DNA from: Henningerozyma blattae CBS 6284
Lineage: Eukaryota > Ascomycota > Saccharomycetes > Saccharomycetales > Saccharomycetaceae
Assembly (NCBI RefSeq): GCF_000315915.1
Contig: NC_020188.1
Span: 637,501-701,500, forward strand
DNA: 64,000 nucleotides
Reading direction: 5' to 3'
Each line of letters starts with the position of its first letter. Positions within the stretch are counted from its first letter, which is position 1. The position numbers and the translations under genes are program-made. The notes beneath the pieces are model-generated. The model was not told the origin of the DNA. It saw only the letters and a list, made by a program, of their open reading frames with translations, and did no database searches. Below, piece after piece: positions 1 to 64,000 of the stretch.

Positions 1-1024
<1,024 letters not shown>

Positions 1025-1498
1025 CTATACATTGTTTTTTGGATTACGGAAGGACATGTTAGCGCCGTCTAGTTTGTAACCACATTTTTCATAGAATTTG
1101 ACATTAGAGTCTGAACAATACAAGACGATCTTGTAACAATTTTCCTTCCAAGCCAACTCGGTCAAGATGTCGATGATAGCCTTACCTAGTTTTAACCCTT
1201 GGTAATTCTTGTCCACTGCAATGTCTTCAATATGACCTAATTTCGCACAATCATGAATCAATTTTCTTTCAATGAGCAGCACACCTGTAGCAGCAATTTT
1301 CTTAGTAGAGTCTTCGACAATGACCATTGGCTTATAAATTGAAGGTAATGATTTCCAATGTTGTAACAATTCTTGGAATTTTTCAGCGGTGACATCGCCG
1401 ACAGTGGTTAAAGCGGATAAAGTATCCAGTAAACCATGCTGGATGTCACTTAATTCCATTTCACGGACGGTATAACCTTGTGGGATTTGTGGTGCCAT
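1025..1498 (-). CDS. GNA1: glucosamine-6-phosphate N-acetyltransferase
   Basis: A 157-residue GNAT-fold acetyltransferase, close to the 159 residues of yeast Gna1. It transfers acetyl from acetyl-CoA to glucosamine-6-phosphate, an essential step towards UDP-GlcNAc, chitin, N-glycans and GPI anchors. The acetyl-CoA loop is visible as QGLKLGKA at about residues 99-106, preceded by the strand LGHIEDIAV. The C-terminal part has the Gna1 signature of strand and helix (CYKIVLYCSD, then VKFYEKCGY). The ATG at 1498 aligns with the family N-terminus (MAPQIPQGYTVR). It sits between LPD1 and EMA19 on the same strand. LPD1-GNA1 adjacency is conserved with S. cerevisiae. Confidence 0.95.
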   Translation of the reverse strand: MAPQIPQGYTVREMELSDIQHGLLDTLSALTTVGDVTAEKFQELLQHWKSLPSIYKPMVIVEDSTKKIAATGVLLIERKLIHDCAKLGHIEDIAVDKNYQGLKLGKAIIDILTELAWKENCYKIVLYCSDSNVKFYEKCGYKLDGANMSFRNPKNNV

Positions 1499-1637
1499 TG
1501 TTGATTGACTTATGAACGATTGAATGTATGGAGCGTCTTTAACAAGTATATACTAACAAATATATATAGGCGTGTCTTTTATATATAAACGGGAATGTGG
1601 ATGCCTTCTATGTTTTTTTTATTTAATTTTTCTTTAT

Positions 1638-2108
1638 TTATAGGAATAAAAGTCTAGTAGGTAAAAGAAAATACGGGAAATAAAAAAGGGCCAATTTCAA
1701 CTTTGCCATGATTGGTAGCGCCCTACGCGGGGTGTGTTTTTTAGGGTTTAGGAGGAAGTAATGGCCATTGAACACTATATCTATCAAGCACCACAACGAT
1801 GAACCTCCTGCTAATAATCCATATAGTTTAAGAAAAGTTTCAGGGATGGTTGTTGTGCCGTACAGCACAGCGATGAAGAAAAGTGGAAGCTGGTAAAACA
1901 TCTCGGTCCAGACAAAAAATTGAAGCCATTTGGGTCTTTCACCAACTAAATAATCATTGTTTTCCACAGTATGCCAGTTAATGGCCTTCTTGAAGATTGG
2001 ATGTAATGTGCGACCTTCAGTGATGATACTTGTGTCAATAAAAATACTGATGGGGATATGAATTAGAAAATACCACCAGTATATAGTCTGTTCAAAATCA
2101 GTAAGCAT
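1638..2108 (-). CDS. EMA19: EXPERA-domain ER membrane protein, Ema19 family
   Basis: A 156-residue membrane protein homologous to S. cerevisiae YLR050C/Ema19 and to the TMEM97/sigma-2 EXPERA family. In yeast it sits in the ER membrane and has been linked to handling of mitochondrial precursors. About four hydrophobic segments are visible: IYWWYFLIHIPISIFI near the N-terminus, FFVWTEMFYQLPLFFIAVLY, FLKLYGLLAGGSSLWCLIDIV, and LALFYFPYFLLPTRLLFL at the end. The C-terminus is hydrophobic rather than a charged retrieval signal. The ATG at 2108 is preferred; the frame stays open slightly upstream but only a GTG is there. In S. cerevisiae the homolog is on chromosome XII, so its position between GNA1 and MDJ1 differs. 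Confidence 0.85.
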   Translation of the reverse strand: MLTDFEQTIYWWYFLIHIPISIFIDTSIITEGRTLHPIFKKAINWHTVENNDYLVGERPKWLQFFVWTEMFYQLPLFFIAVLYGTTTIPETFLKLYGLLAGGSSLWCLIDIVFNGHYFLLNPKKHTPRRALPIMAKLKLALFYFPYFLLPTRLLFL

Positions 2109-2480
2109 GGTCTTTGATAACACTTTGAATAGCTCAATTATAGTTTAGATTATTTACAGTAGATGTGGTTGCAATGTATACGCAAGTATAAACAATATGG
2201 TTTATTGGTTATAATATATAAAATTCAAGTATAGTATGAGTGTCTATCTATTATGCATTAGCCCATACTATGTGTGTTTAATAGAATGGTGTAGGTGATT
2301 CGTATCCAGCAAGAAAGAAAATTTGTGCTAGCTTGAGGGACAGTGTGCCTGATAATGTGGGTAACTATCTCTATGCCCTTTTCCATCTCGCCATGTTATT
2401 TGTGTGAGTTTGTTTGTTTGAGTTTGTTTATTTGTTTGTTTCTGTATTATGTATGTATTTTTTTCCATTATTTTTTTCCA
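2109..2480. other. intergenic EMA19-MDJ1
   Basis: This 372-bp spacer is EMA19 promoter and MDJ1 3' flank. It has a T/TG-rich stretch around 2400-2490 and no convincing gene. I looked here for SMX2, which lies between GNA1 and MDJ1 in S. cerevisiae, and did not find it. Confidence 0.5.
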
Positions 2481-4013
2481 CTATTTTTTCTGGAATCGTT
2501 TAAGTGTACGATTCAAGAATTGTTCCAAACGGTTTAGAGCCGAGTCGGAGTTATTTGATGTAGAAGATTTTGGTTTAGCATCCGAAGGCTCTGAATTACT
2601 GCTTTTGGTATTTCCCGCGGAGCTGTCTGTGTCCAGTCTCACGTGATCTGGAGACCTCGATGCCCCAGAATCGTTGGTCACGTCAGCTAATGCCTCCCAT
2701 AAGCATCGTTCCACAGCAGTCTTTGGTGTACGTACAGGTACTCTCCATTGGACCTTCATGTCGCCACGTGATAAGCCTCCACGACCACGTGGAACACCTT
2801 GTCCTGGTACACTTACGGTTTCTCCATCACGAGTTCCTGAACGTACTCGCAGTCTTAGTTGGTTACCATCAAGTGTGGGTATAACAACGTTACCACCCAG
2901 CACAGCAGTGGTCACAGGAATCTCACGCGTTTGCCATAGTTCATTACCGTTGCGGATGGAAAATACTTTATCTTGTTTCACACGGATTCTTACCAATAAA
3001 TCACCACGAGTAACCTTTACTTGATCTCTTTGTTCTGGTGCAATGGCAATATTTGGGTATCCACCTTGACCAGCAACACGGATCACATCACCGTCTACCA
3101 ATCCTGGTGGTAATTCAACTTGCACTGTACGTTGTACTGGGCGAGGTTCAGTACCTTCCCCATCACAATTCCTACATACATCTTCACGAGCGATATTTTC
3201 ACCAGTACCACCACAACTCATACAAGTAGATGCCATTTGGAAACCGGCACGGACGTGTACAGTAGTCCCTGTCCCATGACATGAACTACATTCGGATCTG
3301 TGTGAGCCAGGTTTCATACCACTACCGGTACAAGTCTTACATTGTTCAATACTGCTGACATTCAAAGTAACATTACGAGAACCAAATACAGCATCCTTGA
3401 AGCTTAAAGTATGTATGACTTCTACATTATCACCACGGACTTCACTATAGAACCCACCAAAAGGTGATCCATTGCCACGCCCACTACTTCTGCCACCACC
3501 ACGACCTGCAGCTCCATTGGCTTTAGAAAATGCAGCTCCGAACAAATCTTCGAAGTTTATACCACCAAATCCAAACGGATTCCCACCTGCGTTAGCAAAT
3601 GGATTGGCGCCTCCTGCAAATGGATTGCCTCCGGAGAATCCACCACTGCCTCCTCCTTGACTATTATCAAAGGCAGCAGATCCAAATTGATCGTATTGCA
3701 TTTTTTTCTTCTCATCACTTAAGATTTCATAGGCGTTTGTAATATCATGGAATTTCTTGTCACTTCCCTTATCCTTATTGATATCTGGATGATATTTCTT
3801 GGCTAACTTGTAATAAGCTTTTTTAATCTCACTTGCTTTTGCATCTTTATTCAATCCTAAAACTTTGTAAGGATCCTTGAAACTATTGTATAGGATAGCA
3901 TTGGAATGGAATAATGATCTTTGATTGATTTGTGTGGTTCGAATAATATTTTTCAAAGAATCAATATTCCGAGCACCAGTAAAGACTCTTGATCGATAAG
4001 CTAATGTAAACAT
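2481..4013 (-). CDS. MDJ1: mitochondrial DnaJ/Hsp40 co-chaperone
   Basis: A 510-residue type I J-protein; yeast Mdj1 has 511. It stimulates the matrix Hsp70 Ssc1 during folding of imported proteins and helps maintain mitochondrial DNA. The order of domains is visible: a basic presequence (MFTLAYRSRVFTGARN), a J domain at about residues 47-112 with the HPD motif (KYHPDINK), a Gly/Phe-rich linker (GGSGGFSGGNPFAGG), and four zinc-binding repeats (CKTCTGSG, CSSCHGTG, CMSCGGTG, CRNCDGEG). The substrate-binding beta domains follow, then a Ser/Asn-rich tail. The ATG at 4013 starts directly with the presequence. It matches YFL016C in the same synteny block as LPD1 and GNA1. Confidence 0.96.
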   Translation of the reverse strand: MFTLAYRSRVFTGARNIDSLKNIIRTTQINQRSLFHSNAILYNSFKDPYKVLGLNKDAKASEIKKAYYKLAKKYHPDINKDKGSDKKFHDITNAYEILSDEKKKMQYDQFGSAAFDNSQGGGSGGFSGGNPFAGGANPFANAGGNPFGFGGINFEDLFGAAFSKANGAAGRGGGRSSGRGNGSPFGGFYSEVRGDNVEVIHTLSFKDAVFGSRNVTLNVSSIEQCKTCTGSGMKPGSHRSECSSCHGTGTTVHVRAGFQMASTCMSCGGTGENIAREDVCRNCDGEGTEPRPVQRTVQVELPPGLVDGDVIRVAGQGGYPNIAIAPEQRDQVKVTRGDLLVRIRVKQDKVFSIRNGNELWQTREIPVTTAVLGGNVVIPTLDGNQLRLRVRSGTRDGETVSVPGQGVPRGRGGLSRGDMKVQWRVPVRTPKTAVERCLWEALADVTNDSGASRSPDHVRLDTDSSAGNTKSSNSEPSDAKPKSSTSNNSDSALNRLEQFLNRTLKRFQKK

Positions 4014-4322
4014 GATCCAATTGTTCTTGGGTTAGAGTGATGAAGAATAAAATTAATTTAAATAAATTTAAAACTCTCCTTTAATATATATATATATATA
4101 TTTTTTTTAATCAGTTCTATTCTCTTTAACTTCTCGGTACTACTATTTATTATATAATTTTTATCATTTTTCACCGGCATTTCGGCTTCGCCTTATTGAT
4201 ATTAAGACAAATAATAATTATTTTTATATTCAAAATTCTATATTCTATATTTAAATACATACAATTTATGTATATATTAAATAGAGCTATATTTGAACTA
4301 TGTTTTACTCACATACAACAAC
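4014..4322. other. divergent promoter region MDJ1/CTF19
   Basis: This 309-bp region is shared by the divergent genes MDJ1 and CTF19. It contains an AT dinucleotide run near 4085-4102 and otherwise no recognised sites. Confidence 0.5.
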
Positions 4323-5234
4323 ATGTCAAATGATGAAAATGATCGGATATTGGAATTAGAAGAACAAAAAAGAATTCTTTTGAGAAAAAAGCAAGAATTG
4401 CTGGATCGTATCGAGAAATACAAAAATTTGAATAAAGATGATAATGATGATGATGAGGAAGATGAAGATGAATCTTGGAAGGGCTTAATATACAATAATT
4501 CTTTTCCTAAGCCTAATGATTTATCAAATGAAAATTCCAAATTGTTTAAAATTGATGGTAATTCAAATATTGAAGATGAATTATTGAGTAAACTTGATAC
4601 TCTGCCTATCCTTAATAAGGATTTACGTTTGAAGTATTTGCAAAGAGCATATCCGTTTGTAGATATAAAGATATTAGATACATCAATTAATGATTCCAAA
4701 TTACAATTTGAAATTAGTTTCAAAAATAAACATACAAATAATTCAGTCCAATTTGAAATGATATCTGAACAAAATAAAATCACTTCCTTTAAAGTAATTA
4801 ATAGTGATAATTTCTCTTCTTGTAATTTAAAAAACATATCATCTCCTAATATTTTATTAAATTTAATTGAATTGGATCGATTAGAATTTAAAAGGCACAA
4901 GTTTTTCCAACGATTATCCAATAAGATTTCTCAAAAGAATCAAAATATTAATATTGAAATTATAGAAAATAATTCATGTTTAAAATTGAATAGGTTAATC
5001 TTCAGAAATTTTCCAAATGAGAATATTAAATTAGATTTATATATCTATTGGAATATTCAATTGGATACTACGACTAATGAGATTAATACTGATTGGTTTA
5101 TTAAATTGAATAAAAATGATCAATTGTTGAAAAATAAAATTGATCTTAACGTCATATGGAGAAAACTCATAAAAGAATACGGGATTGAAGTAGGAACTGA
5201 GGAATTAATTAAAATTTGTCTGTTCCCAACTTAA
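4323..5234 (+). CDS. CTF19: kinetochore COMA subunit Ctf19 (CENP-P)
   Basis: A 303-residue protein homologous to S. cerevisiae Ctf19 (369 residues), a COMA-complex subunit of the inner kinetochore with tandem RWD domains. Recognition rests on two stretches that match my knowledge of the yeast protein: DTLPILNKDLRLKYLQ near residues 95-110 and the C-terminus LIKEYGIEVGTEELIKICLF. The N-terminus is a charged coiled coil (ILELEEQKRILLRKKQELLD) followed by an acidic Asp/Glu run, as in the family. The start is the ATG at 4323; the frame opens at 4293 but only with a TTG. In S. cerevisiae CTF19 is divergent from VTC3 on chromosome XVI. Here it sits among chromosome VI-left genes, about 15 kb from the VTC gene. 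Confidence 0.85.
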   Translation: MSNDENDRILELEEQKRILLRKKQELLDRIEKYKNLNKDDNDDDEEDEDESWKGLIYNNSFPKPNDLSNENSKLFKIDGNSNIEDELLSKLDTLPILNKDLRLKYLQRAYPFVDIKILDTSINDSKLQFEISFKNKHTNNSVQFEMISEQNKITSFKVINSDNFSSCNLKNISSPNILLNLIELDRLEFKRHKFFQRLSNKISQKNQNINIEIIENNSCLKLNRLIFRNFPNENIKLDLYIYWNIQLDTTTNEINTDWFIKLNKNDQLLKNKIDLNVIWRKLIKEYGIEVGTEELIKICLFPT

Positions 5235-5374
5235 CTTTAAAAGAAAAAATAATATGAATAACGATTGATTGATTGATTAATATGACAATTGCTTTTTTTT
5301 TCACTTATACAACAGTATATATATTTTGAATGCATAATAACTATATGACAATGAATGGAAAAGATAGAGGGTGG

Positions 5375-5869
5375 TTACCATGTAGCGTAATCATCACAGT
5401 CATCATTGCCAAACTCACCATTCGCATACCCTTCGTCATAGGCACGATCATATTCGTGTTCATGATGCTTATCGACAGCATGTTCTAAAAGTGCACCACC
5501 TATTAACCCTGCACCAACACCTAGCCACTTTCCTGATGAAGAAGATTTATTTGTGTTTGAACTCGAATTGACATATTCTACAGTTCTAGGTGCAGGTGCA
5601 GCTTGATATTGGACTGGTGCAGCTTGATATTGCATTGGTTGTTGATATTGCATAGGCTGTTGGTACGCCATTGGCTGTTGATACTGTTGTGGTGGAGGGG
5701 CTTGCGCTGGAGCACCTGGAGGTGGTCCATAGGATGAATGTGGGAATCTTGTTCCTTGTGGAGGATCCCAGGTCGATCTCTGGGTATGTAAATCCACGTA
5801 ATAGAATGTCTGATATTGTGAATCGTAAACGGCTTTCCAGCCTTGTGGTGGAATTGGTGCAGGAGGCAT
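5375..5869 (-). CDS. WWM1: WW-domain protein Wwm1
   Basis: A 164-residue protein with an N-terminal WW domain at about residues 8-38 (GWKAVYDSQYQTFYYVDLHT, then QRSTWDPP), showing both Trp residues and the Tyr pair that bind proline-rich ligands. A Pro/Gln/Tyr-rich region with repeated QQPMQYQ and QYQAAP units follows. Next come a short Gly-rich segment (WLGVGAGLIGGALLEHAV) and an acidic end (DDCDDYATW). Yeast Wwm1 (YFL010C) binds the metacaspase Mca1 and affects growth and cell death. The glycine-rich C-terminus followed by a His/Asp/Glu/Tyr region resembles other yeast WW/PQ-rich proteins. The gene is convergent with CTF19 and keeps its S. cerevisiae position upstream of CDC4. Confidence 0.88.
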   Translation of the reverse strand: MPPAPIPPQGWKAVYDSQYQTFYYVDLHTQRSTWDPPQGTRFPHSSYGPPPGAPAQAPPPQQYQQPMAYQQPMQYQQPMQYQAAPVQYQAAPAPRTVEYVNSSSNTNKSSSSGKWLGVGAGLIGGALLEHAVDKHHEHEYDRAYDEGYANGEFGNDDCDDYATW

Positions 5870-6599
5870 CTATGAGATTATACGTAAGAGTAAACTGAAG
5901 CTGTGTACGGTACTGAACTAATGGGGGTACTACGAATGTAGAAAAAAATAAAAACAAAAAACGAAGTGAAATAGAACAAAGATAATGGTCGACTTTCAAG
6001 ATAAAAAAAAGTTTAGAAAGTTTAGAAATGCAAATACAGAGGATTTTAACCAATACTTTATTTATATATAGTTCATTCGAAATCTTAAGGAGATGCAAGA
6101 AAAAAGGTTAAAAACAAAAGATAAAAAAAACCACTAATGAAAAATACTCACAAGAAGAAAGTGCAAGGGAATTTTGGTAAGATTACGAATAAATTAAAGT
6201 TCTAGTGAACCTTGGCCAATCTCAATCCAGAATAGATCAAGACAAAATATTAAAAAAAAGAGGAGGCAGTGATCATCCCAAACTAACACGCGCACACAAA
6301 CAGTATATAAATATTGTAATCCTGAGAAACCCAACTATAACAAAACCTAATCTAAATTCGCTTATTATTCAGTTGAAATGGTTATTTTTAGCCTCCGGCA
6401 TAAACGAATGTCTATGTTGTTGTTTTTTCGTAACTTCTATCGATCTCTATCACACCACTGCCTGTTTATTCGAGCCCGGAGTTATTGATTTCATAGGAAC
6501 TACACAGATCGATCTAAAAAGGAAACTTCGTTATACACACTAACATATAGAGTATAGATGCATATACGTAAATAACTTTGATAGATAAATTTACACACA

Positions 6600-6872
6600 A
6601 GATCAAGATACTCCTTGATCTCACTATAGGCTTGTTTTTCGCATGGGATTTATAAGAAAGGAGATTGTTTTCCTCTCCCTTAACTTTTCTTGTACAGAAA
6701 CTCCTGTACGGAGACTGCCAAGATATATCCGAGGTTAATAATAATCCTACACCAACATATTGTGTCATTACTAATGAAATCACATGTACAGATTATTATT
6801 ATGCTAACACCATGGCATTAGCAATAATGGCTTTTTTTCTTCCACCACTATAGTGCTGTAAAGATGGTGGAA
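6600..6872. other. cluster of four stem-loops, possible structured RNA
   Basis: Four inverted repeats lie within 273 bp: AGATCAAG/CTTGATCT (6600-6621, loop ATACTC), GGAGA/TCTCC (6660-6678), GTACAG/CTGTAC (6692-6709, loop AAACTC) and TTCCACCA/TGGTGGAA (6840-6872). An imperfect GGCATTA/TAATGGC pair followed by seven T sits near 6815-6838. No box C/D, H/ACA, SRP, RNase P or spliceosomal RNA signature was recognised, so the RNA interpretation is a guess. The strand is not determined. Confidence 0.25.
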
Positions 6873-7009
6873 ATATTTTTCTAATCCTTGAATCATGAAT
6901 AGAATACCTTCTAATTTTCTTATTGAGTCTAACATGTCATTAATACCTATAAAAAATCATACCTATTGGCTAGTCCAATTTCCTGTCGTAATCTATTTCC
7001 TATATTGGA

Positions 7010-7124
7010 AACCCTAGTAGCCCTGAAAAATGAAAATAACCCTGACAACCCTAATACTGTTTAACCCTAGAAACCCTATTGACACATAACCATGAGCCCT
7101 AATTGGTCGTGGATGTAACCCTGG
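7010..7124. promoter_or_regulatory. cluster of eight Tbf1-like ARCCCT motifs
   Basis: Eight copies of ARCCCT lie in 115 bp: at 7010, 7019, 7038, 7047, 7063, 7072, 7095 and 7117. Two of them (7047-7054 AACCCTAA and 7095-7102 AGCCCTAA) match the full Tbf1 consensus ARCCCTAA exactly. In budding yeasts Tbf1 occupies such sites mainly in snoRNA gene promoters and subtelomeres. All copies have the same orientation. This points to a dedicated promoter or nucleosome-free region, possibly for a non-coding RNA in this long spacer, or for CDC4. Confidence 0.5.
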
Positions 7125-7366
7125 ACAGCGTGGCCGGCAAACGCGGAAATCAACGGACGTATCCAAAGTAGCCACTAAGAGCAATTCTTCCAATGAGTAA
7201 AGGCGATGAATAATAATGACTGATGAATGTTGAACTAAGAAAGGATATTCTCCACAAGCTAAACTATCCACAAGCTAATAACCAAAGTGGAGGGATTCAC
7301 TTCCTAAATTGTAATAGTGTTGGTGACTCGTAAACTAAAAACTACCCCGTACGTTCAACGTGAGAT

Positions 7367-7388
7367 CTGTTCTTGAAACAGTTTTTTT
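7367..7388 (+). terminator. hairpin followed by T7
   Basis: The sequence CTGTT-CTTGA-AACAG is followed directly by seven T. This could end a Pol III or other short transcript from the preceding region, but no promoter boxes were recognised, so it may be chance. Confidence 0.2.
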
Positions 7389-7938
7389 AAAATTATTACA
7401 GGTAACAACAGCTTTAACGTTAACGTTTCCATTCATCAACTCGTCAAATCCACTAATAGTGCTTTTTTTTAAAAAAAGTTGGAATATATTGAGATCCAAT
7501 ACATTTAGGCAAGGGAATATTTTAAACTAGTGGTACTTGTTACACAAAGTTTGGTTCATTTCAAATTGTGCTTGAGGTTATTTTTTTGTTCTGTTTAGAA
7601 GAGAAATAAAAAAAGTAATTAATAAAATTATAGAATTCAACTATAAACATCATTTCAGCATCTTTCGTTACTGGTTAGCTTTCTACATCACTCCTGTTTT
7701 GAAGCATATATATATATTACCAAAGGTCTCCTACTTTTTTTTTTCAAAGAAAAAACAAACAATAATAATAACAATTATCAAAAAAAAAAATAAAAATAAA
7801 AAAAAGGAAAATAAAAAAATTAAGCATATTACTTGGAGTCACACATCTCTATTTGATCTTCTGATATCGTTTGCATTTCATCTTTTCTTTTGTCTTTTTC
7901 TTTTTATTCTGTATCGTATTCTTTCTTTTACAATAAGA

Positions 7939-10527
7939 ATGTCGACAAACCTGAACCCATCATTACAAGGATCACATACTCTTCCTTCATCTACTGATTC
8001 TAGCACTAAAGTGAATTTGAATTCGAATTTCTCCATGTTCAATACTTCGATACCACCTAAATATCCATTAAAATCAATCCCGATCCCATATCAGTATCAA
8101 ATACATGATAATACCTCTACTTTGATTAATTTAAACAATTCAAGTTCCTATATTCCTACGAATTCTAAAAAGAGAAGGAACAGTGATAAATTTCAAATAT
8201 TATCCAAAGCAACTATCGAAAATGATTTGATAAATAATAGTACCAATAACACTAGCACGATAACATCAACAAATACATCAGCCTCCACTATGAACAATAA
8301 CTCTCATCATGGTAATGTTATGGTGAATTATCCAACAGGGTTAACGACAAATACAAATTCTACTTCAAATAGTATAATGAGTTCCACGGGGGAAAATAAT
8401 AAAAAGATTAGAATTTCGAAATCAAATAGTAATAATAATTTGAAATACTTGAATATGAATAAATCACCAACTACTGCAACTACAAATACTAGCATCAATA
8501 ATACTACGATCTCGAATAATACAAATATATCATCGACTGTACAGGAGACAACTACTCCTACAGAATCGACAACTACTTCGAATATTAACGCTACTACCAT
8601 ACTTAATAATGATGTAGTATTGGATGATGCTCTGCCGTTATCTCCAGTCGCATCACCAGGTTTAGATCAATCTATGGATTCATTATTACCTGTATCAACT
8701 AATTCAATTCTTACCGCTAATAATAATACTATAACTAATAACAATAACACTGCTAATAGTATACATACAACAGAGATTATGTCAAATTATACAAACGATA
8801 TTCTTAATAATATTAATAATCAATTACCGGAACAATGTATAAAGAATTTATTATTCAAATTGATCTCCAGTTTAAATAGATCTGAAATATCTGATCTATC
8901 GACTTTTTTGAAAGATAATTTACAAAGAGATTTCATAACTTCCTTACCAGTTGAAGTGGCATTAAAGATTTTAATTAATCTCTCATTCATAGATATCATT
9001 AATTGTTTACAAACTTGTAAAAATTGGAATCGGTTAATTATAAATACCCCATATCTTTGGAAACATCTTTTAATTAATGAAAGTTTTGTCTCTCCAGATA
9101 ACTTTAACAATTATTCTAAAAAAATATCATTAGAGTATCCACAATTTAACTCAGAAGAATTATGTTATAGATATGATTTCTTAAAGAAATTAAAAATTTT
9201 GAAAAATTGGTATAACCCATTTTATTTACCAAAGAGAACAACTTTATTAGGTCATATGACAAGCGTTGTCACTTGTTTACAATTCGAAGATAACTATATT
9301 ATTACTGGTGCTGATGATAGAATGATTAGAGTTTATGATTCAAAATTGAAAAAATTTCTCTTGGAATTAGCTGGGCATGATGGCGGTGTTTGGGCTTTAA
9401 AATATGATGAAGATGGTATCCTTGTAAGTGGTTCTACAGATCGTACAGTTAGAGTTTGGGATATAAAACGTGGTTGTTGTACACATATTTTTAAAGGACA
9501 CACATCTACTGTGCGTTGTTTAGATATTGTAAAATATAAAAATACAAAATATATCATTACAGGTTCAAGAGATACTACGTTACATGTTTGGAAATTACCC
9601 TATTCTGTAGAAGAATATGATGATATTAAACTTAAAACTATTAATGAGCCAATCCTATATCAAACTACTCAAGATAATCCATTTTTCGTGGGGATATTAA
9701 GAGGTCATTTAGCTTCTGTTAGAACCGTTTCTGGTCATGGGAATATTGTTGTAAGTGGATCTTATGATAATAATCTTATCGTATGGGATATTATTCAAAT
9801 GAAATGTTTATATATCTTAACTGGGCATACAGATCGTATATATTCCACAATTTATGATCATAAGAGATCAAGGTGTATATCTGCAAGTATGGACTCCACA
9901 ATAAGAGTTTGGGATTTAAAAGATATTTGGAATAATGGTAAATGTGCAAGAGTAATGAACTCCATACCATGTATGAAAATTTCAGGTTCTTTGTATACTT
10001 TACAAGGACATACTGCTCTAGTAGGGTTATTAAGATTATCAGATAAATATCTTGTAAGTGCAGCTGCTGATGGATCATTAAGGGGATGGGATTCAGATGA
10101 TTATTCAAGGAAATTTGCCTACCATCATAATAATTTAAGTGCAATTACAACTTTCTATATGAGTGATAACTTGCTAGTAAGTGGTTCTGAAGGTCAGTTC
10201 AATGTCTACAATTTAAGATCAGGTAAATTAGTCCATGCAAACCTTTTATGTGATGCTGATCAAATTTGGTCTGTTAATTTTAAAGGTAATATGTTGGTGG
10301 CAGCAGTGGAGAAAGATGGCCAAAGCTATGTTGAATTGTTAGATTTCGAATCTTTTGCTTCATCAAATGATTCTAATGAGAAAGATAATCATGAAACAGA
10401 AAATGAAGGAACAGGAGAACAAGATGAAGAGGATGGTGACGAAGAGGTGCATGATACTAATTCCTATACAAATTCTCAACGAGAAGGCTTGGCAACTAAT
10501 GCAACAACCGACTCACCTGCATCATGA
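7939..10527 (+). CDS. CDC4: F-box/WD40 subunit of SCF ubiquitin ligase
   Basis: An 862-residue homolog of yeast Cdc4 (779 residues), the substrate receptor of SCF-Cdc4. It binds phosphodegrons of Sic1, Far1 and others and is essential for the G1/S transition. The first ~320 residues are low-complexity Asn/Thr/Ser. The F-box follows at about residues 333-380 (SLPVEVALKILINLSF, then CKNWNRLI and LWKHLL). A C-terminal WD40 propeller spans about 437-800, with repeats such as LLGHMTSVVTCLQF, LAGHDGGVWALKYD, FKGHTSTVRCLDI, LRGHLASVRTVSGH, LTGHTDRIYSTIYD and LQGHTALVGLLRL. An acidic tail ends the protein. The ATG at 7939 (MSTNLNPS) is chosen; the 80 open codons before it start with TTG and look like UTR. 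SMC1, the next gene in S. cerevisiae, is not here. Confidence 0.95.
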   Translation: MSTNLNPSLQGSHTLPSSTDSSTKVNLNSNFSMFNTSIPPKYPLKSIPIPYQYQIHDNTSTLINLNNSSSYIPTNSKKRRNSDKFQILSKATIENDLINNSTNNTSTITSTNTSASTMNNNSHHGNVMVNYPTGLTTNTNSTSNSIMSSTGENNKKIRISKSNSNNNLKYLNMNKSPTTATTNTSINNTTISNNTNISSTVQETTTPTESTTTSNINATTILNNDVVLDDALPLSPVASPGLDQSMDSLLPVSTNSILTANNNTITNNNNTANSIHTTEIMSNYTNDILNNINNQLPEQCIKNLLFKLISSLNRSEISDLSTFLKDNLQRDFITSLPVEVALKILINLSFIDIINCLQTCKNWNRLIINTPYLWKHLLINESFVSPDNFNNYSKKISLEYPQFNSEELCYRYDFLKKLKILKNWYNPFYLPKRTTLLGHMTSVVTCLQFEDNYIITGADDRMIRVYDSKLKKFLLELAGHDGGVWALKYDEDGILVSGSTDRTVRVWDIKRGCCTHIFKGHTSTVRCLDIVKYKNTKYIITGSRDTTLHVWKLPYSVEEYDDIKLKTINEPILYQTTQDNPFFVGILRGHLASVRTVSGHGNIVVSGSYDNNLIVWDIIQMKCLYILTGHTDRIYSTIYDHKRSRCISASMDSTIRVWDLKDIWNNGKCARVMNSIPCMKISGSLYTLQGHTALVGLLRLSDKYLVSAAADGSLRGWDSDDYSRKFAYHHNNLSAITTFYMSDNLLVSGSEGQFNVYNLRSGKLVHANLLCDADQIWSVNFKGNMLVAAVEKDGQSYVELLDFESFASSNDSNEKDNHETENEGTGEQDEEDGDEEVHDTNSYTNSQREGLATNATTDSPAS

Positions 10528-11202
10528 TTATCATAACAAATCTATTACTTGCTATGCATCATCATAAATTTCTCTCTACTTACAAATGATCTTAAACTAT
10601 TTCAGAAGAATTTATTATTTTTTCTTCTAGTTTTTTACTCACTAAAGGTATTAATATTAGAAAAATACATTATTATTACATTTAATTCCTCGTGCTTCAA
10701 TTCTCCATAATAATTTAATGAATACTATATTAATTGATAGCTTACGTAACAAATCTTAAGCTCTGATACATTTTCTTATCATTTTTACATATTTTTTTTT
10801 ATTACATAGAGTTTGTTTACAATTTTTATAAACCTAGTCATCAATATTTTTTTTAGTTAATTACATAATAAATATTCACGTATATACTTAAATTTATTTC
10901 CTTTTAAATTATATATGCCTGCTACATTTTTTTTTAGTTATTATTTGACATGTAGTATTTATTCCTGTAACATTTGTGTCATTTACTATTCTTGATCTGG
11001 TATGATTTGGATAATTTTACATATCCGAAATACCTGCGCGAAAAGAAAATTAAAACAGACGAATTCGATGAGTTTGATATTTTTGTTAACTATTTAACAA
11101 CATAGATAAAGTATTTAAAACATTCATTTACATTCTAAATATTTGAGGAAACTTTATAATAAAATCCTTTGAGTAGTTCTTTCCATTTTTTAAAGCAAAC
11201 TA
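10528..11202. other. intergenic CDC4-BLM10
   Basis: This 675-bp AT-rich spacer occupies the place where S. cerevisiae carries SMC1. No relic of SMC1 is visible. A CGCGAAA motif (SCB-like) at 11037-11043 lies about 160 bp before BLM10. I did not see the Rpn4 PACE element GGTGGCAAA. Confidence 0.55.
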
Positions 11203-14200
11203 ATGAAGCATTCAAGGAATTGTTCAGATACTAGCGATAGCATTCCAAAACGATTTAAGATTGGTACTGCCGCCAGTCCTATTGCCACCATTAATGGGAA
11301 TGAGGATATTAATAGCACTGTTGACTATAAGACTTTACAAAAAAGCTCAAGATCGCAAAGCCCATTAAAACCAACTGATAAATTATGGAATGCATTTAAT
11401 TCAGAAAGACTTCTTAAGGAAAGATTGGCTCATTATGGTTTAGATTATGTTAAAGATCCGCTAGAGCATTATAAAAACATATTTGATAAAAATTCTAAAT
11501 GGTATAGCAGAGCAGTTAAGCCTCTTTATATGGTAAATGATTGCATGCCATATAAGACAGAATCACACCTTGATCAAGCAAGATATTTATGTCATGTTAT
11601 GGTTAATCTCTATATTTCCATTAGTTCATTAGATATACAAGGTCTTATATCGATTTCAAGTAAGGAATTATCAGAATTGAAAAATGAAATTAATGATTTC
11701 TTAACACATTCTGACATGCCTCTATTAACGCAAGAAATGGAAGCTGTCAATAATGATATCGCAGATTATGATGAAGGGGAAGAAGATGACGATGAGTTTG
11801 ATATTTTTGAAGATAATGAATATATTGATAGCATAGGTCCCGATTTTAACGCAACAGGTAAAATTACTTCTCGATCTGCTACGATTATTAATGTTAATCA
11901 TTGGACAAATGAACTTAAAAATTGTTTACATTTTGATTTCCCCCTGACTTTAAGAAAATCATTGGCTACAGTTTATTACTATTTATCCTTGGTACAGGGT
12001 CAAAAAATTTATAGACAGTTGCATGTAGAAATATTTACCTCCCTAGTTACTATTGATGATGAAGGTACAGATTTTACTGAAGAATTAATAAATATTGGTT
12101 TAGTATTAGATCATAAATTGCTAGTAGATTTCTTATGTGTTTTTCTACCATACCCTGATTCTGACTATGTGAAGTACGAAATTACATCAAAGGAAGATCT
12201 CCAATTATTCAGAGTACTATTGAAACTATCTCATAATGCAAAGGCATTTTTTGATAAAACTAGTACACGTACAATGAAAGATCTCATGGATCGTTTATTA
12301 TCTAGTTTATCTCCATCCACCATGACTATTGTATTACCGATGATTACGTCAAGTGTCCCGTATCATTACAACTCAGAACACAAAATTATTGATTACTTCC
12401 CATTCTTTTACAGCTTCTGGAGTTCAGTTAGCGCGAATATTACAATCGATACCCATATTTACGATTTTGCAGGTAATATAGCGGAAGATGCGCATTGGAA
12501 ATTATTAAAAGGTGTTGAAAAGGATGAATTTTTTATCAATTTTAAGGAGCATTTCAATCAGTTTGGATTATTTACTGATGAACAAATGACATTTATGTTT
12601 AATAGATTACAAGGTCATTTAAGAACTGATGGTCAGATTCATTCATATTCTCGAACTGCAAGACCATTTGTTTTTGGCTTAAATGGTTCTAATAATAAGA
12701 TGTATTTCGAAAAATTATTAAGTTTAACAAGGTCTATTGAAACCTTTGTTCACCCATCCAACAGCGGGTTTTGGACAAAACCTATTGCAAAGTTTGTTCA
12801 TAGTTTTACAAAAATGTACCATAAAAGAGCAAAAAAAGAAGAGCAATTAGAAATAAAGCATGAACTTTGTTTAACTCCAGAGTGTCACACTAAGATAGTC
12901 GATATGTTTTTAGAAATTCTTACGGTAGGTGCGCAAAATAAGAATTCAGAAATTGCAAATTTTTATATTTCAGCATTGGCTTATCTACTAGATTTAAAAC
13001 CACAAAACTCAAACTTATTATTTGAAAGAGTTTTAATAGACATGTATGAATCCCTTTCTGGTGATCATGTTAATTCCAGACATAGAATCATTTCAGCTTT
13101 AAAAAGGTTTACTAGAACGGTAAGATATTTAGTAATGAATAAACTTTACCGTGTCCATATTATGAATATACTTTTAATGCTAGTGAATAAGATTGATATC
13201 AATGATGTAAATTTAACGAGTAATATATTTAACTGTATTGTGTCAATCGCATCATTCGTCCCTTTTATAAAGATGGTAAAGGAGGATGAATATATTACAT
13301 TTGAGTCAAATACTCTTCCTTTTATTGCCGAGCATTTTGAACAAATGAAAAGCATTGAAATAACGCAATCTTTTGTTTATGATGATGAAATTTTAGATAA
13401 AGCCACTAGGGCCTCTACTACTATTTTTGACAACATATTTTTAGTCTATGTGGACAAAATATTCCAATTGGTTGATATTGATTTGGATGATGGTTTAGTA
13501 ACAAAAATTAACCAAACTACAATGTTGATGCTTGAATCAATGGATGACTCTACATTTAATTTATTTTCAAGACAGTTGCAACGTAAGTTTTGGGATAACG
13601 ATTCTTTTAGGGAAAATGAGCCAAACTATGAATTGGTTACTGTCCCGATGTCAGCATTGGTAAAGAGAACGCCTAAGTTATGTGAAGAGTTCTTTGATAT
13701 GTTATCTTTCAATGTGAAAGAGCAAATTCAAAAAGGTGCGGGTTCTATCAGAAGTTCTACTGAAATTCAACAAAGAGATGTCAAATTAGTTTTGTATTTA
13801 ATGGCATTAAATGATATATTTAGACAGTCTCATGAATCTCTTCTGAAATTTAGTGATAAACTGATGGAATTCTTTCATTTTGTATATGAAAGCATTACTA
13901 ATCCACCGATTGATGTTGTAAGTTCTATTTTGGTCCATAGTGCGCTCTCTACCCTAACAAATACAGAAATTAAAACTTGTAGAATGTTTCCAGAAAATTG
14001 TGTTTTGCCAATAGATGAAATGTGGGGTGGTATGCAATTTGACAATAGAAAGTTCCAAAAGCAATATTTGACATTTGATTGGCATATCCCATCTGAAGAT
14101 GAAGCTACATTAGCTATTAATATATTTGAGACATTAACTAATTATTGCATAACGTCTATTGATAGGTTGTTAGAGGGCAATAACCTTGATCCTGGTTCTC

Positions 14201-17200
14201 CAGATGAAATTCAAAAGTATATCTTAATTGTTACACATGCAATTTCTGGGTGTAGTCTTTTATTTGATCCAGATTTCAATAATGTAGACCAAAGATCTCA
14301 AGAACCAGAAACAATTACAGATTTTACTAAATTGAGAAATGAGAGAGACTTGAAGTCTGATACTCCAGATTTAAATGTCGAATATGAGACACCACTTACT
14401 AAAAATGAAGATACAGAATATATTGACAGCCAATTCTCCGATGAATCTCCAGATATGGTTGAGTTTAAAGATACTATTGACCTTGTAATGGAGGATACGG
14501 ACCCATCCCAGGCTCCATCTGGTATTAATACACCAGCTATTGGTGACTCTAATGGCACTATTGATGATCTACCTTTTAGAGATTTAGATATTTATACTTG
14601 TAACTACTTTTTTGGTTCCACTTCCGAACAGAAATGCTCACACCCTAATTATTATAAGGTTCATGAACTTAAGGCACGTGTTGGGTTTTTTTTCCATAAG
14701 ATGTGCAAGTATCTTTCCTCTAATTTTGAAAATAATACCTCAGTCTACAGAATTTTACTACATGGTCTAAAGGTCTGGTTCACTGATGTGGGACAAGAAA
14801 CAATTTTCAATAATGACATTAGTTGTTTCTTAGATCTCGAATTCTTAGAAAATATACAATCCTTATCAAACCTTCAAGAACCATTTACTACAACATGCTT
14901 GGCCATTCGTGCGAATACCTTCCATCAAAGTAGGGTATTGTTAAAAAGTACTAACAGAAGACCTTCTAAATTAGAGGCTCTGTTGTTAAGAGATGTCATT
15001 GACTTGGCTACATCAGTCTACCCTGATGTGCATAAACCTGCTCAAGGTACTTTGGTTCACTGTATGAAACAACTAGTTGGCTCTTATTCTATTATTGTCA
15101 ACATTTTATTACCAAGTTTGGAAACAAAATTATCTGAAGCTGATTTCATGAGCATTCAAGTTATTTTAAAAGTTCTAATGATTAAGAAAATTCATAGAAA
15201 ATTGCATACAGATTACAAAAATTTTGAAAAACTCTTAAATTTGTTACTTGAATGCTGTAAAATTAATGAACAAGATATCTCATTATATAGTGAGAAATTA
15301 TTGAATGAAGTTATTAATGGTGTTAAAATTCCATCTAGTGTTTGTATCATAGATGATAGAGCCTTCGATCCTATTCTTACTCCTCCAGATGAATCTGTTG
15401 CCTTCCAAGTTAAATTGATAAAGAGAGCGAAAGACAATAAGCGAGAGAATTATATAACTCTTCTTTCTAGCATTGAAAGTAAGATGGTGACTGTATTGAA
15501 TTCAGAGGAGGAAATTAGTTGGAAAATTGCAATGATGATGATGCGTTTTGTCACTAGAATACAATCTAGTTTAGAAACAAAGGCGGATAAAAATGTAATC
15601 GCTGCCATTCACAAACAAACTTTATCTAAGCATCCACACATCATCCATTTGGCAGTGAAATCATTTTTGGGTATTTTTAATAAATTATTTTCATTGAATG
15701 ACTATGATTATGATATTTCAAGATCGTCATTGAATACTTTTGATCCAAAATATATTAATAAGATGGAAACAAAATCCATTGACTTTAATAAAAAATTTAA
15801 AGCCGAAATGAATAATTTTAATACTCCAAAATATTTTATTGATAATAGAGCTTTTGTAGGTTGGTTATGTTGGGGTTCGCCTATGAAAGTAATGAAGCCT
15901 GAACAAATAGAAATTAAATTGACTGAAAATGATACTGAGGTAATGAAAGCAATGGGTCATATTTTAACTAAAGAATGGCTAGTTGAAATGACCACAAGTT
16001 TGTTGCAAGATAATGAAACAAGAAGTGTTTTTAGCAGTGGCAATGTCTCATTTTTTATATTAATTATCTCCTTAATTGCAAACTCAGTATGTGACTTACC
16101 TTTATCATGTTTGTTTGATTTATGCAAGAAATATTATGATAGATATGATAAAGCTTCCATGATTACCTCGGTAGAAATATTTTCTGCTCTAATTGTTAGT
16201 AGTAAATTTATGACTAATGCTATGATTAAACAGCGTAATGATTTTGTTGATGAATTTCTTCCAGACTGTCTTGAAAATGAATTGAATCATGATGCATTTG
16301 AAATTTGGGCTACAGTTGCTTGGTGGGTTCCTACAGTTGTTGATATTAGAAGATGTCCTCCATTTTATTATCATTTTTCTAAATTAAATAAATTATTAGA
16401 CACTAACTCAGATGCAGCCTCACATCAAGCAAATAAAATTCTGATGTTTAGGGGGGTTTTAACTACGTTAGAATTTAAAACCCCTGATGTTAATCCAATT
16501 TTGAATGATATAGTATTCTATCATCCATATGATCAGGTTCGTGAAAGTATAGCTAAATTATTTACCACGTTACTTCAAAACGCTAGTTCTCAATCTTCTT
16601 CTAGTCCTGATAATTTGTTAAAAATAACTAGAAACAATAGTAATGGCTTAGGAATTCCAGTTAAATTTGTTCCAGAATTTATGGAAGTTATCATTAAACA
16701 ACAATTTATTGAAATCGTTAAAGAATCAGCAACATTAGTAGGGCTAAGTCCTCAAGATATTTTAAAAACTAAATTTTATTATTTATCATCGACAATGTAT
16801 TACTGGATTAAGGAAATGACTAAAGGTCCCAATAGAGTTCTATTAGTTCCATTTTTGTACGACTGTGTTGCTCCATTTCTGATGGAATTAATGAAGCACA
16901 AAGATGTTTGTAAATTAGCGGATGTTGATCCAACTCCATTATACGCAAGTCTGGCTTATATGCCATATAGAAAAGAGCATTTGAGTAACATGATTAATCT
17001 GATCTGTGATACTACCTTGACCAGTACGGCATATCAAATCAGAGTTCAATTGTCGTTTGTTCAGCATTTCTTTTCTGCCCAATTATTACAACTGTCATCA
17101 AAACATAGAGATGATATATTATCATTTGTGGTTCATAATTTATATGATCCTAACCATTTAGAAGTTCGAATGAAGGCCGCTGATGTCTTATCTGATATTG

Positions 17201-17577
17201 TTCATAATCTAGGTCAATCAAATAAATTTTTACATGGTTTAATCAAGAAATTCAATAAGAATTTGGGCACACATACATGGCAAGAGAGAAAGGAGCTATC
17301 CAAATCAGATATCAAGATACATGGTAGTGTAGTGGGTTTGGGTGCCATTATCTCAGCTTTCCCGTATGTTTTCCCATTGCCTAGATGGATCCCAGAACAG
17401 CTAAGTACGTTATCCTCTTGGGCTCGAACCAGTGGTATAGCAGGCTCTTCTGCGAAGACGACGATTAGTGAATTCAAGAAAGTCAGGACCGATACATGGC
17501 AGTTCGATAGAGCCGTGTTCACTAATGAAGAATTAGAAGATTTAGAAGGTGTGTTGTGGAGAAGTTACTACGCTTAA
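11203..17577 (+). CDS. BLM10: proteasome activator Blm10 (PA200)
   Basis: A 2124-residue HEAT-repeat protein, the size of yeast Blm10 (2143). Blm10 caps the end of the 20S proteasome core as a large dome, assists core-particle maturation and promotes ubiquitin-independent degradation. The extreme C-terminus reads RSYYA, which contains the HbYX-type ending (Tyr-Tyr-Ala) that docks in the pocket of the proteasome alpha ring. The N-terminal region carries an acidic patch (DYDEGEEDDDEFDIFED) typical of the family, and a second acidic, Ser/Thr/Asp-rich insertion lies around residues 1030-1120. The ATG at 11203 starts MKHSRNCSDT. Synteny matches YFL007W, upstream of SEC4. Confidence 0.95.
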   Translation: MKHSRNCSDTSDSIPKRFKIGTAASPIATINGNEDINSTVDYKTLQKSSRSQSPLKPTDKLWNAFNSERLLKERLAHYGLDYVKDPLEHYKNIFDKNSKWYSRAVKPLYMVNDCMPYKTESHLDQARYLCHVMVNLYISISSLDIQGLISISSKELSELKNEINDFLTHSDMPLLTQEMEAVNNDIADYDEGEEDDDEFDIFEDNEYIDSIGPDFNATGKITSRSATIINVNHWTNELKNCLHFDFPLTLRKSLATVYYYLSLVQGQKIYRQLHVEIFTSLVTIDDEGTDFTEELINIGLVLDHKLLVDFLCVFLPYPDSDYVKYEITSKEDLQLFRVLLKLSHNAKAFFDKTSTRTMKDLMDRLLSSLSPSTMTIVLPMITSSVPYHYNSEHKIIDYFPFFYSFWSSVSANITIDTHIYDFAGNIAEDAHWKLLKGVEKDEFFINFKEHFNQFGLFTDEQMTFMFNRLQGHLRTDGQIHSYSRTARPFVFGLNGSNNKMYFEKLLSLTRSIETFVHPSNSGFWTKPIAKFVHSFTKMYHKRAKKEEQLEIKHELCLTPECHTKIVDMFLEILTVGAQNKNSEIANFYISALAYLLDLKPQNSNLLFERVLIDMYESLSGDHVNSRHRIISALKRFTRTVRYLVMNKLYRVHIMNILLMLVNKIDINDVNLTSNIFNCIVSIASFVPFIKMVKEDEYITFESNTLPFIAEHFEQMKSIEITQSFVYDDEILDKATRASTTIFDNIFLVYVDKIFQLVDIDLDDGLVTKINQTTMLMLESMDDSTFNLFSRQLQRKFWDNDSFRENEPNYELVTVPMSALVKRTPKLCEEFFDMLSFNVKEQIQKGAGSIRSSTEIQQRDVKLVLYLMALNDIFRQSHESLLKFSDKLMEFFHFVYESITNPPIDVVSSILVHSALSTLTNTEIKTCRMFPENCVLPIDEMWGGMQFDNRKFQKQYLTFDWHIPSEDEATLAINIFETLTNYCITSIDRLLEGNNLDPGSPDEIQKYILIVTHAISGCSLLFDPDFNNVDQRSQEPETITDFTKLRNERDLKSDTPDLNVEYETPLTKNEDTEYIDSQFSDESPDMVEFKDTIDLVMEDTDPSQAPSGINTPAIGDSNGTIDDLPFRDLDIYTCNYFFGSTSEQKCSHPNYYKVHELKARVGFFFHKMCKYLSSNFENNTSVYRILLHGLKVWFTDVGQETIFNNDISCFLDLEFLENIQSLSNLQEPFTTTCLAIRANTFHQSRVLLKSTNRRPSKLEALLLRDVIDLATSVYPDVHKPAQGTLVHCMKQLVGSYSIIVNILLPSLETKLSEADFMSIQVILKVLMIKKIHRKLHTDYKNFEKLLNLLLECCKINEQDISLYSEKLLNEVINGVKIPSSVCIIDDRAFDPILTPPDESVAFQVKLIKRAKDNKRENYITLLSSIESKMVTVLNSEEEISWKIAMMMMRFVTRIQSSLETKADKNVIAAIHKQTLSKHPHIIHLAVKSFLGIFNKLFSLNDYDYDISRSSLNTFDPKYINKMETKSIDFNKKFKAEMNNFNTPKYFIDNRAFVGWLCWGSPMKVMKPEQIEIKLTENDTEVMKAMGHILTKEWLVEMTTSLLQDNETRSVFSSGNVSFFILIISLIANSVCDLPLSCLFDLCKKYYDRYDKASMITSVEIFSALIVSSKFMTNAMIKQRNDFVDEFLPDCLENELNHDAFEIWATVAWWVPTVVDIRRCPPFYYHFSKLNKLLDTNSDAASHQANKILMFRGVLTTLEFKTPDVNPILNDIVFYHPYDQVRESIAKLFTTLLQNASSQSSSSPDNLLKITRNNSNGLGIPVKFVPEFMEVIIKQQFIEIVKESATLVGLSPQDILKTKFYYLSSTMYYWIKEMTKGPNRVLLVPFLYDCVAPFLMELMKHKDVCKLADVDPTPLYASLAYMPYRKEHLSNMINLICDTTLTSTAYQIRVQLSFVQHFFSAQLLQLSSKHRDDILSFVVHNLYDPNHLEVRMKAADVLSDIVHNLGQSNKFLHGLIKKFNKNLGTHTWQERKELSKSDIKIHGSVVGLGAIISAFPYVFPLPRWIPEQLSTLSSWARTSGIAGSSAKTTISEFKKVRTDTWQFDRAVFTNEELEDLEGVLWRSYYA

Positions 17578-18423
17578 TTGTTTCTCCTAGACTACTTTGT
17601 ACTCCCTCGGCATACACTTCTAGTCCTTTATCTTACATAGCATAGTTATACTACATAGATTTGTATTCTCTGTACACTAATACCCAAAATCAAATCAGCC
17701 AAGCATATTACTAGCGATGACGCTGTACGATGCATAAAGCCTATTATACTCTTATTTCTATGGGCCCGCGGTATCCCCGGGTAACCGTGGATTTTGCTGT
17801 TCTGAGTTTCAGCCGAAACAGGGACAGACGACGCTGTGAAATGTAATCCAAATCATCTGGAAAACACAAGGAAACCTCCAGTAAGTTTGGAGCTAATCAA
17901 TTAGCAAATCTTTGGAGATCAAGGAATCGAGTATTTGGTATTTTAACAAAAGGAAATTCTTAAATCTTAATTGATCTTATTTCGGATCGTGTTTTATTAT
18001 TTTTAAGTGTGATCCTAACCGTTAGATATAGCTTAGTCAAGGTTACGTTTGAAAGACAATTAGATATTTTGAAGACATATTTGAAATTATACAAGTCAAG
18101 TGAATCAAACATAATTTACCAGGATTTGGAAAAGAACGTTACTTTAGGCTACTAGTTAATTGTTAAGAACGAATACCATATACTTGTTTGATAGTTTGGG
18201 CATTTTTATTCGAGATTTCATTCAAATAAATAACTTATTAATTAATTTATTATTGTTCCACAAAAATAAAAATAATAGATTTCTTAAAAAAGAAAAAAGC
18301 ACATTAAGCATTCGTCATAAACAGAAAAGCATAATATCTGTTATCTGTTGATACTACTAATAATAATTATAACATTTTCCTCGTAATACTAATAATAATA
18401 ATAATAATATACTCATACAAAAA
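17578..18423. other. intergenic BLM10-SEC4
   Basis: An 846-bp spacer with a GC-rich block at about 17760-17790 containing an exact Reb1 site, and a run of ATA/ATT triplets just before SEC4. No gene or RNA was recognised. Confidence 0.55.
17778..17784 (+). promoter_or_regulatory. Reb1 site CGGGTAA
   Basis: An exact CGGGTAA inside a short GC-rich block between BLM10 and SEC4. Reb1 at such sites can act as a roadblock terminator for the upstream transcript or set a nucleosome-free promoter for the downstream gene. Its place about 200 bp after BLM10 and 640 bp before SEC4 favours a boundary role; this is inference. Confidence 0.55.
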
Positions 18424-19077
18424 ATGTCAGGTTTAAGAACAGTTTCAGCTTCCTCTGGAAATGCAAAAAATTACGATTCGATCATGAAGATCTTATTGAT
18501 TGGTGATTCAGGTGTTGGTAAATCTTGTCTGTTGGTTAGATTTGTTGATGATAAGTTTAACCCATCGTTCATTACTACCATCGGTATTGATTTTAAAATC
18601 AAAACCATTGATATCAACGGTAAGAAAATTAAATTACAATTATGGGATACTGCTGGTCAAGAAAGATTCAGGACTATCACGACAGCCTATTACCGTGGTG
18701 CCATGGGTATCATTTTAGTTTATGATGTCACTGATGAAAATACTTTTGAAAATATTAGAACTTGGTTCAAGACAGTGAATGAGCATGCTAATGGTGAAGC
18801 TCAACTGTTATTAGTTGGTAATAAGAGTGATATGGAAACAAGAACAGTAACGTACGAACAAGGTGAAAGCTTAGCAAAAGAATTAGGAATTCCTTTCATC
18901 GAATCAAGTGCTAAAGATGACAAGAATGTCAATGAGATTTTCTTCACTTTAACCAATTTAATTCAAGAAAAAATAGATAGCAATAAAATGACTGAAACTC
19001 CAGCTGCAGGCAAAAAGGACAATGTTAATATTAATTCAAGTAATGGTGGCAGTTCAAAATCTAATTGTTGTAATTAA
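18424..19077 (+). CDS. SEC4: Rab GTPase of exocytosis
   Basis: A 217-residue Rab GTPase homologous to Sec4 (215 residues), which directs secretory vesicles to the exocyst at sites of growth. All G motifs are visible: GDSGVGKS (P-loop, about 27-34), TTIGIDF in switch I, WDTAGQE (switch II), NKSD and SSAK. The Rab-family segment [15 protein letters not shown] is intact. The C-terminus reads SNCCN: the two cysteines for geranylgeranylation are followed by one Asn, whereas yeast Sec4 ends in the two cysteines. Rabs with CCX ends exist, so prenylation is expected. The ATG at 18424 is preceded by an A-rich context. Gene order BLM10-SEC4 is conserved. Confidence 0.95.
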
Positions 19078-19982
19078 TTTACGCAATTTATGATACAAGT
19101 ATTCGATTCCACATCTACCATCTATTATTATATTATACACATCACCATAGACTAAGACCAACACCCCTTCTCTTCTATCCACTTTATTACCTCCTTCTTA
19201 TCCAAGTAAAATAAAAATAAAATCCAAAAAAAACTAAATAAAATTTTAAAATTCATCAATTTTGACACACTCTGAAATTTAATTGTTCTAGATATTTCTA
19301 ATAAGAGAAACTAATCTCTTTTTTTTGACTTTTGTATTTATTTATTTAAAAACAAATACATTTAAACAGTAAACCCTTAAGAAACCAAAAAAAAATATCA
19401 TAGGACCTATTCATTTCGGGCCTTCATTACCTAATATATAAATGGTTAACTAAATTTATTTTATATGTTGTAGGATATATTTCTATATCTATGCTTCTCT
19501 ATATACTGTATATATAGTTATATATCTATTTATGTATTTATATTTATATTTACTCTTTATCCCGACCTCTCAATATATGAGAAATTATTCGATAATCAAA
19601 CAGAGTACAGAAAGTATTTTCCTCTAATTGTTGGTTAGGCCATATGTAATGTAAATTGAAATTATTCAGTTATCTATATTTCATTTAAGATTGCCTAAAG
19701 TTTTGTCTGTTCGCAAGTCTACTAAATAAGTAAAACCCAATTCATGGCACGTGGAGCGAACTATTGAAATTCAAGAGGTACTCGTGCTTTTGCAGTATGG
19801 TAAGTAATATCTATTGAAATAAAGGCAGAAAGTGTCACCAGTAAATAGACACGATTATTTAATAACTATATAGGAACATTGCTACTTCATAATTATTTAA
19901 ATACCAACTTTATATCCTGTGTTTGTTAGGAGAATTTCCATATTTTTTTCAATAATAAATAAAGCGTATCGATTTATAGAGA
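19078..19982. other. intergenic SEC4-VTC
   Basis: A 905-bp region: SEC4 3' flank followed by the VTC promoter. It contains long A/T and TATA-like dinucleotide stretches near 19500-19550 and a CACGTGG element at 19748-19754. No gene was found. Confidence 0.55.
19748..19754 (+). promoter_or_regulatory. Pho4-type site CACGTGG upstream of the VTC gene
   Basis: The sequence GCACGTGG has the E-box core and the 3' G preferred by Pho4, about 230 bp before the VTC start. Yeast VTC genes belong to the phosphate-starvation (PHO) regulon under Pho4, so this is the expected control element here. Confidence 0.6.
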
Positions 19983-22580
19983 ATGCTATTTGGGTCGAAG
20001 CTAAAAAATGACGTCTATCCACCTTGGAAGGAATCATATATTGATTATGATTTTTTAAAATCTCTATTAAAAGAGCCTGTCGATACTAATAGAGTGTCTG
20101 GTGACAATGTATCCTGGACCAATGATGATGAATCGAGATTTGTGGAAGCGTTAGATGGCCAATTAGAGAAAGTTTATACTTTCCAATCAGAAAGATACAA
20201 TAGTCTAATGGAAAAATTGAATCGTTTAGAAGATCAATCTTCTACCGAGGAGAAAATCAAGAATTTGGATTTCGAGACTTTTCAAGCCATCTTAGAAGAT
20301 ACTTTGGCTGAAACTAAGGAATTGGATAATTTCTCTCGTTTGAATTATACTGGGTTTGTTAAGATTGTTAAGAAACATGATAAGGTCCATCCACAATTTC
20401 CATCGGTAAAAGCGTTATTGAAAGTTAGGCTACAGGAATTACCATTCCATTCTGAAGGATATTCACCCTTATTATACCAAATCTCTTATCTGTATAATAT
20501 CTTTAGAAGTAACTCTACCGTGACTTCTGAATCAATGGTCAATGGCTCAAAATTGTCAAGTGTGGCTAGAAGTAATAGCGCCAATTTAAATTTTAAAAGC
20601 TTCAAGTTTTGGGTTCATAGAGATAATCTGATGGAAGTAAAGACGAGAATTTTAAGACATTTACCAGTTTTAGTTTATGCTGCTGCTCCAACTGAAAATG
20701 ATAATGATGCTGACAATATTATTGAGAGTCGATTCGAATCTAATACTTTTGATTCACCATCTTTAGATTCTAGTAATGATCCTGATAATGCAATTGTCTC
20801 TACTAAATCAATGGACCCCTTCATCACTTCTTTATATTTCGATAATGAAGACTTCACTCTATATAACGATAAGTTATTGAAGACTCATGAAGCACCAACT
20901 CTAAGAATCAGATGGAATGGCAAATTGGTCGATAACAAAAATGTTTTTATGGAAAAGAGAATGTTAGTTCAAAGTGATGATACTAGTACTGGTTCCAATA
21001 CCAATGACCTTTCATCTTTTATTGAAGATTTCCAAGAGACAAGAATTCGTATTGAGCCTAAATATTTAAATGGGTTTATATTTAATGGTGATGAAAAATA
21101 TAAAGAAAAAGTGCTCAAGAAATTAAAAGAAAGTGGTACTATGGATAGTGAACTGAATAAGATCGGTAAAGATTTCGATGTTTTGAAAATTTTTATTATT
21201 CAGGAAAACTTGCAGCCTATTTTTAGAACTATTTTTACTAGAACAGCTTTCCAAATCCCAGGTGATGATAGAATTAGAATTACTATTGATTCAGACATTG
21301 TTTATATAAGAGAAGATTGTTTCGATAAAAACAGACCTATTAGAGACCCAAAGGTCTGGCATAGAAACGACATCGATTCCAACGTTAAGGATCCTTTAAA
21401 ACTACTAAGAAAAGGTGAATACGTTAAATTTCCATACTCTGTAATGGAAATCAAAATTAAAAATAATGAGTCGCCTTCCATGATCAATACTATTTTCAAC
21501 AATAATGCTAATAAGATGTCAAATACAAAGCTACCAAGAAAGCATGGTCAATGGATTACAGAATTAACAAATTCTCATCTTGTAAAAGAGGTTCCTAAAT
21601 TTTCTAAATATATTCAAGGGGTTGCATCTCTTTATAGTGACGATGATAAACTAGATTCATTACCATTTTGGTTACCAGAATTAGAATCTGATATCAAGAT
21701 TAATCCAAAAGACGCTTATTATCAAGAAGAACAAAAGAAAAAGAAACAACAAGAAGTTCAAAAAAAATTAGATAATATGAGAAGATTATCAAACGTAAGT
21801 AAATCAAAGCCAGTAGGAAACGGCGTCACCAATTACAACACTAGTGAAAATATCAATAATATGGAAGGTATCCCTGAGGGTGAGGCTGATCTTGAGGATC
21901 ACGATTCTTCAGATGATGATACAGAAAATAATCCAAATAGAGGGCCATCTTCAAATACGACTACTATTAATAATAGAAAAAAATCAAAGAAAAATGTTAA
22001 AAAGAAAGACCCTACATTTTTAAATATCTTGACAGGAAGAGATTCCAAATTAGTAGGATACGATTCTGAGGAAGAAGAGATTGAATTACCACCTGGTGTT
22101 ATCGAGCCAACAAGTTATATCAAAAATGCAGGTCCAGTTAAGGTTGAAGCTAAAGTTTGGTTAGCAAATGAACGTACTTTCAACAGATGGCTACGAGTTT
22201 GTACCTTATTGAGTGTTCTAACCTTCTCAATTTATAATTCAGTAAAAAAATCCGAATTTCCAAAGCTTGCTAATCTTTTGGCCTACATTTATTTTTCATT
22301 GACCCTATTTTGTGGTCTTTGGTCATATAAAATCTATTTGAAAAGATTAAGTATCATAAAACAGAGGAGTGGTGAGCACCTGGATGCCCCCCTAGGACCT
22401 ATGCTTGTCGCAGGTGTGCTATTTATGTCCTTAATTATTAATTTTGTGGTAGCATTTAGAGTAGCAGCAAAGAAAAGACTAATTGTAAACACTTTAGAAA
22501 ATACTGGAGATATTGATATGCCATTACCTGAAAATTTACAGGCTATTGAATCATTCGTCCTAAAAGTCCTGGGTATATAG
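19983..22580 (+). CDS. VTC3: vacuolar transporter chaperone subunit (VTC2/VTC3)
   Basis: An 865-residue subunit of the VTC complex, which makes polyphosphate from ATP and moves it into the vacuole. Domains in order: an N-terminal SPX domain (MLFGSKLKNDVYPPWKESYI onward, to about residue 170) that senses inositol pyrophosphates; a central tunnel domain at about 210-560, regulatory in Vtc2/Vtc3 where Vtc4 is catalytic; an acidic linker; and three C-terminal transmembrane helices (RVCTLLSVLTFSIY, LLAYIYFSLTLFCGLWSY, LGPMLVAGVLFMSLIINFVV). It is longer than the ~830-residue yeast proteins because of a Ser/Asn/Asp-rich stretch near residue 650. VTC2 and VTC3 are duplicates. SEC4 on the left is VTC2-like context, and tandem ULP1 on the right is VTC3-like context, so the symbol is a choice. 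Confidence 0.9.
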   Translation: MLFGSKLKNDVYPPWKESYIDYDFLKSLLKEPVDTNRVSGDNVSWTNDDESRFVEALDGQLEKVYTFQSERYNSLMEKLNRLEDQSSTEEKIKNLDFETFQAILEDTLAETKELDNFSRLNYTGFVKIVKKHDKVHPQFPSVKALLKVRLQELPFHSEGYSPLLYQISYLYNIFRSNSTVTSESMVNGSKLSSVARSNSANLNFKSFKFWVHRDNLMEVKTRILRHLPVLVYAAAPTENDNDADNIIESRFESNTFDSPSLDSSNDPDNAIVSTKSMDPFITSLYFDNEDFTLYNDKLLKTHEAPTLRIRWNGKLVDNKNVFMEKRMLVQSDDTSTGSNTNDLSSFIEDFQETRIRIEPKYLNGFIFNGDEKYKEKVLKKLKESGTMDSELNKIGKDFDVLKIFIIQENLQPIFRTIFTRTAFQIPGDDRIRITIDSDIVYIREDCFDKNRPIRDPKVWHRNDIDSNVKDPLKLLRKGEYVKFPYSVMEIKIKNNESPSMINTIFNNNANKMSNTKLPRKHGQWITELTNSHLVKEVPKFSKYIQGVASLYSDDDKLDSLPFWLPELESDIKINPKDAYYQEEQKKKKQQEVQKKLDNMRRLSNVSKSKPVGNGVTNYNTSENINNMEGIPEGEADLEDHDSSDDDTENNPNRGPSSNTTTINNRKKSKKNVKKKDPTFLNILTGRDSKLVGYDSEEEEIELPPGVIEPTSYIKNAGPVKVEAKVWLANERTFNRWLRVCTLLSVLTFSIYNSVKKSEFPKLANLLAYIYFSLTLFCGLWSYKIYLKRLSIIKQRSGEHLDAPLGPMLVAGVLFMSLIINFVVAFRVAAKKRLIVNTLENTGDIDMPLPENLQAIESFVLKVLGI

Positions 22581-22903
22581 GATTCTAATTAGTATTTGAA
22601 ATAAATTTTAGAATATACTAATTTTATTTAACTTGAACTTATTATCATTTTTAACCCCTTCTATATCTGTTGTTTGATGGTACTATGATGGTATGATTGA
22701 AAGATTATTCCAGCACAGTATTTTCCGTCACTTCTTTAAGTACTTGTTAAAAATTAATGACACTGTCCGATGAAAAATGTCGGAGTGTCAGAAAAATGAT
22801 TTTGAAACATTTGTAAACAGAAATTTAAAAACACTTCAAGGTTAAGAAAACATACAATAACAGACCACAATATTTAAACGTCCAATTTGAAAATTTATGA
22901 TCA
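22581..22903. other. intergenic VTC-ULP1 with dyad at 22758-22790
   Basis: A 323-bp spacer. An inverted repeat TGACACT...AGTGTCA with inner CCGA/TCGG lies at 22758-22790, about 115 bp before ULP1. It could be a transcription-factor dyad or an RNA hairpin in the VTC 3' end. No gene was recognised. Confidence 0.5.
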
Positions 22904-24820
22904 ATGGGCTCTGATTGTGATATCCGTAGGGATTATTATGGTATATATCCCAACCGTCGTAACAGTTATTATTCCCCTGTCTACTCGACCCTTACAACAC
23001 ACAGTTCCGATTCTTCTTTATTTAATCCAAAAAGAAAATTTCCTGATGTTGGAATAATGGATAATATATATACCTCCAGAGGAATTTTTCATTCCCTAGA
23101 TGTAGTAGATCAGGAATTACCAATGCAAATGAAGCGTACATTTCATAATGGTCACTCTAAGAAATCTAGAGAAGATGCGGTTGACCAAACTAATAGTAGC
23201 CTCTTACGTAGTATATCCAATACTTTGTTAAATACAGGGAAACAATTTTGGGAGAGTTTAGTTGGAAGTTATGTGGACGATAATACCTTACAAAATAGTG
23301 TAGCCACTGAAATAAGCACAAATGAAAAGGCTAAGAAAAGAAAAGAAAATGAATACTTTTTTATACAAAATAAGAAAAGGAAAATCATATTAGACAATTT
23401 GGCCAATATTTCTTTTAGTAGAAGCAACCACTCTAATGAAGAAAATTTGGATTCTAGCTCCTTGGCATCCCCTCCATCATCTTCATCGATATCTTCAAGT
23501 GTAGCCTCCCAAGACTTACAACCAAGATGCTTATCATTGTCTAAATATCCCTTTAATTGGGATGGTGGAAAAATCACAAAGATTGGTGAGAAAGATTCTG
23601 GAGAAATTAATGGCGCATTATCATATCCTCAATATGGCACAACTTTTATAGGCAGAAGTAAAGCAAGAAGAAATTATTCGCACGCTAATCCAGTTATTCT
23701 ACGTGATAGATCTGATGAAATAAGATATTTAAAGATGATATTTAATGGCAAATATGAAATACCTGAGATATTAAAGAATGAAAGACAAAGGCAACTTAAT
23801 CTATTAAGACAAGATAAAAAATCTTACAATAAAGCAGTAGATGATCAAACAAATAATGATAATGAATTAAAGAGCTCTATAATAGATTTAACCTCTAAAA
23901 TCAAAAATGCTATATTAGATAGTAGAAAACCGTCAGAAAATAAAGTCTATACGAATGATGACATTGTATTATTAAAAGAGCAGAAATTAACACCATTAGA
24001 AAAAAGAAACAAAGAATTCCAACTCCAGCAATTAAGGTTTAATAGATATTTAGTTAGTTTAGAGAAGGAATCTAAAAATATTAAGCAGATGCGTGATGAG
24101 AGAGAAAAGCTAATGGAGGAACTAAGAAAAAATAAGGAAGCAGAGACTGAGGTCAAGATATTAATTCCCATGTTAACTGAGGCTGAAATTAATAGGGTAA
24201 ATTCCACAATAAATAGAAAAGATAATGGGGTACTTCTAGACAAGGATAACCTAGAAATAAGAGTCCATGATATAAAAACATTAGCTCCAAGAAGATGGTT
24301 GAATGATACTATCATTGAATTTTTCATGAAATATATCGAGAAAAATTCTCCAAATACTGTTGCATTTAACTCTTTTTTTTACTCGAGCTTATCTGAAAGA
24401 GGTTATCAAGGTGTACGAAGGTGGATGAAGAGAAAAAAGGTACAAATAGAACAATTAGAGAAAATATTCTTCCCAATTAATCTAAACCAGTCACATTGGG
24501 CATTGTGCATGGCGGATCTGAAATTGAAAAAGATATTTTATGTTGATTCACTTTCTAATGGGCCCAATGCCATGAGTTATGCAATTTTGACAGATTTGCA
24601 AAATTATATTATCGAAGAAAGTAAGCATAAACTTGGAGAAGAATTTGACCTAGAGCATTTAGAGTGTCCACAGCAACCTAATGGATTTGATTGTGGTATA
24701 TATGTATGCATGAATGCATTATATTTAAGTAATGACTCAGATTTGACTTTTAATAACAAAGATGCCGCTAGAATGAGACAGTATGTGGTAAGTTTAGTGC
24801 TTGCTGGTAATGACAAATAA
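22904..24820 (+). CDS. ULP1: SUMO (Smt3)-specific protease Ulp1
   Basis: A 638-residue cysteine protease homologous to yeast Ulp1 (621). It matures Smt3 and removes it from substrates, acts at the nuclear pore and is essential for G2/M. The first ~400 residues are low-complexity and coiled coil with basic clusters, matching the nuclear-pore-targeting part. The C-terminal C48 peptidase domain is strongly conserved (FKTLAPRRW counterpart IKTLAPRRW, and NDTIIEFFMKYIEK). The catalytic triad is visible as His531 (NQSHWAL), Asp548 (YVDSLSNGP) and Cys597 (NGFDCGIYVC), with the oxyanion Gln in CPQQPNG. All three are shifted by the same 17 positions from yeast Ulp1. The VTC-ULP1 tandem matches S. cerevisiae VTC3-ULP1. 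Confidence 0.96.
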   Translation: MGSDCDIRRDYYGIYPNRRNSYYSPVYSTLTTHSSDSSLFNPKRKFPDVGIMDNIYTSRGIFHSLDVVDQELPMQMKRTFHNGHSKKSREDAVDQTNSSLLRSISNTLLNTGKQFWESLVGSYVDDNTLQNSVATEISTNEKAKKRKENEYFFIQNKKRKIILDNLANISFSRSNHSNEENLDSSSLASPPSSSSISSSVASQDLQPRCLSLSKYPFNWDGGKITKIGEKDSGEINGALSYPQYGTTFIGRSKARRNYSHANPVILRDRSDEIRYLKMIFNGKYEIPEILKNERQRQLNLLRQDKKSYNKAVDDQTNNDNELKSSIIDLTSKIKNAILDSRKPSENKVYTNDDIVLLKEQKLTPLEKRNKEFQLQQLRFNRYLVSLEKESKNIKQMRDEREKLMEELRKNKEAETEVKILIPMLTEAEINRVNSTINRKDNGVLLDKDNLEIRVHDIKTLAPRRWLNDTIIEFFMKYIEKNSPNTVAFNSFFYSSLSERGYQGVRRWMKRKKVQIEQLEKIFFPINLNQSHWALCMADLKLKKIFYVDSLSNGPNAMSYAILTDLQNYIIEESKHKLGEEFDLEHLECPQQPNGFDCGIYVCMNALYLSNDSDLTFNNKDAARMRQYVVSLVLAGNDK

Positions 24821-24925
24821 TATAATCATTAATATATAGGTATTTATCTAAGTAGTTGGTATATCTATTAATGAATGCATGACTTTTCATCTTTATAAAT
24901 TATAGGTCAAGATATAAGTAACTTT

Positions 24926-26045
<1,120 letters not shown>

Positions 26046-26924
26046 TTTTCTATGGAATATATTCTCCGTAATTATTTCAGCGCTTATTTTACAAATATAT
26101 TAAAGGTAGCAAAAAATTAGGTTGGAATTTAATAAATGAATTATAAAATATAAAATGAAAGTTCAGTAATATGTTAAAAAACTTTTTTTTTAGATTAAAA
26201 ATTGTCTGATAACTCTATTGTGTTCTTTGCTTTATTAGTGTATTGTCCTCCTTATAATATTAGAATGTTTGGTACATAAACTTCGAACAAAAATCAAATA
26301 TTACATCATATCTTAATTGTCGTAATGAATACAAAAAGTAGGATAAAATTTTTGTGAGACAGGATAGCATGGCTATTTTTAGACTGAAGTAGTACAATAG
26401 GGTTGTGAGGACAACAAGCGGCTCATCACAAGGAGATTAATTATAGCATCTTGCACTTTATAAGAAATAATTATACAAATAGATGTTCTACATATAACAG
26501 AATTGTCACATATTCTAAGAATATGTATCACTTGATTTCAAGGATTAATAATTATGTATATATTTATTTAGGTCAGACATGAATCACGTGACACAAAAAA
26601 ACAAACATAGAACAAGAACTCGAGAATGTGAATATAAAAAGGAACAATCTTACATGAAGAACAAATGAAGAAAGCAACGAGCGGGTTGAGTTTCTAAGTC
26701 TAGAGAAAAATATTAATATCTTAATTACCATACACAGTTAGATAAATAGAGCCTTTATACCAAGTATAATATAGTTGAATTCCGGCTTGCTGCAATAGAA
26801 GAAGGAGGAGGAATTTAGAGGACAGATAGACTGGAATCACAAAAATTGTGACAAGAATGCATATGTATTAAAAAAATACGTCACAGTTCAACCAGTTATT
26901 CGAAGAAAAAAATGTAAAAATAAA
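26046..26924. other. intergenic HST2-tRNA-Asn
   Basis: An 879-bp spacer serving as HST2 promoter and 3' flank of the tRNA. It contains a perfect E-box ATCACGTGAC at 26583-26592 (Cbf1-type RTCACRTG on both strands). No gene was found. No centromere structure follows the E-box. Confidence 0.5.
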
Positions 26925-26998
26925 CGACCCCAGAGAGGATTGAACTCTCGATCTTGCGATTAACAGTCGCACGCCTTAACCAGCTTGGCCATGGAGTC
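26925..26998 (-). tRNA. tRNA-Asn (GTT anticodon)
   Basis: A 74-nt gene that reads, on the minus strand, GACTCCATGGCC..., then the D-arm AAGCTGGTTAAGGCG (A box), the anticodon loop CTGTTAA with anticodon GTT (26962-26964), and the T-arm GAGAGTTCAATCCTCTC (B box). It ends in GGGGTCG, which pairs with the 5' GACTCC end with the usual G-T pair. No intron is present. T-runs just downstream (26903-26920 on the plus strand as A-runs) serve as the Pol III terminator. It closely resembles yeast tRNA-Asn. Ty-like remains lie on its 5' side. Confidence 0.98.
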
Positions 26999-27260
26999 TC
27001 TTGATTTCTGTTTTTGGCATCTTTTGTTTGTGTCCTTGAATAATGTTTTAGGATAATAAATCAAAAAAACGTAGGAAAATATCATCCACCACAAGTTAAA
27101 TATCAAAAATATTTAGTTCTTCATAAATACCTTCAATTTTTCCCATTAACTCTACAATTTTGAATCTTTTTGAATGGGGTAAACTCCAATTATCTCCATT
27201 TGTAAAGAATTATATTTTACTTTTTATACAAATTGATAAATTAATTCAGGAAATGAATTC
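26999..27260. other. spacer between tRNA-Asn and integrase relic
   Basis: This 262-bp stretch on the 5' side of the tRNA is probably decayed Ty sequence beyond the integrase fragment. Translations on the minus strand give only short pieces, and no 3' LTR could be delimited. Confidence 0.4.
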
Positions 27261-27857
27261 TTAGGTAATGATTCTTCTTTGTACTGAAATTGAAGAGAGT
27301 AGTTGAATTCCCTTTTTATCTTCTAATAATTTTAAATCATTATTTGTAAATTCCGAGCCTCTATCTGTAATAAATTCTTGTACTTTTCGTCCAAATTGTG
27401 TTTCAATAAATCTTATATTATTATCAATTTGAGCAACAATTTCATCATCAATTTTGTAAAGATGAGTTGTGCATATAACATATCTTGAAACACTATCAAC
27501 CATTAGCATCATAAACCTAGGTGTTCCTGATGTAACTTTGTTAACTGGACCAAACAAATTAATAGTCCATGACGAACCTGGTGTCTTTAGCATTGTATAA
27601 TTATTCATTGAATTTGTATAATGAAAATGTTTAGTCATTTTTCCAGCTACACAAATTTCACACTTATTCAAATCAACCATCCATTTTGGAAAATGGACCA
27701 TCTCATTTAATTGAATTTCAAGTTTTGTTGATGGCATATCGTAATAAAATTTTACTCTAATACCATTCTTGTTAATGAATTTATAATACATCTCTCTTTC
27801 ATCAGTCAATGAAGTGAGATTAGCATCTTCTTCATCAAGTATATCCTCAAAAACTTT
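27261..27857 (-). pseudogene. integrase fragment of a Ty1/copia element
   Basis: An open stretch of about 190 codons matches the front half of a Ty1-like integrase: the second half of the zinc finger (KCEICVAGK), then a core with LFGPVNKV, LMVDSVSRYV and ITDRGSEFTN. The second core Asp (TDRGSE) is intact. The residue that is the first catalytic Asp in active copies (family pattern TDIFGPV) is Asn here (TINLFGPV). The remaining integrase, RT and RNase H are absent. It has no own ATG in a sensible place and is part of a decayed element. Confidence 0.8.
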
Positions 27858-28182
27858 TAGGTTTTATTTTTAGGTTCTAATACAATTTCCCTATTAGAAC
27901 CATTAAATTTTATAGTTTTGTTATGAGAAGCATCCTTTTCTGTGATCTCATTTTCTTGTAAACTACTTAATAATTCTTAGTAAAACTTTTTCCTATCTTC
28001 AAAGAATTTAATAGTATTTTCTATTTCTTTGCTTGCTTTAACAGCCTCTTCAATATTTAACTCTTTCTCATTGAAGATTTTTGATTGCTTTTTACAATTC
28101 ATTTAAATCCTATCATCTATCATCTTTAAATTTCTTTTGACAGACTCTATTGTCTCTAAATCAGAACTAGGCAGCGCTATCA

Positions 28183-28436
28183 TACTAGAGTTGAAGAGAG
28201 TCTGAAATTATTAAATAATGAATTTTGATGTAATTTTGGACTACTTCTTTTACATACTCTACTCTATAAACATCTATATTCATTTACAAAATATGCTCTT
28301 TATATAGTAAGTTAAAACAAGCTCTATTCATAAATGTTCTTTAACCTTAAAGAACATTTCCCTTTTTTAACAAATACCTTAATTAAAAATGTCTTTTTAC
28401 GAAATAAAGAGAAAATAACTATATTATTTTCCAACA
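28183..28436 (-). repeat. LTR of the degenerate Ty element (5' LTR)
   Basis: Read on the minus strand it begins TGTTGGAAAATAATATAG, the usual Ty LTR start, contains a TATA box (ACTATATAAAGAGC) and ends about 254 bp later directly before the primer-binding-like site. The 3' terminal dinucleotide is TA rather than CA, consistent with decay. Confidence 0.65.
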
Positions 28437-28916
28437 CCTTGTTTTTACTTAAATATTGTAAGCTGTGTGTATTGTACATATATCTTATGTCAGGTGTACA
28501 AAGAGTGTAAATTATACCCTAATTGTATTATAATTGTACGTTATTGGTGGAGCCACTTTTAGAATACGCCTACTTAATAAGAAGAAGCGAACTTTTCTAT
28601 ATGTTTATATTTTAGAATAATTAGTTACTTATCTATTTCATTAATCAACTTAACATGCGTACATTGTCATTCGATTGTTTGCACTATCCTAATCTTTACA
28701 TACTTACAATATCTCTAAATATTTCTAGTAGTACGTCATACTATAGATATTATTATCCCTTGAATCTCTTCTTTCGAATTCTTTACTTTCTATGTTAGCT
28801 AAATTATTAAATAACTCAGAATTCAAAGTTTAATATCAAGAAAGTTGGATAATTTGTCAATTAGTGGCATACTAGATGTTACTCTAACTATATATTTGAG
28901 TTTGAGTATAAGATTG
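28437..28916. other. spacer between LTR remnants
   Basis: An AT-rich 480-bp spacer with no recognisable gene; some of it may be older decayed transposon DNA. Confidence 0.4.
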
Positions 28917-29210
28917 TGTTGGAACTCACATTTTTACAAAATAGAAATTTATAGAAATAACTTGTCAATGTTAAACAATATAGAGTAAAGTATTAAAGAT
29001 CAAATGATTTCAAATGTAATTATTAAAAAAAATAATAACTGGAGGCATGCCTCTCAGAAATAGAGCATACTTAAATTGTTAGATATTTATGGTCTTTATA
29101 TATAAAGTAGTAAGTGGTCTATTTTAGGATAAAAGAGAGTATAATATGAATAAACGTTGTTAATAAAAACCCCAATTGGAAATTTCATTGCTACTAATCT
29201 TACGGTAACA
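28917..29210 (+). repeat. solo or fragment LTR, copy 1
   Basis: It begins TGTTGGAACTCACATTTTTA, contains a TATA-like TTATATATAAAG near 29095 and ends with CA at about 29210. No clear 5-bp target duplication is seen. Its 3' half and the DNA after it recur at 29792 (copy 2). It does not obviously match the LTR at 28183-28436, so it may be another family. Confidence 0.5.
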
Positions 29211-29482
29211 GGTGTTTGCTACGGTATAAACTAAGCTTACAAGACAGACAAGAATTGAAAGCATCAATTGGTGAAATTTTTTTATCTACAGAAGACGATG
29301 GATTGACTTCCATTTTCCAAGACAAAATGAATAAATTGGTAGGCTTTAATCGACATCTAATTTTTGTAAATTATACTTTTTTATATACTTTTTTAGTTTT
29401 ACTCAGAAGGGTAGGAGGTTTCAATAATTATAACTATCTATTAAAAAGAAATATTCCTTTGAGTATGACTGGAAATAATACC
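29076..29482 (+). repeat. diverged direct repeat, copy 1 (LTR 3' half plus internal relic)
   Basis: About 407 bp that match 29792-30206 along their length at an offset of 716 bp. Anchors include AGATATTTATGGTCTTTATA, TAGGATAAAAGAGAGTATAA and AAGGGTAGGAGGTTTC. Copy 1 includes an open frame at 29216-29515 without an ATG start (segments QDRQELKASIGEIFLSTEDD and SIFQDKMNKLVGF). I do not recognise that protein; the same region of copy 2 has stops. Confidence 0.6.
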
Positions 29483-29741
29483 TATACAAAATATTTACAC
29501 ATCATAGATAAATAAAAGTGAAGATCGCTTAATATTAAATAATTTATTCTTATTCCTTTTTTTATATTTTGTGAACTAACCAACATATATTATTTTTTAC
29601 GCGGTTGTTTTAAATAAAATGTTAACTAACGGTAAACGAAATAATTAGTATTGTGATAAATAATAGTTGCTTAGCCAGCAATAGATAATCTACAATTCAA
29701 CTACACCATAATATATATATATATATGTCGTATCTCTTACT

Positions 29742-29900
29742 TGGTGGGACTGTAAATCCTTTCAAAATCCTCACCTAATTATTACATGATATTGCTAGAT
29801 ATTCATGGTCTTTATACATACAACAGTAGATATACTGGTTTAGGATAAAAGATAGTATAACCTGAATATACGTTGCTAATAAAAACCTCAATTAGAAAAT
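29742..29900 (+). repeat. LTR fragment, copy 2
   Basis: It starts TGGTGGGACTGTAAATCC, alignable with the TGTTGGAACTCACATTTT start of copy 1, then appears shortened, and rejoins the conserved segment at 29792. It is interpreted as a second, internally deleted LTR of the same family. Confidence 0.4.
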
Positions 29901-30206
29901 TTGTTGTCTTTAATTAATTGACATCATGTAGCTTCTACATGATATACTAAGTATGAGAGGCACATAACTCTTGTGAGGCTAATTAGCTGAGAAATTTTCA
30001 CTTATAGACGACGATGAATTGACTTCTCTTGTCCAAAAAAATTATATATAAATTGCCAAAATTTTAGTCGACATCTAACCTTTATATTTTTATAATTTCT
30101 ATAGTCTTAATTCCTACTCAAAAGGGTAGGAGGTTTCTATACTATAAAATGGTTACTACAAAACAGAATTATTCTCTTAATTATGACTAACAGCAATACT
30201 AATACC
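29792..30206 (+). repeat. diverged direct repeat, copy 2
   Basis: Partner of 29076-29482. Shared blocks are separated by indels, and the coding frame seen in copy 1 is broken (for example a stop within the block GACGACGATGAATTGACTTC counterpart). Divergence suggests an old duplication or two independent insertions of one element family. Confidence 0.6.
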
Positions 30207-30684
30207 AAGGATTCAAATGTCGTACAGATATATATACAGTTCATCAGCTCCATTCAATGCTGGTTCATGGATATTCATTCGTTACTATTTAAAAATAATT
30301 AGAAGACTAATATAGATATTTCTAGTACGAAGTTTATGTAGTTTAACAACTGGTAACGTAAGAAATAGAATCAATACTGCAGAAAAATGAATACATTAAT
30401 TGCACAATTTAGATAACAATATACTTGCTATTATATAATATAATAATCGTTATGTAGATACTATTCTCGAATAATGAATTGTGAAAGTTGTATGTGTAGC
30501 TGAAATAAATCGAGATGCAGAAGAAGCACAATTTAAGCCATGAATGAAAAAAAAGCTTATTTACTTTGACTGTAAATTACAAATATTATTATTAGTTTTC
30601 TTTATAATTGCAAAGCCTAAATAGAATAAGTTGATATATGTGAAATATGATTAGATATGTCGGTATAGTTCGTGGTTTAGTTAA
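30207..30684. other. spacer to RET3
   Basis: A 478-bp AT-rich spacer, 3' flank of RET3. No feature was recognised. Confidence 0.4.
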
Positions 30685-31266
30685 TTATAAACCTTGTTGT
30701 AATCTTTCCTGTAACTTGTTCTTTGCAAAACCCCATGCACTCATCAAACCCTTATCCAAGTCCAAAGTTAGTTGTGGTTCGTTGGCTGGTGGTTTTGTAG
30801 CTCTAGAAGCAATAGTGGCAGAATCGGTCTCTAATATAATACCATTATCTATTGTTTCATCAATTATTAATAAGACCATGTCATAATGTTCTTGAATATT
30901 TTTTTTATCTATACCAGATTCTAATATTAAATCTAAAGAATCTCTTATGGCAGCAAATGCTTGTTGTAAAATAATTTCATTTTCATCTAATGAACCAATC
31001 AAGTAAATGGTTAAATCTAGATATTCCTTATAAATTACTAAATTGTTTTCAAAAATTAAGATTTCAGAATCTTGCTTATGTGTCTTTTTAACTAAGCTCT
31101 TTTCGAACTCAATTTGTTTTTTCAATGTTTTTGGTAAATTGCTATCATTGGTAAATATAGTATTGTTTTCATCATGAGGGGGATTATAATATTTAGTATA
31201 AATTCTGTTACCTTGTGAATCTAAAAGCAACACCGCATGGACAGAATATAAGGATAACTGGGACAT
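30685..31266 (-). CDS. RET3: coatomer zeta subunit
   Basis: A 193-residue zeta-COP homolog (yeast Ret3 has 189), part of the F-subcomplex of COPI that coats Golgi-to-ER retrograde vesicles. It has a longin/clathrin-adaptor sigma fold. Signatures include LSLYSVHAVLLLDSQGNRIY at the start, KTHKQDSEILIFENNLVIYK, LDLILESGIDKKNIQEHYD, ETIDNGIILETDS and the C-terminus GFAKNKLQERLQQGL. All of these closely match yeast Ret3. The start at 31266 (MSQLSLY) is the only fitting ATG. In S. cerevisiae it is YPL010W, a few genes from HST2 (YPL015C). Confidence 0.96.
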   Translation of the reverse strand: MSQLSLYSVHAVLLLDSQGNRIYTKYYNPPHDENNTIFTNDSNLPKTLKKQIEFEKSLVKKTHKQDSEILIFENNLVIYKEYLDLTIYLIGSLDENEIILQQAFAAIRDSLDLILESGIDKKNIQEHYDMVLLIIDETIDNGIILETDSATIASRATKPPANEPQLTLDLDKGLMSAWGFAKNKLQERLQQGL

Positions 31267-32378
31267 ATTTCTTATAATATATTGTGTACTATAATTGATA
31301 TAGGTTACTGTAGTTTTCTCCCCTATGATTACTATTTTTGCAATTCGTCAACTCAATTGACGTTACAAAAAATACACATAAAGACCTTTTTCTAAGTAAA
31401 TATTGATCCCAAATTTAATTTCAATGTCAATATTTCTAATTGAGGCTCTTACTGAGCTAACGACGCACCGAAATAACAAATCAGCAATACGGAATTTAAT
31501 TTTCAAAGAAAAACGTTGAAATTTCAAAGAAAGGGAGGGTAACTTTCGAGGACGAAAAGTGACAGTAATATAACATTCTTAATAAAAAACAGGGACTGCA
31601 ATAAGTATTATTTAATAATTCAAGTTCTTGTTAAAAATTCTATGTAAGGTATTTATTTTATTTAGGTCGTAAAGTTATAATGACGGACTTTTCTTTGTCA
31701 TGTATTTATTTTATTTAAATGCACAGATGTCCCAGTTCAGACGAAATCCATTGTATATATACAAATGATATTATTATTTCATACTTGTACAATAGTATAA
31801 CAAGCAACTTTCAAATTTTTACTGTATTGTCTAATTTCCATATTTTTTTTGTTTTCCTTCTCGTATATTTTTTTGTTTTCTGCATATTTGTAAATCATAT
31901 CTTCTTGTTGAAGAAAATATTGGATATCAAATAATTATAAAACTAGAAGACAAAACTATGTAAAAAGAGTTAAGAAATTTATTATTATTATCAAGGAGAA
32001 TTGTGTCATTATTTACCATTCGAATTTTAAAAATTTTATACTTCACAACTATCTGTCATGAAATATTGCTATCCTAAACGGGATTTTTTAAACTGTGAAA
32101 TCTGATTGGCTGAAAATAGCGAGAATTCGATGACTAGTTTTGCATATCTGAATAAAAGAGATTTATGCATTCGTTTAAAGGTGAGGATGCTGTTTTATTA
32201 CTGGTCTTTGTTTTCGGCATAGTTCTTTCAGATTAAGGTGTTAATTTGCATTCAAACTACTGTTCGTTATATACAGTTTATAATATCAATTCCTATTAGA
32301 GATTGAATGGGAATTATCATTGGGCTATATTTTAGAGGAATTCAATCCAAAGATATCATCATTTTATAGACACTAACT
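31267..32378. other. divergent promoter region RET3/TRM44
   Basis: 1.1 kb between divergent genes. The frame at 31719-31934 is T-rich and has no homology I recognise, so it is left out. The stretch near 31440-31475 looks like a tRNA D-arm by chance, but no complete cloverleaf can be drawn. No regulatory motif was recognised with confidence. Confidence 0.45.
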
Positions 32379-34127
32379 ATGGCAAAAACTAGCTCCAAGC
32401 AAAATGAAAATTTTCACTTCAATGCTTCCAATGTAAGTAGCAACATTTTAGGCTCTAGTTGGGTGAATCTCTATTCTACAATAGAAAAGGTAACCTTTTC
32501 AAAAGAGGATTTCCAAAATGCAATGCTAAATGTTATAAGAGAGCCAAATATTAATTCTACCGTTGTTCTTAGAGCAGATATCCTAAACGAAATAACTTAT
32601 AGTCCTTCAGATGGGGAAGAAATTGAACATATCACTCAGGATTTAGATAAATTGCCAATTCCTGATAAGGATGCAGTTCAAATTAACTTGAACGATATTA
32701 CACCAAGAGTTGATCTATTTAATGATAGTGACGAAAAAAATTTTGAAAAGAAACATGATATCTTCATTTGGAAACAAATTGTTAGAAGAGTTATACCAAG
32801 AAATGTTTTCAAAGATGCCATTATAAATCAAACATGTTTACTTTTGAACTCAAAGAATCCTACTTTCAAGGAAACCTCTCTAGTGATATATACACCCCAT
32901 TTAAATAACCCTGATGATTGCCCATTTTACTTACCAAAAGTGAAGAGTGTGGGCATTCTTCTACATGAATCAATATTATCTGTACACTATTTGCCATTTA
33001 GTGATGAAACTGTTACTAAGGAGAACTCAATCCCTCCAGTTCTTCTAGATGAGAATGACCGTATGGTAAGAACTGCCTATAGATTATTACAAACTGCAAA
33101 TAAACATTCTAATGGTGTGATGCAAGGATATGAGAAAAGAGTTACGCATGATCAAATTATATCAAAAGTTGTTTTTCAAAATAGATATGTTCAATTGAAA
33201 AAGAAATATTCCAAATTTTTAGTAGATAGTTGGGTAGAATCAACTGATCCAAAAAAACATGTATTTGAAGACATTTCAATCGCTGCATTTCTGATAGAAT
33301 TATGGATTAAAATTTATGGAACAAATTTTAGAGAAAAAATGCAGTTTAGAGATTTGGGATGTGGGAATGGTGTCTTAGTATATATCTTAATTTCTGAAGG
33401 TGTAAATGGTGTTGGTACTGATGCTCGACGCCGGAAATCTTGGTCTATATATCCATCGAATGTACAAGCATCATTAACTGAACAAGTCATTGTACCTGCC
33501 TTATTATTACGGCCATATCCTACTTTACATCAAATGTATCCTAATATTGACTACAATTCGAATGTTTTCCCAGTAAAGCTGGGAAATTCTGAAGAGTCTA
33601 CTCCAGATGTTCCTCAAAAGGCAATCTTATATTCAAGTAAGGACCTACTTGATTCACCACGAGTTTGTACAACTGAATTTCCCCCAAATACTTTTATTAT
33701 TGGTAATCATTCTGATGAACTAACTTGTTGGATCCCACTTTTGGGCTACCCATTTATGGTAATTCCTTGTTGTTCTCATGGGTTCTCTGGACAAAGAGTT
33801 CGTTATAGAGTTAAAAAGAATAAATCTGACATCCAGAAAACTCCAAGTCCTGCCAACCAGAATAATAATAATAAAGGAAATAGTAGTTATGCAGGCTTAG
33901 TCAGTGAGGTTGAAGATATATCTAACAAAGTAGGTTGGCAAGCTCGATTAGAACTATTAAGAATTCCAAGTACTAGAAATGCTGCAATTGTTGCCTATGA
34001 GAATAAAAATGCTTTAGCAAGTTTTCCAACACAAGAAGTTTATGAAGTTATTCAAAACGGTGGTGGTGCTGGAGGTTGGATAGAAAATACTATGAACTTA
34101 ATGAAGAAGAAGCCAAGAGGACATTGA
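32379..34127 (+). CDS. TRM44: tRNA(Ser) Um44 2'-O-methyltransferase
   Basis: A 582-residue AdoMet-dependent methyltransferase homologous to yeast Trm44 (567 residues, YPL030W). It forms 2'-O-methyluridine at position 44 of tRNA-Ser, which together with ac4C12 supports tRNA stability. The AdoMet-binding motif is visible as FRDLGCGNGVLVYIL at about residues 325-339, followed by the family segment GVGTDARRRKSW. The C-terminal part has the conserved CCSHGFSG block and a Gly-rich end. The ATG at 32379 is the first in frame. TRM44 is followed by SUV3 on the same strand, as in S. cerevisiae. Confidence 0.93.
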   Translation: MAKTSSKQNENFHFNASNVSSNILGSSWVNLYSTIEKVTFSKEDFQNAMLNVIREPNINSTVVLRADILNEITYSPSDGEEIEHITQDLDKLPIPDKDAVQINLNDITPRVDLFNDSDEKNFEKKHDIFIWKQIVRRVIPRNVFKDAIINQTCLLLNSKNPTFKETSLVIYTPHLNNPDDCPFYLPKVKSVGILLHESILSVHYLPFSDETVTKENSIPPVLLDENDRMVRTAYRLLQTANKHSNGVMQGYEKRVTHDQIISKVVFQNRYVQLKKKYSKFLVDSWVESTDPKKHVFEDISIAAFLIELWIKIYGTNFREKMQFRDLGCGNGVLVYILISEGVNGVGTDARRRKSWSIYPSNVQASLTEQVIVPALLLRPYPTLHQMYPNIDYNSNVFPVKLGNSEESTPDVPQKAILYSSKDLLDSPRVCTTEFPPNTFIIGNHSDELTCWIPLLGYPFMVIPCCSHGFSGQRVRYRVKKNKSDIQKTPSPANQNNNNKGNSSYAGLVSEVEDISNKVGWQARLELLRIPSTRNAAIVAYENKNALASFPTQEVYEVIQNGGGAGGWIENTMNLMKKKPRGH

Positions 34128-34653
34128 ATACCATTATATCGCCGAATTAATATAATTATATCCTAAATATATGTATATTATTATTAGACTAATTTGTTTT
34201 TTGTGTTTTATTTATTCTTTTTTTTTATTATTTTTTTTATATAATCGTGATATAAAAATGCGTAGGTAGTAAAGTAAACCTTATCGTTGTATACTAAATA
34301 AATAAATATTGGGATTTTAAATATCAATACAAACAATAAAATATTTAGTATTATTTTTTAAAATAAAATAAATAAACTACCATTTATATTTGAGAGTATG
34401 CTGTTGGTATTAATACAACTTTAAAAATGCGAAAAAAAAATAGTGATATCTCTTATTTTAAACGCGCTTTAAACTTAGTGAAAAAGTCACATTAAAAGAT
34501 CCTTTATTGTATAAACAACTAAATTTTAAAGCAAGGAAGCATCTAATTCATTACATATACATTTTGTATTGGTACTTATCCTCCCCTTCCAACATATATC
34601 GGGGTAATGATTTATTGAATAATTCTATAATACCTCACTAATATTCTAATTAA
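34128..34653. other. intergenic TRM44-SUV3
   Basis: A 526-bp, very AT-rich spacer with T-runs near 34197-34245 that fit the TRM44 3' end. No other feature was seen. Confidence 0.45.
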
Positions 34654-36930
34654 ATGCAAAAAATATTACTTCCGTCTTGTAAATTATATTATAAATTTAT
34701 ATCCAAATTAAGCTTTAAGCAATATCGATGTATTCATGCTAAAGCTATTTTTGAGAACACAAATTGGATTAAAAATAATATTCATCTAAGTAAAGCAGTA
34801 CGATCGGAATCAGGCATAAAATCTAAAACTATCCCAATTACGCTGAATAAAAAATATTTGAAACCCACTAGTATATATATTAAGGACCAATCCTTCAAAG
34901 AATTATTAGATTCAGGTTTATCTAATATTTATAACGAACATATTGTTGGCTGTCCTAAGAAGGAAAGAGAATTTAAAAATAAAGCATGGGGAAAACTTCG
35001 AAGTTATTTATACAACCAATTAAATGTAAAGACATTAAACACTCCATCTGAATTTGTAATGGATTTATTTAAAGTAATTGATATTAAAGAACCAGATACT
35101 TTACTTTTACAATTATTGAATATGCATAAAATTGAAGACAACGTTTGGGTCAATATTTTAGGCATTGATAATAAATCAATTACTTCCAATTTAAAATGCC
35201 AATATATTTTAAATGGGATGTATAATTTTATTTATAATCAAGAAATTATTCCAAATTGTGAACCAGCTATTGACACAGATATTGATATTTCTAATCCTGC
35301 AGAATGGTTTCCTGAAGCTAGAAAATTAAAGCGTACAATTGTTTTACATCTTGGTCCTACTAACTCTGGTAAGACGTATAGAGCATTACAAACATTGAAA
35401 TCTTCTGGTAATGGCTATTATGCCGGTCCCTTGCGTTTACTTGCACGAGAAGTATATGATAGATTCAAAGCTGAAGGGTTTAGATGTAATTTGTTGACTG
35501 GTGAAGAAGTCATTCAAGATTTGGATAAGATGGGTAATCCAGCAGGCATTACATCAGGTACTATTGAGATGGTTCCCTTACATCGGAATTTCGATATTGC
35601 TGTATTTGATGAAATACAAATGATGGCAGATCCTGATCGTGGTTGGGCATGGACTATTGCATTATTGGGTGTACAAGCTAGAGAAGTTCATCTATGTGGT
35701 GAAAAGAGTGCCTTACCATTACTAAAGGAACTTGTTAAAATGACTGGAGACAATTTGGTGATTAATGAATATGAAAGATTAGGTAAATTAACTGTGGAAA
35801 AAAATCCACTTAATAATAACTTTGCATTATTAGAAAAAGGGGATTGTATTGTTGCCTTTTCTAAAAAAAAAATTCTGGATTTAAAATTAGAAATTGAAAA
35901 ACGTACCAAGCTAAAAGTTGCAGTAGTTTATGGATCATTACCACCTGAGACGAGAATTCAACAAGCCAATTTATTTAATTCTGGGACTTATGATGTAGTA
36001 GTGGCTAGTGATGCTATTGGTATGGGATTAAATTTAGCTATTCGAAGAGTTGTTTTTACCACAAATATGAAATTCAATGGTAAAGAAATGGAATCATTAA
36101 CATCATCTAATATTAAACAAATTGGTGGTAGAGCAGGACGTTTCAAAGCGGATTGTAATAAAGAAGACATTAGAGGGTATATTACAGCTACAGATCGATA
36201 TGTTTTAGCCTCTGTTAATAATGGTATTGAAGCACCTATTGAATACTTAACGGCATGCTGTATTTGGCCTACTGATGAAATTTGTAATAATATTATGAAA
36301 CAATTACCTTCTGGTACTTTAATGAGTGAATTATTTGAAAAAATATCTATTTTATTGGATAAAAAATATAATAAATTTTTCAAATTATCAGATTTATCTA
36401 ACAAATTGAAAGTTATTAAAACTATGGAAAAATTAAATAATATTTCATTTAGTGAAAAATTGAGATTATGTAATGCGCCAATGAAAGATTTCCCGTTGAC
36501 TAAAGATGCTTTTAAATTATTTTGTGAAACAATTTCTAGGGGGGAAACCAAGAGTATCTTATCGTACCCATTACCATTTAAGATTTTGACTTACGATAAG
36601 ATCAATGATGATAAGGATAAAGAGTATTCTTTGGAACAATATGAAGCGATGTATAGCATATTTACGTTATATTCATGGTTACACAACCGGTACCCTAATT
36701 ATTTTATTGATATTGAATCGGTGAATGAGATGAGATTATTTTGTGAGATGATTATCTTTGCTAAATTGGATAATTTAAAGAAGAATCCTTATAATAAATT
36801 TATGAATTTTAAGAAGACTTTGTTTAATAGAAGATATTTTAATAATGATGATAGAAATCAATATTATATACCGAATAAGGATATTAAATATAGAAGGTTT
36901 CAAAGAGTAAAGAAGATATCAACAAAGTAA
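34654..36930 (+). CDS. SUV3: mitochondrial RNA helicase, degradosome subunit
   Basis: A 758-residue Ski2-like DExH helicase homologous to yeast Suv3 (737), which works with the exonuclease Dss1 in mitochondrial RNA turnover. A basic, hydroxylated presequence (MQKILLPSCKLYYKFISKL) starts the protein. Helicase motifs: LGPTNSGKTYRAL (Walker A, about residue 233), VFDEIQMMAD (DEIQ Walker B), YGSLPPETR, VASDAIGMGLNL, and QIGGRAGRF (motif VI). The C-terminal region has the conserved CEMIIFAKLDNLKKNPY block. The protein ends RVKKISTK. After its TAA and one further stop, the same frame is open for 52 codons (see 36931-37101). TRM44-SUV3 order matches chromosome XVI. Confidence 0.95.
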   Translation: MQKILLPSCKLYYKFISKLSFKQYRCIHAKAIFENTNWIKNNIHLSKAVRSESGIKSKTIPITLNKKYLKPTSIYIKDQSFKELLDSGLSNIYNEHIVGCPKKEREFKNKAWGKLRSYLYNQLNVKTLNTPSEFVMDLFKVIDIKEPDTLLLQLLNMHKIEDNVWVNILGIDNKSITSNLKCQYILNGMYNFIYNQEIIPNCEPAIDTDIDISNPAEWFPEARKLKRTIVLHLGPTNSGKTYRALQTLKSSGNGYYAGPLRLLAREVYDRFKAEGFRCNLLTGEEVIQDLDKMGNPAGITSGTIEMVPLHRNFDIAVFDEIQMMADPDRGWAWTIALLGVQAREVHLCGEKSALPLLKELVKMTGDNLVINEYERLGKLTVEKNPLNNNFALLEKGDCIVAFSKKKILDLKLEIEKRTKLKVAVVYGSLPPETRIQQANLFNSGTYDVVVASDAIGMGLNLAIRRVVFTTNMKFNGKEMESLTSSNIKQIGGRAGRFKADCNKEDIRGYITATDRYVLASVNNGIEAPIEYLTACCIWPTDEICNNIMKQLPSGTLMSELFEKISILLDKKYNKFFKLSDLSNKLKVIKTMEKLNNISFSEKLRLCNAPMKDFPLTKDAFKLFCETISRGETKSILSYPLPFKILTYDKINDDKDKEYSLEQYEAMYSIFTLYSWLHNRYPNYFIDIESVNEMRLFCEMIIFAKLDNLKKNPYNKFMNFKKTLFNRRYFNNDDRNQYYIPNKDIKYRRFQRVKKISTK

Positions 36931-37101
36931 GGTACGACTTGAAATATCACTGTGAAGGATAAGAGTGTAAGGAGTGCAAAACCACAGAGTATAAACAGCA
37001 AGAGTGCTAATACAAATACACAGAGCAAGAGCAAGAGCAAGAGCAAGAGCAAGAGCACCAATACAAAGAATACAAAACCCAAGAAGAAATCTAATTCATA
37101 G
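36931..37101 (+). other. in-frame open stretch after the SUV3 stop (Ser-Lys repeat tail)
   Basis: After the SUV3 stop TAA (36928-36930) the same frame has three codons, a TGA (36940-36942), and then 52 open codons to TAG at 37099-37101. The open stretch is rich in Ser, Lys, Asn and Thr, with a perfect AGAGCA hexamer run at about 37022-37057 encoding SKSKSKSKSKS, and ends TKPKKKSNS. It resembles a natural basic C-terminal tail that has become detached from SUV3 by stops, or simply a repeat in the 3' UTR. Confidence 0.4.
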
Positions 37102-37493
37102 ATGTAAATATACTATGTAAAATAATATAAACTTGTTAATATTACAGTAATTTGTTATGCATTACCTTTTGGTTACTAGTTTGTTTCTTGCCGCCGAAAG
37201 AGTTAAAATTTCTGAGGAAAAAGGAAGAAAATTAATTGAAGTTCGAAAAAAAAATATGTATATATATTATTTATTATATTATTGTTATTAATTAGGAGTG
37301 TGTGGTGTGGTGGTATATAAAATTGTATAAAAAAGATCAAGTATAAACGACAAAAGGGGAAGGTGGTGGGGGTAGGGTGAGTGGGGTCATTAGAATCGTG
37401 AAGAAAAAGCATAGAATATGAAAAACACAAGAAAAATAACAAAACAATACCAAAAAAGTGCAAGTGCAAGTGCAGGTGCAAGCGCAAATGTGA
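37102..37493. other. intergenic SUV3-kinase (convergent)
   Basis: A 392-bp spacer between convergent genes. It contains A-rich stretches, a GT-rich block around 37298-37380 and tandem GTGCAAGTGCAAGTGCAGGT-like 6-bp repeats at about 37456-37486. ERG10 and SMA1, which lie here in S. cerevisiae, are absent. Confidence 0.5.
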
Positions 37494-38927
37494 CTAATTG
37501 AGTATCATTTTATTTGCATTGTTGTTCCAATTGATCCAATCGTTATTTCTATGGGTTTGGGCGGTTGTATATTTTGTATCATGTATACTCAATGAATCCA
37601 GAGAGATAATACTGGATCCATTTGAGAGAAAAGAAGGAGATGGAGAGACGGAATGGGAATGTAGATTCGAATTAGCATGGGCTTTATAATTAAGTAGGTT
37701 TGTAGTACTAGTGTTATTGCTGTTATCATTATTATTACTACTCTTTGGTGATGCCAAAGGTGAAATGTACGTTGAAGAAGCAGACGATATGGAAACAGAG
37801 CGTATAGAGAGATCTTGTAATCCCAAATAATCATCCAAGGGACCAATATCATATAATGAATTGAATACAGGCACACGTTCTGCACCCAATGGAGTTCCCT
37901 GTGGAGCCAAACAATCAATGTGCAAGACTCTATATATCAATTCACTCAATGAAGGACGTTTGTCAGGGTTCAAACTCAAAATATCAGCTAGTAGTGAGTT
38001 CAACTGTGGTGATATTGGTAGAATACGACTCAATACAGAAGAATCACGAGTATAACAACGGAAAGTGTGATCTGCTTGAGAATCAGCTTGTAACCATGGG
38101 TTACGGACACATGTCAAGTTGATTAGAATGATCCCTAGAGACCAAATATCACCAAGTTCGGTACGGTAATAATAGGGTACGGATGGTACAGCTGAGTTTT
38201 GAATCTTTTCTGGAGCCATATAATAAGAGGACCCCACAGAGACATTTGCCGGTAAAACTCTTTGAGTAGTGGCCAAGCCGAAATCACACAATTTCACGTT
38301 GAATTGAGAATCCAATAAAACATTTTCTGGCTTAATATCACAATGGAAAACACCCAATTGAGCACAATTCAAGATAGTCAAAGCCAACTGAACAAACACT
38401 TTTTTAATTAAAAATGGGTTTTTGGCAAAATGCTTGCAATCGACAATGGAAGTGAATAAGTCCAGCGGGTAATAATCCATCACGATAAAAGTGGCCACGG
38501 GCGAATCAAGAACCTTGTGCACATGAACAACATGCTGTAGATGGTTCACACGTAGTTGTAATGAGACCTCTCTTAGAAACGGACACTTTCTGATCCATTC
38601 TATAGTCTTTGGGTTGTATTCATCTGCTAAAAGATCCAAATCGATCGATTTCAAAAACAGACTGCTATGGTTTGCTTGGAAGTATGAATAAAGCTGATGA
38701 GTCAAGTACCTAGTCTTTGTGGCGTCATCCAACGTACGATCACCATTGACATTCTTCTTGAGAACAGCCTTAATGGCGACTGTATTGGCGACTTGGCCAC
38801 TACGGTAAGTGGGCACATGAGTGTCTATGGCACGAAACACAAGACCGTAAGCGCCTGAACCAACCTGTTCAGTCAAGGTATAGTTGTTTATTCTGCAGTG
38901 TATGGCAGAGTGTTTGTGGCAGGTCAT
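37494..38927 (-). CDS. SKS1: Sks1/Vhs1-family serine/threonine kinase
   Basis: A 477-residue kinase of the Ran1-like pair Sks1/Vhs1 (502 and 461 residues in yeast), which act in glucose-limited growth and in suppressing the sit4 hal3 G1 block. The kinase domain covers about residues 16-335: Gly loop VGSGAYGLVF, VAIKAVLKK, the catalytic loop HCDIKPENVLL (HCD in place of HRD), CDFGLAT, and YMAPEKI. The C-terminal ~130 residues are Ser/Asn-rich. Neighbours do not settle the name: SUV3 on the left is the SKS1 context, while tandem TRS23 on the right is the VHS1 context. This locus therefore looks like the undivided ancestral position of the pair, and the symbol is a choice. Confidence 0.85.
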   Translation of the reverse strand: MTCHKHSAIHCRINNYTLTEQVGSGAYGLVFRAIDTHVPTYRSGQVANTVAIKAVLKKNVNGDRTLDDATKTRYLTHQLYSYFQANHSSLFLKSIDLDLLADEYNPKTIEWIRKCPFLREVSLQLRVNHLQHVVHVHKVLDSPVATFIVMDYYPLDLFTSIVDCKHFAKNPFLIKKVFVQLALTILNCAQLGVFHCDIKPENVLLDSQFNVKLCDFGLATTQRVLPANVSVGSSYYMAPEKIQNSAVPSVPYYYRTELGDIWSLGIILINLTCVRNPWLQADSQADHTFRCYTRDSSVLSRILPISPQLNSLLADILSLNPDKRPSLSELIYRVLHIDCLAPQGTPLGAERVPVFNSLYDIGPLDDYLGLQDLSIRSVSISSASSTYISPLASPKSSNNNDNSNNTSTTNLLNYKAHANSNLHSHSVSPSPSFLSNGSSIISLDSLSIHDTKYTTAQTHRNNDWINWNNNANKMILN

Positions 38928-39399
38928 AGTATGATAGAGAAAGCGAATGAGATGGAGCTTAGAAGAGCTTAGAAGAGCTAAAAGGAGATGAAATGGGCTA
39001 AGTCTGGAGTGGGGAAAAAAGACACTAGTCTAGAGCTAGGACCAAAGAGAAGACGAGAGTGAGAGTTTGTGTAAGTGTCAATACAACTTGGACCAAACAC
39101 TAGAAACCAAATACCAAAAACCAAATAAACAAATATGAATGTTTGTGGTCGTTGACTTATATATGCTGCCGCCAGTGAGGGCTCGAGCGGGGCCTGTCCC
39201 GAAGGGGTGACAATCCCGCCCGAAGCGGACGGCGTGGCCGTTTGGGGAGAATGCGGGTGCCCAAAAGCGGCGAACCCATGCAGACGTAAACACGCCCGAT
39301 AGGGCAATGACGTGGGTGACTGCCCAAAGGGTGACTACTGCACACGTGACGCATACTTGCCGGGCCACGCTGGCGGTACGCACGTGACCGGTGGGTGTA
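38928..39399. other. intergenic kinase-TRS23 with GC-rich island
   Basis: 472 bp serving as the kinase promoter and TRS23 3' flank. The part at about 39166-39395 is strikingly GC-rich for this genome. It carries two CACGTG E-boxes at 39343-39348 and 39381-39386 and many CGG/CCC runs. Frames here (for example 39078-39383) are not credible genes. Confidence 0.6.
39343..39386. promoter_or_regulatory. two CACGTG E-boxes
   Basis: CACGTG occurs at 39343-39348 and 39381-39386, each followed by AC, inside the GC-rich island about 420-460 bp upstream of the SKS1/VHS1-type kinase. bHLH factors such as Cbf1, Pho4 or Tye7 could bind. Which one, and which gene is controlled, is not determined. Confidence 0.4.
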
Positions 39400-40050
39400 C
39401 TAGTACTGAGCGACCAGCGTGGTCACTGCTGCATCGAACAGACTGTTCTTGATGGGCATCTCCAGGGCATAGAAAGGGTCCTTCATGACGTAGTCACCGT
39501 ACAGGCAGTGCACACGGCGTAAGAGGTTGTCTGCCGTGTGGATGCGTGTGATCACGTGCGCGCTCTGTGCGGCAGGACTACGTGTGTTTACAAGAACAAA
39601 TCGTGCTCCTGTTAATGTCTGGTAGACGTATATTTCCAATGCATCGGTTTCTATTTGGCGTACGCCTCCTCTGCTCCAACTACGGAACCCGGAGGAGAAG
39701 AAATCTGTGCCATGGTAACTACCCAGGTTATTATTGTTACCCAGGGTACCCTTGCCGTTGTTGTTGTTGCTATTGCCGCTACCAAGTTCATCGTTGCTTC
39801 CTGGTGGGATATAAGGTACGTGCTCGATGATATCATCGCCATGAACGTCACTATTGCCGCTTTCACCAAGCTGGATGGATTTGGGTGTCAATTGAGATAC
39901 AATGGCAAACACAGAGTGTAAAGTACTGGCAAAGATCAGGTACTCGTTACCGTTTTTACTGCCAGGGTTGTTGTTTGCACCGTTCAGATCCTTCTTGTAG
40001 ATCAACCCACCAGACTTGTTGATAATCAATAGAGCTTGTGCTAATTTCAT
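39400..40050 (-). CDS. TRS23: TRAPP complex core subunit Trs23
   Basis: A 216-residue homolog of yeast Trs23 (219), a core subunit of the TRAPP complexes that activate the Rab Ypt1 at the Golgi and in autophagy. The longin-type start ALLIINKSGGLIYKK matches yeast LVINKSGGLIY. Further matches are YLIFASTLHSVFAIVSQLTP, IYVYQTLTGARFV, ADNLLRRVHCLYGDYVMKDP and EMPIKNSLFD. The Asn/Gly-rich loop in the middle corresponds to a variable loop in yeast. The ATG at 40050 is chosen; the open frame continues upstream only through a TG/CA repeat that would encode a Thr-His run and has no ATG. TRS23 followed in tandem by the kinase matches YDR246W-YDR247W. Confidence 0.92.
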   Translation of the reverse strand: MKLAQALLIINKSGGLIYKKDLNGANNNPGSKNGNEYLIFASTLHSVFAIVSQLTPKSIQLGESGNSDVHGDDIIEHVPYIPPGSNDELGSGNSNNNNGKGTLGNNNNLGSYHGTDFFSSGFRSWSRGGVRQIETDALEIYVYQTLTGARFVLVNTRSPAAQSAHVITRIHTADNLLRRVHCLYGDYVMKDPFYALEMPIKNSLFDAAVTTLVAQY

Positions 40051-40106
40051 GGTTGTAATTCGTATTCGTATTTGCTTGTTTGAGTGTGTGAGTGTGCAAG
40101 TGTGAG

Positions 40107-40127
40107 TGCGTGTGTGTGTGTGTGTGT
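40107..40127 (+). repeat. (TG)n microsatellite
   Basis: A short GT dinucleotide run about 60 bp upstream of the TRS23 start (minus strand), extended by imperfect TGTGAG units on its left. Confidence 0.8.
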
Positions 40128-40320
40128 AATTCTTATACAATTGGCCGTGGCAATATATCTATTGTTTAGTTAACAAACCTGTAGCTGCTGATCTTCTATA
40201 GTTTGTTCCTGATCTTTCTTAGCTTTGTCCTGATCTCTATCTTGATCCTCCTAGTTTCTAGCTCGATAAGATTTGCATTCAGATACATCCAGGTCTCGTT
40301 TTTGTCTTGCCACTCCGCGT

Positions 40321-40406
40321 CGGAACGCGAAACGGAACTCGGAACGGAACTCGGAACGGAACTCGAGACGGGATTCGGAACGGGACACGGAACGGGACAC
40401 GGAACT
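40321..40406. repeat. 12-bp minisatellite, CGGAACGGAACT-like units
   Basis: About seven imperfect units of CGGAACGGAACT and variants (CGAGACGGGATT, CGGAACGGGACA) lie in tandem. The array is unusually GC-rich and free of stops in several frames on both strands (an FRVP repeat on the minus strand), which is expected for a 12-bp unit and is not evidence of coding. Confidence 0.8.
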
Positions 40407-40624
40407 GAGATCTGATCTGATACCAGATCCCTACTTCTACATCCATTCGCGTGTGCCCTTGCTTACTCATCCTGTTTATACAATCGTAACACTGACCCAT
40501 TGTTCCTTCTATTGCCAAGAGCCAAGACTTTATTTTTTTGTTATTTTTAGTAAATAAACTAAAATAAAATAACAAAGAAAAAAGAAAATAAAAAGAAAGG
40601 CACTTTAAACTCCAGTATGATTGA

Positions 40625-41984
<1,360 letters not shown>

Positions 41985-42189
41985 TAGCTGATTCAATATT
42001 CTTGTCAATAAGCCGAGTTTCTTACAAAACTATATATATAAATATATATATATTATGTGTGTCTGTATCTATATATAAAATTTCAAGATGCATTACGCGC
42101 TTTAAAAATTGCACATTAACTTAATGTGAATTTTCTAAATAAAAATAAAACAAAAAAAAAATAATAAATACTTGTCGTCATATTTAATC

Positions 42190-42909
42190 ATGTCTTCGAT
42201 CATATCACAAGATATAACTACTTGTACCACAAACATTCCACCAAATTCTACTACTAATTCGCCTAGGGATCGACAAATCTTAGATGCTTTAAACAATGAT
42301 GAGCCTGATTGGCTGCTCACTTCTCCAAATAATTCGACCTCTGGCTTAAAAAGATTAAATCAACCCTTATTATTTCAAATATTAATGGTAGAAAATATTT
42401 CAATGTCCAAATTATCAATAATAGATACTATTAATTCAAATATAAATCCAAATTCAATTAAAGTAGATACTATGAAAAATAAAAATAGAAAATTAATAAA
42501 TCAAATCAATGATAATGATTCCAATATAAATGACGATCAAATAAATTCAAATAATATTTCATCTGCTAATTCCACTTTTAAATTAACTCTTCAATCAAAA
42601 TCAGGTAACATTTATTTTGCAACAAATTCTATTCCATTACCTTGGATTAATTGTCCCTTAGGCTCTAAAATTATTTTAAATAAAAATATCATTATCATTA
42701 ATGGTAACACTTTTTTAATAAAATCAAATTCAGATTTCACGTTCTTAGGAGGAATTATTATTAATTATAATGAAAACAAAGATTTAAAACAATTAAATTA
42801 TTTAAATTCAAAATTACAAAGATCTACAAATACAAATACAAATACAAATACAAATACAAATACAAATACACAATCCAGGAAAAGAAGACAATCACAAACT
42901 GTGGAATAA
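42190..42909 (+). CDS. RMI1: Rmi1, subunit of the RecQ-Top3-Rmi1 complex
   Basis: A 239-residue OB-fold protein homologous to yeast Rmi1 (241, YPL024W), which stimulates Top3 decatenation in the Sgs1-Top3-Rmi1 dissolvasome. Diagnostic stretches are IISQDIT at the N-terminus, LLFQILMVENISMSKLSIID, TFKLTLQSKSGNIYFATNS, LGSKIILN and FTFLGGIIINYNENKD. A perfect hexanucleotide repeat (ACAAAT, seven units, 42826-42867) adds a Thr-Asn run before the basic end SRKRRQSQ. The ATG at 42190 is preferred over an upstream in-frame TTG at 42172. It is convergent with MET12, as in S. cerevisiae. Confidence 0.92.
   Translation: MSSIISQDITTCTTNIPPNSTTNSPRDRQILDALNNDEPDWLLTSPNNSTSGLKRLNQPLLFQILMVENISMSKLSIIDTINSNINPNSIKVDTMKNKNRKLINQINDNDSNINDDQINSNNISSANSTFKLTLQSKSGNIYFATNSIPLPWINCPLGSKIILNKNIIIINGNTFLIKSNSDFTFLGGIIINYNENKDLKQLNYLNSKLQRSTNTNTNTNTNTNTNTQSRKRRQSQTVE
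42826..42870 (+). repeat. (ACAAAT)7 coding hexanucleotide repeat in RMI1
   Basis: Seven perfect ACAAAT units plus ACA encode alternating Thr-Asn near the C-terminus of Rmi1. In-frame length changes would alter the tail without a frameshift. Confidence 0.95.
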
Positions 42910-42981
42910 TAACAGACACAATAGAAACATTATTTTTCAGCATCGATTATCTATTTTTTTTCTTTTTCTTTTTTTTATTTT

Positions 42982-43150
42982 TTTTTATATCGATCTTTAT
43001 TTTTATTTTATTTTCAAATATTCCTGCATTAATATATTCTAGATCAAATGAAATCTGTTTCATACATATTGTACATAATTCAATAGCGTATTTGTAAATT
43101 TCATACCATTTATTATAGTTCAAAAATAAAAATAAAGATCGATATAAAAA
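42982..43150. repeat. inverted repeat with 28-bp perfect arms
   Basis: The left arm 42982-43009 and right arm 43123-43150 are exact reverse complements over 28 bp, centred on ATATCGAT, and pair less perfectly beyond on the T/A-rich outer side. The spacer is 113 bp. The repeat sits symmetrically between two convergent genes, so it would form a hairpin in read-through RNA from either side. Confidence 0.9.
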
Positions 43151-43175
43151 TAAAAATAAAAAAAAAACGTAAAAG

Positions 43176-43203
<28 letters not shown>
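43176..43203. repeat. (TA)n microsatellite
   Basis: About 14 TA units just downstream of the MET12 stop. Confidence 0.9.
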
Positions 43204-43207
<4 letters not shown>

Positions 43208-43231
43208 CCATGCATCATGCCATAGCTTTAT

Positions 43232-45991
<2,760 letters not shown>

Positions 45992-48900
45992 ATGAGTAGC
46001 TTATTTGTTCATGATTCAGAAGATGAAGAATTACAATTAGAACTATCTAGACAATTAGAGGAGTCAAATAATTCTGAACAAATTGCAGAGTCGTTTGAAA
46101 AGGATAAAATACAAGGGAGTGGAATCTTAAAAGAAACTAAAAAGTCATCAACCTTGACCAATCTTCATGAAGAACTTGATTCAAGAGTCATTGTAGACCA
46201 ACCATTATATCCACTCATACCAAATGCTCCCTTACAAGATGTTAGTTTAAAACCAAATATCGATGACATTAGGCCAGTCAATCTTATTTTAAATTTGCCT
46301 TTAGATTTCCAGCAAAAAATTGTGGAGAATGTTTTAATATCAGATAACCCATTGTTAATCATTGGGAAGGGATTAGGTATCAACGCCATTGTAGCTAACT
46401 TACTTCATGTTTTATCAACGCCGACAGTCATTAATAAGCAACGAAAAAGATCATTAGTTTTAGTGTTAAATGCTAGTATTGATGACAATCGTATCATTTC
46501 CGAACAATTACAAGAATTGAACTGGCTAGCTGAAAGTAATTATGAGTCAACAAATAAACTCAGTAACTTAGCTGAAATTATAGATAATGAAAGGCCGTTT
46601 AATGTAGTAACGGCCGACTCGTTGAGTGTAGAGAAAAGACGTCAACTATACTTATCAGGGGGGGTTGTTAGTGTAACATCAAGAATTTTGATAGTAGATT
46701 TACTGTCCGGTATTGTACATCCAGATAATATCACAGGTATGATTGTCTTAAATTCAGAAACTTTAAAAGAATATTCAAATGAATCCTTTATTTTGGAGAT
46801 TTATAGATCTAAAAATAAATGGGGATTTATTAAAGCATTTTCAGAATCCGCAGAAGCATTTACCATGGAATTTTCTCCATTAATGAAAAAGATGAAAGAT
46901 TTACGTTTAAAAAATGTTTTATTATGGCCTAGATTTAGAGTTGAAATTTCATCTGCCCTTAATATAGTTAAAGAAAAAGAAATAAGTAAAGTTATTGAAG
47001 TAAGAATTTCACCAACAAATTCAATGAATCAAATACAATTTGGATTAGTAGAATGCTTGAAGAAATGTATTGCTGAACTGAATAGAAAAAATCCTGAATT
47101 GGCTCGTGATTGGTGGACTCCAGAACATATGTTAGAAAACAGTTTTTTAAAATCAATTGACTCTGTAATGATGCCTAACTGGCATCGAATCTCCTATGAA
47201 TCAAAACAATTAATCAAAGATATAAGATTTCTAATAAACTTAACTAAGGCTTTATTAACAACTGATGCGGTAGATTTTTATGAGGAAATCCAACTCAGTC
47301 TAGATGCAAATAAACCATCAGTTTCTAGAAAATATACTGAGTCACCTTGGTTAATGGCTGATGAGTCACAATTAGTAATATCATATGCAAAAAAGAGGAT
47401 ATTTAACAAAAGTGAATACCTTTTGGAAGAACTTCCTAAATGGGAGCAATTGAAGGATATATTAGAAGATATTGAATATAATAAATTGCATCGTAATATT
47501 CAAGGGCCAACACTTATAATGTGTTCAAATAATTACATATCATCTCAATTATCAAGATTATTGAGCTACTCTCATAAAAAAAATGGTATTAGGAAAATGA
47601 TGATGCGTAAGTTACAAGTTTACAAGCAAAGAAGAGAAGAAAGATTAAATATGGTGAAAGAATTGAAAAATAAGGAGATACAATCTACTCAACTAAATGT
47701 CAGTACAACATTTGCAAAAGAAAAAATTGTAACAAAGCGTAGAAGAACAAGAGGGGCAGCCGCCGTAGCAGCTGTTGAACGCCTGCGAAGTGCAGGGATT
47801 GGCGAAAGCATTGATGAAATCATTGATGATTTCGATTATGAAAGGGAAACTGTATATGAACAGGATGATAATATCCTGTTCATATCCGAAGAAAATGATG
47901 ACGAACTATATTTCCTCGATGAGGATGAGGTATCTCGAACAAAGGCTACAAATATTACCAAAGAAATTTGGGAAGAACGTGTTTCTGAATTTGAATATAT
48001 TCCAACGTCAGATGAAGTAATAATTGAAAAATTTGCGAACATTAATGATGTTTCGTTTTTACAGGAAATAATGCCTTCCTTTATTATTATGTATGAACCT
48101 GATTTAACCTTCATAAGAAAGGCAGAGTTGTACAAAAAAATCAATCAACACAATTCTCCTCAAATATATTTCATGTATTACGGTGATAGCATAGAAGAAC
48201 AAAACTACCTAACTTCAATTAAAAGAGAAAAGGACGCTTTTTCGAAGTTGATTAGAGAAAATGCAATGCTTGCACATCATTTCGAAGCTGATGAAGATCT
48301 ATCTCACTTTAAAAATTTGGCAGAGCGTAAATTAAAATTAAACAGGTTAAGGAGATCAAATACTAGAGTTGCAGGAGGTCAAGCTGGTTTACAGGATTAC
48401 ACCCAGGATATTGTCATTGTAGACTCCCGTGAATTCAATGCTTCTTTGCCAGGTTTACTGTTTAGATTTGGTGTTCGAGTAATTCCATGTATGCTTACGG
48501 TTGGTGATTACATTATCAGTCCTGATATTTGTATAGAGAGAAAATCTATTTCAGATCTTATTGGGTCCTTACAGAATAATAGATTAATATCACAATGTAA
48601 AAAAATGTCAAAACATTACAAATATCCTACACTTCTCATTGAGTTCGACACAAATCAATCTTTTTCATTGGAACCATTTAGTGAAAGAAGAAATTATAGG
48701 AACAATCAATTATCTACAACTCATCCCATCTCTTCAAAGTTATCACAAGATGAGATTCAGATGAAGATCTCAAAGTTAGTAATTAAATTTCCTAACTTAA
48801 AAATTATTTGGTCATCTTCCCCTCTTCAAACTGTCAATATCTTACTTGAATTGAAGCTAGGTAGAGAACAGCCTGATCCCAACCTATCCATGGATATTGG

Positions 48901-49174
48901 GACAAGAACTAAATCATCCAGCAAAGATCAATCAAAATCATCGAAAGAAAATGATCTTACAAGGTTATTACAGATTCCAGGTATTTCTGATATTGATTAT
49001 TTTAATATAAAAAAGAAGGTTAAAACATTTGCAAAATTAAAGAAATTATCGGAGGCACAACTAGCTGAAATGCTGGGTGACGTAAATCTAGCAGAGAAGA
49101 TTAACACTTTCTTGGTTATGGAGAATGAAGAGTTTGCTAAGGATGGAGATCTGAATCTATTTAACAGTATATAA
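45992..49174 (+). CDS. RAD1: XPF-type endonuclease Rad1
   Basis: A 1060-residue homolog of yeast Rad1 (1100, YPL022W), the catalytic partner of Rad10 in nucleotide excision repair and single-strand annealing. The degenerate SF2 helicase part spans about residues 95-600 (NLPLDFQQKIVENVL, TSRILIVDLLSGIVHP, SKNKWGFIKAFSE). The ERCC4 nuclease domain near residue 820-900 has VDSREFNASLPGL and the active-site ERKSISDLIGSL (ERK-x3-D). The helix-hairpin-helix region that contacts Rad10 follows (LLQIPGISDIDYFNIKKKV). The acidic N-terminus SEDEELQLEL parallels yeast. The ATG at 45992 (MSSLFVHDSEDEE) is used; the upstream frame has only TTG. Confidence 0.96.
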   Translation: MSSLFVHDSEDEELQLELSRQLEESNNSEQIAESFEKDKIQGSGILKETKKSSTLTNLHEELDSRVIVDQPLYPLIPNAPLQDVSLKPNIDDIRPVNLILNLPLDFQQKIVENVLISDNPLLIIGKGLGINAIVANLLHVLSTPTVINKQRKRSLVLVLNASIDDNRIISEQLQELNWLAESNYESTNKLSNLAEIIDNERPFNVVTADSLSVEKRRQLYLSGGVVSVTSRILIVDLLSGIVHPDNITGMIVLNSETLKEYSNESFILEIYRSKNKWGFIKAFSESAEAFTMEFSPLMKKMKDLRLKNVLLWPRFRVEISSALNIVKEKEISKVIEVRISPTNSMNQIQFGLVECLKKCIAELNRKNPELARDWWTPEHMLENSFLKSIDSVMMPNWHRISYESKQLIKDIRFLINLTKALLTTDAVDFYEEIQLSLDANKPSVSRKYTESPWLMADESQLVISYAKKRIFNKSEYLLEELPKWEQLKDILEDIEYNKLHRNIQGPTLIMCSNNYISSQLSRLLSYSHKKNGIRKMMMRKLQVYKQRREERLNMVKELKNKEIQSTQLNVSTTFAKEKIVTKRRRTRGAAAVAAVERLRSAGIGESIDEIIDDFDYERETVYEQDDNILFISEENDDELYFLDEDEVSRTKATNITKEIWEERVSEFEYIPTSDEVIIEKFANINDVSFLQEIMPSFIIMYEPDLTFIRKAELYKKINQHNSPQIYFMYYGDSIEEQNYLTSIKREKDAFSKLIRENAMLAHHFEADEDLSHFKNLAERKLKLNRLRRSNTRVAGGQAGLQDYTQDIVIVDSREFNASLPGLLFRFGVRVIPCMLTVGDYIISPDICIERKSISDLIGSLQNNRLISQCKKMSKHYKYPTLLIEFDTNQSFSLEPFSERRNYRNNQLSTTHPISSKLSQDEIQMKISKLVIKFPNLKIIWSSSPLQTVNILLELKLGREQPDPNLSMDIGTRTKSSSKDQSKSSKENDLTRLLQIPGISDIDYFNIKKKVKTFAKLKKLSEAQLAEMLGDVNLAEKINTFLVMENEEFAKDGDLNLFNSI

Positions 49175-49397
49175 TGTGTACGTATATGTATTATTAAATA
49201 TTTTGTGCCAGCCTAGCTCAGATTTTAATGGGTTGCATATTTAATTGTTCAGCTTAATTTAATATTTCAATTCGTTTTGTCCACTCCAGTTCAAATTTCT
49301 GTCATCATTGGACGAAAGCGGGTTAATAAAAAATTATACATTCCATAAAAATAGATGCTTAATATGTATATTATACAAAGAGACACAATATTTTACT

Positions 49398-51161
49398 ATG
49401 GCAAGACCAATTGACATTAACAAATTACTAGCTACCAAAAGCAAAAAGGAAAATATTACAGGAAATGAAGTTATAAGGAAGCCTATTTCTTCACGGAACT
49501 CTACAATAATATCTACCTCTTCAAATCAAGCTAGTTATCCTGGAGATTATGAGAACCTACAATTCAAACCGAAGAAAAGGATCGCCATTGATTCTGGGGA
49601 GATGCCATATCAAAATAAGGATTCAAATGTTTCAAATCATATACCTAAGAAAAGGAAATTTCAATTTGAATGGGAAGAGGAGGAAGATTCATCTATAAAT
49701 TATAAACCTATAGTGAGCGTAGAATATAACAGGCTGTTTAAAAATATAAATTCATCAGAACTTGATACCCTTGAGAGAGCTTATATTGGTAAGCATTGGT
49801 CTGAAAAATCATGGGAAGAGATGACAGATCGTGATTGGAGAATCTTTCGTGAAGATTTTAATATAAGTACAAAGGGAAGCAACGCTGAGCAGCCACTTAG
49901 ATATTGGAATGAAAAAGGATTGATGCCTGACATTGTTTTAGATATAATAAAGAAAGAGCTTAAATTTGAGGAACCGTCAGCCATCCAACGTGTTGCAATC
50001 CCGAATATATCCTCCAAGAAGACTCCAAAAAGAGATTTTCTTGGAATTGCATCCACTGGTTCTGGTAAAACATTGGCCTTTGTACTTCCTATTATTTGTT
50101 CCTTAATAAAGTCTTCTCCAAGAATACCTTTATTAAAAATTAAAAATGGTCCTAAGGCCTTAATATTAGCTCCAACAAGAGAATTAGCTCAGCAGTGTCA
50201 GCAAGAAGCTTCTAACATTTTAAAATATATATTTGAAAGAGATCCCTCTCTAAACTTTAATTCAGTCTCTGTAATAGGTGGGCATTCAATCCAAGAACAA
50301 CTTCAAGATTTGAGAAATGGAGCTGATATATTGATTGCCACCCCAGGCCGTCTAATTGATGTTTTGGAATCCCATATGACGGTGTTTAGCGATCTCGACT
50401 TTCTTGTTCTAGATGAGGCTGACCGAATGGTTGATTTAGGATTTGAAGACCAATTACTAACCATTCTTACACATATACAAAAAGCATCAACAATCTTAAA
50501 TATTCAAACTATTATGTTTACAGCAACGATGTCACCCAAGATTGAAAAAATTGCGAATCGGTATTTAAAAAAACCTGTATATGCTACAATTGGTAATGCG
50601 ACTTCAACAGAGCCTCAAATTGAACAAATTGTAGATTATGCAGCAAATGAAGATGTGAAATTTAAAAAACTATTAGAGTATGTTTCCAATTTTCCATCAC
50701 CGATTATTATTTTTATTAATTATAAACGAACTGCTGATTGGTTAGTAGATAAATTTTACCAGGAAACAACTTTTAGAGTGACAACCATACATGGTTCGAA
50801 ATCTCAGGAGCAAAGAGAACAAGCTTTGAATAATTTGCGCAGTGGAAAGGCTCATATCTTGATTGCTACGAATGTAGCTGCTAGGGGTATTGATATTCCA
50901 AATGTATCTTTGGTCGTTAATTATCAGATGCCTCTCAAATTTGAAGACTATATACATAGAATTGGTAGAACTGGTCGTGCATCTCAAAAAGGTACTGCTG
51001 TTACTCTCTTGGGTAATGAAGAAGATAGTCAGATTATTGAGGAGCTGTATAGGTATATGAAAGAGCATGACGTAACAAAATCAAATAACTTTCCTAATTC
51101 TATCTTAAAATTATATGATCTTGTAAATCACACAGACATGAGGGACAATATTATATATTAA
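49398..51161 (+). CDS. PRP28: DEAD-box RNA helicase Prp28
   Basis: A 587-residue spliceosomal helicase, one residue shorter than yeast Prp28 (588, YDR243C). It drives exchange of U1 for U6 snRNA at the 5' splice site. The N-terminus MARPIDINKLLA equals the yeast start. Motifs: Q motif with PSAIQRVAIPN, ASTGSGKT, PTRELAQQ, TPGRLIDVLE, LDEADRMVDLGFEDQ, FTATMSP, ATNVAARGIDIP and HRIGRTGRA. The ATG at 49398 replaces a non-ATG upstream opening at 49308. RAD1-PRP28 adjacency joins chromosome XVI and IV neighbours; PRP28 belongs with the TRS23/VHS1 block. Confidence 0.95.
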   Translation: MARPIDINKLLATKSKKENITGNEVIRKPISSRNSTIISTSSNQASYPGDYENLQFKPKKRIAIDSGEMPYQNKDSNVSNHIPKKRKFQFEWEEEEDSSINYKPIVSVEYNRLFKNINSSELDTLERAYIGKHWSEKSWEEMTDRDWRIFREDFNISTKGSNAEQPLRYWNEKGLMPDIVLDIIKKELKFEEPSAIQRVAIPNISSKKTPKRDFLGIASTGSGKTLAFVLPIICSLIKSSPRIPLLKIKNGPKALILAPTRELAQQCQQEASNILKYIFERDPSLNFNSVSVIGGHSIQEQLQDLRNGADILIATPGRLIDVLESHMTVFSDLDFLVLDEADRMVDLGFEDQLLTILTHIQKASTILNIQTIMFTATMSPKIEKIANRYLKKPVYATIGNATSTEPQIEQIVDYAANEDVKFKKLLEYVSNFPSPIIIFINYKRTADWLVDKFYQETTFRVTTIHGSKSQEQREQALNNLRSGKAHILIATNVAARGIDIPNVSLVVNYQMPLKFEDYIHRIGRTGRASQKGTAVTLLGNEEDSQIIEELYRYMKEHDVTKSNNFPNSILKLYDLVNHTDMRDNIIY

Positions 51162-51329
51162 TCTATAAAAGTAGGTAAACAAGAATTTTTAGAGGTTCTA
51201 TTTTTTTATAGGATATTTATCTTGCATCGTTGTAGCTGTGAATATAAAATGGTTTATGTATAAATGGTTTGAATGAATATGGTTATCTTATTGTTAAGTC
51301 CGACGGGTTATAAATTGAATATAGAGAAA

Positions 51330-52250
51330 TTAAGACTTAAACTCTGAAGACCTCCTAAACTTAGCCCTTACTTTTTCTAGCACAATATCATCAAATATAG
51401 GTCCAAAGGAGGACTTTGAATCTTGGAGTTCTAGTCTTCTCTTTTTCAAAACAGTATCATTATCCTGCTCTTTATTTATTACGTTAATCATTGCATTTAG
51501 TGCCGTCTTTGCTTGCTCTTCGCGCTCTCTCTTTTGAGCCGCAGTGTCAGGATCATCATTAGCCCATTTAACTAATAAGCCTGTACCTTCATTTCTTTCA
51601 TCCCATTCTTTATCGGACGGAATCAGTAATGTTTGATTGGACATTACTTCCTTGGCAAACTCTGCATTGCATTGGTTTTTAAATTTTATGAATGCACAAT
51701 TTTTATTCTCTAGATACCTTAATCTATCTAAAAGTCCCAACCTAGAAAACATATATCTTAGACGGCTTTCAATTTGAGACGGTTTTAACTCCTTGTTATT
51801 TATTGCACCAGTTATTCCACCAATATAGAGGGTTCTATTTTTTTTTCTGAATGATCCAATACCACTCATGTCATCTCGATAATCGGCAAATTTCTCTCTT
51901 CCAAAACAATCCAATATATCAGACTTCATTAGCAATGCTATAGAATCAGAGTCTTCTGGAATATGATGTTTATATTGGCATTTTTTCCCCAAAGAACACA
52001 TTCCTTTTGCAAAATAAAGACAAAAAAATACATTACTACTCTTATCACCTAAGGTGATCCCAGAATGGCTTGAAGGTTCTAGACGATACTTGTTCACAAA
52101 CCTTCGGTTACCTGTATTACCTTGTGACCATTTATTGTACCAAACATTAAAGGTAAGGCCTGTTTGTGGCGGAGTCGAGGACGGGAGGTCTTTTTCATTT
52201 ACCTGAATTATTGCAGACTTATCTTTCCAACTTTTAGTAGCTTTACTCAT
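51330..52250 (-). CDS. CWC2: spliceosome factor Cwc2
   Basis: A 306-residue homolog of yeast Cwc2 (339, YDL209C), a component of the NineTeen complex that contacts U6 snRNA and the catalytic core. Domains: a Torus/CCCH zinc finger (FCLYFAKGMCSLGKKCQYKH, with three Cys and one His) and an RRM from about residue 140 (TLYIGGI, CAFIKFKNQCNAEFAKE). Further matches are LTFNVWYNKWSQG, DCFGREKFADYRDDMSGIGS and TGLLVKWANDDPD. The C-terminal tail is shorter than in yeast. The ATG at 52250 is clear. It is convergent with PRP28 and separated by 168 bp. Confidence 0.94.
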   Translation of the reverse strand: MSKATKSWKDKSAIIQVNEKDLPSSTPPQTGLTFNVWYNKWSQGNTGNRRFVNKYRLEPSSHSGITLGDKSSNVFFCLYFAKGMCSLGKKCQYKHHIPEDSDSIALLMKSDILDCFGREKFADYRDDMSGIGSFRKKNRTLYIGGITGAINNKELKPSQIESRLRYMFSRLGLLDRLRYLENKNCAFIKFKNQCNAEFAKEVMSNQTLLIPSDKEWDERNEGTGLLVKWANDDPDTAAQKREREEQAKTALNAMINVINKEQDNDTVLKKRRLELQDSKSSFGPIFDDIVLEKVRAKFRRSSEFKS

Positions 52251-52563
52251 ATTCTATTAATTTTCATTAACCATTTAGGTAATATAAGTTGAAACTCAAT
52301 TATATTTATTTACTAGTTTTTTCAAATATTGTTGGTACAAGAAATGATTTCGCTCATCGACTTAAGCATACAAAAGGTAAAGCTTAGTCTCAAGTGTGAA
52401 ATGTATTTCTCCGAAACCCAAAAGTATCATTTTCAACGAATTTCAAAACAAACGTATAATGCGACTTTAATTTTATTTTTATTTAAAAATTAGTTAGCTA
52501 AATAAATAAAATATTTACTAGCACATTACTTTCAATATTTAACTAGTTTTAGAATTGGTTTAT
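52251..52563. other. CWC2 promoter / 3' flank of the Gag-like gene
   Basis: 313 bp, AT-rich. A TGTTGGTACAAG at 52328 looks like an LTR start, but nothing else supports one. No other feature was seen. Confidence 0.45.
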
Positions 52564-53901
52564 TTAAATAAATTCATGGTGTTTTCTGTCTTTTGAGCTA
52601 TAACACAAGCTTTGCTCAAGATTTAATGGGTACATTCCACATATTGGGCAAATACGATTTTCCATAAACAGTTTAACAATTTGAGATCTAGTAAAATTTC
52701 CTGATATTGAGACATGGAATGATTTCTTATTTGCCTTCAAAGCTTTGATATAACGATCAACAGTTTTTGTAGAATATATTCTTTTTGCTACCTCAGGATA
52801 AACTTCCTTATTTTCAGGGCAAAGTCCGCGCTCTTCTTGTACCATACAGAGTTGTGAATTATTTATCTCAGTATTTTCTTTCGGCTCATCACTAACTTTT
52901 AAAGACTTAGCTAGAGCAGAGTTATCAAGTGCATTCTCTTTTGACAAATTTGAAGTGGCAGCATCTTTCATGTCATCTTTATAGTTATCCGAATTTGAGT
53001 TAAATTCCCTGAACAGACTTAATAATGATTTTATATTCTCTAGAGGTTCTATATTTTCTTTAAGGGATGTTTGTTTGATGGTTTTCATTAAATGTAACTT
53101 GAATTTTTCTGAGGATACTGGTATTGATCCATCGTGTGTTTTAATTGTCAATAAAAATCCAAAGAGACATACGGGAATTAAAAGTTTTGAGTATTTTTCA
53201 TATGCCTTATCTAAATTTTGCAAAAATACTTCTCCTTTCTTTTGCATTAAATCTTCATCTCCAAAATAGTTTAGTAAAATAAACGTATCATCAAATTCTT
53301 TCTTCAATGAATTATTTTGTGCTTCCTCTAGCTCGTGCGTTTTTTGTCTAATTTCATCATCCTTAGTTTTATAGATATCGCTAATAGTTTTCAAAATGTC
53401 TGTACAATTTAAATCGTACAGAGATTCTCTTACTTGGACATCTTCTAACGAATTTCTAATTCCAGTTGTAAATAAATTTTTGAATATCATACATATTGCT
53501 ACTTCATTTGCATTGTTATAATCTACTTTATTCTCATTGAATGCGATTGTCAAAAAAGGATTAGTTTCACAGATAATTGCAACACTTTTTTTCCAGATTA
53601 AATAGTTTGAACCATCAGCTTTCAATTTTGGTAATGCATCTAAGTTATATTTCAAATAGGTATCGTTTGAACATTTGTAAGCATATTGCAAGCTTTCGCA
53701 AGAATATTTACTTGTTGTATCAACTTTTTTTAGAATATCATTTTTATCCCCCTTGTTAATCTCAGATTTCTGATCTTGAGAATTTAGTTCTTCTAGTCTC
53801 GTTTGTTCAGCTAATGGAATTGAAATTTTAGCATCATTAGTTGTAAAAATTGTGTCTGAAAATTTTTGAAGTATTAAATTTTGATTTTCTCTTTCAATCA
53901 T
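52564..53901 (-). CDS. Ty1/copia Gag-like protein with C-terminal zinc-finger-like motif (copy A)
   Basis: A 445-residue predicted protein, the downstream member of a tandem pair. Near residues 90-105 it has LPKLKADGSNYLIWKKS, which matches the copia-type Gag signature (DGSNY-x2-WK), followed by a helical region like that of the Gag capsid. A charged linker of about 60 residues follows. The end carries CPICG, then a further Cys and a His pair (LCYSSKDRKHH), a possible zinc finger that could replace the nucleocapsid knuckle. No protease, integrase or reverse transcriptase lies near it. The frame also opens 12 codons earlier with TTG; the ATG at 53901 is chosen. Length, a single long frame and a diverged but alignable neighbour suggest a maintained gene. 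Its function is unknown. Confidence 0.65.
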   Translation of the reverse strand: MIERENQNLILQKFSDTIFTTNDAKISIPLAEQTRLEELNSQDQKSEINKGDKNDILKKVDTTSKYSCESLQYAYKCSNDTYLKYNLDALPKLKADGSNYLIWKKSVAIICETNPFLTIAFNENKVDYNNANEVAICMIFKNLFTTGIRNSLEDVQVRESLYDLNCTDILKTISDIYKTKDDEIRQKTHELEEAQNNSLKKEFDDTFILLNYFGDEDLMQKKGEVFLQNLDKAYEKYSKLLIPVCLFGFLLTIKTHDGSIPVSSEKFKLHLMKTIKQTSLKENIEPLENIKSLLSLFREFNSNSDNYKDDMKDAATSNLSKENALDNSALAKSLKVSDEPKENTEINNSQLCMVQEERGLCPENKEVYPEVAKRIYSTKTVDRYIKALKANKKSFHVSISGNFTRSQIVKLFMENRICPICGMYPLNLEQSLCYSSKDRKHHEFI

Positions 53902-54951
53902 CTCTCGATTGGAAGGTACTGTATATGTAATACACAATGGTTTGACTGGTTCAAAATTTAATCAAGCTGTTCCTGAAATAGCACGTAAAAGGTCGTTAAA
54001 AATTATCTCGTCCAACTTATAATGATTTAAGTATAATTCCTAACTGGGTACCTTATTTCGATTTTTGTGTACGGGAATTGCCACAAAGTTATTCATTTTT
54101 GTGTTAAATAACTTTATTGGTTATACAAATATTTAGTCTAATTATTTCTATAAATATCTTAAATAAATACTATACATCTACTTTTCTCTATATGCCATAT
54201 GGTTCTGCCTGGTATAGGCTTTGTCACTATTTAATATTTTGATAATCCTTAACTATGGAGCATTATTGCCGAACTGTTTCAACTGAAGAAAGATATATAT
54301 CTATAGATTTGTTTGTTCCTTTAATTAGGTAGTTATCCTTATTTAAGAGTACTGTATCAAAATTTCACCAATATTTTACGAATCAAAGTTTGAGCCTCTA
54401 TGAATAATTTTTCAGATAGATGTGGTTCTACTATTATATTTAATCTACTCTACTGTGATTGACCTTTTAGTCTCTTTTTGTTTTACTACTCACCATTTCT
54501 CAGGGTATTTTTTTCTCTACATAGCTCATATTTCAAAGTTAAATAAAATTGTCAAAGTCTAAGGTGGCTTTGTAGGCCAATGGCGAATGGCAAAATCTAA
54601 ATATGACACAAAATGGAAAACCACTAGTGAATGCTTCTGTTTATAGTTTTTAATTTCATTATGACATCTAATGTTTTAATTTTTTTATATTTACCAAAAT
54701 ATTAATTATTCAATTAGATAGTATTGGTAAGTAAAAAGTGTAACTACAAGCTCTTTAAAATCCAAAGTTAAATGATACCTGACCCCGTCCAGGATTTCTA
54801 TTTTCAAAAATGCTACCCATTGTCATAAGGTTTTCTTAGTGGGTAGTATTACGGTCATAAAAAATAAATTATACTATTCAATTTATTGAAATTTGGTTAC
54901 ATTAATATAAAAATTAATTGTATTTGTTACTGTATATATACTACTTAACTG
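53902..54951. other. spacer between the Gag-like genes
   Basis: 1.05 kb without a credible gene. No LTR was recognised. A stem-loop ATGCTACCCATT/AGTGGGTAGTAT at 54810-54849, just after the end of the upstream Gag-like gene, could mark its 3' end. Confidence 0.5.
54810..54849 (-). terminator. stem-loop after Gag-like copy B
   Basis: Arms of 12 bp pair at 10 positions plus two G-T pairs, loop 16 nt, about 100-140 bp beyond the stop codon at 54952. A role in 3' end formation is only a suggestion. Confidence 0.25.
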
Positions 54952-56226
54952 TTAATAAAAAGCTGAACCAAGATAATTATTGCCACTACCCTTTAATTTT
55001 AAATTAGTTGACTTTTTAAGCAATTTCTTTCCTTGTTCGATATCTAAGCCTTGGAGAAGATTATTTTGTTTTGATAAAAAAGGATTTTGCTGAGTTTCTA
55101 ATTCATTTTTCTCATTAATACTATATATTGCTCTAACTGTGAATTTAGATTTTCCCTGTTCAATAATGAGTATTTTTTGTTCAGTATTGGTGGTGACTTC
55201 TTTTGGTCGTACAAATGTTGTTGATCTTGTTTGCTGATTGTTGGTTAAGATATTTTTTTGATTGATATGCTTCTTTTTCAAATTTATAGCTTTATACTTA
55301 ATTTCTGGTGAGCCAGTATGCTGAATCATTTTATCGTTAGCATAATTGTTCTTATCTTCATTAAATTTTTTAAATAACTCTAAGTATACTTTAATTCTTT
55401 GAAATAAATCTTCAGAAACTGTTGTAGGGGAAGAATCTTTTATCGAGAATTCGTTAATTTTCTTTACTAGTTGTTTTTTAAAGGATTTAGAGGAATTTAG
55501 AAGTCTCCCATCATCACCTCTTAATGACAAGATTGGACCAAAAATATTAGAAGTTAGCCAAATATCAAGATATATTGTATCAATTTCATTAAATGTGTTG
55601 ATAAATCTTCGTCCTATTGCTTGTGTTGTAACATTATTGAAATCCCCTACCAACTTTTGAGAAATAAAAGAGGAAGCAAAAAAATTATCAAAAGTATCAA
55701 TTGAGATTACTTTTTCTAAAAATATAAACATCTTGTCAATAGTTTCTAATAATTCTTTACAATTCCAAATTTCTGAAATTGGAGTCAATTTTAGACTCTT
55801 AAAAGTTGATAGGTTTTCAAATTCGTTAAAGTCTTCAAATGATTCTTTAACCCCAAAAATAAATAATTTTTTTAAAACAGTTAAGAGACCCATTTCTTTT
55901 TCATTTGTTTGGTCTACATCTTGCTCATTAAAAATTATGGGCAAGAAGGGATTTATCTCAATTAATGCATTTAGATTTTTCTTCCAATCGTTATAATTTG
56001 AACCATCATTTTTTAGTTTAGGTAATTTTTCTAATTCTTCCTGTAGATAAGTTTGTCTTGCACAAATATGGCCATACTGTAAGCCTTTCAAAGAATGATT
56101 GCTATGTTTATTAAATTTCTTCAATATATTGAATTCTTCAAATTCAACTGGTATTGAGATTAACTTCGAATCATTTTGTCCAACCGAATCTTCAGGAATG
56201 GATATTATTGAATTTTCAAGAGACAT
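54952..56226 (-). CDS. Ty1/copia Gag-like protein (copy B)
   Basis: A 424-residue predicted protein, upstream member of the pair. It aligns with copy A through SLKGLQYGHICARQTYLQ, LEKLPKLKNDGSNYNDWKKN (Gag signature at about 68-84) and the helices INPFLPIIFNE and LLTVLKKLFIFGVKESFEDF. Identity by eye is about one quarter to one third. The C-terminal ~100 residues differ: copy B has a Lys/Asn/Gln-rich tail without the Cys/His motif of copy A. No pol sequence follows it. The ATG at 56226 is the first in frame; TGTTGG occurs on the same strand at 56330, about 100 bp before it, which could be a leftover LTR start but is too close to contain a full LTR. Its function is unknown; a capsid-like assembly is the natural guess. 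Confidence 0.65.
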   Translation of the reverse strand: MSLENSIISIPEDSVGQNDSKLISIPVEFEEFNILKKFNKHSNHSLKGLQYGHICARQTYLQEELEKLPKLKNDGSNYNDWKKNLNALIEINPFLPIIFNEQDVDQTNEKEMGLLTVLKKLFIFGVKESFEDFNEFENLSTFKSLKLTPISEIWNCKELLETIDKMFIFLEKVISIDTFDNFFASSFISQKLVGDFNNVTTQAIGRRFINTFNEIDTIYLDIWLTSNIFGPILSLRGDDGRLLNSSKSFKKQLVKKINEFSIKDSSPTTVSEDLFQRIKVYLELFKKFNEDKNNYANDKMIQHTGSPEIKYKAINLKKKHINQKNILTNNQQTRSTTFVRPKEVTTNTEQKILIIEQGKSKFTVRAIYSINEKNELETQQNPFLSKQNNLLQGLDIEQGKKLLKKSTNLKLKGSGNNYLGSAFY

Positions 56227-57148
56227 ATTTTTTTGTTTAATTGAATATTTTAGAAATTAATCTTTTCTGCAAAAGAGTATAATTGCTATTATTTGCCTTC
56301 TATTGAACTAAAAACTGTAAATATCCAACAACGACTAATACATGAATTATTCCATTATGAAATCATTTTATAGTTGTTTTTACTGGTATTCTTTTTAAAT
56401 ATCACTTCCATTCTTGTCTTTATTATGATGTTCACATATTTTTAAGGAAATTTTCCGAATTACAATATCTAAATATTAGGGCGGTTATTCTTGTAAAATA
56501 TTAGTGTTACACGCTTTGAGGGAAAGGGACGATAAATACATAATACATGATTACACTTGCCAGAATTTGTGAATTTGTTTAGAGTGCTGAAAAGAAAGTA
56601 AATAAACTAAAGTGAATTAAGTAGCAGAGGAGGTATTGAGCAAATGAAAATGTAGAGTCTTGAAATAAGGATTATATTCAAAGGCAGATATTATTCAGTT
56701 AACCAATAACAAAACTAAAAAATAAATAAATAAGAAAGAAAAAGATAATTATTTAAAAGTTTAGAGATGAGACTGTAATAAGGTAATTATAGCTCAGGTG
56801 TTAGTAGAAATATTGTGCCGAGAAACAAGGTGCAATAATTAGAAGTCCGTGAAGTATAAAATTAGAGAAAGTTTTATTTTATTAGGAGATACAAGATTAT
56901 TTTATAGAATTAGATGAAATTATATACTACAGTATTTGAATATATATGTGCATTTGTATGTGGTATCACTCTGCACATATTAAAACATTCTTTCTATGGA
57001 GAGTGTATCATTGGTAACATGAAACTGTAGTTTACATTTTCTTAAAGAAAGAATTTTAATTAAGATAAATGAATTGAAGAAAATAATACTATTTTAGTTA
57101 GCTTTTCAGATAAGTTATACAATCTAAATACCGAAATATATTGAGAAA
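56227..57148. other. intergenic Gag-like copy B - PDC
   Basis: 922 bp: 5' flank of Gag-like copy B and 3' flank of the PDC gene. It is AT-rich with no recognised gene. A TTTTCCGAATTACAA near 56450 resembles the core of CDEIII, but no other centromere part is nearby. Confidence 0.45.
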
Positions 57149-58840
57149 CTACTGCTTAGCATTGATTGAGGCGGTTAACTCTGCTTGAGAAATTAAATTA
57201 GATGGTGCATCCATAGTTGGTAGCATGACTTCAATCATTCTGATTTTAGAATTCTGATTAAATTCCGGATTTTGAGTTAAAATATTCCATTCCCCAGTGG
57301 TTGCTACTCTCACTGCTTGGTAATCCTTAGCACCAAAAGTTGATAGCAATTCTAAGTTATTCCATGGTTGAATTTCATTATATTGCGCTGTTGGTCCATG
57401 GATTAATCGTTCGATAGTATAACCATCATTATTTAAAACAAATAAATATGGTTTTAGATTCCAATTGACCATGGTAGAGATTTCTTGAACAGTCAATTGT
57501 AAAGAACCATCACCAATGAATAAAACTACTCTCTTCTTTGGATCTATTTCTTCAGCAGCAAAAGCAGCACCAAGTACACAACCACCTGTGAAACCAATTG
57601 AGCCCCATAATACTTGAGAAATACCATATGTGTTCTTTGGAAAATAAGTTTGGTTAATACCAAAAGCGGAAGTACCTGTCTCAGTTAAAACAATGTCACC
57701 TTCTTGTAAGAAATTGCCCAATTGGTTCCATAACCATTCTTGTCTCAACGGAGTTTCTGGAGAAGTCTTTGGGTTTGCTAGGATTGGAGCTGGGACAGCT
57801 ACTGGTTTATAATTCTTGACCACTTCGCCAATCTTTGTAATTAATTTACTTAAGACAAATTTCATTTGAATACCTTCATAAACAGCATTTTTGATCTTAG
57901 TATGGTCAGAATGGAATTCAATAACATTTTTTGTCTCATAATTGTATGAAAATGAACCTGTGTTAAAATCAGATAATAAAGCACCAATAGACAAAATCAA
58001 GTCTGCAGATTCAACAGCTTTCTTTACTTCTGGTCTAGTTAAAGTGCCAACATAGACACCACCAAATCTTGGGTGTTGTTCATTAATTGAACCCTTACCC
58101 ATTGGTGTAACAAAGGATGGAAATTGAGTAATATCAATTAATTTTTCAGTTTCAGCTTTGACATCATGTCTTGAAGCACAAGCATCAGCAATAATAATTG
58201 GATTTTTTGCTTGTTTAACCATTTCCAGGATAGTTTGAATCACTTCGGACTCAGAATCAGCGTCATTTGGTCTTAAAGATAAATCAATTGGAGTTTGTAG
58301 CAAAGATACTGGAACCATTGCGTTAACTAGGTTAACTGGTAAACCCAAATAAACAGGTCTTTGCATAACGTAGGCAGTTTTAATGCATCTATCAATTTCA
58401 GCTGGAGCAGTAGTAACATCTTTGATCATTACAGCAGTTTCCGAAATTTCAGAAGACATTCTATAAAAAGCATTAAAATCACCATCACCTAACGTATGAT
58501 GTAACAATAATTTTTTAGCTTGAGCTTCTAAAGATGGTACACCGACAACATGCAAGACACCTACATGTTCAGCGTAAGAACCAGCAATACCATTTAAAGC
58601 AGATAATTCACCGACACCAAAAGTAGTAATCATACAGGACATACCTTTAATTCTTGCATAACCGTCGGCAGCATAAGCAGCATTTAATTCATTAGCATTA
58701 CCAACCCATCTCATGCCTGGGATTTCATATATTTTATCCAATAATGGTAAATTGAAATCACCTGGTAAACCAAATATGGTTTGAATTTTTATTTGGTTTA
58801 ATCTTTCAAAAAGGTATCTACCTAAAGTAACTTGAGACAT
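57149..58840 (-). CDS. PDC1: pyruvate decarboxylase
   Basis: A 563-residue ThDP-dependent enzyme, exactly the usual length of yeast Pdc1/5/6. It converts pyruvate to acetaldehyde and CO2 in alcoholic fermentation in the cytosol. Key residues are visible: the cofactor Glu in VGNANELNAAYAADGYA (Glu51), the active-site HH pair in LLLHHTLGDGDF, and the ThDP motif GDGSLQLTVQEIS ending at NNDGYTIE. Codon use is only moderately biased (many TTA, AAA and some ATA), weaker than expected for the main glycolytic isozyme, which suggests a secondary PDC5/PDC6-like copy. Synteny to S. cerevisiae PDC loci is not seen, so the number in the symbol is uncertain. Confidence 0.9.
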   Translation of the reverse strand: MSQVTLGRYLFERLNQIKIQTIFGLPGDFNLPLLDKIYEIPGMRWVGNANELNAAYAADGYARIKGMSCMITTFGVGELSALNGIAGSYAEHVGVLHVVGVPSLEAQAKKLLLHHTLGDGDFNAFYRMSSEISETAVMIKDVTTAPAEIDRCIKTAYVMQRPVYLGLPVNLVNAMVPVSLLQTPIDLSLRPNDADSESEVIQTILEMVKQAKNPIIIADACASRHDVKAETEKLIDITQFPSFVTPMGKGSINEQHPRFGGVYVGTLTRPEVKKAVESADLILSIGALLSDFNTGSFSYNYETKNVIEFHSDHTKIKNAVYEGIQMKFVLSKLITKIGEVVKNYKPVAVPAPILANPKTSPETPLRQEWLWNQLGNFLQEGDIVLTETGTSAFGINQTYFPKNTYGISQVLWGSIGFTGGCVLGAAFAAEEIDPKKRVVLFIGDGSLQLTVQEISTMVNWNLKPYLFVLNNDGYTIERLIHGPTAQYNEIQPWNNLELLSTFGAKDYQAVRVATTGEWNILTQNPEFNQNSKIRMIEVMLPTMDAPSNLISQAELTASINAKQ

Positions 58841-59835
58841 TGTTAGTGTGATGGTATTTTAGAAATATAAGTGAAATATTTTGTAAATTAATGTTTGATG
58901 AATAAATAATGTAGTTTGGCTTTTATATACGAAAGTTTTTAAAATAGTAGTAAGCCCTAAACATAATTGCATAATTAAGCCTGTCACGAAAAGAGCTGTA
59001 GTTGTGGCATTCGGAGCAGGTATATTATCATCTGTTGGCATATTAGGTCATGCCATTTTTAATATTTTATGTCGTTGTTTCGTATGATGATAGTAGAGTT
59101 AAAAATATGTGATGATCTAGATTTTTGGCTACGCGGCAAAAGTAGATCATGAAATGCGTGCAAATAGGAATTTAAAAATGCCGTATGGGACAAACTTTTT
59201 TTTTCATAAATATAATTGTTTGTAAAAAATATTAGAATAATTGAAAAATCTATTGAAAATCTACGTTAGTGCATAGGTTTGTAATTTGTTAACTATAAAT
59301 ACAGCTATTTCGATGGCGAAATAGAATAGTAAATAAAAAATAATAAAAATAATAAAAGAGCAGTAAATATACATTAAGATATCTTGATCTTTGAAGCAAA
59401 ATCTCTAACTAAACTTTGAAAAAAAGTAAAATGGAACTTAGAGATGAATCTTTGATGAATATAATAAGAATATCGTAATAAGAAAAAAAGAAATAAACAA
59501 ATGAGAAATCAAAATAAACAAATGAAATGTTGAAATAAATAAATGAGATGTTAATAAACAAATGAGGAATTGAAATAGAAAAATGTTAATCGTTAATTGT
59601 CTAGGTATGAGAGATGGCAAATGCATACTTCAAAGTTTGGTAATTACGTATATAAAAAAAGAAGCAGATTATTTTAAGATTACCTTAGGGATATCTCAAA
59701 TATTTCTTGCAAGTCGACTTGTATCTTTATTCTTTTTTTTTCCTTGTAATTATTATGAATTTTGTTTACGCACATAAATATTTTTATATGTGTACGTTTA
59801 TGCTTTATTTATTCATTTTTTCTGGTTAGATTTCA
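58841..59835. other. PDC promoter and SKN1 3' flank
   Basis: 995 bp. A TATA box (TATATAAAAG on the minus strand, about 58919-58928) lies some 80 bp upstream of PDC. Imperfect 20-21-bp tandem repeats of AATAAACAAATGAGAAAT lie at 59491-59585. No gene was recognised. Confidence 0.5.
59491..59585 (+). repeat. imperfect 20-21-bp tandem repeat
   Basis: About four and a half units of AAATAAACAAATGAGAAATC-like sequence, between PDC and SKN1. Confidence 0.7.
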
Positions 59836-62481
59836 TCAACTATCAAAAGAAAATTTTGAAGACTTACAATTTCCTGTCAAAATATTTTCTGGGAAGGAAT
59901 AACCAGCAGCTGTCCAACTTGTTAGATTAGCATTTGAATAGGCATTCAAATGATTTTGAATATAATCGTAAGTTGGGTAATCTTCAGGATCACAAGTGAT
60001 GGAAATGGCATCCTTTGGTTGATATAATCTAACGTAATCAATTGAGAATGTTACTGGGAAATAAATCATTTGCCAATCAATATAAGCCCAATTATTGGAA
60101 ATACCTAAGTTCATAACGATAGACATTGGTTCCTTACTAATTCTTCTCCAACCAATATTACCATTTGGGTGTAATGCGGTAGCATAGATTGTATAAGTAG
60201 CTGTATCACCAACGTACCAAGTTATATAACCATTGTCGTTATCATTTAAATATTCGATGGAATATGTTTGAAAATACCCTGCATCTTCACCGAATTGATA
60301 CCATGTTGTATTTAAGGTGGAGACAGCAGAGACAGCTTGTTGGAAAGGGCCACCACAATAAGAATTCATTTGAGTAGTAGTGAAATTATAGACTTCAATA
60401 AAATCATAATCTGGGATGTACCAAATATCAAAAGGAGCAATTTGCAAAGATTGAGATGCTATACCTACACCTAATGTAGTATCGGCTTCACCTTCAATGA
60501 TATCTAATTCTGGAGCACCTCTACCTGTACCTTGATTTGGATGATCTTCACCATCACATGTACACACACTTAATCTTTGTCCCGGTAAGTAAGAAATACC
60601 ATCTGGAGAACTTTGATTTGGAGTAATACCAGCGTCACAATCTTCATAACTATAAGGCCATAGACCTTCAGTGGAAGCTAGATAACCTGGTCTTGCTAAA
60701 TTACCCATTGTCCATAAACCAGGCCATAACCCTGTGACACGACCATAATTTGGTAAATTACCTGAAATTTCTAGAGCACCTTGAGTGAAACAAACCTTAT
60801 TCCAACTTTGCAACATACCCGATCTATAATATAATCCATGGTTTTTGTAGGCATCCATTCTTAACTGTAAAGTACCATTTCTTGTAGTGGCAGCATCTGG
60901 TGCGTACCATTCCAAATCCTTAGTAGCATCGTAATGAATATCTGGTGCAGTCCAGAATTGATCATCACCTTCATAGAAAGTTCTTCCCTCTGCATTAAAT
61001 TCATCTGAGAATACCAATGGCCAAGTTTCACCGTCTTTTGATAATCTTGTCTTCGCTGAGGCGGGAGTATCTGGGTCAACCAAATATGTTCTAATGGCAG
61101 CCAACTGTGGATATTTGTAATTTGTGAGACGTTCCACGGCTTCTGTTGAATTGTCACCATTATTAATATATACTAAATTATTAGAATGATGATCATGTAT
61201 ATTAGTTGCACCAGTGAAAGTTAAGGCTGGTAATACGACAAATAAGGCTAACCCACCAAGTACTAATATTAGTAAACCTACAAGACCACCAAAGGAACGT
61301 AAACTCATATGTTTAAAATCTTCTCTAAATCTATGTCTATCAAGACGTGCCTCTTCTTCTGGATTTGGATTATGTAGGAAATCATCTTCTTCTTTTTCAT
61401 CTAAAGTTAGGGGGAAATATGTTGCTGGATAACCACCGAATGGTGATGCAGTTAAATCTTTATTGATGGATGGTTCATTTATGGAGTGCACTTCATCTTT
61501 TTCTAAATATGAAGAAGATTTTCCCGGGGTAGTACTAATATTATTATTTGAACTTGAATTTTGTTTCCATTGTTTCAATAACGCTTGCTTGGAACCAACA
61601 ACTGGGTATCTATCGTAATCATTGGTTTGCATAATGACGCTATCTGGGGAAGAAACGTTTGGAGAGTTTTGTAAATATTTCAAGTTATAGGGACTATTAG
61701 CTTGATTGATTAAAGTTCTTATTGGTGTCTTATAGTCTGGATTAGCATTAGCAAAAGTTCCATTTATATTACTGAAACTGTTCATGGAATTCATTACTGG
61801 TGTTTTTATATTCATATAACTATTTCTAATCACGTTTGGAGGTATGGATTCTATTTCTTCCACAGTTGTATTGTTTATATCGGGTACTTTATTAGCAATA
61901 CTACTTCTCTTGGCATAATAGCCTGAGTACTCTTGTCTTTGATCGTTTAAGTCTTCCACCATATAAGGTGAACGAGGACTTAAAGCAGATGTAGTAGGTA
62001 AACTATTATTATTATTATTATTATGATGATGATGATTACGGTGTTGATTTGAATGTCCTGTATGATTACCTGAGCTCGAATGTGAGCCCGTTTGGTTACT
62101 ACTCCCATGGTTTGAATTGCTATTTAAAATATCACTAGTAGAGGATATGCTTAGCGAAGTGGAGGTATTCGTTGTGGTAGTGCTTTCTCTTTTTTCTCTA
62201 TCAAGTATTGGATAATGTTCTGGATTGAAAGGGTTGTTTAATGCTCTTGTACTATCGTCACTGCTTATGAATTCCTCATTAGAACCGTATACTATGGTGT
62301 TTGTATGGTGTTCCATGGAAGCATCATTATCTGTCAAAAGGTTTAAGTCACTGGAAAAAGAAGGTGGGTTAGTGGGAGAGTCTAGTGATTCTACCGAGTC
62401 CTGTCGAGGAGAGTGGGATTTCTTCCCTCTACTACTAGAACTATTCTGGTTGAATATGTTTGTTAGCTTTCTAATAGGCAT
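59836..62481 (-). CDS. SKN1: beta-1,6-glucan synthesis protein Skn1/Kre6
   Basis: An 881-residue type II membrane protein of the Skn1/Kre6 family, needed for cell-wall beta-1,6-glucan. Layout: a cytoplasmic, low-complexity N-terminus of about 385 residues with a His/Asn run; one signal-anchor helix (GGLVGLLILVLGGLALFVVL, about 393-412); then a lumenal GH16-like domain with FSDEFNAEGRTFYEGDDQFW, GLWPGLWTMGNLARPGY, the catalytic-type motif ELDIIEGEAD and several N-glycosylation sequons. The C-terminus resembles the family (FSIDYVRLYQP). At 881 residues it is longer than Skn1 (771) and Kre6 (720), mainly in the N-terminus. The BTN2-like gene upstream in tandem fits both BTN2-SKN1 and CUR1-KRE6, so the choice is not settled. 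Confidence 0.9.
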   Translation of the reverse strand: MPIRKLTNIFNQNSSSSRGKKSHSPRQDSVESLDSPTNPPSFSSDLNLLTDNDASMEHHTNTIVYGSNEEFISSDDSTRALNNPFNPEHYPILDREKRESTTTTNTSTSLSISSTSDILNSNSNHGSSNQTGSHSSSGNHTGHSNQHRNHHHHNNNNNNSLPTTSALSPRSPYMVEDLNDQRQEYSGYYAKRSSIANKVPDINNTTVEEIESIPPNVIRNSYMNIKTPVMNSMNSFSNINGTFANANPDYKTPIRTLINQANSPYNLKYLQNSPNVSSPDSVIMQTNDYDRYPVVGSKQALLKQWKQNSSSNNNISTTPGKSSSYLEKDEVHSINEPSINKDLTASPFGGYPATYFPLTLDEKEEDDFLHNPNPEEEARLDRHRFREDFKHMSLRSFGGLVGLLILVLGGLALFVVLPALTFTGATNIHDHHSNNLVYINNGDNSTEAVERLTNYKYPQLAAIRTYLVDPDTPASAKTRLSKDGETWPLVFSDEFNAEGRTFYEGDDQFWTAPDIHYDATKDLEWYAPDAATTRNGTLQLRMDAYKNHGLYYRSGMLQSWNKVCFTQGALEISGNLPNYGRVTGLWPGLWTMGNLARPGYLASTEGLWPYSYEDCDAGITPNQSSPDGISYLPGQRLSVCTCDGEDHPNQGTGRGAPELDIIEGEADTTLGVGIASQSLQIAPFDIWYIPDYDFIEVYNFTTTQMNSYCGGPFQQAVSAVSTLNTTWYQFGEDAGYFQTYSIEYLNDNDNGYITWYVGDTATYTIYATALHPNGNIGWRRISKEPMSIVMNLGISNNWAYIDWQMIYFPVTFSIDYVRLYQPKDAISITCDPEDYPTYDYIQNHLNAYSNANLTSWTAAGYSFPENILTGNCKSSKFSFDS

Positions 62482-62557
62482 TTAGAAAAGAGTGGTTTGG
62501 TAACGAGTGTGGTGGTGAAAAGTGTCGTGGTTAAAATGTTTTTTGGGTTGTAACAGT

Positions 62558-62660
62558 GAGCTTAAGTTATAGTGGTGTAGTAAGCTTGAGTTATAGTAGT
62601 GTAGTAAGTTTGAGTGCAATAAGCTTGAGTGTAGTAAGCTTGAGTTATAGTGGTATGTGA
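62558..62660. repeat. imperfect tandem repeat, TAAGCTTGAGTTATAGTGGTG-like units
   Basis: Five units of 15-24 bp sharing AAGCTTGAGT lie 80-180 bp upstream of the SKN1/KRE6 start. Confidence 0.75.
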
Positions 62661-63278
62661 GCTGGAGCTGGAGCTTGTTTTTTGCTTTTGGATTAATTCG
62701 AGTTTAAAAATACAAGTTAAAAAAAGTTTTTGTAAATTTTATTTATTTATTGAGAAATAGAGAAAAGAGTTTAGGAAAATGAGATAGATTGAAAGGGAGG
62801 CTCGAAATTCCAATCGCCAATTTGACACGAAAAGAAAATGATAAAGGATATATTTATTATTAGTATTATGATTATGAGACAATATTTGTGGTTATTTATT
62901 TTAGCAAGACGGGATTGAAGTTTCGTTGTTTATTGGCAGGGAGCAAACAAAACGGGAGACAGAGGGTTAAGCAAGAGAGGAATAAACAACAAGTGCAAGT
63001 GACCCAAACTAATCGAATAATCAACACTGTGTGTGTCAAAGAGGTAATATGAGTACTCAAGTCGATATTTCAGGAGATAGAATATAGAGGATTGTGCAAA
63101 AAAGGATGATACTTTCCAGGATAATATTTCACAGGTTATTTTCACATGATATGGGATAGATATTTTCAAATTAGAAGCATTTATTTTTTCTTCTTTGCAC
63201 AAGCCAATTTTTGCGGTGTCCAGCGCGAGCTCCCAAAAAGGAAACAGCCTGCTGACAAAAACGGCGCAGGGAGGGTAA

Positions 63279-63284
63279 ACGCGT
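63279..63284. promoter_or_regulatory. MCB element ACGCGT
   Basis: A perfect MluI cell-cycle box about 800 bp upstream of the SKN1/KRE6 start. The Mbp1-Swi6 (MBF) complex uses ACGCGT for G1/S expression; many wall genes are G1-controlled. The distance is large, so a role is uncertain. Confidence 0.4.
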
Positions 63285-63349
63285 GGATAGGGTTCGTATA
63301 CCGGGTGGACAGGGCTTCCTAGGGTTGGTTTTGTAAGCGCCGAGGTTTG

Positions 63350-63367
63350 CACGTGCCTGGTCACGTG
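63350..63367. promoter_or_regulatory. paired CACGTG E-boxes
   Basis: CACGTG at 63350-63355 and 63362-63367, 12 bp apart centre to centre, in the GC-rich part of the SKN1-BTN2 spacer. This close pairing resembles bHLH (Cbf1/Pho4/Tye7) sites. Confidence 0.45.
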
Positions 63368-63492
63368 TGCCTGCTGCTAACAATTTTATACAGAATCTGG
63401 AAAAGGGAATGTTTATCCGTGCACCATCGTCATTATTTTTTTGGGGCGGCTCAATCGGGAATTTCCGGAGTTCCGTGCCGATCTCGCAGCTG

Positions 63493-63508
63493 AGATCTGG
63501 CCAGATCT
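63493..63508. repeat. 16-bp perfect palindrome
   Basis: AGATCTGGCCAGATCT is its own reverse complement and lies about 190 bp beyond the stop of the BTN2-like gene. Confidence 0.9.
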
Positions 63509-63700
63509 GACAGAGGCCATCCAGTGCTGTATAGGGAAAACGTTTCCGCAAGTGGAAGCGATGCCGTAATGAGGGATCGGCTGCTGGCTAGAGGCGGAAA
63601 ATGTTCCTTTGTATTATTAAGTGTACAGATGCGTTAAAAAAATATGTATAGATGCGTTTACATATAGGGATAAATAAATGCTAATATAGGTGTTTTGTGT

Positions 63701-64000
63701 CTATAGTTCCTCGACAATAGAGTTTTCATTATCTAATGGCGTGAACAATGTTTCGTGGTATCGGCCAATCTCTTCGTCTTCAATTTCTTCCAATATAGGT
63801 GAATGCCATTCAATATGGGTTTCCTCAATTGTGTCGTTGCTGTTTTTGTTCTTGTGACTTTTGGAAGTACGTTTTTTGTGTTTGCGTGTACAGTGGTGTG
63901 GATGGTGTCTCTTGGGTTTCGATCTAATTGGTTCACAGTTTGATGCCTCTTTGTGTAGCATTAGCGTTAAAACTGCTTCGATGTTGCCTTCATCAGTTTC
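63701..64000 (-). CDS. BTN2: Btn2/Cur1 family protein-sorting factor (partial, C-terminal part)
   Basis: The last 99 codons of a gene whose start is beyond the right window edge; the frame is open to base 64000 without a stop. The C-terminus (HSPILEEIEDEEIGRYHE, then NSIVEEL) matches my knowledge of the yeast Btn2 end (HASPLLEDVEDEEVDRYNE ... NSIIEEI). A Lys/Arg/His-rich stretch precedes it (KPKRHHPHHCTRKHKKR). Btn2 and its paralog Cur1 are small-Hsp-like factors that sort misfolded proteins and affect prion curing and endosome traffic. The tandem arrangement with SKN1/KRE6 equals that in S. cerevisiae. Confidence 0.8.
   Translation of the reverse strand, partial: ETDEGNIEAVLTLMLHKEASNCEPIRSKPKRHHPHHCTRKHKKRTSKSHKNKNSNDTIEETHIEWHSPILEEIEDEEIGRYHETLFTPLDNENSIVEEL

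Follow-up and report, generated by a model that had tools for sequence, protein, structure and literature searches.

Two neighbouring genes of the yeast Henningerozyma blattae CBS 6284 (Saccharomycetaceae; we take this to be the yeast also named Tetrapisispora blattae), here designated A and B, are on balance best regarded as a Gag-derived pair retained by the host. They would trace back to an old Ty1/copia lineage whose Gag (capsid) gene was captured once and then duplicated in tandem, the polymerase and the LTRs being lost and the pair retained in this species. The pair would add one more case, apparently an old one, to a type of event that is already known.

An intact gene pair and its surroundings

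Within the window, the whole stretch of 64,000 nucleotides that was analysed, A and B lie where the original prediction had placed two intact frames, on the minus strand, and each is complete from ATG to stop (Table 1). BLASTP aligned the two proteins with 99 of 310 positions identical (32%, E 4e-38), in agreement with the predicted identity of roughly one third or less, and the proposed DGSNY-x2-WK signature is present in both as DGSNYxxWKK. The pair is flanked by a Torus/RRM gene, presumably CWC2, and on the other side by a gene at 57149-58840 that we take from its sequence to be pyruvate decarboxylase-like. Searches of the whole genome (10 contigs, 14.04 Mb) with A found only itself and B, and with B only itself and A. 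The assembly is reported to have undergone automatic frameshift correction, which inserted 398 nt and removed 48 across 14.1 Mb (PMC3507789), so single frame breaks in it are uncertain; such correction is unable to create two frames of more than 400 codons. Codon usage and GC3 of A and B are host-like, yet those of a Ty pol are likewise, and the measure does not discriminate. No report of these genes was found in the literature by title or by the start of the abstract, which is not a claim that they are unpublished, nor in the excerpts of PMC3507789 and of PMC10085805, the latter on domesticated transposases.

Table 1. Features of the A/B locus, with positions in the window
Feature	Position	Strand	Basis
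Gene A, Gag-like ORF, 445 aa	52564..53901	-	ORF call, BLASTP against B, profile match
A aa 79-186, helical domain with DGSNY at aa 96, matching copia-type capsid domains	53344..53667	-	model
A aa 239-312, modelled with low confidence, possibly the second domain of the capsid (also conserved in B and C)	52966..53187	-	
A aa 418-433, CX2CX11C motif, spacing as in the L028 and L049 Gag tails	52603..52650	-	
A-B spacer	53902..54951		Ty/LTR searches and repeat search
Gene B, Gag-like ORF, 424 aa	54952..56226	-	ORF call, BLASTP against A, profile match
B aa 57-176, counterpart of the A capsid-like domain	55699..56058	-	placed by alignment
Torus/RRM gene flanking the pair	51330-52250		Pfam

Remnants of pol were sought by comparing retroelement-locus frames of at least 100 aa with positions 51000-58000 at a threshold of E 0.001. 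Only matches of the Gag family that comprises A, B and a third protein, C, were obtained; below the threshold, the B tail matched a reverse transcriptase (RT) frame with E 0.005. The stated lack of protease, integrase and RT near the pair thus held at E 0.001, apart from the weak RT-like match of the B tail, and LTRs were not recognised either. The spacer between the genes yielded no Ty or LTR match, and repeats of at least 25 nt around A/B and in the retroelement loci L028, L049 and L051 gave no convincing LTR pair. Complete Gag-like frames without pol would also be expected of a mobile element that consists of gag alone and is non-autonomous, with the pair as a unit, or each gene singly, moved by the enzymes of other copia elements. 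This is very unlikely, because a genome search at E 0.001 (simple repeats skipped) found the 4.9-kb A/B region only once and the flanks of A and B have no direct repeats of at least 25 nt in common beyond short chance-like pairs.

With 17 Ty frames as queries, Ty pieces were found in the window only at 27300-28201, 24 kb from A/B. They had been described as decayed and full of stops; truncated and broken they are, but the matched stretches hold only 0-1 stops. The pieces (minus strand) correspond to the truncated start of an element of the type found at locus L029, with an integrase stretch 87% identical over 121 aa. A tRNA-Asn gene at 26925-26998, about 300 bases from these pieces, is the only tRNA found in the window, and none was found within 25 kb of A/B; tRNA genes are the usual Ty target. 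About 2.1 kb past the right end of the window lies a TYA-type gag with two stops (C4:703585-704127). Neither this gag nor the Ty pieces showed similarity to A/B at the thresholds used. Elsewhere in the window, an NADH:flavin oxidoreductase (Oxidored_FMN) gene at 40700-41984 (plus strand) is split over three ORFs, as a pseudogene or through assembly frame errors.

Relationship to the Gag of a copia element

When 345 ORFs of at least 60 aa from 13 fetched loci were searched with A and B, the best match of both (2.5e-5 and 1.1e-5, respectively) was C, a protein of 272 aa on the minus strand of L028 that is identical to TBLA_0F03510 on contig C6 of the same strain. A profile of A and B was then compared with 1589 sequences, consisting of the ORFs of 16 loci, those of the window minus A/B, and 1000 shuffles of C. 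C ranked first (2e-7) and a Gag piece of L049 second (8.4e-4), with the best shuffle at 0.02; the reverse search with C retrieved B (8e-7) and A (1.1e-4), with the best shuffle at 0.019. The hhalign match to C has a probability of 94.9 over 204 columns. C is about 20-21% identical to A and B, its homology is collinear over A aa 81-308, and in the whole genome it reaches B and A weakly (0.006 and 0.027). Decayed relatives of C lie at C9:731080-731623, C6:165129-165557 and C6:821047-821391, and the decayed members of the A/B/C family elsewhere in the genome carry 1 to 6 stops per matched stretch.

The C-type gag remnants of L049 (contig C9; 3897-4624) precede, in the same orientation, matches to L028 pol frames, namely protease (5092-5582), pre-integrase (5702-5779) and integrase (6142-6225). 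This locus is also rearranged: an RT end (3185-3442) precedes gag, and the opposite strand carries a further protease match. Pfam assigned three of the four L028 pol frames to families, Pol_BBD and RVT_2 above the cut-off and gag_pre-integrs below it, and no family to the L028 integrase frame or to C. Since C-type remnants are linked to protease and integrase matches in L049 and to pol in L028, C is, by its sequence context, a copia-element Gag to which A and B are distantly related. C-type Gag is linked to pol, in order in L049 and inverted in L028, and C is broken after codon 272, whereas A and B are intact and pol-less.

Several observations concern these elements themselves. At about 2300-8112 of L028, gag is inverted directly beside a protease-to-RT part with an 887-codon open RT frame, an arrangement that is either a rearranged element or an assembly fault. 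In two diverged copies of the C-type element, an identically placed TAA closes the Gag frame (L028 2450-2452, minus strand; L049 4882-4884, plus strand), and beyond it similar sequence continues in unchanged frame towards protease; stop-codon read-through between gag and pol is a possible reading. L050 holds Ty3/gypsy-like frames at 5807-9998 (plus strand; CCHC-like and RT-like strings, by eye) beside a decayed C-type gag. L029 holds a different copia element at 1807-7315 (plus strand), with a 401-codon frame and then an uninterrupted 1475-codon pol frame; judged from these frames, it is possibly live and a possible target for A/B.

Structural comparison of the A model gave copia-type capsids as its top three matches, and the confident domain of the model is shown to resemble copia-type capsid domains, as far as a predicted fold can tell. 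The single-sequence model of B (pLDDT 34) was discarded. Alternatively, A and B could belong to an unrelated host protein family in which the DGSNYxxWK likeness and the helical fold arose by chance. Consistent with this, A and B match no Gag family in Pfam, sequence searches of the PDB gave no match of weight, and Foldseek against the PDB and BFVD returned nothing at E 0.001. The weak Pfam and PDB sequence matches that did appear (TFIIF_beta 0.13, lipoprotein 0.088, hnRNP 0.76) were taken as chance. The Pfam check proposed earlier is uninformative, as the element-linked C is equally unmatched, and the Retrotran_gag_2 profile found nothing in the whole genome and was silent in control genomes too. 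Searches of a protein database of 5.8 billion entries returned nothing but the query itself for A and for B, and nothing but B and C for the A5 profile; the B query and the A-containing profile both missed A, so this is not proof that relatives are lacking elsewhere. Against an unrelated family stand the two-way profile match with C above all shuffles and the three capsid matches, which make it highly improbable. The predicted copia-type Gag origin of A and B is thus very probably right.

Selection and the divergent C termini

In the 244-codon core of the A/B alignment, 41 of 87 identical residues are encoded by different codons, compared with 42.6 expected from independent codon use, indicating saturation of the silent sites. 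The two genes differ by 0.443, 0.332 and 0.594 at codon positions 1, 2 and 3, against 0.71, 0.68 and 0.67 in random pairing. pN is 0.401 and pS 0.692, a ratio of 0.58 (bootstrap 0.48-0.72), with Jukes-Cantor values of 0.57 and 1.92. When neutral divergence was simulated 200 times at each of 8 levels, no run kept both ORFs open. As judged from the aligned codons, purifying selection is shown to have acted at some point after the split of A and B. The tandem order, and the fact that A and B are each other's only close kin, suggest local duplication; if they parted in this way, selection acted on host genes. We infer such a single capture and local duplication. If two elements landed side by side instead, selection may have acted during mobile life. 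Retention by selection, as originally proposed, is therefore plausibly right, with saturated silent sites, the pN/pS ratio and open frames in its favour; the selection may date from before or after capture.

The two genes could, with a smaller yet substantial likelihood, be relics of one or two related elements that were inserted and stripped to gag, with frames open only because decay lags; selection would then date from mobile life, and there would be no host function. The decayed relatives elsewhere in the genome, the A-B divergence that is not datable to after insertion, and a possible RT-like piece in the B tail fit relics. On the other hand, both frames are fully open while polymerase and LTRs are not clearly recognisable, two neighbours would need to escape decay together, copies elsewhere carry stops, and the nearest tRNA gene found is more than 25 kb away.

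The B tail (aa 326-379) is similar to the RT frame of L038 in pairwise comparison, with 0 of 1000 shuffles as good and E 3e-5 for that one pair. Among seven RT frames, L038 exceeded its shuffles (0 of 300) and the other six did not. Among the 345 ORFs, the match of the tail to RT was at 0.034, and a rough RT profile, some rows of which are partial, did not rank B; L038 alone gave 0.071 and L029 nothing. We lean towards chance. A genuine match would mean that a fragment of pol sits in B. The odds of a relic-free reading are slightly lowered by this similarity.

The A tail has the cysteine spacing that in L028 and L049 stands directly before the Gag stop, but its alignment to these tails, taken alone, does not stand out from shuffles (635 and 510 of 5000). 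In the decayed L050 tail no CxxC was seen, and the A tail found itself and one weak match (E 0.066) in the whole genome. B has two cysteines in total and no CxxC. Drosophila Copia Gag has a CCHC knuckle, where A has CX2CX11C instead and B has none. In Copia Gag, a zinc-finger nucleocapsid part is reported to follow two capsid domains (PMC11835246). By this layout, A would resemble a whole Gag, and B a Gag without the nucleocapsid end.

Comparison with known Gag-derived factors

The nearest parallel is Drt2 of S. cerevisiae, described as a domesticated Ty1' Gag that restricts its own subfamily and was found in 50 of 73 assemblies examined (PMC10951436). Like A and B, it is an ORF of Gag origin that a budding yeast has retained without pol, and the A model has the solved Drt2 structure among its three best matches. 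Drt2 spans the capsid C-terminal domain only, whereas A and B cover the greater part of Gag; its parent is a named subfamily that includes active members, and restriction was shown, whereas A and B are a diverged tandem pair with no known target. The Ty1 restriction factor p22/p18 is another pol-less capsid protein of copia type that is able to enter assembling Gag, but p22 is encoded within a live element, and A and B are genes in their own right (PMC12530519). The capsid of Drosophila Copia Gag (8s41; PMC11835246) is about 14% identical over the aligned stretch.

Both p22 and Drt2, each a C-terminal domain, are reported to join and spoil shells (PMC10951436, PMC12530519). By analogy, the A and B proteins would enter shells under assembly by incoming copia elements and poison these shells, and we hypothesize that interference is the most economical function for the pair. 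Taken alone, restriction by joining and spoiling shells is a tentative proposal. A would act as a near-complete Gag with a cysteine tail that may bind RNA, and B as a capsid without that tail. As they span more of Gag than p22 or Drt2, A and B might also build particles, and RNA packaging would be possible. A two-part domesticated copia capsid system, in which A and B together form host particles, serve as paired restriction factors that split the roles between them, or both, is decidedly less probable; if true, it would be an older, near-full-length counterpart of Drt2. Being much further diverged than Drt2 and covering most of Gag, the pair would show that yeasts have tamed copia capsids on more than one occasion and keep them over long periods, and it offers a concrete candidate in a sequenced yeast.
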